64,000 nucleotides of DNA from Isoetes taiwanensis (lineage: Eukaryota; Streptophyta; Lycopodiopsida; Isoetales; Isoetaceae): positions 5,783,132 to 5,847,131 of the forward strand of contig JAJEKV010000011.1 in the NCBI GenBank assembly GCA_021234155.1, written 5' to 3'. The notes beneath the pieces are model-generated. The model had not been told where the DNA came from. It ran no database searches and saw nothing but the letters and a program-made list of their open reading frames with translations. Position numbers and translations under genes: made by a program. Each line of letters starts with the position of its first letter. Within the stretch, counting starts at the first letter, position 1. Shown in pieces: positions 1 through 64,000 of this stretch.

Positions 1-496
1 CCAAAAAAAATCACATTATGAAAGGTTTACCCGCGATATGGAATCACCCCAAAACAAACACGTAAAAAGCCATAGCGTTTGTTTCAAGAAATCAAGAAAG
101 GTTAAGATATTACACGAAACCATTACCGGGTCCACCTTCTTTTTAAAATTAAGAACTCCTCATGTTAATCAATTGCGGTTTCAATTCGCGGATATAAGCA
201 CCTCATGAGCTAATCTATTCATTAAAAATAATCAATGCTCCCATCTTGAGGTTTAGCATAAACTTTCTAGTGTGCATTCCAAGTTATCTGTTAGAGTATC
301 GCGTTCATGGATTTCATAAACCTATGTATTGAAAAGGTGAACTCAAAACTTGTATTTTTATCTTCTCAAGTTGTGGAAGCAATGCAAAAGAATGAAAAAC
401 AAATATAAAAAGCTAGAACTATGAAAATAGAGATAGATCAAGTATGTCATATGTCTTTCCCATAACCTGATTGGGTTCCGTGGACGTTAAAATTTT

Positions 497-516
497 TCCT
501 TCCTTCCTTCCTTCCA
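497..516. repeat. CTTC microsatellite
   Basis: Five perfect tandem copies of a TTCC/CTTC tetranucleotide. A simple sequence repeat with no visible gene context. Confidence 0.9.
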
Positions 517-2542
517 TTGCTGGTCCACATGGCTTATGATCATTCAAGAAGCTTTAACATCCTCATCTTAATTAGTTGGTTGCTAGAATTGCATTATTTT
601 AATGGTAAAATTGAAGCACAAGCAAACCCGAACCTATATGAATCTCCACTCACCCTTCCAAAAATTATGTTAGAGAAGGTAGAAAATTGCCATATCATTG
701 TATAAGTGACAAAATGAACAATAAATAAAATTGGTAATCATAATTAGAGAGATTTAATTCTATACCTAATTAATTGTTGTGGACCATAATGGTCCATGCC
801 CATTTATATTCAAATTTTACATATAGTAGTATGTTATTTTTTAACATCAAATTGGAGATCTATGTTGCCAATGAAGCTTGAACCCATAAAAATATATATT
901 CTATCATGAAAGACAAGCTAAAGTTACTATTATTTATACCTAAAGTAGGAACTCTTAAAAAAAGAACACGTGCAGCTAAGTTTATGATAGTAAAAATAAG
1001 AAGATTTCATCGTGTGTTTTGCACTAAGACCGATACAAACTATATTTTAAACTTCTATCACATGTTTATCAATCATGAGTTGAAAAAGAATGCTATCTTG
1101 CTTTAAAATATGGCAAGCCTAAGTACAAACCCGAAATGGTCCATGTCTATTTTAAATCAAATCTTTTAATAATATATTACTTTAACATGAAATTCAAGAT
1201 CTATGTTGCCAAAGGAAGGGTGACATTCATAAAAATATTACCTACCATAAAAAATGAGTTTTTGTATTATTACCTTAGCTAAACTCTAATTTTTTGTGTA
1301 GTGGCAACCACTTCTAAATGTAAAAAAATACATGGTTATTCACCATATTTAAGTTCATAAAATTCTTTATTATGAATGTATAAGTGGAATGAATGGAGTG
1401 CATCATTTATTGCCTTTAGAAAGCTTATATATAAGTTTAGTTAAACCACGTTAGTTCTATTTTTGTCACGGATTACGTATCGAATCTTCTTTAGTGAAAA
1501 TTGAGATCAACATGACTTATAGACATTTTCAAAAAATTATTGGACTATAGCTCTTAGAGTTGACAACTTATGGCCGCAAGTCTTACGTCAAAACTTGTTA
1601 TAGTAAAGGAGAAACAATTCACAACCTCAAACAGCTTTTTTGAGCTAAAAATGGTTTGATTTAACTTCATATAATGCCATCTAATAGCAACGAAACATGA
1701 AAACATGTAAATCAACATGTTTTATCATAAAACCTAAATTATTTTCAATTTTAGAAACGTTTGGACCCCTTTATGCTAGAAAGTTTGAAGAATGCGCTTA
1801 AGGCCCGGCGTAAAACTACTTTGAATTCAATGAGGTTTGGGCAATCACCACAACATATCAAGAAATCTATTGGTCATGAAATTCTCCACGGCCATAAAGA
1901 ATCGAAAGTGAAGATTCCAAAAGTGGTGGTATCTTGTGAAATGGAAATTTCTCTTGTTAGATACACGGGTTTAAGTGGCGAGAGGGTATGCTGGACCAAT
2001 TATGGTGGATGAACCACAGGAATAGTTCGAAAGTAACAACTCTAGTGTTAGGTTGCTAAAAACCCATTGTATCACAGCCAGGTTCCATATGAAAAACCTT
2101 TGTATACGACTACATTATTTGTAAAAGAATGCAACCCATATATCATATAATTACTTGCCCAAAATACTTTCACTTAACAACCCTTTCCATATATATCACG
2201 ACATCTCATATAATATATATTATCATAGTATTAATAATTAATATGTAAGTATTAATACATAAGCGGCATTCATACATATACACCCTTAATCTAAGACTCC
2301 ATGACGGAATCCCCAACAATAGAAGCTCACCAAAAATAACGGACCCTTACAAGATGAATCTGTGAATCGAACATTAAAGCCACCACACTCCCTCTGGTAT
2401 CCATCTTTACATTCAAACTATAAAAACCCTTATATTTTTTCTTATGTATACTGCCCATTTGGTGCACGGAGAGGCAATAAAAACCCATTTGGTGCACTCA
2501 CATGTCTCATACCCCATAATCTAGGTGAACCCCCATGTTAGG

Positions 2543-2688
2543 GCTACATGTTTGATTTCAACCAAGATGTCATCTTTGATAAATGGCTTGAAATTGCACC
2601 AGCCACAATAATATAAATTGAAAAATTGCAATAACAACATTGCTACATGTTTGATTTCAACCAAGATGTCATCTTTGATCAATGGCTT
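2543..2688. repeat. Direct repeat of about 47 bp, 99 bp apart
   Basis: The 47-bp segment starting GCTACATGTTTGATTTCAAC occurs at 2543-2589 and again at 2642-2688 with one substitution. It is a partial tandem duplication with period 99 in non-coding DNA. Confidence 0.85.
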
Positions 2689-3863
2689 TACAAATTCGCT
2701 CTTCCATCGGTCGGATGCACATCAACGGCGATGGCGACTTGGATGTTTTTATGTGTTTGATATGTGAAAGATGCAACATGTAAGAGGTGACAACTAAATA
2801 GGAGAGGTTGTTGATGAATTTGGCACATTATCCCACATTTCCATGTTTTGAATCTGCTTATTTTGCTCTTCTGTTTCTACCCTAGGGCTTCTGTTGTTAT
2901 CTGTGAGTTGTTCATGCATACAAACAAACATAGGCCTACTATCTAGTGCAGTCGATATTCTTCCTCTACATTCTTTGCTCTCCTCTAAAGCCGATTATAT
3001 AACCTTTGAGTTTGCTTTGTTATGTCTTTTCCGACATGCACAAAGAAGGCTTTTGGCTTGGGAAAGGGCAAGAAGGTATTTTTGGGTGGAGAACTTTATA
3101 GTCGTCTGCTCCTCTACTGCTACAACATCTTCTAGGATGGAGTCTGGCAGAAGACTCTGATATATTTCAAGAGGAGAGCTCCATAGTCATCTGGAATATG
3201 CCATGCCCACCACCCAGGGATTTTCTTTCGGGCAACCTAAAAATAAATTGTAGAAATAGCTTAAGCAGTAATCACAGCATGCAAATCTGATGTTAGGCTA
3301 ACACAATTCATGAAGTATATTATAAATGAAAAACAATACTCCACTGAACCGAAGCAGTATAGGATAATAGATGTGGGTTCATTTCCCACATGTTGAAGAG
3401 TGTTTCCATCACAATTGAAATTTACACAACTATTCCACAGGTTCATAGCCAAAGAAATAGGTTGCCGCAATAACTTTCTTGTAATTTATAAGAGAGGAAC
3501 AACAATAGCACAATATATTAGAAGAGTCCAAACACTAAACTCGTAGCTTCTAATATAAAAAAGCAAATTGCCTTACCACAAAGCCGTCAATTTTGACTTG
3601 CTTAGTATTTCAATTGCTTACTAGTGAGACAAGGGGAACCGTTGCATTTGGTTCTTGTTTGTCATAATACTTCATTATTTCCTGTCTCCCCCCACACTGG
3701 TGCTAAATTGTTTCATTGAAAACCTGGCCTTGTTGGAAAGGTTGATGTTTATATAACTAGTCTTATAGAAACCATCAAGCAAGAAAGAGTCTCTCCCTAT
3801 GTGTCTCCCCATGTGTGACATAGCTTATGCAAGTCACAATCATGAGGCATAGAAGGTTTACTC

Positions 3864-3888
3864 AAGTCGTATTTAATTAAAGTGGGAC
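3864..3888 (+). repeat. Left terminal inverted repeat of the 5.7-kb transposon
   Basis: Perfect 25/25 inverted match to 9496-9520, ending in AAAGTGGGAC on the inner side. Flanked outside by ACTC. Confidence 0.8.
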
Positions 3889-4067
3889 AAATCTTGAATT
3901 TTGGGACTCGGATGAAAATGGGACTCACACACCATAAAAAGAAATTTCTGAATTGATTGCTTGAATAGAATTACACATGACAAAGAATTGGGTTACTTGT
4001 TTTCCTCATAAATTTTACAAACCACACTAGTTGAGAAAGTTTTCAAACTTCTCAATATTATGTACCC

Positions 4068-6048
4068 TCATACAATGATATAGCATGGAGGTTGCTCATG
4101 GCCTTGTCCATCTCCCTTTTGGGATCTTGTGTGTGTTGTCCTTTGCAATGTGAGAACTTGGATATGACCATACCACACACTCCACCAATTCCCTCCTTTG
4201 AGGGTCGTATAATTGCCCTCCACTTCTTCTCCCCGGCCATCGTGTATTGCTCCTTTCAAGTTGCCCTTCTTGTGTCTCCCAATGGGCTCCCAATATTGAA
4301 TTTGGAATCCGGGACGCAACTCCTCTCCATCGGACATAGTGGTGGTTACATCGGAGAGTGCCACCCCTAACCATATTGGACAGTCCTCATCATCGGGCCT
4401 TACTAGCACAAAGTATCCTTCCTTGATGTCCTCAAAGGGATCCCACTCGGGGAAGATCAAACCACTTGGCTTTGAGGCCTTACTTCCCACAAACCACTTG
4501 AAACCCTTGTTGGGACCCAAGTGAGCATTCTTAGGCGTGCACGCACCTTGAGAACCCTCCCATCTTGACTCGGCAAGAACCCGTCTCTTAGCTCCCTCCC
4601 ACATGGTCGCTTCGGTTTCTAAGCATGTCACAACTTTCTCCCATTACTTGATTAGGGAGTCCATTTGATTTTTCTTAAGAGTGGAGGTGTGCTTTCCATT
4701 TCAAACATCATCCCAAAGTCGTTATGTAATCCTTGATGCCCTTCACTAGTTGGCTAGAGTCTTTGACCTGCCTTGAAGGGATGTAGTGGTTTTTGGCTGC
4801 CTGTTAGGAATGAGAACTTCACCAAAGAAAGACCCCTTTGCCACAACTCGATACCTTGTAGCTGGCATCCACAACTTGTCACCTGGTCTCCACTTATATT
4901 GCATGATTGGTATTCCATCCCTAACCCAAAACTTGAACTCAAGTGGCTTTGTGTGTTCTCATTAACCGGTCCTTACCATCTAGCAAGTATCCCTGTACAA
5001 ATGATTTCCAATCTGCAACCTCATCCATCAAGAAAGCCATTGGGTTGGGGTCAATGCAGCTCTCAAACACATCCATTAGTTCGGGGGAGAGTGGTCACGT
5101 TTTCTCTCTTGAGCTTGGTGGAGAAAGTTCCAAAGAATCCATCTATATCATCATCAACGTATGCCCAACCATCATGAATCCCACTTTCACAACTTTGAAT
5201 ACTCCCAACTTCATCGGTCAAGTATGACATTGCCCCAAACATCCATCTATTCTTGTTTTCTTTCCAACAGTTGTCCAACTGAACACATAGCTCCTCGTGC
5301 GTTGATTTCTCAAGTAAGGGGAAATCATCCCAAGTCCTCCTTGATTCACTAGACACCTTGGATGTGAGCTTTTTATCTGCCTTTGGTAACAAAGCGGTTG
5401 ATCATCCATCAAAGCCTCAAAATGGGTCTTTGAAGGGGAATACCTCCTCCCTTCTATCGATCCTTTCTCTAGTGTTCTTAGGCACTTGAAAATAGAGCTC
5501 ACATGGAAGTTTGGATCATCTCTCCATAGATCAAGCACAAAATGACCATATGTTCCAGTTCCATGACCATGTGTTAATACACCCTTGGACTTACTTTCAT
5601 CCGAAAAGCGTTTTGACAACGCTTGGGTAAAGGATCTAGCTTTGGCAAGAAAGTCTTGTGTTGGTCCATCTTATCATGAATTATACACAAAAATTTGTCC
5701 CGCCGCATCTCGAAAAAATGTTCTCCACTGCCAATACAACTGTCTACATGATATTTGGTCCCTTTGGTGATCTGCAAATTGCTCCCTAATAGCCATTCTT
5801 TCTTTCTCTATTGCAGTTGATGCAAGTGTATCCTTGAGTTGAATGCAAGTGTTGCACTTTGAGAATGGCATGTGTTGTAGGACACTCACGTCTGAGAAGT
5901 GAGTGCTCCATAACTTGCTGAAATGTGATTGAGAAAGAGGCCTACCTCCAGTAGTTTCCAGGATGGAGTTGACCTCCTTAAGGCACTCCTTTTGGATATA
6001 GTGTTGTGGCAACACTCTTTGCACCACTCGCATACCGTGCTCATTCAC
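4068..6048 (-). pseudogene. Decayed DUF7869-like gene, possibly the transposon's own enzyme
   Basis: Read on the minus strand, successive frames give the order typical of a eukaryotic family I know as DUF7869: a Cys-pair segment FSKCNTCIQLKD near 5860, then HDKMDQHKTFLPKL near 5670, a KGVLTHGHGTGTYG segment near 5560, the signature QLDNCWKENKNRW near 5270 and a YVDDDIDGFFGTFS segment near 5140. Members usually show a DGADQS..., an LDNCxxENKNR and a GHTHEDID-like motif. A further open frame (4068-4631, 187 codons) lies downstream. The reading needs at least five frame changes, so the gene is broken. The spaced Asp/Asn residues hint at an RNase-H-like nuclease fold, but that is inference. Lying inside the TIRs, it is the best candidate for the transposon's enzyme. 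The family name is from memory. Confidence 0.5.
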
Positions 6049-6060
6049 CTACAAGGCAGA

Positions 6061-7075
6061 ATCTTGGATGGAACAATCCTGCTAAGGAAGACTAGGAGTT
6101 CTAAAATGCAGGACGCAAAGGATTATGCCACAGTCCTAAAGAGACAGCGTGCGTTAGAAGAAGGCATCACGGAGTTCTGCAACGTTGCATCTAATGAATA
6201 CCATGATTTTGATTATTACAAGGAAAAGGCTGCCCTTGATGAGGAAGACATGAAGGAATTGAACCGTCTATGTCAACCCTACATCAACACCAAGTCAAGT
6301 AACGTCAAAACCCTTCTTTTCCCCTGAACGTGCTATGGCAATTCAAGAGGAAGCTTGGATTCGGGTGGTCCCATTTAAGGCCGACGATATAGCTCCCCAT
6401 TTCTGGTAACTTTGGGACACAAGGGATTTGGTGGTCTGGAACTGGCACCTGGACCCGTGGCACTATTTGCCATCAATATGATCGAGGACCCCACCCTTTT
6501 TTATGACAAAGCTGACATAGAGCAGTGGTACAAGACGAAATCGGACATGACCGACCGGATACTTTCAGTTTCCTTGTCTTTTGCATGTTTGGGCAATCGA
6601 CAATTTGTTGTCTCCCAATGGGCAATGATATTAACTTCACCAACAAGATCATGTACTCCATATACGAACTTGATCATGAGTGTAGACTTGGCTTGCGAAG
6701 GCACCAAGCTTTGCCAATATAGTTTTGGTTTTGATTTCAAGATCGGCTATAGACTGGATAAGTGGTGGTCTAGCTTAACACCATTATCTCGACAGTTCAT
6801 GATCTCTCAAGAGCGGATGGAACCACGGAAGGGGGCAGATTTATGGAGGATGTTCCATCGATGGACAAAGTCAAAAAGATGGTGCGACAGGTCCTATACA
6901 TAGAATTCCTATCCGCCAAGAGTCATCAAGTACTTCATAACCAGCTTGGTCGAGGAAGATCAAATTGTATGCGAGTGGTACATGAATGGCTGTTCTCTCG
7001 GGGGGCTATCTTTGTTTGGAATGAAACCTATATCCGTGGTTGGAAATAAGGACATGGTTGAAACCATTCGGTCAT
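6061..7075 (+). pseudogene. Unidentified decayed coding region
   Basis: Plus-strand frames from about 6110 read QDAKDYATVLKRQRALEEGI and continue to 6327, then shift through 6412-6560 (GGLELAPGPVALFAINMIED) and 6525-6722, to about 6946-7060 (EEDQIVCEWYMNGCSLGGLS). The pieces look like real protein with at least four frame changes, in divergent orientation to the DUF7869-like gene. The WYMNGCSLGGL segment faintly resembles the Gly-rich start of an S-adenosylmethionine-binding fold, but this is weak and I do not assign a function. Confidence 0.35.
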
Positions 7076-7502
7076 ACGGGATATGCTTCATGAGCATTTC
7101 AAGGGGAGGAAGACAAATGGAAGCGAAGAAAGGCGGCGACGGCGCAGGGAGACAAAGGCGACGAGACGAGAATGTCGAAGGTTTAGACCGCAATGCCGAA
7201 ACACATTCTTGAGAATCGAGATTGAGGTGAGTTTACTTTGCTCTATCGGTGTTTCTCGACTTCGCGAGTCGAAAACTTCGTTCCTTTCAATACCTTTTTC
7301 TTTTCATTCTCGACTCGAAGTCGAAAAACTCGTTCCTTCGGCGACAGATGTCATCATTTCGGGGAGTTCCATGTCAACGACTCGATCATTGTCAATGGAT
7401 ACCGGCGATTCACGTCGCCGAGGAGGAGAATGCACTCCCCATAGACAATCGAGCAAGACACTTTGCTCCACGGCCCGAAAAGGACCTCGAAAGATAATGA
7501 TC

Positions 7503-8214
7503 CCAATATGGATCCCGATGAACGAACCTAAATATGGTCGAGCCAAACTCCAAACGGGATCCAAATTTGGTCCCGCCAAGCTTGTAATATTTGACGTCAA
7601 TGGAGTATTAGCTGCGGTATACCACGATAAAGACGTCCCCGAGATTAACACCTCGCAGATCCCACCAAAAGCGGAGCATAAAATAGTGTATCCGGGGCCT
7701 AGAGCTAAGGAAATTGTTGAATGGTGCCTCGAGCGGGGGATTCGGTGGGCATATGGTCTTGTATGGCAAAAAGAAAATATTGTCAATGTTCTTGGTGTTC
7801 TCGGCCTTCCGTTTTTGAAGTTCAAGTTCGTTTGGGGAAACGAAGGGTCGAAAGCATGTGTCGGACCTCCATCCACCACCACAAAGGGGAAGCCTATAAT
7901 GGTGAAAAGGCCGGACAAGGTTTATGAGCAATTCCGGAATATGGCAAACACAACACGCCGATCATAGACGACTCGCCTACAAGTGCTATCATAACGCAAA
8001 ATACAATCATTGCTAAAGCCATATCGACCGAAGAGTATGAGAGACGGATAGGTGGTTGTCCTTCTGACCGTGTCCTCGCTTGGCGGAATCCCTCTTTGCC
8101 ATTCTTGTCGCCGATGTGATTAGGAACTATCCGAGCCTCACGGAACCCGATCCAGAGAGCAAGGCGATCATGAAAGCTATGGACGACAAATATTTTGGTG
8201 AACAAGAAGAGTGA
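7503..8214 (+). pseudogene. Decayed FCP1-like (NIF/HAD) phosphatase-domain gene
   Basis: From about 7560 the frame reads FGPAKLVIFDVNGVLAAV, matching the start of FCP1/NLI-interacting-factor domains of the HAD superfamily. There the first Asp is the nucleophile; here DxNG replaces the DxDGTL of active phosphatases, as in many plant relatives. Further family motifs appear only by switching frames: VGIWSCMAK near 7725, KFVWGNE near 7830, TPIIDDSPYK near 7960 and a C-terminal helix ending in YFGEQEE before a stop at 8214. At least four 1-2 nt shifts are needed, so as written no full domain is made. The upstream frame (7083-7500) is Arg-rich and unconvincing. A full-length protein would act on phosphorylated Ser of a protein, but the missing second Asp makes catalysis doubtful. 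Confidence 0.6.
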
Positions 8215-8316
8215 CCTCTGCTTTCAGATAGTCAAATTGTGTGAATATTGTAAACAAACGTGAACACATGTATTGAACATTTTGTAATGAATATACTTGT
8301 ATATTGAGTTTTCGCT

Positions 8317-8599
8317 GCCTTTCTCGACTCACGAGTCGAGAAAGGCATGCTTGTCCTGTTGATGAGACCATTTGTATGTTTGATTGTGTGACTGGATGCA
8401 GCCACAATCTATTATGATAATGCTTGTACATTGCGTTTCCTGGGCCTTTCTCGACTCGCGAGTCGAGAAAGGCACTGGTTGTCTCGTTGACGAAACCATT
8501 TGTATGCTTCCGTGTGTGATTGGATGCAACCATATTCTAATGAGAATGGTTGTACTTTCACTTTTATGGGCCTTTCTCGACTCGCGAGTCAAGAAAGAC
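8317..8599. repeat. 126-bp tandem repeat built on a 30-bp palindrome
   Basis: Three tandem units (period 126-127) each start with a palindrome: 8317-8346 (one central mismatch), 8444-8473 (perfect 30 bp, core TTTCTCGACTCGCGAGTCGA) and 8570-8599 (two changes). The remainder of each unit shares ACCATTTGTATG and a GGATGCA segment. Related half-sites lie at about 7253-7273, 7309-7330 and 9353. The array follows the FCP1-like pseudogene inside the TIRs. Each unit could form a hairpin in RNA or a cruciform in DNA. Confidence 0.85.
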
Positions 8600-8681
8600 A
8601 CTATTTCCCACGTCATTGGATGCAGTTGTATGGAATGAATGTTCTCCGTTGTAATTTGATTTCAACATTCTTTTCTTCGTT

Positions 8682-9101
8682 TTGACTAATGGCACCATAA
8701 TTGTTAATCATACTCTCCTTGCTCCAGGTGGTTCGAGCACGCATACACGGCCGCGAGATCCATCCCGAGGCATCCATCGGGGAGACCGCTCCAAAGCGGC
8801 ACAGATCTCGCTCAAGGCGGAAGAAATACCGTTAAGCACAGATCCCTGGCCACGCTACACTCTTGCCCTACTTTGGGATAAGGTTGCTCGCGAATTCGGG
8901 CGCCATGCACACCACGGGATAAAGAAAAGAAACGGCCCGAAGAACAAAGAGACAAATCCCAGGAAGCTCAAAGCATCTTGCAAGCATTGCATAACATCCA
9001 CGGAGGTTGGGGAAGGAGCATATTCGATGAAAGGTCTGGGAGGCGAGTGGAGAAGTCGGGTGGACAGGTCGGCGGTAGCTCCAAATGGCACCTCCACGTG
9101 A
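8682..9101 (+). other. Unassigned open frame of 139 codons
   Basis: An open plus-strand frame downstream of the palindromic satellite, rich in Arg, Lys and His, with no motif I recognise. It is GC-richer than its surroundings and lies inside the TIRs. It may be the last exon or 3' part of a captured gene; an AATAAAAA polyadenylation-like signal follows near 9274. I would not call it a gene without transcripts. Confidence 0.2.
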
Positions 9102-9495
9102 GGCATTCCACACTCTTCGTGTTGCCCCCAAGGCTTTACGGTCGGCGTGTGAAGAAGCCAGCTAGTTAATCCCCTAAGGTGGACCACCTACCAAGATGAT
9201 GTAATCAGTAGTAACAAAGAAGACCACCATGGTCTCTGCGTCCATGTAAAATACATTGTACCTATTCAATTTATTAATAAAAATTCTTTTTCAACTAGAT
9301 CTTTGGTTTCAATCTTTAATGAATTTTCTTTGTTTCAGTTGCATTGTTCTTGTTCTCGACTCGCTAACCAGGGAAAACTGGAGCAAAGCTTAGATGCAGA
9401 GTTTTAGACAAAAATTTCATTAAGGATAGTTTTGGTCAGGGTGCTCCTTTTTATGTAAATTAACAGGGTTCCGAAAAAAAATGGGAATGGAATGA

Positions 9496-9520
9496 GTCCC
9501 ACTTTAATTAAATACGACTT
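9496..9520 (-). repeat. Right terminal inverted repeat of the 5.7-kb transposon
   Basis: Perfect inverted match to 3864-3888, flanked outside by ACTC at 9521-9524, the candidate target-site duplication. Confidence 0.8.
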
Positions 9521-9524
9521 ACTC

Positions 9525-10541
9525 TCTTGAGGCTCTTAATGTCTGGTTATTATTTGGACGTATGAACAGGTATACATTCTAATAGAACGAAATATGGAAG
9601 ATTAGAGCATCCTGTGTTTTTCTTTAACACCGGTGCAAAATAGGTGATGCACGCGTTTTATGCATGAGTGCTGCCCTTTACCCTCAAGGAAACCCCTCTA
9701 GAGCTTTTGCCTCATGCATAGCAATACATTCAACAAGAAGTATCTGTGGTTGGTGGCAGTTGTGCTTGTTTTAAATGGGTGTATGGCAACCGGATAACCT
9801 GCTTGAGTTGTAAAAGACAATTTATGTTGCAGCTTCAAAGATCCCCAATTCTTTCATTGGATAGGATATCCTGCAGTGCTAATCAATGGTTATCTATTAT
9901 TTCAGTTAGGACCTGGTTCTCTCGTGCATAGTTTGCATTTTCCGGAGTAAGTCTGGCCTTCTCCAAAAGCAGGGCCTCCAATTGTTGATTTACCTTAACA
10001 GAAAAAGAAAGTGACTAATGTGGCAATGGTAATTTTATTTGAGGCTTTTTTCATAGCTTTGATTTCTCAAGTTTATGAATTCAGCAGTTTGATAATGTTC
10101 AGCTCACTTAGTTACATCATAGGTATGAAGATGAAGGTATGCATGTTCTTTTCCCAAGCAGGTTAAAGATACTTACCTTTCCCTAATTGGCACTCCATTA
10201 GTGACTAAAAGAGAAGCTATCAAATACTAGCCACAAAAAGAAAGAGTGCAAAAAGGCTGGTAACTCGAAAATCAGAGGGCATGAACATGAATCTTCTAAG
10301 CTTCAACATACAAAAGAAACAAAACACAATCTGAAATGAGAGCTGACTTTAGTGTTTGATCGCATCAGAAAGCCAAATTTAATGGTTGGATATCCAGATT
10401 ATCTTCTTAAGCAACTCCAAACATAGACTTCATCTTGATCTGAAAACGTGTGAGTGCATCTTGCTGCATTGAAATGCCAAATTTAGGGCTGGACAACCCC
10501 TTAAGCAATTCCAGCTGCAGCTTTATATTGACCTCCAGAAA
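9525..10541. other. Intergenic DNA, nothing recognised
   Basis: AT-rich sequence between the transposon's right end and the P450 remnant. No frame beyond 62 codons, no repeat or RNA motif seen. Confidence 0.6.
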
Positions 10542-11139
10542 TTAACTAGTATCTCCAGGAGGATGTTTTCTCGGAGTCTCCTTTACTAATGCTTGCAAGT
10601 ATGGCAACTTATCTATGTCTTCTTCTTGCACAACCCTTTGCCCTACATTCTTCTCAATTTTTTTTTCTATCGACTTTTGTCTCGGATATCGGGATACTTC
10701 ACAACATTTGCCATGCACCATTCCAGACAATTGCTAGTTGTGTCTACCCCTACATTTATAAGCTCGGAATAGAGCACTACCAAATCTTCGTCAGTTAATT
10801 CCTCTTCTTTCCACTCAGATTTCATGGCCGGTCCACTCTCCTTCTTCTTTCAGCTTCTTAGTCTCTTCAATCGAGAGAAATGAAGAACCCGTCTTCCTTA
10901 TCTGCTAGATGAGAGAGAATCTTTGCTTTTTTATTGGACAAGAAACGTGGAAAAGGCACAAAATCTCCTATTAAAAACCTAGGGCTAGTGATGATCTCTC
11001 TAAGAAGCTCATCCATGTATTTTATATTGGCCTCTTCTAACTGCCTATCGAAACAAATGTAAGAAAGAAGATCAAAGACGACAAACCTGCAATTCTTCAA
11101 CACAAAAACACCCTTTCGTTGGCAGATTCTTCTTTGCAT
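10542..11139 (-). pseudogene. Cytochrome P450 remnant (CYP77-like)
   Basis: Two minus-strand pieces in the right order. 10867-11139 reads FVLKNCRFVVFDLLSYICF followed by an acidic helix, resembling the region before the I-helix in plant CYP77-type P450s. 10542-10730 reads VVQEEDIDKLPYLQALVKET then PRKHPPG, the diagnostic K-helix region (ExxR present as ETPR) of plant A-type P450s. The I-helix oxygen-binding motif, the PERF region and the heme-Cys loop are not found, so no monooxygenase could be made. Subfamily placement is by eye. Confidence 0.6.
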
Positions 11140-11337
11140 CGATTCAACAAGCCCTGAATAACGTATTCTCTCACACTAGCATAGGAAGACATCCTTGAAC
11201 TGCTAAGAACACTCATGATCGCATAAAGCTGGACCTGCAGCACATAAAACAAGTAAACCATTTATTTCAGCCAAGCTTGGAATTTCAACACTTACTGTAG
11301 GAAGAGGATAATTATTGAGTGGCCAAGCCTTTCGACG

Positions 11338-11690
11338 TTAGCAGATGCCATAGCCAAAATCCCGGGACTTTAACATGAATTGGGTTGTGGGAAAATGTAC
11401 CTCCAAGGTATCCGTGTTAAGCACGTGGACATCACCAAACATCCTACTAGCATCGCTTCCTCCTATGATCCAGATCTCTTTTCCATGAATAACAGTTGAT
11501 GTATGGTAAGCACAGGGTGCAAATGGGGCATGCGTTGTAGCTTTGCTTCCCACTGTTCATTTGTGTATCGAAGGCCCAAAGATCATTTAAAAATTCATTG
11601 CCATTCCGCCACCCGAACATAAATTATGTTCCCGATCAAAGAAGCGGTATGCCCAAAGACGACCACGAATATTACTATGTCCCGATCCAC
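11338..11690 (-). pseudogene. Kelch-repeat gene remnant
   Basis: Minus-strand reading gives FGHTASLIGNIIYV (about 11655-11614), then after a frame change NEFLNDLWAFDTQMN (about 11600-11556), and then HTSTVIHGKEIWIIGGSDAS with DVHVLNTDTLE (11553-11400). These are two or more kelch blades (HTA/TSxxxGxxIYxxGG and DxxxFDxxT patterns). Frameshifts break the reading. The chromovirus is inserted about 110 bp beyond the first blade, so the host locus may be a kelch gene disrupted by or before that insertion. Confidence 0.55.
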
Positions 11691-11800
11691 ATGAGTACAA
11701 CAGAGCAAATTGAAGCAAAAAAAGGGCAATTTGGGTGCGAGAAAAAGAACACGACTTACCTTGCACTAGCTCCCACCGGAGAGGGCGTTGCATGGACATG

Positions 11801-14152
11801 TGTGGCGTCCCTTACTGTGATATCACGGTGCCCTCACCGTATACAAAGCAGGGAGTTCATCCCCCATACCAGCTCCATGCTATCTGGGGCCCTCCACAAG
11901 ACACCGCAACCGTAGACGGGTTCCGGTGGGAAGAGTGGAAGGGTCATTGCACCAGCCTCCCTCGGGGCCTACCTAGGCTGCGGAAGCGTAAAACATACAT
12001 GTCATCGGTAGCACATACATCAACATCATATGACCATCACGAAGGATGGTCCTCCCACATATCGACACATCACATAGGGAATCCTACCCAAGGCTCGAGA
12101 CTCAAGGGAATGACCCGGGCTTGGGTCTCCAGAGTTCATTGCAGACAGAGTTCATGGCAATGGATTTGGCTGGCATATGAACATGGCTTATGGTTGTCCA
12201 CTCCATCCGCCCCTCCCGTGCACACTTTGCAGAGTGGTCTGAAAAGTGTCGGGACCCGACTGTAGCCCGCCGGATGCATAGCCAAAAGGGCTATTCCTGG
12301 GCTCATCTTCCCGATTCAGATGGGGCGGTAGGGATCACTCCCTCCGAGGTGCGCATCTTGACTCGAGGTGACTAGAGGGCCACTTTGCCGTATTCGAACC
12401 CACCGGAAAGTGAACACCACTTCACGGGTAGTCGAGCCCATGCCTTGCCCACACGCAGTGGCAAGCCATTGGACCTAGTCACAATCAGGGTAGCCCTTAA
12501 GGACGAAAGTTCGCCAAAAGGCTATTTTTTAAAGGTATCGAGAAATTTTGATGCTATGGTTTAGTAGGGCCCGTTATAGATGAAAAAAATAAAATTAGCC
12601 AACTTTTCTACAAACAAATCTCACTCCCCTTGAAAATTCGCCACATCCACTAAGCGTCATAACTATGGATTCGCCTTATCCTCTACCCTCCTTCTCGAAG
12701 ATTTCTTAAGGAATCGCCTAATATTCTAGGCTTTCTTCATAACCTAATCTATTCTCCATATCCATCCAGGTTCATTTTTGTAGCTATTGTGTTTCAAATA
12801 CTTCTTCTAAGGATGCACTGGAGAGCATTTTTTTACAGACCTCCCTTTTCATAGATTTATTTTATCTACAAGGATAAGCCACGTTCTCATTTGCAAAGGT
12901 TAAGTTGTGGTATTGCATCATGCAACTATAATTATGATGTGTTTGTGTCCTCGATTAAATATGGATGCCGATGAATAAAATCTCACCACAGAAATTGCAC
13001 TTGGAAAATAAAGACACTTAAATATTGGCAAAATAATATTGGCCATGATTCGCCTAGATTTCTATAAAAAAAAATTCATGTCTAGAAAACATTCGCCAGC
13101 ATAACTAATCTTGCAACTCTATTATTCGCCCGACCTTCTAAATTATGCGTAGACAAATTTCGCCTTAAGGGCAACCCTGGTCACAATGATCCCCGGTAGG
13201 CTTTACACACCAGAGGGATCGTTCAAGAGTCAGGACATGAACCTCCTTCTTAGCCAGTCTGGCCTCTTCACCCACATCCCGGTGTGGCTCTTGTGCACAG
13301 GCCGAATCTACAGTGTGCTAGAGAGGCTACTCTAGGAGCATCAACTACCAAGCTTTAGGTCTCTACCCCCCTTCCCAATACAAGGAGTTCATAGAGATAC
13401 ATCATCCATATACTTCACAGAGAACTAAAGAACTAGATCTAATCTACAACATAGAGTTAGGTTCTTTAGTTAGAATCTGCTATCTAGAGATCTAGAGGGC
13501 TGCTATGGGCAATTTAATAGGCTAAACCTACTGCTTCAATGACTAAAATAGGGTTTAGACTATCTAATTGGCCAAATACCTGATCCTTGAGGGACTCCTC
13601 GACTGAGCTCGACCATCCTGGCGAGGCAGCTCGAATCAAGGGAAACTAAGGATGCAATTCTCCCGAGTCAGGAGGGGCGGTTTTGGCCAAAGGCAGCCAA
13701 AAGCAGTTCTAAAGCCCTAAAATCGAAATTTGGGCAAGTTAGGGTTTCCTACCCTATATAGACAAGGGGGGTGGCTAGGGTTTCCAATTATCCCCTTTTG
13801 GCATGTGGGATAATTGGAAATGGGCCCACTTGCCTTTAAGGGCTAGGTGGCCAAATGTGCACACATGGAAATGTGTGCCCACATTAATGTGTACATTGGA
13901 CAATGTGCACATTAATTGCACCTATGGGTGTGGCCCACTTAGCATGAAGTGTCCACATGGAAATGTGTGCCCACATTAATGTGTACATTGGAAAATGTGC
14001 ACATTAATAGTTGCACCTATGCTTGGCAAGTTGCCCCCTAGGGCTACCCACCTGGCTATACGGTAGCGTACACGTCAGCCGGAGTGGCGTGTACGCGTGA
14101 CGAGGCAGTACGGTATACGTCCTGGGGGCATATACTGTGCTGGAACGTCACA
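11801..14152 (-). repeat. 3' LTR of the H3-carrying chromovirus (with nested MITE)
   Basis: It matches 24499-26171 along its length once the insert at 12486-13179 is removed. The last 680 bp or so (13480-14152) are almost identical to the other LTR, while the CG-rich first part differs by clustered substitutions and short indels. Ends are TGTGGCG and CGTCACA. The flanking kelch-side bases ACATG are the target duplication. Confidence 0.93.
12486..13179. mobile_element. hAT-type MITE nested in the 3' LTR
   Basis: A 694-bp insert absent from the 5' LTR. Its ends are CAGGGTAGCCCTTAAGG and the inverted CCTTAAGGGCAACCCTG (16 of 17 matching), flanked by a perfect 8-bp duplication GTCACAAT (12478-12485 and 13180-13187), as expected for hAT. 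It codes for nothing. Subterminal TTCGCC motifs recur near both ends, and TTCGCCAAAAGGCTA near the left end also occurs at 27902 beside the hAT transposase gene. Because only one LTR carries it, it arrived after the retrotransposon. Confidence 0.92.
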
Positions 14153-14165
14153 TTCTCCCCACCTT
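14153..14165 (-). promoter_or_regulatory. Polypurine tract
   Basis: Minus-strand AAGGTGGGGAGAA directly abuts the TGTGACG start of the 3' LTR, the expected plus-strand primer for reverse transcription. The second element has the equivalent purine run at 56671-56683. Confidence 0.85.
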
Positions 14166-14170
14166 AAAAT

Positions 14171-14188
14171 GATGCTGTCCGCAGCATC
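14171..14188 (-). promoter_or_regulatory. Small conserved hairpin beside the polypurine tract
   Basis: GATGCTG and CAGCATC form a 7-bp stem around a 4-base loop. The second element keeps the hairpin at 56689-56706 with AATGCTG and CAGCATT, a paired G-C to A-T change. It may aid priming or 3' end handling; role unknown. Confidence 0.55.
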
Positions 14189-14189
14189 G

Positions 14190-15019
14190 TGGGTCTCCCC
14201 ACCTTGGGATTATCCTAACCTGCAATCAACCTGATGCATACGATAACTACTATAGTCCCTACACATTTATTAAGATTACCTTAAGGTAATATTTTTATGA
14301 CATTATCACAACATTATATTATGAGGCAACTTATCAATTCATAACATCACTAAACAGGTTACTCCATAATTTACTTAACATGACAATTAAGTTTATCAAA
14401 ATTTAAAATTAACGTCCAAGGTACTCTTCATTCCTTGCAACACATTCCAACAAAATTTGTGTTGCAAGTCTTCGTAGCTCGACCTCCTTGCCCTCCGGAG
14501 CGCTCTATTGGCCTGCAGGTCGACACTACGTTAGTACCATTAATTATTAATAAAATTTTGGTTATATGGTGACCACCCCACCTATCTACATGGATGCATG
14601 GCTAATCTCCCGGCGTAGGAAGAGGATGGATCTTCCATTATGGCCGCGGAGACAGCGCCTATATGCCTATATGCCACTCATGCCTACACCTCTAGTTGCC
14701 CAGCGTGGAGGATATCCTTCTCGCGTGGGGGGCGTGAAGGATAGATTCCTCCTATCAAAGCATATATGGGGCTAAAGGTGCTTTCCCTACCAATGCATTC
14801 CTCAATGACCTCCTTTCTCTCGAGGTCGTCTACTTCCGTGGGACAGAAGTAGACTTTCTAATCTACCTTCCACTCGCCCAAGCGGAAACGCGGTCATGCC
14901 TACATTGACATTACACCACGCCCTAGAGATCACCGTAGTGGTCCCATCATCGGTAACAACGCATGCGACCCATACTAAGCATAGGTTGCATGCGTAGATT
15001 AATCTTAATTACACAAGAA
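14190..15019. other. Non-coding 3' part of the chromovirus
   Basis: Between the integrase stop and the polypurine tract. Only a 69-codon plus-strand frame lacking motifs is present; no further element gene seen. Confidence 0.6.
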
Positions 15020-15466
15020 TTAACCTACACAAATCCACATGCCTGAGCCGATTTCTTCGGAGATGACCTTGCCGTCCCATTGCTCCATAAATTGTGGATA
15101 CTGCTTTACCAAATCTTTCTTAAGTACCCACGTCGCGTCTTCCACTGGTAAGTGTTTCCACTTGACCAAATATTGGAGGAATTCTGATCTCCTCGTTTTC
15201 TTGAAAGCTTTATCAAGAATCAATTCTGGAACTATTTCCAGCTGTTCCTCCGTCATTTCCAACAACGTTGGAGTGTCCAAGACTTCGTCTGGATTTGGAG
15301 TATGCTTCTTCAACAAACTCACGTGGAAGACCTTATGAATCTTTAGGTGTGCTGGCAAGTCTAGCTTGTAGGATTGATTACCTATTCTCTTGACTATTCT
15401 GAAAGGTCCAGCCCACCTTGGAGCAAGCTTCTTGCAATTCCCGATCCTGAGCTTCGCCTGCTTCAC
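15020..15466 (-). CDS. Integrase C-terminus with chromodomain
   Basis: The frame reads KLAPRWAGPFRIVKRIGNQS, the GPF/Y module of Ty3/gypsy integrases, then HVSLLKKHTPNPDEVL and, near 15120-15190, YLVKWKHLPVEDATWVLKKD, a chromodomain-like segment with the aromatic and acidic residues expected (Y, W, W). In chromoviruses this module binds chromatin, often at H3K9-methylated nucleosomes, and steers insertion. It is separated from the catalytic core by frame changes. Its coexistence with an H3-tail-bearing ORF in the same element is the notable context. Confidence 0.85.
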   Translation of the reverse strand: MKQAKLRIGNCKKLAPRWAGPFRIVKRIGNQSYKLDLPAHLKIHKVFHVSLLKKHTPNPDEVLDTPTLLEMTEEQLEIVPELILDKAFKKTRRSEFLQYLVKWKHLPVEDATWVLKKDLVKQYPQFMEQWDGKVISEEIGSGMWICVG

Positions 15467-15485
15467 CTTGATCTTGAGCCAAACA

Positions 15486-16376
15486 TCATCTCCAACTTTG
15501 AACTCTCTTACTGTTCGATGCTTGTCGGCGATGCTCTTCTGACGACTTCTTCTTTGCTAGCGGATAACCTCGAACTTCTTCCACAAGCTGCTGCGCATAT
15601 CGGCCAACATCTGGCCGCAAAACTTCCACTTTGACACGGGGTTGTGCCAAATGTCCAGAGTTAGGCAATCGATAGTCAGAATTGATCATAAACGGCGACA
15701 TTTGGGATGATTCACCGCTTGGTGCTATTGTATGCAAACTCCACCAAGTGAATAAATTCTTCCCACATACTTTGCTTATTCCGACATAGTTTTCATAGCA
15801 TGTCCTCTAAAATCCTGTTGGTCCGCCCGTCTGCCATCCGTCGAGGATGATATGCCGTGCTCATGGATAGCTTCATGCGGATTGTCGCAAAAGAGGTCTT
15901 GCCAAAAGGCGCCATGAACTTCGGATCCCCTCAGCGGAGATGATCTCCCTTGGCATGCCATGAAGCCTGAAGATCTCTTTGGTGAAGAGCTTTGCTGTAT
16001 CCATAGCTGTATCTGTGGTACTGCAAGGCACAAAATGTGCCATTTTCGACAACTTGTCGACCACTACCATCAAGGCATCCTTCCCTCTTGCTGTTCTTGG
16101 GAGTCCTGTGATGAAATCCATGCTGATTACCTCCCACTTAGCGTTTGGCACCGCTAATGGTTCCAATGCCCCTGGAATTCGAAGCTGCTCTGCCTTGGTC
16201 TGCTGACATAGCTGGCATTCCTTGATGTAGCGAGCCACCTGCTTCTTCAGTCCTGGCCAATAATAGCTGCTGCGTACTTTGAAATATGTTTTCATGAATC
16301 CCGCATGGCCAGCTATGGGCTGTTGTGCGTGTCGTGGAGGATCAATTTCCTTATACCTGCTGATTCGGGTACGCAC
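15486..16376 (-). pseudogene. Integrase zinc-binding and catalytic core, frameshifted
   Basis: 15873-16376 carries the HHCC zinc-binding region ([11 protein letters not shown] and KECQLCQQTK) and the start of the DDE core: DFITGLP with the first Asp and VVVDKLSKMAHFV. The second catalytic block is disrupted near 15920, where ISAEGIRSS stands in place of the usual D-R-D-P, and the region holding the catalytic Glu (about 15790-15850) can only be read with several 1-2 nt shifts. Integrase would join the cDNA to host DNA; this copy appears inactive as written. Confidence 0.85.
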
Positions 16377-16798
16377 AACTTGTTCTTATGGTATAACAGG
16401 TTGCCTTCCTTCTTAAAATGTTTAAAGGCTTCCTGCTCCTTATCTGTTCTAGCCTCCTTAGAGAGGCTTGCCCATACTTCCTTGAAATCCACATCCGTTG
16501 GCAAGGACTCTTCAATCTTCTTACCAAAGTCGCTGGAGATTGTCGAAATTGCATTGCAATGCACTCTAGTTGTCAGGGGATGCCTTGAAAGCGCATCCGC
16601 TACCACATTGAGCTTCCCTGGCTTGTAGACTATATCAAAGTCGTACTCTTCAAGGAACTCCATCCACCTTCTCTGCCTCAGGTTGAGGTGTGGTTGCGTG
16701 AATACATATTGGAGGCTTTGGTGGTCCGTATCCAATTGGAACTTCCTTCCCGAAAGGTAGTGCCTCCAAATCCTTAATGCCCTGACAACCGCAAGCAA
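16313..16798 (-). CDS. RNase H C-terminal half and linker to integrase
   Basis: Reads [12 protein letters not shown] and [20 protein letters not shown] then [13 protein letters not shown], the end of the Ty3/gypsy RNase H and the conserved linker. A single missing G near 16798 separates it from the RT frame. This may be a true frameshift or a sequencing error; the downstream frame is otherwise clean. Confidence 0.88.
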
Positions 16799-18216
16799 TT
16801 CCTATCGTGCGTGGGGTAGCGCGTTTCGGCGTCGTTCATCTTCCTGGAATCATACGCTACCACACGCTCTTCTTGCATAAGCACTGCTCCTGTAGCTATC
16901 TTACTTGCGTCTGTCGCTACCAGCTTATCTTTCTCTGGGTCCGGCAGGGTTAAGACTGGGGCTGTTGTTAAAGCTTCCTTCAACAATTCAAACCCTGCTT
17001 GGGCTTTCTTGTGCCAATGCTCTGCCCAATCTTTCACTTTCTCTGCCCTCGTCAAGTCTGTTAACGGGGCCGCTATCTTGGCAAAGTTCTTCACGAACTT
17101 CCTATAGTACCCTGCTAGGCCGAGAAAACTTCTGACTTCATGCACATTCTTCGGCGCCGGCCACTGAATGACGGCTTCAATCTTTGCAGGATCCGTCGAG
17201 ATGCCTTCTGCTGAGATCACATGACCTAGATACTCCACCTTCTCTGTTGCGAAGTGGCACTTCGACAGCTTGGCGTACAACTTGTGCCTCTTCAACTTCT
17301 CCAGCACTCTTCTCAAGTGTTGTACGTGCTCTTCAAGGGATCTGCTATACACCAAAATGTCATCAAAGAAAACAATCACAAAGATGTCTAAGAACTCCCT
17401 GAAGATGTCGTTCATGAGCCTCATGAACGTTGCGGGGGCATTTGATAAGCCGAAAGCCATTACCGTGAACTCATAGTGCCCATACCGCGTTCTGAAGGCG
17501 GTCTTATGGATATCGTCTTCCTTTATCCTGATTTGATGATAACCTGACCTTAAGTCGATTTTGGAGAAGATCTTTGCACCTTGGAGCTGATCCATCAAGT
17601 CATCTGATCTGGGGAGCGCGTACTTGTTCTTAATTGTGTGCTTGTTCAACTGCCTATAGTCTATGCACATTCTTAGACTGCCATCTTTCTTCTTAACGAA
17701 GAGAATGGGCGCTCCAAATGGCGAAACACTAGGTCTAATGAAACCTAGGTCCAGCAGCTCCTGCAACTGCTTCTTTAGCTCTGACAACTCCTGCGTTGTC
17801 ATTCTATATGGAGCCTTGCTCGTAGGCTTTGTTCCCGGTTCGAGTGCAATCTCACACTCGACTCCCCTATAAGGAGGGAGCTGCTTGATCTCATCTGGAA
17901 AGAGATCATGGAATTCCGTGATCAGCTTAGCTACTTGCTTTGGCAACTTGCTCAGCACCTTGTCTTCTTTGCTTCCTTCCGATTCCGGCTCACTAATCTC
18001 AAGCTTGAAGATGTATGCCACCTGCTCACTCTTGATGCACTTGAACAGCCTCTTAGAAGACATGCACTGCATGATGGGAACAACTTCTTTACCTGTGATT
18101 TCGATGATCTTGCCGTCAGGCGTTGGGAAGGTCACCTTCCGCTTTCCGACATAATGGCCCCCGCTGGCCCAAGGTACTCCATTCCTATGATCAAGTCGTT
18201 TCTTGCCAATGCCCAT
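16774..18216 (-). CDS. Reverse transcriptase with start of RNase H
   Basis: A 480-codon open frame. The RT palm holds [32 protein letters not shown] (first catalytic Asp), [20 protein letters not shown] and FFDDILVYS (the catalytic Asp pair, with FFDD instead of the usual YxDD), followed by [11 protein letters not shown] and the RNase H start [16 protein letters not shown]. It copies element RNA into cDNA using the initiator tRNA-Met primer. The frame breaks at its 3' end, in RNase H. The N-terminal 100 residues are the linker after protease. Confidence 0.95.
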
Positions 18217-18229
18217 TACTTCCTTTCAT

Positions 18230-18420
18230 CCGGATATTAATCCCCGCAAGTCGATGTCGGTTGATTCTCTTGCTCCGCCGCCCCTTTATCGCACCACTTG
18301 CTAAGACAACGGGCCTTGGCTTTGACTTTTAATGGTTTCAGCTTCAACATTTGAACCATTCGGGGATGCAAAGTTATGGCTACTTCCCGAGTCTATCAAG
18401 ACTATGAAGGACTTGGCCTT
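18230..18420 (-). pseudogene. Aspartic protease remnant
   Basis: Minus-strand frames give FIVLIDSGSSHNFA, the DSG active-site motif of retroviral-type aspartic proteases (DSG codons at 18385-18393). The rest of the domain lies in other frames before the RT frame begins at 18216, so small indels have broken it. It would cut the Gag-Pol precursor. Confidence 0.75.
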
Positions 18421-18539
18421 GGCCTTCCCTATTTGTGGAAATTACTTTATAATCGGGTCTCTTTGCTCCAGATCTATTGCGGCAAAGATGTGACACTCAC
18501 CTCAATGTAGTCAGCGGCCTTCCGCCGCCGCCGCCGAGA

Positions 18540-20050
18540 GAAGGCCCCAATCTCCCAACTCCGCTAGAGCCGCACTCATGACGGTAGGGGCGCTTTGCAG
18601 CGTCCCTATGGCCTTGGCTGAAACACCAAGCACGGTTGCTTTTTCTATGCACTCCCCCTCTTTTCCTTGGGGCATCGCTTTTAAAAAGGATCGCCCGCTT
18701 TGGAGTAATTTGACCCCTCCCGCTTGTCCTTGAAGGACACCGCTTCTTCTCCTCGCCGCTCCGTTCCCACCATATGGGGCTCTAGCCGGACCGGATTTGC
18801 TGCCCTAGGGCTATGGCTTCAGCCGCTTGCCTTTATCCCGGAAATACTTTGCCGCCTCGGAGCCCCGCAAGCTTATAGCCTTGGACTCGCTTCGACATCT
18901 TGTCCTAGGGTTTATTGCTCTCACAAGCTTGCGGATCTCCTCATTCAGCCCTTCAATATAGCTTTCAACTGCATGCTTCTCTCCCAACTTTGGCACATAC
19001 AGCCTTAGCCTCATGAATTCCTCTGTATATTTCTGGACTAGTTGCCTTGCTGCAACCTATAGAACTGCTGCATCATGCTGGACTTATGTTCCCTCGGGAG
19101 GGTAAAAGCATGTTAGGGTGTCCCTTAAAAAGTATTATTTAGTGACCAAAAAAGTACCTAAAAAGGTACCCAGGACTGGGTACTGGGTACCTATGTAATA
19201 TCTCAATAAAAAGTACATTCTAGAACTTTTATATATATTTTGGTCTCCGGTAGCATTATCTTTATCTTAACTTTGAATATTAATGCGTCCTTGACTTTTA
19301 TTTTGGATATTTGTACTAGTTTTAATAGAAAATAAAAATGAGAAAGTACCCAGTTCTGAAGTACCTAGTGTATGTACTTTTGCAGGTTCCAAAAGTGGTA
19401 CACCCTAACATGCTTTTACCCGGGACGTAATGGCGCTTGAAGGCTTTAGCAAACTTCCTGAACTTACAAGCATCCCTGCTTAACCCATGTGCCTTTGCAT
19501 AACCCTTCCACCAAATCCGAGCGGCTCCTTTCAAGTTGGTTGTTGCAACTCTGCCTTTGTCTTTATCTTTCATGCCATAAGCATTGCCGTACTCACTCAT
19601 TTCGTCCAGCCATGCCTCTGCTTCCAATCCTGACCTGTTCTCCCCTGAGAACTGTTCGATTCTTTTCGTCCATACATTGCCCGGTCGCGAATCTACCTTC
19701 TTCTAGTAGTCGAGGGCCCGTATCTCTTTGTCGTCCATCCGGGGTGTTCCTCTGCCTTCCATCTTCAGTGTTCCTTTGCCTTCCATCTGTTCGGTCCTGA
19801 GCCTGTTCTTCCTCTTCCTCGGAGTCGGAGTCTGAGTCTGAACTTGAGTCGGAAGATTCCGGACTGGAGGATCTCCTTCTCTTGCTCCTCTTCTTGTCCC
19901 TTCCTGCTCTCCGAGCTGATGCTTGCGGCAACTGAGCGTTGCCCACCACCCCACTCCACTTTCGCTTTGCGCAGACAAAGCCCTTTATCTGCTCCAAACC
20001 GTCCCTCATCTCGATATATCTCCTCCTCCGGGGTCATGGGTTCCATATCT
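18540..20050 (-). pseudogene. Gag gene, frameshifted and split by a MITE
   Basis: The 5' part (about 20046-19593) encodes an Arg/Ser and acidic stretch (DKKRSKRRRSSSPESSDSSS). The conserved Gag core follows at 19627-19430 (MEAEAWLDEMSEYGNAYGMK and KGAARIWWKGYAKAHG), is interrupted at 19100-19420 by a MITE, then resumes with MRLRLYVPKLGEKHAVESYI (19014-18811). A degenerate CCHC-like segment lies near 18620. Gag forms the particle that packages element RNA. With the MITE and its 5-bp duplication removed the frame runs on across the junction, so the MITE is a late insertion. Confidence 0.82.
19100..19420. mobile_element. 321-bp MITE inside Gag
   Basis: The ends share an inverted GGTAAAAGCATGTTAGGGTG-type sequence (perfect over about 21 bp) and are flanked by CGGGA duplications (19095-19099, 19421-19425). 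Internal sequence is AT-rich with several GGTACC/AAAGTACC motifs and no ORF. Superfamily uncertain because 5-bp duplications fit more than one group. Confidence 0.85.
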
Positions 20051-20319
20051 TGAAATAGGTTCCTTGCCGGGGTGGTCTCAAGGGGGTCTGCTTTCTATAA
20101 GGTCTCAAGCAGCTTGTCGTTCCCTAACGTTTAGGCCTCTAGCTGCATACACAAGTAATTCATGGCTATTTGGTTAGTTTCATTTGTTCTCCTGCATTGT
20201 TTATGTTCGTTGGTATAATTGTGGGGCAAAAATACATCAACAAAACATTTAAAGTGCAATAGAATTTATATTCATATATCATATAATATTTCGGATAAAA
20301 AGTCTCCTGGATCAAGAGT

Positions 20320-20990
20320 CTAACTAGTCTTGAAATCGCCCGGTAAGGCAGGGTTGTCTTCAAGAAACTTCTTAACTTGGGCAGGCCCTACCGAAAGTGA
20401 CCCAAGTTCACGATGATGCTTTACCGACGAGCCTCCATGTATGGCTCTCACGAGGTCTTCTACCCTGGTGGGATGTGAGGCCGCGATCCCTTTAATCTCG
20501 GGCCGTGGGGTATGGCAAAAGTCAAGAGGTCGAGTGCTATTGATCTCTTGACCGGGAGCGGCATAGTCGACATTTGTTGCTATTCGAGCATGCTGCCGGC
20601 CCGAGTGCAATCAGCATGAACACTCCCTCTTCACCTCACGGGGCTGAACTTGCGGTGTATTACCGCTATTCTCCCATCCATCGGGCAAAGTAGTATCGGC
20701 GACGGCGTTGTTGTGTGTCGCCAAGCTTCTCCACTTGTTTGGCCTCCAGCTGTGCGCCCGGCGTGCTACGTCGACCTCGATTTCGTCCAGCTCCCCTGTA
20801 GTCTTCAATTGTCGCGGTCGAGCCTCCCGAGGTCGATTCCTTCTCCTCTTGGGGGTGGTGTCGGCGACTCCCATTAGGATGCTCGTGGTCTTCCCACGGA
20901 TCCCCATCTGTTCTTGGAGGGCGAGGAACTCCTCCTCTCAGCTGGCAGCCCCGCCGGGCCCATTATTTGCCCGGATGTTCTTTGTAGGCT
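20320..20990 (-). pseudogene. Unassigned element frame with one in-frame stop
   Basis: 20611-20907 and 20320-20610 lie in the same frame, divided only by a TGA at 20611-20613; the reading appears to extend upstream to about 20990 (EEEFLALQEQ). Composition is basic and hydrophilic (PKRRRNRPREARPRQLKTTG). It may be the C-terminal part of ORF2 or an extension of Gag. TGA could have arisen from CGA by cytosine deamination. No domain recognised. Confidence 0.45.
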
Positions 20991-21011
20991 TGGATGTCTA
21001 AGTCGCTTCCC

Positions 21012-21360
21012 CTAATGTAGGTGTCGGCTTCTCCGATCTGGAAGCGGAAGTCCGAGGGCCCCTGACGATGAAGTCGCCCATGTCGGTTTGCCGCAGCTTG
21101 GTGGAGCAGTTCGTCCAACCCAGCCCCTCCCCGCATTCGGGAAGGTTCGATGTCGCCGGTGAGGAGTAGATACTCCTCCGCTGATGATGATGGGGCCAGG
21201 GCTTGTGATGCCTAGCCCGGTGGGGAGCAACTCACGATGCCCTGCCGCTCCGGCCGGTTGATCATCTCCCTGCCTCGCCTTGGCGCCGTTCTTCGTCTGA
21301 GTCGAGCTCCGTGTATCCTTCGTCGTCCGACTCCTCTTCGTCCTCTCTTGCTTCCTGTTC
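21012..21360 (-). pseudogene. Acidic and low-complexity continuation of ORF2
   Basis: Past the TAG stop that ends ORF2, the same frame continues with an acidic EDEEESDDEGYTELDSDEE stretch to about 21255, then frames shift. Likely a degenerate C-terminal region of ORF2; no motif assigned. Confidence 0.4.
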
Positions 21361-21825
21361 CTATTGATACTGCAACAACATCTGCTCTTCCTCTTGCACT
21401 GCTACGGGGTCTACCTCCATCGGAGGAATAGAGGTTACCCCCATCGGGTTTTTGGTGCGGTGGGATAAGAAGATGGCTAGGGCTGCGGTGTAAGAGAAGT
21501 ACTTGGTCCTATTGGCTGTCAGGACCATGTAGTCAGGTAGCCTCTGCGCCTTGTTAGTTAAGTACTTGGCGATGTTGGGGACATCGCCCAAGGCTGCTTG
21601 AAGGGATGGGCGGGGAACGAAGTATCCTATGCAAGGGGGGACTTGAACAAGGGAGGGTCCTACCCTAGCCTGAAATTCCGCTAGCACCTGCCTATATGCT
21701 GGGGTTGCATTTAGCGTAGCTTGGATGTCAATTTCTTTGCCAAAGATTTGGAAGATGTCGTTGACATCCTCCTCGGCAGCATGGGCACTGGCGCTGTACC
21801 ATCGCCCGAAGTCAGCAGTGGCCAT
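21361..21825 (-). CDS. Accessory ORF2, unknown, conserved between two elements
   Basis: A 154-codon frame starting MATADFGRWYSASAHAAEED. It lies after ORF1 and before Gag, with its own TATA box at about 21941-21950 (117 nt upstream) and two palindromes above that. A weak homologue exists in the second element (61640-61800), where RWCS and HVFDHLFDLHAIL align with RWYS and DIFQIFGKEIDIQATL, followed in both by a TP pair. The stop is TAG in a CAG-rich context and the frame continues beyond, so the original protein was probably longer and acidic at its end. I recognise no domain; a nucleoprotein or chromatin partner of ORF1 is only a guess. Confidence 0.6.
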   Translation of the reverse strand: MATADFGRWYSASAHAAEEDVNDIFQIFGKEIDIQATLNATPAYRQVLAEFQARVGPSLVQVPPCIGYFVPRPSLQAALGDVPNIAKYLTNKAQRLPDYMVLTANRTKYFSYTAALAIFLSHRTKNPMGVTSIPPMEVDPVAVQEEEQMLLQYQ

Positions 21826-21940
21826 TGATCTAGCAAAGAAGGGAGTAACAGACGGATGCAGAAGCGCCTCAGGGAGCTGGAAGATCGCCTAAGCAGTGGA
21901 GAGCAAATTTTGCAGGGTGCTAAATGAGAAATGGGGGGCT

Positions 21941-21950
21941 TATTTATAGA
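21941..21950 (-). promoter_or_regulatory. TATA box for ORF2
   Basis: Minus-strand TCTATAAATAAG about 117 nt before the ORF2 ATG. The same position relative to ORF2 in the second element holds CTATAAAAAG (61906-61915). This suggests an internal promoter rather than expression only from the LTR. Confidence 0.55.
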
Positions 21951-22126
21951 ATTGGGTAAAACCCTAATTTTTGGATAACCTAGAATTTACTGAGATTAGG
22001 CAATTCTGATCTATTAAGGGGTGCAATTGCAAGTTTGAAGACTATTTCTAGGGTTTGAGCATGCTAATAACAACTACTGACCCTATTGTACAATTTGGAG
22101 ATCATTTGGTGAAGAAATGGTACGAG

Positions 22127-22193
22127 GTCTCACACGTTGCGCCCAGACCGATTTTGAGAATGTCGAAATCTGTCCTGGCGCGACGTGTGAGAC
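22127..22193. promoter_or_regulatory. 67-bp palindrome A, upstream of ORF2
   Basis: Arms GTCTCACACGTTGCGCC and GGCGCGACGTGTGAGAC enclose a smaller GATTT/AAATC hairpin. One of four near-identical copies in this element; A and B lie upstream of the ORF2 TATA box. Confidence 0.85.
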
Positions 22194-22325
22194 ATGGGTC
22201 CTAATTGGGCTAGGCTTACTCAATTTAAGTGATCTAAGGCTGTAATTCCACTAAACTCATCGAGTTAGGCAGAATTGACCCCTTACTTAGTCGATTTGGA
22301 GCTGTTTTGGGCATTTTTGGGCATG

Positions 22326-22392
22326 GTCTCACACGTTGCGCCCAGCCCGATTTTGAGAATGTCAAAATCTGTCCTGGCGCGACGTGTGAGAC
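22326..22392. promoter_or_regulatory. 67-bp palindrome B, upstream of ORF2
   Basis: Same arms as copy A, starting 199 bp further from ORF2. The arms are conserved while the DNA between copies A and B is not, pointing to selection or gene conversion on the palindrome itself. Confidence 0.85.
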
Positions 22393-22535
22393 ATCGTCTA
22401 AATTTTGCTCAAAGCTCCAATTCAATTAAAACAAAAGCTAGGGATCGATATCTTAACCTATTTAAACAGGGTTTGACACTTTATTTACACAAAAATTTCT
22501 TTATATTAACAAAATTTTTCAGTTATTTACAAAAT

Positions 22536-23855
22536 TCAAGGGCGTTCTCCCTTGATGTGGCTGGCAAGATGCATATCCTGCCTCATGAGGGTAACCCTCT
22601 TCGCGTGCACCGTGCAGGCCGTTGAATCTTCGAAGTGCTGCACAATTTTTGCTTCTGCTGCCTCCTGCAGGCACAGCAACATTTCGTCGGTCACTCGCAT
22701 GTCCGTGTTGTATTCTTGCATTACTTCACGGACCAAGCGTTGGAACGGCGCCCGGGGAATCAAGAGTCCGTAACTCTTCTGAAAGTGGCGGATCTCCTTG
22801 AGGGCTCTGTCTTCTAGCTTCTTCTTCTTGCTCCGCTTCTTACCTGGTGCTCGGGGAGGCTTGGGCTTGGGTGGCGGGGGCTTCAGATTCTGCCTTGGGG
22901 GTACTCCGCCTTCGACTGTCCTCACCCGATGCTCTTGGAAGTAGGCATTGTATGCCTCCCACTTCTCCATATAGGAGTTGTGTTCCCTAATCCTCTTCTG
23001 ATAGACCTTTACGGGGTCTATCACATACGCCTCCCGCTGGGGTCGTGGGGCTTTAACCCTATCCCACGTCGGGAAAGGTGGGGGCTTCGCTAGCTGCCCG
23101 GCCTCCTCCTGCTCTTGGGCTACCTGCTCTTCCTCTTCTTCTACGGCCGGGGGCTTCGAAGAGCTTGCCCCGTCTGCGCCCGGCGCGTAGTCCTCATCCG
23201 AGTCGTCGGTAGAGGGCGGGGTCTGCTCTCCCGACGGCTCGTTGATGGCGGGACCCACTGCCCGCTTCCCGACCTTTACCACTTTCCGCTTGCCTGCCTT
23301 GATGGCTTTGGCCTTCCTCTTCTTGGACCCGCTGGCTGTGGTCGGGTCGTCTTCTCGAGTCTTTGTTCTCCGCTCCCGGCGGCGCTCCTTGACTTCATAC
23401 TTGTGGACGAAGCGTGCAAGGTCGGCCTCTTCATCCGGGGTGAGTTCCGGCGGCTGCTGCCCCTCTCTTCCTTGCTTCTCCTGCAAGTGGATCTCAGCCT
23501 GGGGTTGCTCCTGGGCTGTCGATTGCTCTGCCTGCTCCCTCTGCTCTTCCTGTAGGTTGGTGTTCTCCTGGTGTTGCTCCTGGGCTATTGGCTGCCCTGT
23601 CTGCTCCTGCTGCTGCCCGCTTCTTCCTTCCTCCTGGGCAATTTCCTCGAGGATCTGGTTCATGATATCCGGCCGGTCGTCCTCTAAGAGCTCTGTATGG
23701 TCGCTCTGGTCCGATCCTGCTTCTTCGCTCGACGAAGATTCGCTTTCCCGGAGAAGGCGTTCTTCGAGGATCCTCCGAAAGACGCCGGAACCGCTGGCGC
23801 TGGAGGATTCGCTCCTACGAGGCTTCCGAGCAGTCTGTTTTGTACGTGCCATCAT
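22536..23855 (-). CDS. Histone H3-like protein encoded by the retrotransposon (ORF1)
   Basis: An uninterrupted 439-codon frame. It starts ATG-ATG; the second ATG (23850-23852) has the better context (A at -3, G at +4) and would expose Ala after Met removal, giving ARTKQTARK, identical to H3 residues 1-9 including R2, K4, R8 and K9. Position 10 is Pro, not Ser. Residues about 12-345 are not H3: Ser/Glu-rich, then Q/E-rich repeats, a basic [14 protein letters not shown] stretch, an acidic stretch and a Pro/Lys-rich hinge. Residues about 350-439 align with the H3 fold without gaps ([37 protein letters not shown]), about 47 of 86 residues identical by my eye. Loop 1 has no CENH3-like insertion. 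It should pair with H4. It has its own TATA box and palindromes, and a decayed homologue in a second element. Confidence 0.95.
22539..22796 (-). other. Histone-fold domain of ORF1
   Basis: Codons for the alphaN to alphaC region of H3. Conserved H3 signatures present include QKS before alpha1, FQRLVRE in alpha1, LQEAAEA in alpha2, FED, the Cys and His of the H3-H3 four-helix bundle (C-T-V-HAKR) and the Asp of alpha3. Differences lie in the alphaN (IPRAPF), loop 1 (MRVTDEM) and alphaC (ASHIKGERP), surfaces touching DNA and chaperones. Confidence 0.93.
23823..23855 (-). other. H3 tail mimic ARTKQTARK at the ORF1 N-terminus
   Basis: Codons ATG ATG GCA CGT ACA AAA and so on give nine residues identical to mature H3. 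The second element keeps RTKQ-V-ARK at 63544-63567 with three synonymous third- or first-base codon changes, so the peptide rather than the DNA is conserved. Confidence 0.95.
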
Positions 23856-23953
23856 CTTACGGTTTGTCGATCGGAGCTAAGCGCCAGAAGATCGCCTTGA
23901 CAGTCACGAGCGAAGTTCTAGGGAAGAACACGAAAAATGGGAGGGGTCTGGGT

Positions 23954-23963
23954 CTATTTATAG
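23954..23963 (-). promoter_or_regulatory. TATA box for the H3-like ORF
   Basis: Minus-strand CTATAAATAG about 100 nt upstream of the ORF1 start, with palindromes C and D further upstream. The layout is that of a separate Pol II promoter internal to the element. Confidence 0.6.
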
Positions 23964-24037
23964 GGGCCAATTTTAGGTCAACTTTTAAACTACCTTTTTG
24001 GGTTGTCTAAAGCATCTAAAACACCTAATTAAGCAAG

Positions 24038-24104
24038 GTCTCACACGTTGCGCCCAGCCCGATTTCGAGAATGTCAAAATCTGTCCTGGCGCGACGTGTG
24101 AGAC
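24038..24104. promoter_or_regulatory. 67-bp palindrome C, upstream of ORF1
   Basis: Arms as in copies A and B, with CGAGAATGTC in the loop. About 75 bp upstream of the ORF1 TATA box. Confidence 0.85.
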
Positions 24105-24224
24105 ATGGTGGGGCCCACTATTAAATTAATATGTAACATGCTAATTCTACTGAATCTTAGCTTAAATTTAAAATTATCAAGTTATTTTACTGAAATTTAC
24201 AACTTTTTGGTGTCAAAGCTTAAT

Positions 24225-24291
24225 GTCTCACACGTTGCGCCCAGCCCGATTTCGAGAATCTCGGAATCTGTCCTGGCGCGACGTGTGAGAC
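24225..24291. promoter_or_regulatory. 67-bp palindrome D, upstream of ORF1
   Basis: Fourth copy, 187 bp from copy C, with CGAGAATCTCGG in the loop. All four copies are exactly 67 bp. Confidence 0.85.
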
Positions 24292-24485
24292 CACCCTACT
24301 TTTTGGATGTTGGCTCATCAATTTTTAATCTTTTTACATTCCTATTCATTTTAACTGTTACTAGCTTAGCATAACTACAAAGATGGGAAAATTTTTTTTT
24401 CCCATTTTTCGAGGTTTAAGGATCCTATCAAGTTAGTGCTACTGGGAACATGGCCAGTGCTCTGCTCTTGGTCTCCAAGAACATA

Positions 24486-24497
24486 GCTCTGATACCA
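24486..24497 (-). promoter_or_regulatory. Primer binding site, initiator tRNA-Met
   Basis: Minus-strand TGGTATCAGAGC, complementary to the 3' end of plant initiator tRNA-Met, one base inside the 5' LTR. It fixes the orientation of the element as minus strand. Confidence 0.93.
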
Positions 24498-24498
24498 C

Positions 24499-26171
24499 TG
24501 TGACGTCCCCTACTCGTATACGGTGCCCTCACCGTATACAAACAGAGTTCATCCCCATACCAGCTCCATGCTAATACGGGGCCCTCCACAAGACACCGCA
24601 ACCGTGGACGGGTTCCAAAGTGGGAAGAGTGGAAGGGTCATTGCACCCCGCCTCCCTCGGGCCTACCTAGGCGCGGAAGCGTAAACATACATGTCAGTAG
24701 CACATACATCAACATCATATGACCATCACGGCGGATGGTCCTCCACATATCCGCACGCATACAAAGATCAAAGACATCACATAGGGAATCCTACCCAAGG
24801 CTCGGGACTCAAGGGAATGACCGACGGCTTGGGTCTCCGTGAGTTCATTGCGCATGACGAGTTCATGGCAATGGATTTGGCTGGCATATGAACATGGCTT
24901 AGGGTTGTCCACTCCATCCGCCCCTCCCCGCACACACTTTGCGTAGAGTGGTCTCAAAGTGTCGGGACCCCGTAGAGTCCCGCGGATGCATAGCCAAAAG
25001 GGCTATTCCCGGCTCATCTTCCCGCCCGATGGGGCGTGTAGGGATCACTCCCTCCGCAGGTCTGCATGCCGACTCGAGGTGACTAGAGGGCCACCGCCCG
25101 TGATTCGACCAACCCACCGGAAAGTGAACACCACTTCACGGGTGTCGAGCCCATGCCTTGCCCACACGCAGTGGCAAGCCATTGGACCTAGTCACAATGA
25201 TCCTCGGTAGGCTTTACACACCAGAGGGATCGTTCAAGAGTCAGGACATGAACCTCCTTCTTAGCCGCCCGGCCCCTTCACCCACATCCCTGTGTGGCTC
25301 TTGTGCACAGCCGAATCTACAAGTGTGCTAGAGAGGCTACTCTAGGAGCATCAACTACCAAGCTTTTAGGTCTCTACCCCCTTCCCAATACAAGGAGTTC
25401 ATAGAGATACATCATCCATATACTTCACAGAGAACTAAAGAACTAGATCTAATCTACAACATAGAGTTAGGTTCTTTAGTTAGAATCTGCTATCTAGAGA
25501 TCTAGAGGGCTGCTATGGGCAATTTAATAGGCTAAACCTACTGCTTCAATGACTAAAATAGGGTTTAGACTATCTAATTGGCCAAATACCTGATCCTTGA
25601 GGGACTCCTCCTGACCTGAGCTCGACCATCCTGCTGAGACGCTCGAATCAAGGGAAACTAAGGATGCAATTCTCCCAGGCAGAGTCTGGGAGGCGGTTTT
25701 GGCTGTTGAGGCAGCCAAAACAGAGTTCTAAAGCCCTAAAATCGAAATTTGGGCAAGTTAGGGTTTCCTACCCTATATAGACAAGGGGGGTGGCTAGGGT
25801 TTCCAATTATCCCCTTTTGGCATGTGGGATAATTGGAAATGGGCCCACTTGCCTTTAAGGGCTAGGTGGCCAAATGTGCACACATGGAAATGTGTGCCCA
25901 CATTAATGTGTACATTGGACAATGTGCACATTAATTGCACCTATGGGTGTGGCCCACTTAGCATGAAGTGTCCACATGGAAATGTGTGCCCACATTAATG
26001 TGTACATTGGAAAATGTGCACATTAATAGTTGCACCTATGCTTGGCAAGTTGCCCCCTAGGGCTACCCACCTGGCTATACGGTAGCGTACACGTCAGCCG
26101 GAGTGGCGTGTACGCGTGACGAGGCAGTACGGTATACGTCCTGGGGGCGTATACTGTGCTGGAACGTCACA
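24499..26171 (-). repeat. 5' LTR of the H3-carrying chromovirus
   Basis: 1673 bp, TGTGACG to CGTCACA, homologous to 11801-14152. It contains a doubled segment of about 60 bp (ATGGAAATGTGTGCCCACAT, near 25880 and 25975) and a GGTCTCTACCCCCTTCC block shared with the LTR at 55029. Flanked outside by ACATG. Confidence 0.93.
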
Positions 26172-26411
26172 ACATGGAAGAGTGATTTCTACAGAAACCT
26201 TGAAATCTTATGAACATGAAAGCTTATTGCCAGTTATCCGGTTCAAACAGCAGCCGCCCACAACGCAGGTGACCGCCAATTTACAGGGATCAGCAGGTTT
26301 TTAGCAGTCACAAGCATATCTTAGGTATATTCCAGCCAGCATATACCTAAGATATGCCACAAACCCAATAAACAAGGGTTTGCCCCCCTAGGGGCAACCC
26401 AAAAAATAGTC

Positions 26412-26530
26412 ACGTTAGCTCACTGGTTAGATTGGTTAAAGTAGTCTTATTAAGACATTAAGTTATTTTGGTAGAGGTTCGAGCTCCCGTATTTCATATT
26501 CTAATGGTAGAGGTTCGAGCTCCCATATTT
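26412..26530 (+). mobile_element. tRNA-derived SINE-like remnant with doubled B box
   Basis: TTAGCTCACTGGTTAG (26415-26430) resembles a Pol III A box and GGTTCGAGCTCCC (26476-26488) a B box at near-tRNA spacing. The B-box segment is repeated at 26512-26524, period 36, with one base changed. No full cloverleaf is evident, so a SINE or decayed tRNA is more likely than a functional tRNA. Confidence 0.5.
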
Positions 26531-27883
26531 CATATTCTAAAACCTTAGGCGAAGCCGTATAGAGGCTCGATATACCATCAAAAACTTAGGCGAACTCGTA
26601 TTTGACATCTCAAAATCATAGGCGCCCCCAATCATAAATGAGCATCAATTAGTTTGGGCCGTAGGATTGACAGATCCGACGACTGTGGTAGTCCAGGGTG
26701 CACCTCGTTTAAAATATGTAGCAAAATAACAGGGGGTTCCAGAGGGATTTGATATAGATATAATTCCTGAAATCATAGACCATATCCCTAAAACAACTCA
26801 ACGGGTTATTATGATGCAATAGGTGACGATATAAATGATGCGATTTCATCAATAGCGACCGTCAAAATCTAAAAAAATTGAAAGTGCAATTTTAAGCAAA
26901 TAAATGATGAAACTAGTGATTTAGATTGCTTATTCTCTTGTAGTGTGATTATTTCAGTTACTCCGCCAGCCTTTGCTTCGCAATTTCTTTGGTTGCCCCT
27001 TTGCCTGATCTGCTTTAATCATTTTTTTTCCACTTCTAACTTCGTTTCACTTTTTGCCCTTCGTTGTCCTTGTCATCCTAGTTTGCTCCATTCCTTTGAG
27101 GTAGATTCCTCTTCTATCGGCCAACTAGTTGTATCATAGGACCCGTCCTAAGAATGCCATGGGATATTCCTTGGATTGGGACGGCCTACCTTGCATCTCC
27201 TATTTATACCGCCTCTTTCCTCTTTTCCAGTCATCGGCGTTCTCTTGAGCTCAATTTCCTTGCTGCTCTTTTTTAGCTCCATAAGTTTCTCGCCACCCTC
27301 TTCCTCTATTATATCTAAGTTTGTTGGTCGCATTTACGTCTGTTTTCCGTTCTCTCATTTTACATTCTGTTGTTGAAGTTGCTCCATTTCCTGTTAGTCG
27401 GTTAGTCATCTGTATGTCTGTCTAGTTTTTTGGGTCGCGCTGCAACCCTCAATATCCTCCATGTTTCTTTCTATCTTATTTGAAAGTACATATATTCTTA
27501 TTTTCTATTTTTCTCGGCATGGAATTGTAGCATCCGGGACATATTTATCTTTTCATTCTTTTTCGGTGTGGTATTGTAGCCTCCAAAATATAATTCTTTT
27601 TCATGTTCTCTCGGCTTGGCATTGTAGCCTCCGAGACAGCACTACTCGAACATTTTTTTCGGTGATGGCCATTCCGTGGACGGTTTCCGAGTGGTTGGCT
27701 GTTGTTTCTTTCCCGGCATGGTCATGGAGCCTCTGAGTCTTATTATTCTTTTGAACTATATTGTGCTGATGCGCAAGGCATCTAAACTCTCTAATGGGTC
27801 ATTCTCTTTTTTCAGCCTTCATTTTTGCAGGTTACTTTTGAGAGTATCTTAGTTGTGACAAGGCGAGGGGTCGTGCTTTAGTG
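26531..27883. other. Intergenic DNA with pyrimidine-rich stretch
   Basis: No gene recognised. From about 27508 to 27735 a loose repeat recurs four times around GGCATGGAATTGTAGC (27512, 27569, 27617 and a more divergent copy near 27712). A 34-bp segment with CATAGGACCC at 27134 recurs near 34618. Confidence 0.5.
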
Positions 27884-28284
27884 TTGGGTATATGGGCGAA
27901 TATTCGCCAAAAGGCTAATAATTTCAATTTCAAAAAAAACTCCCACGAATGTTAAGTAGGATGAAAAAAATAAAAATAATTTTTTTTTTCGCAAGATTTG
28001 GGTAGATCCTCCCGCCACCAAGCTTAGTTTCGTCACTCCTACGAAACATGCCGGAGGCTAGGTCGCCAGATATAGACGCCGTTTAGGATCCAGGACTCTA
28101 CATTCGCCATTATCTTATCTTTTGTTCATTATATCTTGTTCACGTAAGTACAAAGAGTTTCTTTTGTCATTGATTGAAGCTTCGGAAAGAAACGTTTTAC
28201 TCTAAGCTTTTTGCCAGGAATTCACTGCAATCTAAATAGCAAGGTACTTATAAGTAAGCCTTTGCCAAAAATACTATTTAGAGA

Positions 28285-28335
28285 TCGGTTGATTTTTTTG
28301 TCATCGGTTGATTTTTGTCATCGGTTGATTTTCTT
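28285..28335 (+). repeat. Short tandem repeat CATCGGTTGATTTTT
   Basis: Three close copies of TCGGTTGATTTTTxTGTCA in 50 bp, in the leader region of the hAT element. Confidence 0.7.
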
Positions 28336-28950
28336 GTAGTCTCTTGTTAAAAACATAAGCTTTGAGGAAGCCGACTCTAGTTTGAAAGGAGCTAATGGAG
28401 GAGAGGACCCATTGAGGTATCATTTTTGCTTGTCAATACTTATGCTTGTACATCCAATGAAACTGTGAAAGTTTAGGTAATGAAATCATAGTTGCAATTA
28501 CGCCACCAATTTTGTTTATCTATCTTATGACCTTTTGCCTTCTTTGTGCTGATCTTTGCTATTCGTTTGCCGTCTCATGTGCTGATCTATGCTATTCATA
28601 TATTAGATTCATTAGAGAGAATCCTCTCATATTCAGCATTTGAATGTTGAAGCCCGATTGTGAACATAGAGCAAGTGCATTCTACTTCATAGAATAAGTG
28701 CATTCTACTTCATTGTAGGCATATAAACAATTAGATTTGTCATTTGAATTCAAAATGACTTAATGCATGTTATTTAGAATGCATATCAAGAAATGGACAA
28801 GACATTTGTATTTGCAATACCTCAATGATTAAAATACGGTCTTATGGGATCTGGTTGTATTCAAAGCATGTTATAAACTATTTATCATGCATTATAATGA
28901 AATCTGAATTTCTACTTTGATATTATCTTTTTTGCGTTGTAGGACGTGAT

Positions 28951-31900
28951 ATGGACAAGAAGCATACATCAAGAGGCATCCTTGCATACTTTAATGGCTC
29001 TAAGAGAAAACCTTCTAATTCAAACATGCTTGATTCTATATTGGAGGAAGACTGTGAATCTCATAGAGTTGAGATTGAGACTGATATTGTTGGAGAAACT
29101 CCCATTCAAATTGAAGAAAATCCTAATGAGTGCATGGCGATACAAATTGAAGAACAAGGTGTCAAGAGAAGGGGAGAAAATAAGAGGAAGCATGGTAGAA
29201 AAGGATGGGAGGCTGGTGAAAGAGATTTTCAGCCCACTTGGGCAGAATTATATCCCTGCATAGAAAGGCATGAGGAGGAGATAGGTGGAAGATTGAGAAT
29301 TCTAGCTCGTTGTGTTGTTTGTTCATGGAAGAAGGGACTGCCTCATACAATGCAGCCAAAGTTGGATACAATTGAGAAGCACTTGGGGAAGATATATGAA
29401 AAGAAGATTGTGAATGGAAAAGAGGAAGGTGTCATAAGATGGAAGACAGCAGCAGATTGCATGCATATTAGAAATGAAGAGGCGTATAAAAAGCATATTT
29501 GGGTTGAAGAAACACGAGAGAAATACTCAATTCCTAGCTTGCATAGGAAATCATTGGAGAAGCAAATGAGGAGCAAACTTTTACAAGTACAAACAGTCTT
29601 TCACTTGTTGAGGAGGGGACGACCTATGTTAGACTATGAATTTGCAAAGGCATTTTTAGTTGCAATTGGTATGCCGGAGTTGCCTTCATCGCATTGGACA
29701 AGGTTAAGTGGTTGGGAGTTTGGTAAAGCAATAGATCGGGTCATCAAAGATGACTTGATAGAAACCATAAAGAGATGTGAGTTTTTTGCAATATCTTTGG
29801 ACGAAGCAAGTGCGAAAGACCTCTCCTCTTGGGTTTCAATGACTATATATTGTGTGAATGGACATGTGCGGCAATCACACTATGTTGCAGTTAAGAAGAT
29901 GCTAAAAGATGCTACAGCTTTAAGCTTGTTTGAGATAGTGAAAGAGAATCTTGTTACTGAGCTAGAATTGTCACTTGAAGACATTGCCAAGAAACTTGTA
30001 TGCATTGGAGTAGATGGATGCTCCGTCATGCAAGGACATCGAACTGGATTATGTATAAGGATTCAAACAACATTGGCGCCTTATGCATTGGCCATCCATT
30101 GCATGGCTCATCGAATGGATTTGGCATATAAAATTGTGGATAACTTCAAATGCATAGAGAACATTGAAGGGCTTGTAAGTTGCGCAGCGAGTTTTTTTTG
30201 CCGCAGTCCAAAAAGGTAATGTTGTTGAGTCCATGTTCACTTTTAGTTTATTGGGTTTTGATTTTATACTTTTTTATCATGTTATGTGTGGCAGATACTT
30301 ACAATTCCAAGATATGTCCAAAGGATTGACAAAAGGCAGGAAACTTATGAAGACTGTGAATACAAGATGGATATCTCTCTATTATCCAGCAAAGCGCCTT
30401 TTTGAAGAATATCCTGCACTCGTCGGTTTGATGGATAAGTTAGTGAATGAGGGTGATACAGACAAGGCAAGTGATCTTTTAGTTCGCCTCACAGATGTGG
30501 AGACATTGTTTACGCTGGCTGGTAATGCCTTTATCCTAAAAAAAGTGTTATTTTCCTTCTACTTGCATTTAGACATCTTATTTTATCATAAAAGGAATTG
30601 CTGCATAATGCTTGCAAGCTTATGACAGCTCATTGCAAGTTTATGATTGCAAGTTTATGCTTGCAAGTTTATGACTCATTGCACATATTGCATAGTGATG
30701 CATACATCTCTGAACTCTTGGCAGATTATACATCTAAGTTGCCATAGTAATGTTAACTACAATAGTAGCCAGTTTTCTTTCTTTGGATGTTCTAACGTAG
30801 TACATGTGACAAAATGCTGGACATAATACAAGGTAGTACCGATAAGGTGCAGCATGAGCTAAATGCTTTATGCTTTTATTTCTACTGCTCATTACATCAC
30901 TTTATGTTCTTATTCACTACCTATTTCTTCAGCCCCTTTCAAAATGTAAGGACTCTAAAACTTATGTGCAGGTTTACTTCCCATGTTGAATGAGATGAAC
31001 ATGTTAGTGAAATTGGCATCTAAGGAGACAATGTATATTTCTGAGTACACAACAGCGAGAAAATTGTGCTGCACAACTTTAGAGTGTTTATACTCTTCTG
31101 TATTAGATGTACCATACAATAGACTTAAGTTTCCAGCATGGTACAACCTGCTCAATATCGAAGGCGACAGTCCAAAGAGTCCTTTAACGTATAATAATAA
31201 AGGAATTATTTGTATGAAAGTGCGTTCACGATTAGTCCAGGTAAATCTTTATGTTATCTATTAGTAGGATTCTGATTTCAAATGTCTTATATGTTCACAT
31301 TGCAGATGTATTCTCCAAAACATAGAATTCGTGGACGGCTTATAAGGAGGGCACCTGCTCCTAAGGCTGATCTAGAAAACATTACAACAAAGGTAAGAGA
31401 AAATCTGAAGGATGTGGCTGCAGCAGTTTCTAAGGAAATTAGAGAACTTTTGCCACGAGATGACCTCTTGGAAGCTACTGCCATAGTTCACCCACGATTT
31501 TGGAGAAGGAATATAGAGTTAGAAACTGTAGAGGAGAAGGATAGAGAGGTAAAAAAGTTACAGGAGAATTTTAAGGCAAGGTTGAAGCTTCTTTCTGATC
31601 ATTTTTGTAAATCAACATCTCCAAATGACATGGCAGAGATTAATGGCATTTTGAATGGAAAGAAATTAAATGAACAATCTGTTTGTTTTGGCGCAACTAT
31701 GTGGGCACAATGTGACAAACTTTCTGATGCCGAATTCAAGGAACCAAGAATCATTACAAAGCTTTGGACAATTCTTGGCAATAGTCAAGTGCTTTCTGAG
31801 CGCATGTCAGAGTATTTTAGGCTTGCCGATCTTTGCCAAGCGTTGATTCTTGGATCCGTGGAAGATGAACGAACATTCAGTGCATTGGGGATTCTTAAGA

Positions 31901-32124
31901 ACAAGGTACATAACAGGCTGACGGCAAATTTAGATACCAGCCTTCGTATCTATTCTTGTAAGTATGAAGACTCCAATTTTCCCTATGAAAATGCATTGGC
32001 CATATGGGAATCATCACTTGATAGAAGAAACCGTAAGGAGAAAATGAAATGTGTGACTATGCAAGATGTTCCAGCTGTGATTACATTTCAGGAAGAAGAA
32101 ATCTTGGATGGTTGGCAAACGTAA
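28951..32124 (+). CDS. hAT-like transposase, four exons, intact
   Basis: Exons 28951-30215, 30295-30521, 30972-31240 and 31306-32124 join at GT-AG introns in frame throughout (2580 nt, 859 aa). An acceptor-like GCGTTGTAG just before the ATG suggests a 5' leader intron. Near residues 90-150 a RCVVCSWKKG segment with later His looks like a BED-type zinc finger. The middle holds a DEASAKDLSSW catalytic-like Asp and VDGCSVMQGHRTG, then HCMAHRMDLAYK, all typical of plant hAT/DUF4371 proteins. The last exon carries the hAT C-terminal dimerisation region (SVEDERTFSALGILKNKV followed by NRLTANLD). It cuts and pastes TIR elements and could mobilise the hAT MITE at 12486. A domesticated host gene is the alternative. 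Confidence 0.88.
30610..30675 (+). repeat. Tandem TTGCAAGTTTATG repeats in hAT intron 2
   Basis: Four imperfect copies of a 13-15 bp unit TTGCAAGTTTATGA inside the second intron of the transposase gene. Confidence 0.7.
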
Positions 32125-32200
32125 GTACTTTAATCGTCTGCTCTACTCCTTCTTAGTAACTAGTACTGCTTGATTCAGGGATACATAGCTGCAGTAATGG

Positions 32201-32258
32201 ATGTTTACAATTTAAAACCATCATCAGCAGTAGATGTTTGCAATTTAAAACCATCATC
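32201..32258 (+). repeat. 33-bp tandem duplication downstream of the hAT gene
   Basis: ATGTTTACAATTTAAAACCA at 32201 repeats at 32234 with one substitution. Confidence 0.75.
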
Positions 32259-32590
32259 AAAAGTACACAAGCAGCATTGCTTGCAATATTTTGTCATTAG
32301 ATTTTTCTTACAAGAAATGATGTGTACAAAGCAGGAGTCCTCTTTATGCTGCAACTTATATGTGGTCTGCAAGTTTATGTTAGGTTTCTCTTAAAACATA
32401 ATACCAGTTTTAATTTTAAGGAAGCTTATTCTGTGTTATCTACTGTTAAGAGAATGCTATATGTAATGGTGTTGGGTTGCTTAAGAATATGACGAATATA
32501 TAATGTCTTTGAAAAATCTGTACACATTTTGGTTAAATGGGCAAGATTGAAGTCTGTGCTGCCAGAATCTTGATATATATATTAGAGGCA

Positions 32591-32669
32591 GAGAATGATT
32601 TTGTAGCCTACAGTAGGAATTGAAACAGAGAGAATGATTTTGTAGCCTACAGTAGGAATTGAAACAGAG
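32591..32669 (+). repeat. 39-bp perfect tandem duplication
   Basis: The unit starting GAGAATGATTTTGTAGCCTA occurs at 32591 and again at 32630 without a mismatch. Confidence 0.85.
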
Positions 32670-35419
32670 GGTTACGTGTGAATATAAGCCTTCAATTTAG
32701 ATCTGTTATGGTGTTGTCGGTGATACGTTACCGTTTCTACAGTAATTTGATCATTTTTATTACCCTAAGAACCAAAGAAGGTTATGCATGAAAAGCCTAG
32801 TTGAAACGAAACTGCAGCGAAATTGAAGAGCTGATCTGCCATTTTCAGTGTTCGCTTTTATAAAGCCCGAAGCGAGTGTTTCTAAGGCTGGTCCGACTTT
32901 GTAGCTGCTTGCTATTGCAATGCAAATGCATTTTGATAAAAGCCTGAAGTAGTGTCTCTAGTAGATGCAGGGATGCCGTGAATAGCATAAGCAAATGAAC
33001 CCATAATGCTTATACACAAAAAAAAATAAATATCATTGCTCCAATGCCAAGACAATACTTCCGATATAAAAGGAGAGGTCATTTTTGATATGCCTTCAAC
33101 TTAGCCAAACAATTCTATGCTACGTTTTGCATTGGACAAATGCATACATATGGTGTGATGATGTAGCCGCTTCCAAAAGAAAAATATACCCACTTAATGA
33201 TTTAAATATCTTACATGGACTTAACTATTTTGTTTTCTATCTTGTAGTCACGTGGTTAGATAACCATGTTATATAGTGCAAATCCCAACCAAATTGCATG
33301 GAGTTGAAAACCTTTTAACTTTATTATGGAAATGGAAAAGACATTATTCAAGAGCCTTAACATATAGGATTACCTATATCTATTTATCTATATCTTATCT
33401 ATTTATTTGCTTTGGGGTTTAAGTTCGTGTCCCATATTTTAAGGTTTCTTATATATTTATTTCTAACCATGATGCATCATGCCTACACCAAATGCATGCC
33501 TGATAATAAGAATCCCCACTAGATGGTAAAGTAGTATTGATCGAACTAAATGCCTAAGCCATTTCTAAATTAAACATGTTAATACTTAATAATGGGTCTC
33601 AATGTGGTTTGATATACTTTATATATTGGTATATCGAATTCATTATATCGGTTGCCCTCATGTTTTATTTAAGGCTCATGACTCATAATCCAACATGCAC
33701 CCCAGTATGTTTTGTCAAGTTGTCGTGAGCATGACCCTAGGTTCGTAATAATCTCAATTGTTCCTACTAGCATTGATGCCTTGCAATTTGTTGAATAAGG
33801 CATGTTCTAGGTAAATAGTAATCTTATACACATCATGGACTTATAGCACAACACCTAAATAATGGACATCCCAAAGTTTTTTCTTGGCATTTACTAAGGT
33901 TGCAACAATGTGCCTTTTGTGTTGAAAAGAAAATCTCCCTATAGACTATCGTAATTAAATTGATAAACCCATTTTTGTGCTTGTGTTTAGATTATGTGCT
34001 TACAAAACATTTGTTTCAACAATCACTTCAAGCACTTGCTATGAATATTAGCCTTTTATAAAGATTCGCCTCATGAACTACAAAATTTTTGGAGATTGGT
34101 TGAACTTTCGCCAAATGTGTTACCCTTGTTTGAGAAATATTCGCTAAAATTTTTACATCTCCCAAGACTAGAAAAAAATTAGACACAACACTAGTCGTGC
34201 TTCATTCTTTGGGGTGCCTCGCCATCATGTTTATCGGAGAATTCTTGGCTGACAAATGCTAGCGATCGAGCATCCCCTTTTGGGTGCTTCAACTCTTTGT
34301 TGGCGCGTCAGTTTTCAAGTTATTACCATTCTAGTTCGTGCGCCGCAGGCATTTCTCGAGAAAACCCGGAAGAAGGGGGGGGAGTGATCCCGATAAGAAG
34401 CTGTTGCCAGTGATCTCACCTTTGCTTAGCCTACTTGGCAGAGAATTCATCTTTTATCTTGTATTCTTTATTGTTCGTTTTGCTCTCGACCATTGTCTAA
34501 TTTCGGAGCATTTTTTTAACCTTTTTAAAACTTCTACCCCTATTATAGGAAACCAATTTGTACTCAGTGTTTCAAAAAGCTCAATGAGAACAACACTTCA
34601 GGGCACCTAGTTATATCATAGGACCCATTCTTGTAGGACCCATCTCAAGAATGATCATTTTTCACAACATAATGGTTGAGAAAGGATTCGTGAGTGTTCC
34701 CATCAATCTCCCTTTTCACACCATACCGTGTCGGCCTAAAGGTGAGCAAATAAGAAAGAATTGTGTCTGATGCTATATAAATGAGAGGGTTGAACATCTC
34801 TATAATACTTTTTTCAAAACATCTCATCTAGGCCTAATGCTTCATGTGTACTTGATAGGCAACAGAGATCTTATTCAAACTTGTGGAGAAGATTATGCAA
34901 GACAAAAAGATAAAAAAGCCCCACAAGGACATGCTCAAGCTCTTGGCCATCACAATGGTCTCAAATTCACAAAAGAATAGCTTCGAGGAGCAATGACGCT
35001 TGAAGAATGGCGATCTATCTGTGTTGTGAGCCTAGCTCATTGATCTTCGACCACAGAGGTACAAAATGAGTGGTGCAAATTTTACAAAAAGAACGAATGG
35101 TCGTGATTGATGTCCCGTGACACGGAAAAAATCGAGCCCTTTTTCAAGTTTTCATTTTCAAATTTTGCGTCAGTTAGGGCAGTGTCGTTAAAAAACCCCA
35201 CCTACGTCTTATGTTTTGTACACGTTCATAGAAAACCTTAACGCACTGGTCCTCGGTTTTCCACGTTCAATCTTGACCGTCGAATGGACAGCTGTTATCA
35301 GCTAGTAACACTCCTGTTCTTGAAAATTTATGGAGACAGTCCCGTAACAGCCTAGGGTTTTCTCTACCCTTCTCTGCATCTGCCATAACACCCTAGGATC
35401 TTCTGAACGCTTCGCTGCA
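32670..35419. other. Intergenic DNA and hAT 3' flank
   Basis: AT-rich; no gene recognised. The likely right end of the hAT element falls at about 34128. The ORFs present are under 95 codons without motifs. Confidence 0.55.
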
Positions 35420-35670
35420 GCTTTGCCGGAACAGGATTGGGCTTCCCTTGCAAGCAAGCTACGCCGGAACAGGGTTGGGCTGCAGCTTTGCCGGAACAGG
35501 GTTGGGCTTAAAGCCCCTGCACTACTGCCACGATTTCAAAGAAAACACCTGCGCCCTTGCTTCCGGCAGACCTGCGCCCTTGCTTCCGGCCCCTGCTTCC
35601 ACGATCTGGTGCTACTTCTGGCCCCTGCTTGCTTCCTCGATCGATCTGGCGCCTTGCTTCTGGCCCAAGG
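35420..35670 (+). repeat. GC-rich short repeats downstream of the LRR-Roc-COR gene
   Basis: TTGCCGGAACAGGRTTGGGCT occurs three times between 35421 and 35510, and CTGCGCCCTTGCTTCCGGC twice near 35550-35600 with looser copies after. Low-complexity local duplication; no coding evidence. Confidence 0.7.
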
Positions 35671-35918
35671 TGCAAACCCTCGGACCAGAGCGTTAAGGGA
35701 GATAACGCCCTGGGCCGAGGGCGTTATCTACCCCTTCACAACATACCCACTTTATCAATATTCTCTGCATCTCCTGCAGCACGTCAATAGATTTTTCATT
35801 TTCCCATCATGCCATTTGCTTCCATTACTACCTCTGTGCAATACAATCTTTTTCAGCTGTGCTCATACATTGACTACCCTAGTGTTGTGTGGATAAAATC
35901 CAGATCGCATTTTGCACA

Positions 35919-38900
35919 TTACAAATGCAAATCTTGATTAACTGTGGGTTCAAATGGCTTCGAGTGGCTGCTACACAAATATCTGAATCCAGTGGGTGTG
36001 TGCATCCTACGAAGACCAAAATTCTGCAGAGATATACGTTTACCCTGTAGGGTATGCTGTAAAAACTCCTTGAGCACTAAGGGATCAGGTCTAGCATCCC
36101 AATCTTTTTTCAATTCTGTTTCCAAATCTGAAGAAAATTCTTTGAGAACCTCTGGAAGTATTGCTTTCTGTATCACTGCTGACCCAGTAAATAATGGAAG
36201 CGGGCAAGCATTTGTAGTCAAGCCAGCTGCTGCCATTTTTGTTGCAAGAGCAAGAATCTGCAATGCTGGCGCAAGCACAGGAGCTGCCTTCACTGCCCAT
36301 TGTCGTGTTAACTTGAACTCGAAACCTTTAGCTCTAGCATCATCCACTGCATGTGCCCCCATTTCCCATTCACACATAAAGTGCAAAACAACTTTCTTTT
36401 CAAACAACGCGGACAATTTTGTCACAAATTGATGCTTGCTCTTCAGACATGGAAATTTTGGAAAGTCTGGATCTACCAGGTTCATAATCTTCAGCATTTT
36501 GCTTGTCATTTTTGAGCTCCAAAGTTGTACATCCTTTTCCAAATTGCCCAGTTCCTTTTTTATTTCTTCCATTGACATTTTTAGTTCTTCCTGTGACATT
36601 TTTATTTCTTCCACTGACATTTTTACTTCTCCAATTAACATTTTTATTTCTTCATTTGACTTCAGTAGTTTGCTAGAGCCAGTCACCTGATCCTTAATCT
36701 TGCCTCCTAGTTGGAAAAGTTTGCTTAGATATGCGAATGGAATTCTCCGGCTTCCATGACTTCTCGAGCATTCTGGTATTGTTATTTCAATATCAAGTTC
36801 AAATTCCTTAATGACTTCTTTACTTATGTTCAACAAGTGAACATTGATTTCGATTGGTGAAAGCAATGCTTTAAGTTCTGTGGACCTGCCATTGTGCCAC
36901 TTGTGTGTATATTTTACACCATACTCTGATAACTCTGCCATTATCACTGACAAAAGTTCAGTATCAATATCAAGAGGACATAAAGATTCCACTGCGCCAC
37001 TTCCAATGACCTTTTCGCACAGCTCAATTGTTGGACAAACAGAATCAGCATAGCAAATTTCATGGATCTGATTAATGATGCGGGCAAGGATAACATGCTG
37101 ATTCAAGTCATGTATTTGTTCCTCCGGAACTTTGAACATGATATCTATCCATTGTTTATTATCCCATCCTTGACCTTCCTCTTTGCTGTCAATTCTCACA
37201 ATAATTTGGATATTATTTTCAATTAACTGTATCCATGTTGATCCCATGTTGCACAAGCTCTGTCTAGACTGTAGTTTTCTGAACAATTGTTGTGGAATTG
37301 ACATAGTCTCCTTATCTGCACACTCCAATCTTCTTCCCCAAAATACTTGTTTATCTGTGGTATCTTGATGCCATGTGACTGATTCTGAGATAGCAATTGG
37401 AAGGAAAAACTCATTTGGTATGTTGCTTAAATCCCCCTCCCACGCTTTATCTTTAGGACAGATAACGCCAGCAATGCAGAGACAATGGATTAGTTTGTCC
37501 ACCAAGTTGGCTTGCACTTCCCTTTCATCTTTAAGTCTCACAGCAATATCTTCTTTTCGCATGTAGGCATGTCTTACCCCTTCTAAATAGTGTGCAAGGT
37601 GTGCAAAGAACTCAAGGGCTAAAACAACAATTCCAGTAGTGGGATGATACACTACATAGCCACTGGAGTCTAGAAGTTGGAGTGCTGTTTGAATGCTCAA
37701 GTCAGAAACTTGAAGATTGCCATGTTTTTCTTCAAATTGTGAAACTAATTCATCAAATGCCATTGCTGGAAATGACTGCTGCTTATTTTTCCACAATTGT
37801 GGCAGCAAATGCAGAAGGTCAAGACAGATTTTGGGCATGAGGAACTCGTCAGTTTGCAGCTCCTGAAACAAAGTTTGCATTCTATCTTTGATCTTCTCGA
37901 CGCCGGGGCTGTTACCTTCAATGGTTACAAACAAATTATCGTTTCCATCATTGGAGGCACCAAAATCAATCACCTGTTCAAACTTTTTAATAGGAATTTG
38001 AACTCTTATTCTTGCTGTTTCCTTTAAACTTGCCATTGCCGCAGTCGTCTTCTTTCCTTTCAGAGATGGTTTGGAACAGTATTTTTTAAGGAAATCTAGA
38101 CATAGCATCACTTTTGGCTTAGGGCCATGGTAAGTGCTGGATAACCGTATGGATTTCAACCAGTAATCAAGTTCCATAAGAATTCCACGTTGTCCATCAT
38201 CCAGAGGAATGCTGCAAACCACTAAAAACAAACTGTGTCTAGGCCTGGCAGAAAAGAAAGGGAAGTAACCATCTGTATCCTGCACATCTACAAGAAGAAG
38301 TTTTTTCAAATTTCCACATTCATTGAGTAGGGTTAACCTGAGATCCCTAAGCCCATCCATCATTGTCTTCTTCTTGGCAAAAAGACGCCATGGTTGTTCT
38401 AAAATGCTGTTGATGATTTTCTGCTTGGCAACAGTGGATGTGGAATGTCCACACACGAAGAGCTTGGCAGTATCTGGATTTACTCTCTCTAAGTCCGAGA
38501 GCTGTCCATCAAAGATGGCTTTATTGCGTGATATTAGAGAAGCAATTGTCTTCGCAACTTGTGGCCTGGAACTAGAACCTTCAATATACAGATATCTTAG
38601 ACAAGACCAGTAGCAGGAATCTAATGTGGACAATAATTTCTTACTAGCTGCATCTTCCTGGAGATAATCTTTCTGATTTGAATACAGAGATAGACTCTCT
38701 AATTTGCAGGTTTGCAATGACTCTACAATCCCACTTACATCATTTTCTGTGGGCGCATCAATGCTCAGTTTCTTCAATCGACAACGTGGATCTTTCAACG
38801 TTTCTGCCATATCTTTTACTCCATTACCTGCCCTGCAATTGGTGAGGTACAGCCTCTCCAAATTATTATGCTGCTTCAAAGACTGGGCAATAGCTATTGT

Positions 38901-39893
38901 TCCAATTTCCTTTATGCCCTGATTAAATGAAAGGTCCAGTTCCTTCAAGACGCCATTCATACATTCTGCAATGCACCTTGCTCCTTCATCCGTTATTTCA
39001 TTCTCTCTTAGTGACAGCACCTCCAATCGAGAATTTGCATTTTTTAGCACTTTCTGAAAACATTTTGCACCTTCATCTCCAATGTGATTACTTTCCAGAA
39101 CTAGTTTTCGCAACCTGGACCTGGTATTACTTTCAAGCGCATCTGCGAGCGATTTTGCCCCTTCATTCTCGATATTGTTTCTCAGAAGATCTAGCTCCTC
39201 TAATTTACTATGGGGTTTTTTTAGAGCTATTGCAATAGATTTTACTCCTTCATCTCCTATTCGGTTAAACTGTAGTGATAGCGAACGCAATATACTGTGA
39301 GGAGTTTCCATTGCTTCTGCGAGCAATTTCACTTCTGGGTCACCAATTTCGGTTTCAGAGAGAATTAGCTCTTGCAGCTCACTAACTGAACTTTCCAAAA
39401 CTTTTCCAATGTGAAACATATGCGTGCAACTTAATCTGAGGCAGCTAATAGCTAGAATTTGCAAAGTAGAGTGCTGTGTTTCCAGAAACTCTTTAAACAC
39501 ACTATTCTCGGTCAATTGCTCGTCATAGGAATAAGGGACGACAGATTTATAATTACCTCTGAGGGTCAGCTCCATTAATTTCAAGTTAATACTCCTGGAC
39601 GCATCTAAAAGAGAGGCCAAGGGCGACAATCCTTGCTCCACGACCCCATCCACGGTCAAGCATGTATGAGATGATGCATTACAGAGTTGACTCAGTGATT
39701 GGAGCTGATCCACGGAATTGTCTTGATCAGTATGCAAAGAAAGCCGGTCTATTTTCAAATCGAGATCCGTCCATGACCCCGCGTTGCTTGGACACAATGT
39801 AACGTCTTTCCAGTGGGATTGCCCTTTGTCTTTCAGCATATCTCCAAAGGTTTTGCTACTGTCAAGGTAATGATAAGAGTGCAATTCTGCCAT
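35919..39893 (-). CDS. LRR-Roc-COR (ROCO / TORNADO1-like) protein, degenerate P-loop
   Basis: One uninterrupted frame; the first ATG is at 39893 (start MAELHSYHYL), giving about 1324 aa, close to plant TORNADO1 (about 1380 aa). The frame is open a further 25 codons upstream but without an ATG. Residues about 120-480 are ribonuclease-inhibitor-type LRRs (LRSLSLQFNRIGDEGVKSIA, LRKLVLESNHIGDEGAKC). A Roc-like segment follows (KLFVCGHSTSTVAKQK); its Walker A lacks the GKT/S lysine-threonine pair, and the G3 DxxG is replaced (DVQDTDGY). A COR-like region (about 660-1000), a short coiled coil of EEIKMS repeats (about 1060-1100) and a C-terminal helical domain complete it. GTP hydrolysis seems unlikely; a scaffold role in signalling or growth is inferred. 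Confidence 0.85.
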   Translation of the reverse strand: MAELHSYHYLDSSKTFGDMLKDKGQSHWKDVTLCPSNAGSWTDLDLKIDRLSLHTDQDNSVDQLQSLSQLCNASSHTCLTVDGVVEQGLSPLASLLDASRSINLKLMELTLRGNYKSVVPYSYDEQLTENSVFKEFLETQHSTLQILAISCLRLSCTHMFHIGKVLESSVSELQELILSETEIGDPEVKLLAEAMETPHSILRSLSLQFNRIGDEGVKSIAIALKKPHSKLEELDLLRNNIENEGAKSLADALESNTRSRLRKLVLESNHIGDEGAKCFQKVLKNANSRLEVLSLRENEITDEGARCIAECMNGVLKELDLSFNQGIKEIGTIAIAQSLKQHNNLERLYLTNCRAGNGVKDMAETLKDPRCRLKKLSIDAPTENDVSGIVESLQTCKLESLSLYSNQKDYLQEDAASKKLLSTLDSCYWSCLRYLYIEGSSSRPQVAKTIASLISRNKAIFDGQLSDLERVNPDTAKLFVCGHSTSTVAKQKIINSILEQPWRLFAKKKTMMDGLRDLRLTLLNECGNLKKLLLVDVQDTDGYFPFFSARPRHSLFLVVCSIPLDDGQRGILMELDYWLKSIRLSSTYHGPKPKVMLCLDFLKKYCSKPSLKGKKTTAAMASLKETARIRVQIPIKKFEQVIDFGASNDGNDNLFVTIEGNSPGVEKIKDRMQTLFQELQTDEFLMPKICLDLLHLLPQLWKNKQQSFPAMAFDELVSQFEEKHGNLQVSDLSIQTALQLLDSSGYVVYHPTTGIVVLALEFFAHLAHYLEGVRHAYMRKEDIAVRLKDEREVQANLVDKLIHCLCIAGVICPKDKAWEGDLSNIPNEFFLPIAISESVTWHQDTTDKQVFWGRRLECADKETMSIPQQLFRKLQSRQSLCNMGSTWIQLIENNIQIIVRIDSKEEGQGWDNKQWIDIMFKVPEEQIHDLNQHVILARIINQIHEICYADSVCPTIELCEKVIGSGAVESLCPLDIDTELLSVIMAELSEYGVKYTHKWHNGRSTELKALLSPIEINVHLLNISKEVIKEFELDIEITIPECSRSHGSRRIPFAYLSKLFQLGGKIKDQVTGSSKLLKSNEEIKMLIGEVKMSVEEIKMSQEELKMSMEEIKKELGNLEKDVQLWSSKMTSKMLKIMNLVDPDFPKFPCLKSKHQFVTKLSALFEKKVVLHFMCEWEMGAHAVDDARAKGFEFKLTRQWAVKAAPVLAPALQILALATKMAAAGLTTNACPLPLFTGSAVIQKAILPEVLKEFSSDLETELKKDWDARPDPLVLKEFLQHTLQGKRISLQNFGLRRMHTPTGFRYLCSSHSKPFEPTVNQDLHL

Positions 39894-39968
39894 TGGAGAA
39901 GATCTGCAACTGTCTTTAGAGGATCTTAATTCCAAGATCTCAAGAAATTGCACTAAACATTTTGGCAC

Positions 39969-41311
39969 AAAAACACAAGAAAGTGGGATGTTGTCAATGA
40001 TCTACTCAAATTGTGCCAATTCAAACACGCCAAGATCATGAGTCGTGACGCAGGAAAGGTAGGCCCTCTACAAGCCCCCACTAAATGGAAAATGAGTGGG
40101 AGTTTAGCTTTTAGGTGATATCACTATGAAGATTTTAGCCCATCTCACATCATTCCTCCAACATGTTAAGGATCTGAAGGAAAATAAACAAATGGTTCAA
40201 CATATTAAGAATCTGAAGGTAAATACCCAATAGTTTATATGCAAGTAATAAACAAATGATTCAGGTTACTGTAAATTATCTAGAGTAAAAGCTTCTCTGC
40301 CTGGTATGGTGGGGCCGCTAGTAACTGGAGAAGCATCCGGAATACAAAGAACTCCATAGCCATAGTTATCCATTAGCCATAGTCGGAGCAGAAAGGTAAT
40401 GTTTTTGTCATGTGCTTTCTGAAGCCAAAGCCCGAGCACAAGCTGTTCTAGAGCATCGGGCTTATGACCCATTCCAGCTCTTCATAAAAAACTCCGCCAT
40501 AGCCGCTGAGGAACACCATTCCTTGCTACCCCTCTCCCTTGATCCGGCGAAAAAAAGAAGTGGGTTCTGCTGTTCTGTTGTCCATCTCGGATCTGGATTT
40601 TGATCCGGCCATTTGCTTTGGGTTTCTTCTTCGCTCTTCCAATCCTGCTTGATAAATGCACGTTTTGGCTCCGAAACAAGGCAAGCCCACGCCGGTTGGC
40701 CTTGTGTCTGATACTAGCTTTGGCATGTGCTTTGGATCCAAGAAGTCGGCCACGCAGTTTGAGGGATTAAACGGCCAAAGACACGCCTCTGCTCTTCCTC
40801 AAACAAGTCTGCATCACCGTTGCTCTTCCTCCACATATCACGCCATAGTTGCTGCCTAATCCCGGTTAGACATAGCCAGAGCTTGCAATTAAGCCGCTTG
40901 TTTTGCTCTTATTTCAGTGATGTCATTCAAATCCTCGTTGCCAGAATTGGATGCGAACGGCACAGCTCTCTGGTGAAAGTTCTGTCTCGCGGCTTACCAC
41001 GTGGCGGTATTTGATTCGTAATCTGAACCATTGGTTTATTACTTTTTGGGTTGCCCGAACACCAAACCGTTGCTGGTGGGCTGGAAAAATATTCCTAATT
41101 GTACAGCCGGATGACGGCACCTTCCGGGGAATATGCTGCCTCCAACAATATCATAACTGGGTCAGATTTTTGTCCGGTGGTGTCGTTTGCCCCAATTTCC
41201 AGGAATGCTAATTTTTGGGATCCTTGTGGATAACCGTCGCCGCAGGTGAAGCAAACTCGAAGATTTTCAGAAAATGATAGAATTGAGATGAGCTGCAGCC
41301 TCCCCAGTTAT
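39969..41311. other. Intergenic DNA upstream of the LRR-Roc-COR gene
   Basis: Holds the presumed promoter of the minus-strand gene; I see no convincing TATA box. ORFs of up to 86 codons show no motif. Confidence 0.5.
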
Positions 41312-41423
41312 GATATTGTAAGGGTAACACAATTGATCCACGATTCCCGGTTGACAGCTCCCGGCCTCCGCCGGTCGCTGCCAAACCGGGAATCGTGTCT
41401 CAATTGTGTTACCCTTATACAAT
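41312..41423. repeat. Long inverted repeat, about 41-bp arms
   Basis: GGGTAACACAATTGA and CACGATTCCCGGTT on the left are mirrored by AACCGGGAATCGTG and TCAATTGTGTTACCC on the right, with a GC-rich loop of roughly 30 bp. Only one or two mismatches in each arm. A foldback MITE or a small-RNA precursor. Confidence 0.8.
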
Positions 41424-44400
41424 CCAGGCCGCTAGTCTACAGTCAACAAGGGGTCAAATTGGCCCATTGAAATAGGAGCACAACTTGCCCACGAACCATT
41501 GTCCAAACCAAAATACGGGTGGCCAGCATACAAATACAGTACAAAAACATAAGCCATTACAATATCAGAACAAAAGCATTTCTTGCATCGTCGGCCCTCT
41601 CACAAATAGGATGCCATGAAGCCAAAGCATGAGGGAGAAGAATCAAACACAACAGAAACAGAAGCGTGAGGGAAACTCTAATCTGAAATACAGTCCTCTG
41701 TCAAATATGAACAACATAGGCGGAAGCCTTGGAGATGCCTATGGGCGTAATTTGCCCTCAAAACAGACGCCTGTTCCAGCAATCCAGCAAAGCGAAGCAA
41801 TTTTACGCCATATTTTGGCTTCTAAAACTAAAAACACTCCTTAAGATCAAAGCGAGAGGCAAACCGCTTAAAGCCGTCCGGCGTTCCTACCGTCCATTGC
41901 TCTAATTTTGATCCGAGATTCTTAAGGAAATTAATAGAATCACAGTTTGCCAGGCTTCATGAACGATAATGTAATCCCAGTACTCTGTTTTTTTGTCACA
42001 ATCCTTTCTCCCGACACCTGCAGGGGACGATACAAAGCGTTGCCGACCCAACCCAGGCATCTGTAGCAGATCAGCTTCGTGCTCAACCCGCCACCTGCAA
42101 CAGCCGGAATTGGCAAGCCCATGGCCGGCTACCATCTGTCTAGCCCACACGCGCACTGTTATCCCCAATTCAACCTTCGAAATCAGGAAAATACGGCTTC
42201 TTCCCCTAACTGAGCTGCCAGCGTCAGCTTTCTACCTCTGGAGCTACGAATACAGTAAAAAACCATTACCAATCTTAAGTTATAAATATACGAAACTTGA
42301 TCGTGCAAACATTAATACCAATTGGACGGTTTAGATGGTAAACCACCAGCGTTGAGTGACGTAAGTGGGTGTCGTTTACATTCGAGTTATCCTGCATTAG
42401 CGGGTTATCCTGCCATCGAAACCAAAAATTTATGTCAGGAGCACTTCTTGCACTTTGCAGACCACAAATCTCTTGAGAGGTCTCTTGACATTTTCACCTT
42501 TCTTTTTTTAAGAGAATATATTAATCTAGGGATGCCATGTTTTTCTAGGTATAAGCCAGTATATGCCCAGAATATGCCACAAACTGCTTCAAACCCATGT
42601 TGGCTGTAAATTGTCGGTCGATTGTGTTGCTAGGCAGCGACACTGAAGATCGGCTAACCGGTGCTCCTTGCTTGAAATGTGATTCCACAATAAAGAGGCC
42701 GCAGATATTAAAGCTAAGAAAGCCTCTTACAGTTGCTTGTGCAGCTGGGGGAGATGCAGAAGAGCAACAGATGCAAAATTGTAAGGATATATTCAAGGAA
42801 CATAATATATTGTTTTCTAATTTGGTAGCGAAGAAGGAAAGACCTTATTTCTAAGGACATTGGATATGTTTCCTTCCAGGGCCGTTAATTGTGACATTAT
42901 AATTTTGAATGGTTTGGTATGTTGCTAGTTATTCGATGTTGTTGGCTCAAGTGCCTTTTCTATGACTATATAAGTTTGCTGGATGTGTCGTATAATAAAA
43001 GATAATAAGCAAAGGGTTGCTTCTAACTTAACCTTAATGACCTCAACCATAAGTCTAACCTTGCATCAAGGCATCTTTGCACTTTTCCCCGAAGAATTGC
43101 TTTTCTTTCGGTTTTTAACTTAAGAAGTGTGTGACCTTTTATTTCTAAAGATTAGCAACACACAATCCCCCCACCCCCTCCTTCCTCCCTTTTTTTTTCA
43201 ATTTAGGGTACATTAGACATATGATGATGTGGAAATATTGATCTTTTATCCCATTTCTCGTTAAAAATTGTAGATTCAAATGAATACAAATTCCTAAAGG
43301 CAAAAAAAATAGGTTACTTTGTTAAATTTACACTTGCTATTTGATATTTGGGGATGTAATATTCCTGCGTATCTTTAGGGTATATTATGTTTATAGAATT
43401 GCCAAACTTTTGAATTGCAGTGCCACCACGAAGTATGAGCCTTGAAAGGGCAAGTGGAATTGTGTCAAAGCATAGGAAGACAGCATACATGGTGCATGAT
43501 AAGTTATAAAACTATCCTCCATGGAGTTGGAACTTAGTTAGGAAAAGAGTAGAAGACATTGTAATAGTAGGATTGTATCGGCTTTGCGAAGTCTTTTTTA
43601 AAGCATGGCTTGTGTCTAATAAAGAATAGTATCTGGTATGACATTCAAGGTTTTCCATTAAACATATATTGGTTACCTACATATGGCACGACATTGCACC
43701 ATTCTAAAATGTTTCATTTTTAGCCATCTCTGGATATACGAATTATTAACAGTTAAAGGAGATGAAGTGCCACCTTCGATCATGTAATAGAACCCCCGTA
43801 GCAGCTTCAAAATATGGTGCACATAGTACTCAGAAGGCACATAAGATGATCAATTATCTTGCTTTTAGCATTTGGAAAAATAACAAATAAATCAAGCACT
43901 CAAAAAGCTAATTTGGTCAACAAATATAACCGATCATAAACATGCATATATGAAATGCAAACAAAGGCATAATACAGATCTGGCAATGGGCTTCTCCATT
44001 TGAGCTGTAAAAATAAATAAACATGCTGGAATGGCTCAATTTAACTTAAAACTTTGCAACTATGATAGAGCAAAGTACTACTTTAGCATCCTGTTGCATC
44101 AATGTGCTAAGTTCATAACTGTTTTTTACTGTCTAAACATGACAAAAAGATGTACGTATGACAATAAGGCATATAGAGATATTTTCAGGTGAAAAAATTA
44201 TGGCAAAGTAAATTATCTATAATGCTGGTAACATAGGCAACCAAATTCACAAAAATCTAGAGGCTTACCTCTTCTCAAGTACGAAGTTTGCAGTTGCATG
44301 TAAACATATTTCATATGAACTGGCAGAATCCACAAAACCCATTGATATGGTACCTCAATTTTAAGGAAAAAAAGAAAAACTACAAATAACTAGTCTTTTA

Positions 44401-44674
44401 TGACCGTACTTTTGATTGTGCTGTATAATTCATCCAGGATTCTAGAGCCACCTCATGATCTATACATTATCTGTTGATGCTGCTGACTATTATGGCAGTG
44501 GAAAGCTATATGAATTTCAATGAAAGTACCAACACCATAGAAAATGCAATACATCTAGGCAGATGAGGAGCATTATGGGCATAAGCGACTTATGACTTTT
44601 CCTAACCTTGCTTAATTGGTTTACATTGTTTTTCACTCTGCCTCTTTGTCAGCATGCTTGTCCATCTATCCGTA
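41424..44674. other. Intergenic DNA, no supported gene
   Basis: Frames at 41993-42334, 42322-42609 and 42597-42854 are open but short and unrecognised. The rest is AT-rich with many stops. Confidence 0.5.
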
Positions 44675-44740
44675 GTAGTTCTAGAAATCGTGTTTTCCTT
44701 CGTTTCACCGAATAGAAGGAAAACAAAGTTCTAGAACTAC
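44675..44740. ncRNA. Candidate small-RNA hairpin
   Basis: GTAGTTCTAGAA with GTTTTCCTTC on the left arm pairs with GAAGGAAAAC and TTCTAGAACTAC on the right; about 28-bp imperfect stem and short loop, the size of a plant miRNA precursor. Expression is unknown and a foldback MITE is equally possible. Confidence 0.35.
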
Positions 44741-45764
44741 AGAGGTAGTTAACGTCTAGTTATTTTTGTCCTTTTTCTTTCTTTCTCCCTATTTAGGTTC
44801 TTCCTCGTCCCTTTCTCTCTTATCAGCTCTCATTTCATCTCCATTCTTCCTAGTGTTGCCCCCAAAAAACCATTTTTCCAATTGTAAATCTTTATGTATA
44901 AAGTAACATCTTGTTGGAGGCCTAGCGCCTGGTTGAAGCCCTCGTGCCTGGTTGGAGGTCCTCATGCCTGGATAGCCTTAATGGCTTTTGGTTCATTTTT
45001 TTGTTGTATATGCAGAGAAGCAGTTGATGAGCGCAGTTTTCCTCTGCTTTGGCATTTTGAACGAAGGTTTTGGATTCTAGGCACAAGACAAAGTTCAATG
45101 AGAAGGCAACTCGAGCATGGCTTCAATTTCAACTTCTTTGCTATATTGCATTTTCACCCAACAAGGCTAGTCAACATGAAGGATTGTGTGAGAGACTTCA
45201 GTGCAAAAGATATAGCTTTGTGCATGATGATGTGCGTAAGTGGGCTTTAAGATTGTGTTTAAAAGACTAGAGGATCGGGGGATATTATGACATAATCACA
45301 ACCTTAGAATCAATAGAATAGAATAGAATAAATAAATCAATAAATCAACTTAAACTTCGTTCTATGGAAATTCCAAATGTCGATTGAATTAAAAGTCACC
45401 ATAAAACTTTTGATGATTAAAAAGAAAACCAACATTTGCAATAGGCGAAGTGGCTCTATATACGATTAGGTTACATGAGCCTCAACAGCTCAAACACAAA
45501 AGCACAACTTTGTCATATGAGGATCCTAGCAAATTTCTAGAAGATGCAATGAGTTGAACTTCTTGTTGCCCGATAATAGTCTAAAAAGTTCAATCTTGTT
45601 CACAATTTATTTCAAGGTTAAGGTGATGATATGCACTGTGATGCATGTTCAATTAGTGCCCAAATTTAAAGAACATAAATAAACCACGAAATATTTTTTG
45701 AGATCCTTGAAAAAATGTTGCATCTCCTACCTATTTTTTTGGACAATTTATTTCTAACACACAG
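44741..45764. other. Intergenic DNA, unassigned frames
   Basis: Two overlapping plus-strand frames (44894-45250, 45070-45270) look protein-like (FNEKATRAWLQFQLLCYIAF) but match nothing I know. Possibly other exons of the SWI3-like relic that follows; not established. Confidence 0.35.
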
Positions 45765-45878
45765 GCAAGAGCTGGTATGGCAACAACACTAGCAGCTGCT
45801 ACAGCTAATGCGAAGCATCTGGCTGATCAAGAGAAGCAGGAGATTGAACTTGTCACGGTCGACATCATCGAGAACTAG
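45765..45878 (+). pseudogene. Exon relic of a SWI3-type chromatin-remodelling subunit
   Basis: After an acceptor-like CACACAG the frame reads ATTLAAATANAKHLADQEKQ then EIELVTVDIIEN, closely resembling the C-terminal helix of plant SWI3D/SWI3C (AKxLADQEEREIE, IIExQ). It ends at a TAG immediately before GTAAAC, where functional genes have a Gln codon (CAG) before the donor site, a C-to-T change. Surrounding exons were not found, so this is a lone relic. Confidence 0.5.
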
Positions 45879-48291
45879 GTAAACTAACAATCTCTCAGTT
45901 TTGTCCTGCTTTCACATTCTATGTAGCCATGAGAAGAGGCCAAATGTAAATAAATCTATTGGTGTCACACGCATGGCTTATTTTTTAATCTGGCCTTCAG
46001 TTGCCATATCTAAAGATATTATCGTTTTGAACTTACCAGCATACTTTTTTTGTTGTAGAGTAAGATGGATCATTCTGAAGAAATTGATTCTCTGTGAGAA
46101 GAAGAGGATTCAGCTAAAGCAAATGAGAGAACATCACAATTGACGCTACTATCATATCTCTAATAGCACAAACATGAATAGTTCCAATGCAAGGGCTAAT
46201 ATATTCAGTTGTATTATAGTCCTTAGAAATTTCTCCACTTGCTGTATCAATGACTTTTCGAGATGCCCTTTAACAACTTTAAAGCATTGCAATCTGAGTA
46301 TGAAGGTGCTCTTGTGCATTCAAAAGTACTGGTTTCAATACTTTCATCCATCCAATTCTGTAAGCAAATAGTAAGTATTAATGCCTTACATCACCAGGTC
46401 ATGCAAAACACAGTATGCAGCTTTAGAGAGAGGATAATCTAGTTGTGCTATGATTTAACTAATACAATTAACATCGAAGCTAGAATGGGAAGAGAGACAT
46501 ATGTGGATGCAACACTTAAGCAATGACTCTATAAGGATACCAAATGTTTAGAGAAGTGTGAACAGGCCTAGTGCCAAAGATGCCTGTGATTATCATTGAC
46601 ATTAACAATGGCCATGAGTTACTTGTTCATCAATGTAAAGGAAGGTTCTTGGCCATAAGTTGTGAAGAAAAAGAAAAAGATGGATGTAAGTATCGAATTC
46701 TTGCCTTCAAGAAGCTATGGCAGTGCTGGTGGATGCAAGAAAAAAGGAAACCAAATGAAATTTTTTGACACCTCGAGCTTTCCAGAAATATCTATTGGCA
46801 ACGACAATTAGTAAACATCCAATGGATCTACGATTTCAAAAGGGAAAAGGGTCTTGATTTTAGAAGATAAAATTGGAGTTGAAGAAGAAGCAACGGAGGC
46901 ACAAATGACCAATATGATTAGATAAACTGCTCTTCAAAATTAGAGCATGAAAGGGCGAATGCATCTGGCTATGTCGGCGGAACTTATAGCACCGGCTATG
47001 GTGCCGGATGGCTCAAGCAATGCTCCCCTGTCAGAAGTAGAGAATTTTTTAGCTCAAGGATCTAAGGTATCGAAGTAATTGAATCTTGACGAGAATGATA
47101 TATATAAGAGGAAAAAAGAAATAAAGAGTTCTAGCCCAAGAATGTCACAGATAAAGAAAAACAATGCCATAGATAGAGGCGTCGTAAGAGGAGGGTTTAT
47201 TCTATATTTTAAAGTACCTTATCAAGTACTCAAATCAGTAAAAAAAAATTGGAGATAGGATATCCAGCAATGAACATACACACATATATGTCTAAATGTC
47301 AAAGTGTAATATTTTACTCATTTAGCATTTATAGTTTTTCAAGATACAATTTTCTGTCAAGGTTAAAATGTATATGAGCTAAAACATATAATCTTGAGTT
47401 TATGGGATAGAAATGGATCATGTTCCTAACTAATTATTTATTTTTAATCCGATGCCATGTCAAAAAGCTCGCGTATAGAGTCTTTTCACCGAGCCCCTAA
47501 ACTCCTTTCTAGGTGTCAATCTCACATAGCTTTGGTAATGGCCGTGTCTCTTGGTGTGGATTTCAGATTTCAAAGAAGTAATAATGACCATTTCTCATGT
47601 CCCTCAATTCCTGCCCAAGTGTTTTCATCAACAAAATTTGTGCCAAGAGAGCTTGAATCGATCTTCTCGCGCCAAGGGGACTTCAATCTACTCGCGCCAA
47701 GAGAGAGATAAAATCATTGAGCCTTTCTTAATATTTCTATTCCGCCCTTGCACTGACACAAATTTGTAACTATAGATGGTTGTAAGCTCGATCACAGTGA
47801 AAAATGAATTTGAAAGTTTTGTGGCTTTGTGAGTCTCAATCCGGAATGAAAGTGGCTGGCGAGTAAAAGATGTAGGAGAAATGATGTTTCTGCACATTGG
47901 AAGGCTTTAATGGTTGGTTTGATCAGGTAAAGAGATATATGTACAAGTGAGGTATGTATACACTCCAATTGATACAGCGAAAGAAAAAATAAGTAAAAGA
48001 CGAATATTTTCATGGTTAGAAGCAAATTGTGAGTATGTATTTTGTTTTAATCCATATCTAAATTGCTTCAGTTATTCATAGCCGAGTTCATTTTTATTTT
48101 CTCAGGTTTGTGTATATCCGATGTGGAGAGCAGAGTCTCTTCATATAAGCAGAGTATTCCATTGCTTCTACCAAGACCTGGGCTCTTTGTTGTTTGAAGG
48201 CAGCACTCCAGTGCAGCTCAGAGAAAGGGGAGTATGGTTTTCGAGATATGAATACTCTCTCCGAAGCTCCAAGATTATTGAGCTCCCCCTT
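45879..48291. other. Intergenic DNA, no supported gene
   Basis: A protein-like plus-strand frame (46571-46768, IIDINNGHELLVHQCKGRF) and scattered shorter ones lack recognisable domains and continue into frameshifts to about 47170. Nothing else identified. Confidence 0.45.
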
Positions 48292-48848
48292 AAACCATTA
48301 ACATCCAACATATAAAAACCAACAACATAACAACCAACACATAACTACCATTGACATTAATTAACACAATCATTGGGTCCAACACATTTAAATTAAAATC
48401 CCCCTTAAACCCCCTTTGGTTTGGGTGCATATTTCACACGGGGGTGACTCCGGGCAACGAGAGCTGTTGGATAGGCATATTCACCCCGTATTCCTTAATC
48501 TACACCGTACGTAAAGTTCCTCGTTTGTGGGGTATGCAAGTACAAAATTTGCTATATTGTATAACAAGATTCGCAAAATACTATAAGATTTCAAGCGAAA
48601 TACTATATGGTGTTGATTTTGTACGTGGAAAATACAATTATGAGGGCTCTCGCTGCCCTACGTCACCCCCCGTGTGAATATGCACCCAAACCAAAGGGGG
48701 TTTAAGGGGGATTTTAATTTAAATGTGTTGGACCCAATGATTGTGTTAATTAATGTCAATGGTAGTTATGTGTTGGTTGTTAATGTCAATGGTTGTTATG
48801 TGTTGGTTGTTATGTTGTTGGTTTTTATATATTGGATGTTAATGGTTT
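48292..48848. mobile_element. Foldback element with terminal inverted repeats of about 150 bp
   Basis: 48292-48447 and 48662-48848 are inverted copies (ACCATTAACATCCAACATAT outer, CCCTTAAACCCCCTTTGG inner), with an extra internal 28-bp duplication in the right arm. The middle 210 bp is unique and codes for nothing clear. Mutator-like MITEs have such long TIRs, but I see no convincing 9-bp target duplication. Confidence 0.7.
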
Positions 48849-49493
48849 GTGTTGCAAAAAAAAAATTTTGGCCCCCAAAAAAAACCAGAAAAAACTAGAA
48901 TTCATTTGAGGCTTTCATCACCTGTAGCTTTTGAATTTCATCACAATAAAACACCTAGAACATAAGTAAAAGTTACCATAAAGATAGAGCAAATTGATCC
49001 CATTATTCTAAACGTCATAAAGTTTGCAACACCCATACACAAACATTTTTCAACTGGAATTCAACAGCAGCCTTTGGCCTCCATGGATTCTTGTGGTGAG
49101 AAACCAAAGTGGGAAACTTTTCTGCTTGTTAGCACAAGGATCTAGAAGCCTTGGAATTTGCTTAATAACTGCCTCAAAATCTAAAAATGCATGGTAATTT
49201 TTTGCAACCTTCATTCAGAATGAGCCATAAAACAATATCCAATAGCGCAATGCTGTATTAATCAGCTGGTAGGATGTGAAAGCCTACCAAACCCGGCCGA
49301 AAAATTGATGTTTTAGCATAGGTAACTTAACCAAACATATCCATATCATAAACTATCAAAAACATCTCGGAGAGAGCTTTCCAACACAATAAAAATCATC
49401 TCAAACAGAGCTCTGGATCAAAAGTTATGATAAGAAATGTGTTGCCGGCGGGGAAACTGCACTACATGCGCCCTTCAAGCCCTTCATGTGCCC
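48849..49493. other. Intergenic DNA, nothing recognised
   Basis: AT-rich with poly-A runs at 48856 and 48878; no gene or repeat seen. Confidence 0.55.
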
Positions 49494-49664
49494 ATTATGC
49501 ACCACACACACAAAAAGAGGGCTTTTGTTGTGAGCCATTGGTTGTTGATCATCATGCACCACACGCACAAAAAGAGGGTTTTTGTTGTGAGCCATTGGTT
49601 GTTGACCATTATGCACCACACGCACAAAAAAAGGGCTTTTGTTGTGAGCCATTGGTTGTTGACT
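49494..49664 (+). repeat. Three-copy 57-bp minisatellite
   Basis: Units start near 49497, 49554 and 49611 (ATGCACCACACGCACAAAAA), differing by one to three bases. As 57 is a multiple of three, all frames stay open, and one reads a 19-residue repeat (HAPHAQKEGFCCEPLVVDH). That openness follows from the period and is not evidence of a gene. Confidence 0.85.
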
Positions 49665-50953
49665 ATTGGAAAAAAAAGGCTAAAATCAATGGCTCAGAAA
49701 TGGTGCACTCTAGATGTACGCATTAGTACATCCATTTGAATACATCACGAAATCATGGGAAAATCTTAGTGAAAAGCGTACAAAAACACAAAGAAAACCC
49801 CCTGTTATTATGCTACATATTGGCGAGTATGTCTCAGCTATACTATAGGCCTCTGGATGCCACTTCTATCTTACTAGCACAGAGTAAGTTGTCGCAGGAA
49901 ATATTTATAGCATTGAAGGAGAGGGGACGAGTTTGTGGCCATGAAAGATAATTTTAGTAATTAATTTGTTCATTGCATTATTCAAGGGCGCTGAAGAACT
50001 TGAAGATGTTTACAGTTCAATAGTCGGCTGATAATTTTTTAGATGACATATTTACGAAATGTTGGAGCTCTCCCGTTCATGGAGGTGCTGAATCTACCAA
50101 ATGCAAGATAAGACGGGGCATTGTTCAATTCCATTATTGCATTTGAAAACAAACTCTATATGTCAATTCCAAATATAGGAGCTTGCAGAATGTACTGGAG
50201 GGAAGAAAGTACATCTGGATTCTAGTGGAGCAAGATGACGATGATGGCACTCATTCCACTATCATAGACTTAAATGTTCATAAGGATAATCAGGTATTCA
50301 AGACTTTGAGTGGTCCCTATTCGATATCCGGTGACAATTGGAGTTTGAAACCAACTTAAATATCTTCCATTTTATGCTAGACGGCCAAAAGATGGAAAAC
50401 ACATAGAATAATGCGATAAATGGGGTCATGCATGTCGCAAAATACATTATCTATATACGAATCCATGTTATATAAATCTAAGATTCAATCAATTGGAGAT
50501 ATAAAACTAGGATACATTGTGTTATACCCAATTTGTCTTACTATCTCATGCTTGGTATTATGTTTTAATGTCTGAATCTCCATGGCCAGGATAAGTGTAA
50601 GTCCTCACGTCTGTTTAAGAATGTCTTTGCAAGGTTGTTATAGTGCGAAATTATAGTGTACGTTAAGTGTGGGTACTTCAAATTTGCACCGTGGCCACGG
50701 TGCGAAAATATCGTGTTCTTAACTGTTAAATAAATGTTTTCGCACCATGTTTTTGCAACCTTGTTATGTTACGGCACAAGCTCGGGGGTGTGGCTCGGAA
50801 GACTTGCAAATATGAATACAAATGCAAAGGCTCTAGTTAATGCAATTATACCGTCTTTAAATCACAACTTTAGCTAAAATATTAACTTTACCTTAAAATT
50901 CCTTAAAAATTTTAAATATTGCAATATATTATTTAAGAAATGGTCGCTACTAC
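49665..50953. other. Intergenic DNA, no supported gene
   Basis: No long frame or motif. A near-palindrome GGTCGCTACTACTGTAGCGACC at 50942-50963 marks the start of an LTR-like remnant. Confidence 0.5.
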
Positions 50954-52071
50954 TGTAGCGACCAGAGAAAGACAGGTTTAATGGACGAACCTGGATTTGA
51001 CTCAAATTGATGCGGAACTGGCTGGATAGGCTAGAATAGCCCACTGCATCCGCCCTCCCATGTACACTTTACAGATAGGCTGAGACATGTTATAGAGTGA
51101 TTGTAGCCTTCCAGAGATGAAATCCCATGCAGTCACACTATGGAAATACTCCAGGATGCATCACCCCAGTCCGATGAGGCAGGAACAATACAAGTCCCTT
51201 CTTCGAGCATAATGGATTAGTGGATGGCTAGACAATCGTGACAACACACGTCTTGTACCCGACTTTAACCATCCAAACCATAAGTCAGGACGCCACTTGT
51301 AACCCAACGAGCCAGGATGACAACTGCAACCCATGGGATGTTAGACCCATATTTGGCCTACACACAATGACTGAATATGTCTAGCACACTATAAGGACCC
51401 CAGTAGCGATGCTCATCAAGGCTCTACCTCTACATCTCCATTGTTTGGTGCTCATTTACAGCATAGCATCTACAACAAGGTGGGCTCTATGCACATGTTG
51501 CATTTATTGGAATTTATGGGGATTCTATCTAGGATTATCTATACATCTACTAGCTTCTAGATCTCTACTCTCCTTCCCCAAGAATAAAGATGAAGAACTC
51601 AAAGTAACATAGCAATCCATCTCTATAGCATAATCACACTTTAACATCCATCTAATCATACAAGGGTCATTATCCCTCAATCATTGAACTTAATATACTC
51701 TCCTACATGCTTCTTGATTAGAGAGATTCTTTTATGGGCATCTCCATCTTCCTAGACTGCTAGAACTCCTCCTTAGAGCCAGGTTCTACCCTAATTTCAT
51801 ATTAGAGTTTAGGGTTAATCAAATTGGGTATGCATATGGCAAGTTCAACTTGGCTAAATGATTAGTGCCATCTCCCTTGACTATAATTAATTAACAAACA
51901 TAGCAAATGTTAATTGATATGCCTAAAGTTAATATACTATACCACCCTATTATTCTCCTTATATCGTATAATGTACTAAGACGTCCATGATATGGTGACG
52001 TACTCATGACTTAGGCATGTATTATACATTGCGTGTGTCTATCAAGGCATATAATGGATGAGAACATCACA
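50954..52071 (-). repeat. Decayed LTR related to the chromovirus family
   Basis: Starts TGTAGCGACC and ends GAACATCACA, echoing TGTGACG and GAACGTCACA. Internally CCACTGCATCCGCCCTCCCA matches the CCACTCCATCCGCCCCTC block of the other LTRs, and GTCCGATGAGGC matches the LTR at 55029. No Gag or pol adjoins it, so it may be a solo LTR. Flanking 5-mers do not match. Confidence 0.45.
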
Positions 52072-52841
52072 TTCATGGTCTTCTTCAGCCACTGCATTTT
52101 CCATCAAGAGGAGTTTTAAGTTCAAGAGACTTTGGACTCTAAGTTTCTTTATTGACGATTATTTTACTTTGTTGATTGCAAAGCCATTGGGTTTTCTACA
52201 TAACCGACCATATATCAAGGACAACAGATTCTCTAGAGGCGTAGATCATTATTACTTTGCTAGAACAAATGCCAGTTTATAGATCCTCATCTAAAATCTA
52301 ATCCCTCGGCCAATTGTTGAATTCCCTTGATCCGAGGTGCAGTGAAGCATTGTTCATCAATGCCAAAATTCATTTGGCAGAACCAATACTTGTAGTTTTA
52401 CCATAGCCCATTCAAAGTTCGATTAGGTTCGAATGACAATGATATGTGCCATTTGAATTTGCCAAATAAAGGTACAGATTACCTAGAGATCTTTGGTTCT
52501 TTCTGATAAAGCATTGGTGTTAGTTCTGTTAACCCCCTAGTGGTTAACATTGTGCATGCATATGTTAGGTGTCAGTGGTGGCAGACTGACACTTGGCATG
52601 CTTAGGTTAACTTAACTGTATGGCTTAGATTAGTTAGATGTACGGCTCAGATTTGCGGTCTGCACTATATTAGACCGGAGCCTCTTCAGATGTACTCAGA
52701 TTTGTCTCAAATTTGGAGAGCCTCACTTGGCCACGTTCCCTTCATTCTTTGTACATATTTGTTTGTCTTGTTCTTGTTTTGTGATCATGAGCATGGCAGC
52801 TTTGTAGCATCCGGCAGTCATGGACTGCTGCTGCAAGGTGT
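52072..52841 (+). other. Probable 5' region of a plus-strand retroelement
   Basis: Upstream of the Gag frame. It holds GTTAACCCCCTAGTGGTTAAC (an inverted repeat, 52528-52548) and a TTGGAGAGCCTCACTTGGCC segment. An LTR and leader are expected here but I cannot define the ends; a degraded primer site may lie near 52784. Confidence 0.35.
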
Positions 52842-54464
52842 ATGCCAAGAACTCAAACAAACACTGTCGCCGCTGCCGGGTCTGATTCGATTTTCCTTTC
52901 TTCTGTCGCCATGTCTGCCCGAAACTTCACGCCAGAAGAACTTCTTTCCCACACGGCGTCTCGCTTGGAGCGCCATCATCGACGGGAAGTTGTTTGCGAC
53001 ATGTATGGATCTGCTTATGACATTGAGGGAGGCCACATTCGGTCTAGGGCTCAGTCGGCGCCACCCACCCCTCGTGTCATGTCTCGTCCCAGTTCCCCGC
53101 CTCAAGCGTCCAAACATTGCTCACAGCCTCAGTCACCTCATCACTATCAGGAGCCCTATCAGGCTCAACCTGCTCAACCTTACTTTCATACCCCCGAACA
53201 TGCCTACATCCATCATTCTTCTGGCCATACGCCTCTGCCTTCACAACCATCATCTCCTCCGGGCGGACAAGGATATCCACATGTCTCTTTTGCTCCTCCC
53301 CAGGAATTTCCCTTTCCTACATTTTCCACCGCTCTTCCTGTTTACAACCTTACCGACCTCAAAACCAATGATCAGGCACCTTCAGTACCTCCCCCTCAGT
53401 CACCCCTTCATCAGGGTCTTTCAGGCACCATGCCACCTCCAACTCCACCTCAATATAATCCCTATCCCCAGTTCCTGTCCAGCCAAGCACTTTCACCTCT
53501 ACCTTTCAGACCCTTAAGCTGACTTATCCAACCTTTGGCAACACGAAAGGCAAACCATTAGACCAAAGTGCTCAGGCCCACATGGAAGAATTTGAGGCTC
53601 TGGCTGTCCTAAATGGTCATGCACAACCTCAACTGAAATTCCATATCTTTTCCACCACACTGCGTGGCTCTCCTCATCAATGGCTTATGTCCAACAAAAG
53701 CCACTGGAAACAAGATTGGTCAGAAATGAAAACTGCTTTTCTTTCTCACTATGGAACCACGGATGATGATCAACTTCATCTCAAGCAACTCAATGACCTT
53801 CAACAAGAGCCCACGGAGTCCGCCAGGGATTTTGCAGATCGACTTCACATCCTTCTCAGCAAACTCAAAGAGTACCCGACACAGAGCCAGATCTTGGTCT
53901 GGTTTCTCCAAAGGACTTCCTCCAGCTATCTGACTCATGACTGAATACCTGCGCCCGAAGACTTTGGAGCAGGCTATCGACCTTGTCAATCACTCCGTAA
54001 ATGTTTCCTCCCGTGGCGTGGCTTTTCAGGAGCTCCCTTTCATACCACCAGTCATGGTTCCACAGACTGATGTCCAACCTCAACACGCCAATCCGCAGCG
54101 CAGTCAGATCTGGTGCCATATCTGCAAACATCAAGGCCATTTGGCAAATGAGTGCAACTCCACCAATGGCCCGCCTCATTGTAAAAGATGCAACATGTGC
54201 AATCATGCCACGGAAGAGTGCACTCACACTCATCCTACACCTTTCCGCAACAAGCTGGTTTATCAAGTGCAAACAACACCTCCGCAACAATTGCAATATC
54301 AGCCGCAACCACTGCAGGCTCAACCCAATCAACTCTATCAGCAATAGAAGCAACAACGGGGACCCAACACATGTCCCCCTTTTGATCCTTCTAAAGCTCA
54401 GTGTTATCACTGTCACGAATGGAGTCATACCACCACGGCATGTCCTCAACTTCCACAAGTTCAA
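52842..54464 (+). pseudogene. Gag of a second retroelement family, frameshifted, three zinc knuckles
   Basis: 52842-53522 gives a Pro/Ser/Gln-rich N-terminus (MSARNFTPEELLSHTASRLE). After a shift near 53510, 53582-53944 reads a retrotransposon Gag core (FSTTLRGSPHQWLMSNKSHW, FLSHYGTTDDDQLHLKQLND). Another frame carries CCHC zinc knuckles: CHICKHQGHLANEC, CKRCNMCNHATEEC and, near 54403-54444, CYHCHEWSHTTTAC, each C-x2-C-x4-H-x4-C. Three knuckles are more than most plant gypsy Gags have. Coding-like sequence runs to 55028, where the next element interrupts it. No pol of this element is in the window. Confidence 0.75.
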
Positions 54465-55028
54465 AAGTGCGCCTTCACACCACCAATCAGACCACCTCGG
54501 TCCGCCTCACGGCTTACCAACTTTGGATTGCCAATGGCAAACAAGGCCCGTCCCCGTTCTTCTGAAGCCACCTCGCGTGCCTCAAAGAATCACGCTATCA
54601 ACCAGCTCCCGCCAATCAACCTCGGATGGATCAACAAGCACAGAAGAAATTTTTCGTGCTCTTAATCCTCCAGTCCAGCCACAAATTGGGTTGGTTTGGT
54701 TTCACGCTGCACTGTGGCCGCCACGCCCCTTAACCATTATTCCTCATGGCACGCAACCTGCCTTTGCAGTTGACACAATCCCTCATGAAGAGAACAAAAA
54801 GGTTCACTTTGCACCTGACTTGGAAAAACTCATGCCTCATGTCATGCCTAAAGTACGCCAAAGCATTCTGAACCTCATGCAAGCTGCTGAAGGCCGCACG
54901 TTGGCTAATGTTCATGCCACCACCAGAGCTCAGCAAAGACAAGATGCACCTTCCACATCTCAACCTCCACGCTCTCAGACATATCCGAATATTGCTGCAG
55001 AGGTCGACTTACTCAAAGAAGTTGCTGC
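54465..55028 (+). pseudogene. Continuation of the plus-strand Gag/Pol region
   Basis: An open frame (54001-55230) continues Pro/Gln-rich sequence past the zinc knuckles, with EENKKVHFAPDLEKLMPHVM and AEVDLLKEVAA before the LTR boundary at 55029. No protease motif recognised. Confidence 0.45.
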
Positions 55029-56670
55029 TGTGACGCTCCCTGCTAAACATACGGCGCCCGGCCGTACACTCGGCAGGAAATCCCCCGTCTGGCTCAACAA
55101 CCGCACAGGCCCTCCGTCTATCCCGCACTATGGAACTCCCGTAGTGCGGAAAGGGGACACGAAGGTGTCTTGCGCGCCCTTCCCCTATGGGCTCCTATCA
55201 CAGCGGAAGCATAAACAACGTCAGAACTAGCAATAACAATACAACATACTACCTCGAAGGGTAGTCCATCACATATCCACATGAGCAAAGAAGATAATCA
55301 TAAACCATAAAACATGAGAGCTCCTACCCATGGCTCTGACTCATAAGGAGGTAGACTGACTGGATAGGTCTCAAGATAGAGCAGACCGAGTCATAACAAT
55401 GGCGAGGGCTGGCATAAGACAATGGCTAGGGTTGACCACTCCATCCGCCCCTCACATGCATACTTTGGATGGGCTAAATCAGGCTCGCATGACTCTAGCC
55501 TTCCTGGATACGCAATCCCATGGCATCACCCATCGGGACTACTCCAGTGTTGCATCTCCCTGGTCCGATGAGGCGAAGGGTTGCATCTCCCCTTCCTGTG
55601 GTCTAGAGGTTCCGTGGGGCGGCTAGAGAATCGTGGCGACACGCGATTGCACTTACTTAACCCCCAAAACGAGAGCCAAGCCAACACTTGCGGCTCTCGA
55701 GAGGCGGCGACACCATTGCCCCGTGAGGTGTCGGACCCATGCTCGCCCACACCGCGTGACCGACCATAAGCCTAGCCCACTATGGGATCCCCCTCAAGCC
55801 CCCACTCGGCAGGGATCCTCCCTCCACATTCCCTCTAGCCCCAAGTATGTGGTGCCGGAGTCATATCATAGCCTCGATAGCCTGGTGGGCTCCTATGCAC
55901 AGGCCGCATCTAATAGGAACTAAGGGATCTACTCTAGGAGCATACTACATATGGCCCTAGGTCTCTACCCCCCTTCCCAATACAAGAGGAGCAAACATGA
56001 TCAACCAACATCACATAATCATCATATCCTAAGAATGATCATAAGAAGAACATCTTAACCTAATCATACAATCTAACTAATGGTTAGGGTTCATTGATTA
56101 GGGTTCAAGATGTTGAATACGGGTTCTAGGATGGCTCTACTCTAGATACAAGATACTAGCACATCTGGAATGCTAATTCCAGATGAGCTATCACAACTAC
56201 TACCCTATATACCTGCTCCTGATGCACTCCCTCCCAATCCTGGCGTCTCCATGATCTTCAAGGTGTTCGAGGTAGCTCCCACTCCTGCTGATGCACTCAC
56301 GCTCTGGAGGCTGCCACGCTATGCTGTGCCACAGCAGACGGTTCTCGAAACGGAGTTTCGAGCGCGAAGAAGGTTCCCAGACTGTTGGAGCCAGAAAGAA
56401 GGCCTAGGGTTAGGGTTTAGGCCTTTATAGGTTAGGGTTCACATGTTATGCCACGTGGCTCCAATAGGGTAAGTCCATGTGGCGGGTGCCCAATAGGTTA
56501 AGGCCACGTGGAAAATGGTCTTAACCTAAGGTTGGCTAAGTTATATGAATAACTTAGTCATGCCCCCTAGTGCCACGATCTATGGTATACAAGGCTATGA
56601 AGATAGACTTGTATAGTGACGGGTCCAGGAATATACGTATTCATAGCGTATATTCCCCTGGAACGTCACA
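55029..56670 (-). repeat. 3' LTR of the second H3-carrying element
   Basis: Starts TGTGACGCTCCC and ends GGAACGTCACA. It shares CCACTCCATCCGCCCCTC and GGTCTCTACCCCCCTTCCCA blocks with the LTRs of element 1 at matching relative positions. The 5 bases outside are GCTGC; the partner duplication would be right of the window. Confidence 0.85.
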
Positions 56671-56706
56671 TTCTCCCCCCCTTAGGACAATGCTGTCCTC
56701 AGCATT
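56671..56706 (-). promoter_or_regulatory. Polypurine tract and adjacent hairpin of element 2
   Basis: Minus-strand AAGGGGGGGAGAA abuts the LTR (56671-56683). The hairpin AATGCTG/CAGCATT follows at 56689-56706, matching the one in element 1 with a paired base change. Confidence 0.75.
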
Positions 56707-57640
56707 GCGCTAAGGTGACTAACCTACCTTATGCCTGCAAAACAACATAACATACTCTTTAATTGAATTTAAACGGTCAATTAAAAGTTACTTGTCAAAA
56801 TTTAGGCTATATTTGTACTCATACAAAATTATACAACCTTAACAAGTTACTTCTTATAATAATTAGGAAATATTACTATAAGAGTTATTAGGGTTCATAA
56901 TCTAAATTATGGCTCCCCCTATCCTCTCGTAATGCGCCCCTCTTGGATGCCCACCTCTTACTTGCACTCAGACAAGGAGCACATTACGCTAGTTTAATTA
57001 ATAAATTTGTGGTTTTAGGGGACCACCCCCCTTACCTACCTCCTTGAGCCGAACTACTAGCTCAAGGTTACCCTACTACCTTGCACTCGATCATGGCCCC
57101 ATAAGGATTTGAGCTTAAGGACCATTTAAGATGATCCTATCATCGCCCATGATCAAGTGCTACCTTGTACACGATCCCCGGATCGAGTACACCCCCAAAG
57201 CATCATGCCCCAAGGGTTTTAAGCTAGGGAACGCCTCACGATCCCATCATCGCCAAGATGATCACTTTAACCTTCACCATGACCCTCCTACGGCCCGGTG
57301 TGCGTATTCCCCGCATCGCGGCATAGAGAGCATCCGATCGATGTCCCATCATCGCCCACCATGCCTCATTCCTCACTCACATGACCCTAATGGTCATGCG
57401 CACCTCTTGGTGCGTGTTGGCCTAGAGAATGCCTTAAAGGCGTATCCCATCATCGCCCACACGTTCCAAGATTCTGGCACATGCACTCTACTAACTAGAA
57501 TACATGAGCCAGAACTTAAGGCTAACTAAGAAACATACTAAGCTAACCTCCCGCAAGTCGACGCCGATTAGTTCTGAGACGACTAATCCCATCAAACTCC
57601 TTCATAACTCGGGGGTATTGCTTCTCCAAATCCTCGCTTC
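56707..57640. other. Non-coding 3' part of element 2
   Basis: Between integrase and polypurine tract. It contains a loose repeat of CCCATCATCGCCCAC (about 57138, 57350, 57450). No element gene seen. Confidence 0.5.
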
Positions 57641-59560
57641 AATACCCATGTCACGCCTTCCACGCCAAGTGCTTCCACATGACCAAATATCGGAGGAATT
57701 GAGAGCACCTAGTCCTCTTGAATGACTTATCAAGAAGCAATTCAGGCACAATTTCAACTTGATCCTCCGTCATTTCCAACAAAGTTGGAGTAGCCAAAAC
57801 CTCCTTAGGTTTAGGATCGTGCCTTTTCAATAAACTCACATGGAAGACCTTAAGGTGGGCCAAGAGATCCAACTTGTAGGCTTGAGAGCCCACTCTTCTC
57901 TAAGATCGTGAACGGACCGGCCCACCTAGGGGCGAGCTTCTTACAATTGCCGATGCGAAGCTTCCCTTGCTTAACCTTAACTTGAGCCAAACTTTATCTC
58001 TCACAACAAGACAACTCCCGAGGAGTTTTATGTCTAGCTGCTAGACACTTCAGATGTGCCCATGCTGTTGAAGATATTCTCGCACTTCTACCAAAAGCTA
58101 CTGCATATTTGCTGTCGTTTGTTGAGAAACTTTCCACCTTGGGCACTAGATTATGCCACATAACTAGGGTCAAGCATTGATAACTGTAACTGATCATGGG
58201 GGAGACATCTTCGATGACTCTTGCTTCATATTATTGTACGTAATTGACTAGGTAGATGTACTTGGCCCATTTGGATTACTTGTTCCAATCATAGTTTCTC
58301 AACGTGCTCTCCAAATTTGTGTTGGTGCGGTCCCTTTGCCGATTTGACTGCAATTGATAAGGAAAACTCATCAACAAGTTGGTGCAGCTCGTGTTGAAGA
58401 AGTCTTGCTAAACGTCGCTAAAAAAACTTCGGATCTCTATTGGTGATGATCGACCTGTGCCTTCCATGCAGCCTAAAAGAACTCTTATTTAGACCACACG
58501 GCTAGGTCCAAGGCGGTGTCTATGGTGTGGCATGGCAAGTATGTGCCCTTTTGATAAACTATATACCACAACCATCAAGGCTTCAAAGCTTCTTGTTGTC
58601 CTTGGAAGGCCAACTATAAAACCCATGCTGAAGACTTCCCACTTGGCGTCTGGCACCGCCCAAGGTTCCAAAACTCCTAAAATTCGAAGTTGTTGCGCCC
58701 TTGTCTGCTGATGCCACTGACACATTCTTGGCTATGTCTGATTATCTGCTTCTTCATACCTGGCCAGACATAGCTACTTCTAATCTTGAAGTAGGCCTTA
58801 TAAATTTTGCATGGCCGGAAATAGGGCTATTATGCGTGTCCTGGAAAATTTTTCTTACTCCTTATGCTTTGAGTATAGCTGTTCTTTGATATTAAAGATT
58901 ACCTTCCTTTTTAAAATATTTGAAGGTTTCTCTTTCTTAATCCGTTCTTGCACTCTTGTAAGGACTAGCCCATCATGTGCCTGAACTCCATGTTGGGGAA
59001 GATGGCTTCTTCTATCTTCTTGCCGAATTCGCTTGCCGAAGTGGAGATGGCATTGCAAATTGCTGCTTCAAAAGCTTGCCAATGAGTGGCGACGTCTTAA
59101 CATCTCCACGGCTGCATGCTCTTCTATTGATTTGCTGTAGATCACGATGTCGTCGAAGAGAATTGATGAAGCAATCATCCAAGGAATCTTCGAAGATGTC
59201 GTCCTCAAATGCATACTAGTTGAAGGATCCCCAAGTTGATCAACTCCTACAACTGCTTCTTGAGCTCTGCTAGCTCGGAAGTGTTGATTCTATAAAGAGC
59301 CTTACTGATCGGCTCTGCCTCCGGTGCAAGAGTGATTTCAGACTCTATACCTCTATAGAGCAAAAGCTCTCAAATTTCACCTGGAGATATATCATGGGAC
59401 TTCTTGATTAACTTAGAAATTGGCCGAGGCAACTGTTTCGAAGTAGCATCTTCCTTCTTACTCTTGTAGTCGGGGTCGACAACTTGTAGCTTATGTACGA
59501 CCTCATTCCTCATGATGTACTTAAGTAATTGCTTTACTGACATGCGTTGCACGATTGGAA
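57641..59560 (-). pseudogene. Pol remnants of element 2 (integrase, RNase H, RT/protease linker)
   Basis: 57651-57893 reads HLKVFHVSLLKRHDPKPKEV and FLRYLVMWKHLAW, the integrase C-terminus and chromodomain start. 58489-58725 reads ILGVLEPWAVPDAKWEVFSM, the integrase core. 58855-59058 is the RNase H-integrase linker in shifted frames. A shrunken RT remnant near 59130-59165 retains an LFDDIVIYS-like active-site segment. 59370-59552 matches the linker upstream of RT in element 1 (MQRMSVKQLLKYIM against [14 protein letters not shown]). Roughly 1 kb of RT is lost. Confidence 0.8.
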
Positions 59561-61639
59561 TTACTTCCTTAGCTTAAATTATAAGGTACTTGCTATTTGG
59601 TGCTGGGATAAATATCTCTTGCTTATGATAATCAATCATTGCCTTAGCCAGCTTTAATATTGCATGCTTATTATGAGGTCATAGTTGCCAATGTACATGA
59701 GTTGGCGCCGATGCTCTACTTTGCTTCGCTTAAGGTTGATGTCGAACTTGACTCTTGTTCCGTTGGTGCTGCTAATTACTTGGCCTTGCCTTAATTACTG
59801 GCCTAGATTTAGACTTAAGAGTCTTGCTCTTAAAGATGTCCGTCATCTAGGAGGTGCAAAATTACAAGTTAAAGAACTACTTACATAAATCCTATGACCA
59901 CAAGTTAGCTCAAGATGACATTACTTTTGGGCACACATAGAAAACTATATGATTAGATAATTATTCTTGTTTTAGATCTAATCTATACTCTAGGATCTAC
60001 CCTTTCTTAATTATTGCCCTCTTGAAATAGCCCCACCTTTGAGTTGATGCCATCTAAGAAGTTGGCCGGACTTATTAGATTGCTTCCCTTCATTTGTTGG
60101 ATTATTCCTTATGTTTGCTGAAGTACTCGCGTCATATACATGGTCGACGGTTATCCTATTATTGAATCCTTCTTAGCGAGGTGATCAAGCTCACGAAAGA
60201 GGTTCCAATATATTGGATATCTGCCAAGATCTTGATACAATTATTGTACTCCATACATTTTCTTCCCAATACTTGAAGCTTTGCTCCATTCTTGGGTCCA
60301 TCTTTCTAAAGGAAAATAAAAAAAAAAACCTACTCGAAATTTCGTCCCCATCCCATCATGGATGTTATCACCCATAATTCTAAGAAACTCAACTATCTGA
60401 TAGGTCCTCTAGCTTGCTCAAAGCTGGTGTAGTCATTAGTCGTTGGAGTAGCAAGGCGATGATCCATAATTTGTTGAAAAGAATCGGGTATCCTTGGAGT
60501 TGTTGCATGATCATTCAAGTGCCCCCGCTTTTAATGCACATATTCTCTGCTGCCGTCCTTAATGTTGATGCTGACTACCTTCATTAACATTATCCCTCTT
60601 AGTGGACTTGCTGATGTAGATAGCATAACGCTCGGTGTCGCATCCCAAGAGCTTGAAGATAATGTTCTTCACATTCTAAAATCTTTCATGTCGCTCATCT
60701 GCCTTGGAGGTATGTCCAGTCTCATCCTTAGGGCTCTTGATATCCTAAGTCGATGAAGTCGTCTACTTGTTGGTGGCGTAGTTATGACATTAGTCATCGA
60801 TGTGGGGCCGCTCCTCGAGACAAGATGGCACTTGGAGAATATCCTTGACTAGGAGGTGTTCGTCCCCAATGTGAGCAATTTTGTAAGTGCCATGATGCCC
60901 ATTGACTGTTGCATAGCCCTCTTGGCAGTCTTGTGTCTAATCTTGATGTCGCAAGCGTCCTTCCTTTGGCCTCCTCTTTATTATTTGTGTTCGGGCTTCC
61001 CTGTACACCATCTTGGCCTTTGATTTGCTGAATCTTCCTCCATAAGTTTGCCTCTCTTTTTCAATTCGTTGATGTTGTCGAGTGGCTCCACTGTCGAGGC
61101 TCAAGGATCCGTAACGAAGGTTCTCCTGACCTATTTTACTGCTCTAAGCACAAGGTAACTAATACTACCACAAGAACAATTACTTATATCTACTAACTCT
61201 ACAAACCCTATTTTTATGCCTTTATCCACTCTACCTCAAATGACCCACTTGGCATTTGGCACTCTACTAGGCACTGAGAAAGCTACTTATTTACTGTTAT
61301 GGGGTGGTAGAAGGAGACTCATTCACTGGGTGTACTTGGTGTGCTAGATTGAATTACTTAGATAGAATTAATTCCTAGACAATTATCTATGATACAAGGC
61401 ATGGTTGAAGACACTTGATGATAGTGCACCTATAATGTGTGTTGGTGTATCATACCAACGTGGGACAACAATTTCTAAGGCCTTGGCAACTAGCCGGGTT
61501 TCTAAGGAAAAGGTTTAATTATACTACCTATATGTAGACAAGAAGACACTTAGCAAGATAAGAGCGACAACTAAGCTGTGATGAGTGCAGATGTCGTCTC
61601 TATCTAGCTTAAGGATCTTGGTTCTAACTATAAGGCTTG
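59561..61639 (-). pseudogene. Protease and Gag remnants, mostly unreadable
   Basis: 59600-59830 resembles the protease-to-RT region of element 1 at DNA level (GATGTCGAACTTGACTCTTG against the equivalent stretch at 18250). Beyond that no Gag core or zinc knuckle can be read and frames are under 70 codons. By position this should be the Gag region. Confidence 0.35.
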
Positions 61640-61800
61640 GTCATATTGGCAAATGATGTCGGTGTAATAGGGGAGTTCTAGTCAAAATGGCATGGAGATC
61701 AAAGAGATGATCAAAGACATGGAAGGCTTGCTCGGCAGGGAAATCACGGATGTGATTGGCCTCACTGCACCATCTAACAAAGCTTGATGGCCCATTGAGA
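61640..61800 (-). pseudogene. ORF2 remnant of element 2
   Basis: The frame reads RWCSEANHIRDFPAEQAFHV then FDHLFDLHAIL and a TP pair, aligning with RWYSASAHAAEEDVNDIFQI of element 1 ORF2. It lies below a TATA box (61906-61915), as in element 1, and stops after about 45 codons. Confidence 0.45.
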
Positions 61801-61905
61801 GCGTAGATAGCTATGAAAAATGGTCACGGGATTAAGCAAATGGCTAGAAAATCGCCAAAGGAGCTGAGAGCAGTTCAGATGGGGAGAAAATGACAAATGA
61901 GGGTC

Positions 61906-61915
61906 CTTTTTATAG
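61906..61915 (-). promoter_or_regulatory. TATA box upstream of the ORF2 remnant
   Basis: Minus-strand CTATAAAAAG, about 110 nt upstream of the ORF2 start region, with palindromes further upstream. Confidence 0.45.
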
Positions 61916-62086
61916 ACTAGGGGTACCTCGGGTTCCATGCACAAAGGTTCTTGATGGGGCAGACTTCGAATCTATAGCCATGGTTGTCCAAATGAGCTAC
62001 CATGAAGTGCAATTCTAAACAAAGCAAAGCAAACAACACTACATGACAGTTTGTTGGGTCAAAATTGGTCAATTTGGGCAAAATTA

Positions 62087-62168
62087 CGAAATCGGTGGCG
62101 TCCATGAGAAATAGCTCTGGCGTCGGGGGGCACACAGAGTGGTTTTTCGCGATGCGACCCGGTTTCGG
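62087..62168. promoter_or_regulatory. Element-2 palindrome, first copy
   Basis: CGAAATCGGTGGCGT and GAGAAATAGCTCTGG pair imperfectly with the CAGAGTGGTTTTTCGCGATG and CCCGGTTTCG side. Same place as palindrome A/B of element 1 but a different sequence. Confidence 0.6.
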
Positions 62169-62302
62169 TCAATTCTATTCCTATGAAGGGTTTTTGGAAA
62201 TTTAAAGATCCTAACATGACTTTTCAGCATGATTCTAACCTAACTAGCAACTACTAGCAACTTTTTTTTCTCAAATTGGACACCTATTACTATCAGAAAG
62301 CC

Positions 62303-62376
62303 GAAATCGGGTGGCGTCGCGAGAAATAGCTCTGCGTCGGGGGCGCAGAGTGGTTTTTCGCGATGGGATCCGAGTT
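62303..62376. promoter_or_regulatory. Element-2 palindrome, second copy
   Basis: A second copy of the preceding palindrome, 216 bp further from ORF2 (arms TCGCGAGAAATAGCTCTGCG and CGCAGAGTGGTTTTTCGCGA). A third partial copy (TTTTCTCGCGATCCAACCCG) is at about 62461-62480. Confidence 0.65.
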
Positions 62377-62388
62377 GACTTTGACTTT

Positions 62389-62391
<3 letters not shown>

Positions 62392-62422
<31 letters not shown>
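62392..62422 (+). repeat. Poly-T run of 31
   Basis: Uninterrupted T homopolymer between the palindromes and ORF1 of element 2, preceded by TTGACTTTGACTTTGAC. Length may be unreliable in an assembly. Confidence 0.9.
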
Positions 62423-62425
<3 letters not shown>

Positions 62426-62582
62426 TCACAAAATGAGGCATGCGTTAAGCGACGCAGGGCTTTTCTCGCGATCCAACCCGAGTTGACTTTGACTCCACAT
62501 ATATATACATACAACCATTAATTCTAGGAACATATATACATACAAGTTCAAAATCTTATTCAAAGATTCCTAAATTTCATTT

Positions 62583-63575
62583 TTTTTCTAATCCTCCGCG
62601 CTAGGTTCATGCTCTTGAGCATAATGGTCATCCTCTTGGCATGAATGGTGCAGATCTTGGCCTCCTCGGCTTTGGCCGCTTCCTGGCGAGATCCCGCCAT
62701 CGTTGATGTGGTTCCGTAGTTGTGGCCCATCTTGAACTCCTCAATAGACCTTTGATGTAGGCACTCGAAAGAGAGTTTCTGGATCATCAGACTGGTATGA
62801 TGTTGGCAATGTCGAATATGCTGAGCAGCTCTACTGTGCTGGGGATTTGGCCCATGGCGGACCTTCTTCGGGGGAATCGGGTCAAGGTGGTGGAGGCTTG
62901 ATTTTCGACTCTGGTCGGCTGCCTTGTCACATCGTTTGGCGGAGATAAATCTTGTATGCTGCCTTCTTCTTCTCGTACTCCATATCTTGCTTGAGCTTTA
63001 AGTAGCTTCTCGCCAATGTTGCCCTGGATATGGTTTTCGAGCGTAGGCTGCGTCTGTTCTTCGGCCTCCTCCTCCTCCTCTTCTTCTTTAGCCCCTTGCG
63101 CCCTCCTCTTTGTTGGTGTGGTCCTTCCTCCTCGTACTCATCCTCCTGCAGTTCGTCCGGCTGTGGTTCTCTGATAACCATGCTCTCCCTACGCCTAGCT
63201 TCACGCCTCTTTGTACGCTTTTCTTCTGCATTGGTTGCTCGCTCGCCTTGCTGCTGTTCCTGCTGCTTGGGTTGCTCGTATTGTCGAGGTTGCTCCTACT
63301 GCTTGCTGCTCCCCTATCCTCCCTGGTGTTGGGGTTGCTCCTGTTGCCTAGGTTGCTCTCGCTACTTGCTCTTCCCCTGCTCTCCCTGTTGCTGGGGTTG
63401 CTCCTCCTCGAGTGAAACGATTCGTCTGAAGAGCTTGAGTGGTTAAGGTCGTCGTCTGGCCTAGGTCACGGGCCCTCAAGAATTTGCTTGTCGCCGCCCA
63501 CCGTGAGTGCTTCAACGTTCCGGTGCAAGCTGGAGCTTCCAACCTTCCTAGCTACTTGTTTGGTCCTCCTACTTC
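62583..63575 (-). pseudogene. Decayed histone H3-like ORF1 of element 2
   Basis: Frame-switching reading recovers the ORF1 plan. The N-terminus has RTKQVARK (63544-63567), but the ATG positions have become GGA and AGT. A Ser-rich and then Q-rich section follows (about 63410-63230) with TAG at positions expected to be CAG. A region like YLKLKQDMEYEKKKAAYKIY (63020-62940) matches [20 protein letters not shown] of element 1. The H3 fold follows at about 62830-62583: SRAAQHIRHCQHH, IQKLSF, EEFKMG, then AKICTIHAKRMTIM and LARRIRKKM. Several residues (KLSF, LARRIR) are nearer canonical H3 than element 1 is, so both descend from a more H3-like ancestor. Confidence 0.82.
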
Positions 63576-63757
63576 CTTGATGGTGGCCTCTTCGAGCGAT
63601 CTTGCCTCTATCTTCGCGGCTCCTTTGGGTCGATCTCGTCGGCTGTTCGTTCAGTGGACACTCTTATGGCAGCTTTGGAGATTAGCTTATAATTCACCTT
63701 ACAAGGGTAAAGGAAAGGTTCAAGCTACTATTTGGGAACTTCTAAGGAGTAGAGGCA

Positions 63758-63766
63758 CTTTTATAG
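63758..63766 (-). promoter_or_regulatory. TATA box upstream of the element-2 H3-like ORF
   Basis: Minus-strand CTATAAAAG about 180 nt upstream of the remnant ORF1 start, matching the arrangement in element 1. Confidence 0.45.
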
Positions 63767-63907
63767 GTTTATTAGCTACTTTTTCTTAAGAGTAAATTTA
63801 TTATAACTATGGGTTAATAATTAAGGTACTTCCCCTAATCACTTAACTATTTTTCAAAATTTCCTAATTCCTTTTTGGGCCAAGTAGTGGTCATTTCACG
63901 CCATTTT

Positions 63908-63957
63908 CTTTCAAGCTTTCTTTTGAGTGATTTCTCGCTCAATTTTTCGCTTGAAAG
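63908..63957. promoter_or_regulatory. Palindrome upstream of the element-2 H3-like ORF
   Basis: CTTTCAAGC...TTGAGTGA pairs with TCGCTCAA...GCTTGAAAG (about 16 of 23 positions paired). It occupies the place of palindromes C and D of element 1, with unrelated sequence. Confidence 0.5.
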
Positions 63958-64000
63958 GTGCGGTTCATGAACAACTTGAGCTCAATTTTACTAGAAGGTT

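Follow-up and report, generated by a model that had tools for sequence, protein, structure and literature searches.

A Ty3/gypsy retrotransposon lineage of Isoetes taiwanensis whose first open reading frame encodes a histone H3 variant under purifying selection

Core histones have previously been known from eukaryotes and from some DNA viruses. The closest described cases are bracoviruses with an H4 and giant viruses with a single H3-like histone, where each virus carries one host-like core histone that is thought to enter host nucleosomes (accessible text of PMC9145170). The same accessible part of that review of viral histones contains no instance of 'retrotranspos', 'retrovir' or 'Ty3' and one instance each of 'transposon' and 'transposable'. 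Uptake of a host domain of another kind is described for Ty3/gypsy elements of orchids, which acquired an m6A RNA demethylase domain (accessible text of PMC9289625).

Here we describe, in a window of 64,000 nucleotides of the I. taiwanensis genome (the whole stretch of DNA analysed), a Ty3/gypsy element whose first open reading frame (ORF1) encodes an H3 variant. Across the lineage this variant joins H3 tail residues 1-9 through a long variable linker to a complete histone fold at the C-terminus, and it is under purifying selection among copies. With the chromodomain-integrase Ty3/gypsy elements (chromoviruses) the element shares LTRs, a primer-binding site (PBS) motif, gag, protease, reverse transcriptase (RT), RNase H, integrase and chromodomain; unlike them, it has two extra ORFs before gag, one for the H3 variant and one for a 507-aa protein family without a Pfam match, and in the family of the window copy each of the two follows a hairpin pair and a TATA box. 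As in the viral cases, a virus or mobile element carries one core histone; the viral genes belong to DNA viruses and closely resemble those of the host, whereas the present H3 fold is diverged, follows a linker of about 340 residues and is encoded by an LTR retrotransposon. As in the orchid elements, a Ty3/gypsy lineage took a host regulatory domain, the function and the host group being different and no histone being involved there.

Two further systems bear on expression and role. Foamy viruses are LTR retroelements with an internal promoter for extra genes, a likeness to the present element, in which promoters are presumed from TATA boxes only. The VANC proteins of VANDAL transposons are not histones and act through motifs in non-coding parts of the element. 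They are encoded by the element and counter host silencing (accessible text of PMC5735166 and PMC10398659); VANC is a possible analogue from a different element type, an anti-silencing role being only proposed for ORF1. We found no description of a core histone in an LTR retrotransposon in open-licence papers, a search that used coarse term filters and had most subscription papers and all bioRxiv preprints beyond its scope; the statement of a preliminary description of this DNA that no LTR retrotransposon family with an H3 gene had been described thus survived searches of open-licence full texts.

The element and its H3-like reading frame

The window copy is partly decayed and comprises the following parts.

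11801..26171, minus strand: whole Ty3/gypsy LTR retrotransposon, partly decayed copy, 14,371 bp, delimited by LTR pair, target-site duplication and PBS
26172..26176, minus strand: target-site duplication CATGT, 5' side, from the sequence
24499..26171, minus strand: 5' LTR, TGTGACG...GACGTCACA, pairing with the 3' LTR
24486..24498, minus strand: primer-binding site motif GTGGTATCAGAGC, directly after the 5' LTR, from the sequence
22536..23855, minus strand: ORF1, H3-like protein of 439 aa, 439 codons open on the element's own strand
23823..23849, minus strand: H3 N-terminal tail ARTKQTARK within ORF1, from the translation
22539..22808, minus strand: H3 histone fold within ORF1, aa 350-439 (PF00125; dN/dS 0.042)
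20320..21825, minus strand: ORF2, broken in the window copy, first 154 codons open
18500..20090, minus strand: gag region, compared by eye with other copies
16774..18225, minus strand: reverse transcriptase and part of RNase H (PF00078 E=1.7e-40, PF17919)
15873..16385, minus strand: integrase zinc-binding domain and part of the core (PF17921; PF00665 below its cut-off)
15020..15556, minus strand: integrase C-terminus with chromodomain (PF00385 E=1.5e-10, PF24626)
11801..14152, minus strand: 3' LTR, split by a 690-bp insertion at 12486-13175, by sequence comparison
11796..11800, minus strand: target-site duplication CATGT, 3' side, from the sequence

Two LTRs with a target-site duplication, a PBS and the domain order RT, RNase H, integrase (Pfam, window copy) are those of Ty3/gypsy elements, and the chromodomain at the integrase C-terminus (PF00385, E=1.5e-10) is that of chromoviruses. 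The primer site GTGGTATCAGAGC is presumably of the tRNA-Met type. The two LTRs align in two blocks, 96.5% and 87.1% identical, with many indels and with 49 substitutions over about 1630 ungapped positions. Gag, zinc knuckle and protease were recognised by eye in other copies of the window family, and gag and protease by Pfam in one copy of the second family described below. The gag of the window copy contains an insertion of about 370 bp (approximate limits 19050-19430) that is absent from the other copies compared by eye. The 690-bp insertion in the 3' LTR has inverted ends, CAGGGTAGCCCTTAAGG... and ...CCTTAAGGGCAACCCTG, and by these ends appears to be a small non-autonomous DNA element.

The preliminary description had reported an intact 439-codon ORF in the element's own orientation, inside an element bounded by target-site duplications and placed between primer site and gag. 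The frame is indeed open from 22536 to 23855 on the minus strand, between paired LTRs with CATGT on both sides; its position holds, with the added detail that ORF2 lies between ORF1 and gag. ORF1 begins with two Met, after which come the mature H3 residues 1-9 that had been read at first. Its C-terminal 90 residues form an H3-type fold, which the histone-fold HMM search proposed at that stage recovered as PF00125 (Histone) with 94.9 bits and E=5.6e-27; the best PDB chain by sequence is H3.3 (104.4 bits, E=8.5e-29). The ungapped identity, put at about 47 of 86 by eye, is 49/89 to a typical plant H3 and 51/89 to the host H3. An acidic, Q-rich and basic linker of about 340 residues joins tail to fold; for this stretch (aa 14-346) no match at E<=0.1 was obtained among 4336 word-sharing candidates from a database of 5.77 billion proteins. 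The linker stands in the place of H3 tail residues 10-38, which are absent, so the early wording of a full H3-like protein holds for the fold only.

In an ungapped comparison with H3, numbering and residue roles being taken as commonly assigned, ORF1 keeps K56, R69, R72, R83, C110, H113, A114, R116, D123 and L126, as would be expected of a protein that retains pairing with H4 and H3 as well as DNA binding, and it carries the substitutions R49 to K, R63 to P and R129 to H. The AlphaFold model of ORF1 is weak (mean pLDDT 44.9), with helices roughly at the H3 positions.

Both extra ORFs are preceded by a pair of hairpins and a TATA box.

24220..24296, minus strand: hairpin 1, upstream of ORF1 (-40.4 kcal/mol, z -6.7)
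24033..24109, minus strand: hairpin 2, upstream of ORF1 (-40.0 kcal/mol, z -7.1)
23955..23962, minus strand: TATAAATA TATA box, presumed internal promoter, 107 nt upstream of the ORF1 start, from the sequence
22321..22397, minus strand: hairpin 3, between ORF1 and ORF2 (-40.3 kcal/mol, z -7.1)
22122..22198, minus strand: hairpin 4, between ORF1 and ORF2 (-40.4 kcal/mol, z -6.7)
21941..21948, minus strand: TATAAATA TATA box, presumed second internal promoter, about 122 nt before ORF2, from the sequence

Each of these four hairpins is 67 nt long. A seeded search over 30 loci of the family returned 97 hairpins (four at every locus would make 120), and 92 have a length of exactly 67 nt. The motif TATAAATA precedes ORF1 in 29 of 30 copies and ORF2 in 28 of 30; the conservation of the TATA box in the leader alignment is biased, because copies were chosen by having TATAAATA. 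We read each hairpin pair with its TATA box as a presumed internal promoter, on the strength of the TATA boxes only. The idea that the hairpin arms are highly conserved sites was a first impression from biased seeds: the aligned copies (29 and 28) show no clear excess of arms over flanks (0.883 against 0.893 upstream, 0.931 against 0.883 downstream).

ORF2, located between the H3 ORF and gag, is a new protein family. It is intact in three of six other copies read through (507, 507 and 508 aa) and has no Pfam match, and AlphaFold gave no usable model (mean pLDDT 38.6). Among 7999 candidates scored from the 5.77 billion proteins, a single relative was found, P0121, which is 45% identical over its length and sits on a 2007-nt contig; from this protein, the ORF2 lineage seems present in a second dataset. 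Scans of viral contigs for relatives of ORF1, of linker-H3 proteins (twice) and of ORF2, and of genome contigs for linker-H3 proteins, each returned 0.

Copies, selection and a second H3-carrying family

The genome searched comprised 1,658,258,908 bases in 1110 contigs; the I. taiwanensis assembly is described as 1658.30 Mb in 204 scaffolds and 909 contigs, built from nanopore reads and polished with Illumina data (accessible text of PMC8566536). In an assembly of this type, frameshifts within repeats may stem from assembly errors. A search in six frames with ORF1 as query scored at least 96 places, from 14,174 first-look places, with at least 151 matching pieces. Among the matches listed, the main ORF1 piece is 69-91% identical at places other than the window's own, and separate N-terminal pieces are lower.

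The 30 best of these at least 96 places were taken for closer reading. The matched stretch, in some places partial, is free of stops in 22 of the 30, and a full ATG-to-stop ORF1 is present in 15 under a strict rule (ATGATGGC start, more than 380 aa, fold present). The 11-residue N-terminal H3-tail string is exact in 23 of the 30 copies, and the exact 12-base primer-site motif is found in 19 of the 30 fetched pieces; the order of primer site, ORF1 and ORF2 is repeated at many unlinked places among the 30 loci compared. LTR pairs were present in all six further copies checked, picked among the better ones, with 0.9-4.0% substitutions; a target duplication was seen in two of the six, as AAACC in one and, nearly, as GGGAC/AGGAC (4/5) in another. 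Since the LTR pairs differ by only 0.9-4.0%, the insertions are fairly young and the protein is older.

Over the 15 intact copies, dN/dS by counting is 0.149 for the whole of ORF1, and by part it is 0.055 for residues 1-15, 0.322 for 16-110, 0.162 for 111-345 and 0.042 for the fold; these values are biased low because only intact ORFs entered, which leaves their magnitude uncertain and their sign not. In a codon model with free omega, the log-likelihood gain over omega=1 is 178 for the fold, 190 for the linker and 20 for the tail (kappa fixed at 2 in the omega=1 model; codon runs used for likelihoods only). The window element thus belongs to a multi-copy family under purifying selection, and the ORF1 protein was kept by selection while the elements multiplied. 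The homology E-values, the conserved copies and the dN/dS values exclude a chance resemblance to H3.

A genome search with canonical H3, in which 150 of 9022 places were scored, returned at least 15 host-type genes (96-98% identical) and at least 135 further places of 71-86% identity, many of them in open frames of 420-567 aa. Seven of these 135 places, chosen for their long frames, define a second family that carries H3 and is similarly arranged at its 5' end (family C), and membership is claimed for these seven only. Their ORF1 products measure 409-420 aa and combine a new N-terminal domain with a C-terminal H3 fold (Pfam scan on two of the seven); the fold matches host H3 at 76-78 of 89 positions in the two copies compared, and no H3 tail stands at the N-terminus. 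In intact frames only, dN/dS is 0.037 for the fold, 0.271 for the linker and 0.093 for the N-domain. A by-eye idea that this N-domain is related to ORF2 was dropped after hhalign found nothing.

The family-C primer site follows ...GGAGCGTCACA in six of seven copies, and four of the seven leaders have two complete hairpins, GGGCGCCG...CGGCGCCC, upstream of ORF1, in sequence quite unlike those of the window family. The seven leaders hold only A/T-rich look-alikes in place of TATAAATA before ORF1, and the one copy read further has no hairpin arms of the family-C kind between ORF1 and ORF2; internal promoters are therefore supported for the window family alone. This copy, on contig C1018, has paired LTRs (95% over 855 bp, with the 3' LTR truncated at the fetched edge), capsid, protease and integrase domains with no RT domain in the frame scanned, and an ORF2 relative that is 24% identical over 242 residues (pairwise E=2e-7), its first part being without a match. 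The presence of ORF2 after the H3 ORF was verified for the window family and for this one family-C copy.

The window itself contains the remains of a second, diverged element, one integrase stretch of which is 74% identical to the first.

63892..63971, minus strand: hairpin preceding the H3 remnant of the second element (z -6.3), with a TATA-like site at 63765
62560..63600, minus strand: decayed H3-type ORF1 of the second, diverged element, with a tail-like RRTKQVARK near 63570 and a fold remnant at about 62563-62800

TATA-like sites occur in this element, as do hairpin candidates of a third sequence, with z of -6.3, -3.3 and -0.8; the weakest of them was equalled by 43 of 200 shuffles. Diverged elements thus repeatedly carry an H3 ORF close to the 5' end and, before it, hairpins whose letters change.

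Trees built from 89 columns place the window-type folds together with seven ENA proteins on one side of a branch supported at 99/95 or 99/96, and canonical H3s on the other; in the second tree (99/96), family C falls among the canonical H3s, with unsettled bootstrap. The seven proteins (P0078, P0093, P0096, P0100, P0106, P0112 and P0113) come from contigs of 10-40 kb and have an H3 fold behind a long N-terminal extension. Their identity to the window fold is 59-63%, against up to 59% for ordinary H3s, and they share IRHFQK and LCLQEAAEA with that fold; perhaps they represent another repeat-borne or mobile H3 family in another genome. A single origin of H3 in the window family (A) and family C was considered: the tree separates them at 99/96, from 89 columns and with the bootstrap unsettled. 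The trees would fit either two captures or a single one followed by evolution at unequal rates.

Proposed role and alternatives

Taken as a whole, the data are best explained by a selected H3 variant carried by the element and serving a self-encoded chromatin role, to which we give a probability of about 0.5. The working mechanism, leading from internal promoters to the chromatin state of the element, is inferred and more tentative. ORF1 and ORF2 would be made from their own internal promoters, each a hairpin pair with a TATA box. The ORF1 protein would enter the nucleus, where its conserved fold would pair with host H4, and the protein would be built into nucleosomes on the element, on its newly made cDNA or close to either. 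The short tail, devoid of H3 residues 10-38, and the acidic, Q-rich and basic linker might then create chromatin favouring expression or integration of the element, so that ORF1 would act as a self-encoded anti-silencing histone; K9 of the tail, if methylated, could be read by the element's own integrase chromodomain. Against the nucleosomal role stand the substitutions at R49, R63 and R129 and the doubled start Met, owing to which the ORF1 tail may lack a free Ala-1 such as true H3 has.

Put more generally, H3 variants made by elements would replace host H3 in the elements' nucleosomes and let an element write its own chromatin state, a plan that would have arisen or been refitted in at least two families, with the histone and the partner ORF2 of the window family each under its own internal promoter; this generalisation is possible and the odds are against it. 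If true, a selected retrotransposon H3 gene would mean that selfish elements can influence silencing through the nucleosome itself, and it would provide a testable case for how elements with chromodomain integrases meet H3K9-marked chromatin. The elements also supply natural H3 folds that are only 55-57% identical to H3 and have been kept by evolution.

The chromodomain of the element also gives rise to an unlikely reading, the best of those that compete with a self-encoded chromatin role. ARTKQTARK, displayed on the fold as an anchor and methylated at K9, would be bound by the integrase chromodomain, or would soak up host readers and writers, and would steer integration or block silencing rather than form a general part of nucleosomes. 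The low dN/dS of the tail (0.055) and the 23 of 30 copies with the exact 11-residue string suit this proposal, whereas the fold, at 0.042 the most constrained of the stretches measured, is conserved beyond the needs of an anchor, and the second family has no N-terminal H3 tail.

Somewhat less probable is a packaging function, in which ORF1 and host H4 would coat the cDNA or RNA of the element in the particle or pre-integration complex, like giant-virus histones. A histone fold together with basic linker stretches would be suited to it, and nucleosomal genome organisation is described for some giant viruses (accessible text of PMC12297534); against it, ORF1 is separate from gag, with a presumed promoter of its own, and no other histone domain is present in the ORFs scanned with Pfam.

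The fold was also compared with CENH3, since a CENH3-like ORF1 might send the element to centromeres or heterochromatin. At 39 aligned sites where CENH3 differs from H3 (against a presumed Arabidopsis CENH3 sequence), the window fold follows CENH3 at 10, with H53, F54, P63, L119 and R121 among the CENH3-like residues, and against such targeting it follows H3 at 14 and neither at 15. Its loop 1 has the length of that of H3, not the two additional residues presumed for CENH3, and the copies are spread over many contigs. We regard targeting of this kind as improbable.

Random capture of a host H3 gene that does nothing for the element is very improbable: retrotransposons do catch host genes, but selection across copies is strongly purifying, and H3 is carried also by a second family and, as a remnant, by a diverged element. 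A host H3 misjoined to an LTR element, the misassembly against which the preliminary description had warned, has a negligible chance even in a nanopore assembly polished with Illumina reads (accessible text of PMC8566536), where repeat frameshifts may be errors, because the same arrangement recurs at the 30 loci read, many of them unlinked, with LTR pairs in 6/6 copies checked, and the fold agrees with host H3 at 51/89 positions and is not near-identical to it.

Neighbouring features of the window

Rfam and tRNA scans of the window were empty. At 35919-40001 on the minus strand, a 1360-codon open frame with leucine-rich repeats (PF13516) is probably a host gene. Open frames at 28951-32124 on the plus strand, which have no significant Pfam match, resemble by eye a transposase that we take to be of the hAT type. 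Gag-like frames with cysteine/histidine knuckles at 53459-54347 (plus strand) belong, as judged by eye, to another retroelement in the opposite orientation. Finally, a unit of about 126 bp occurs three times in tandem at 8287-8632 and includes a palindrome around CTCGACTCGCGAGTCGAG.
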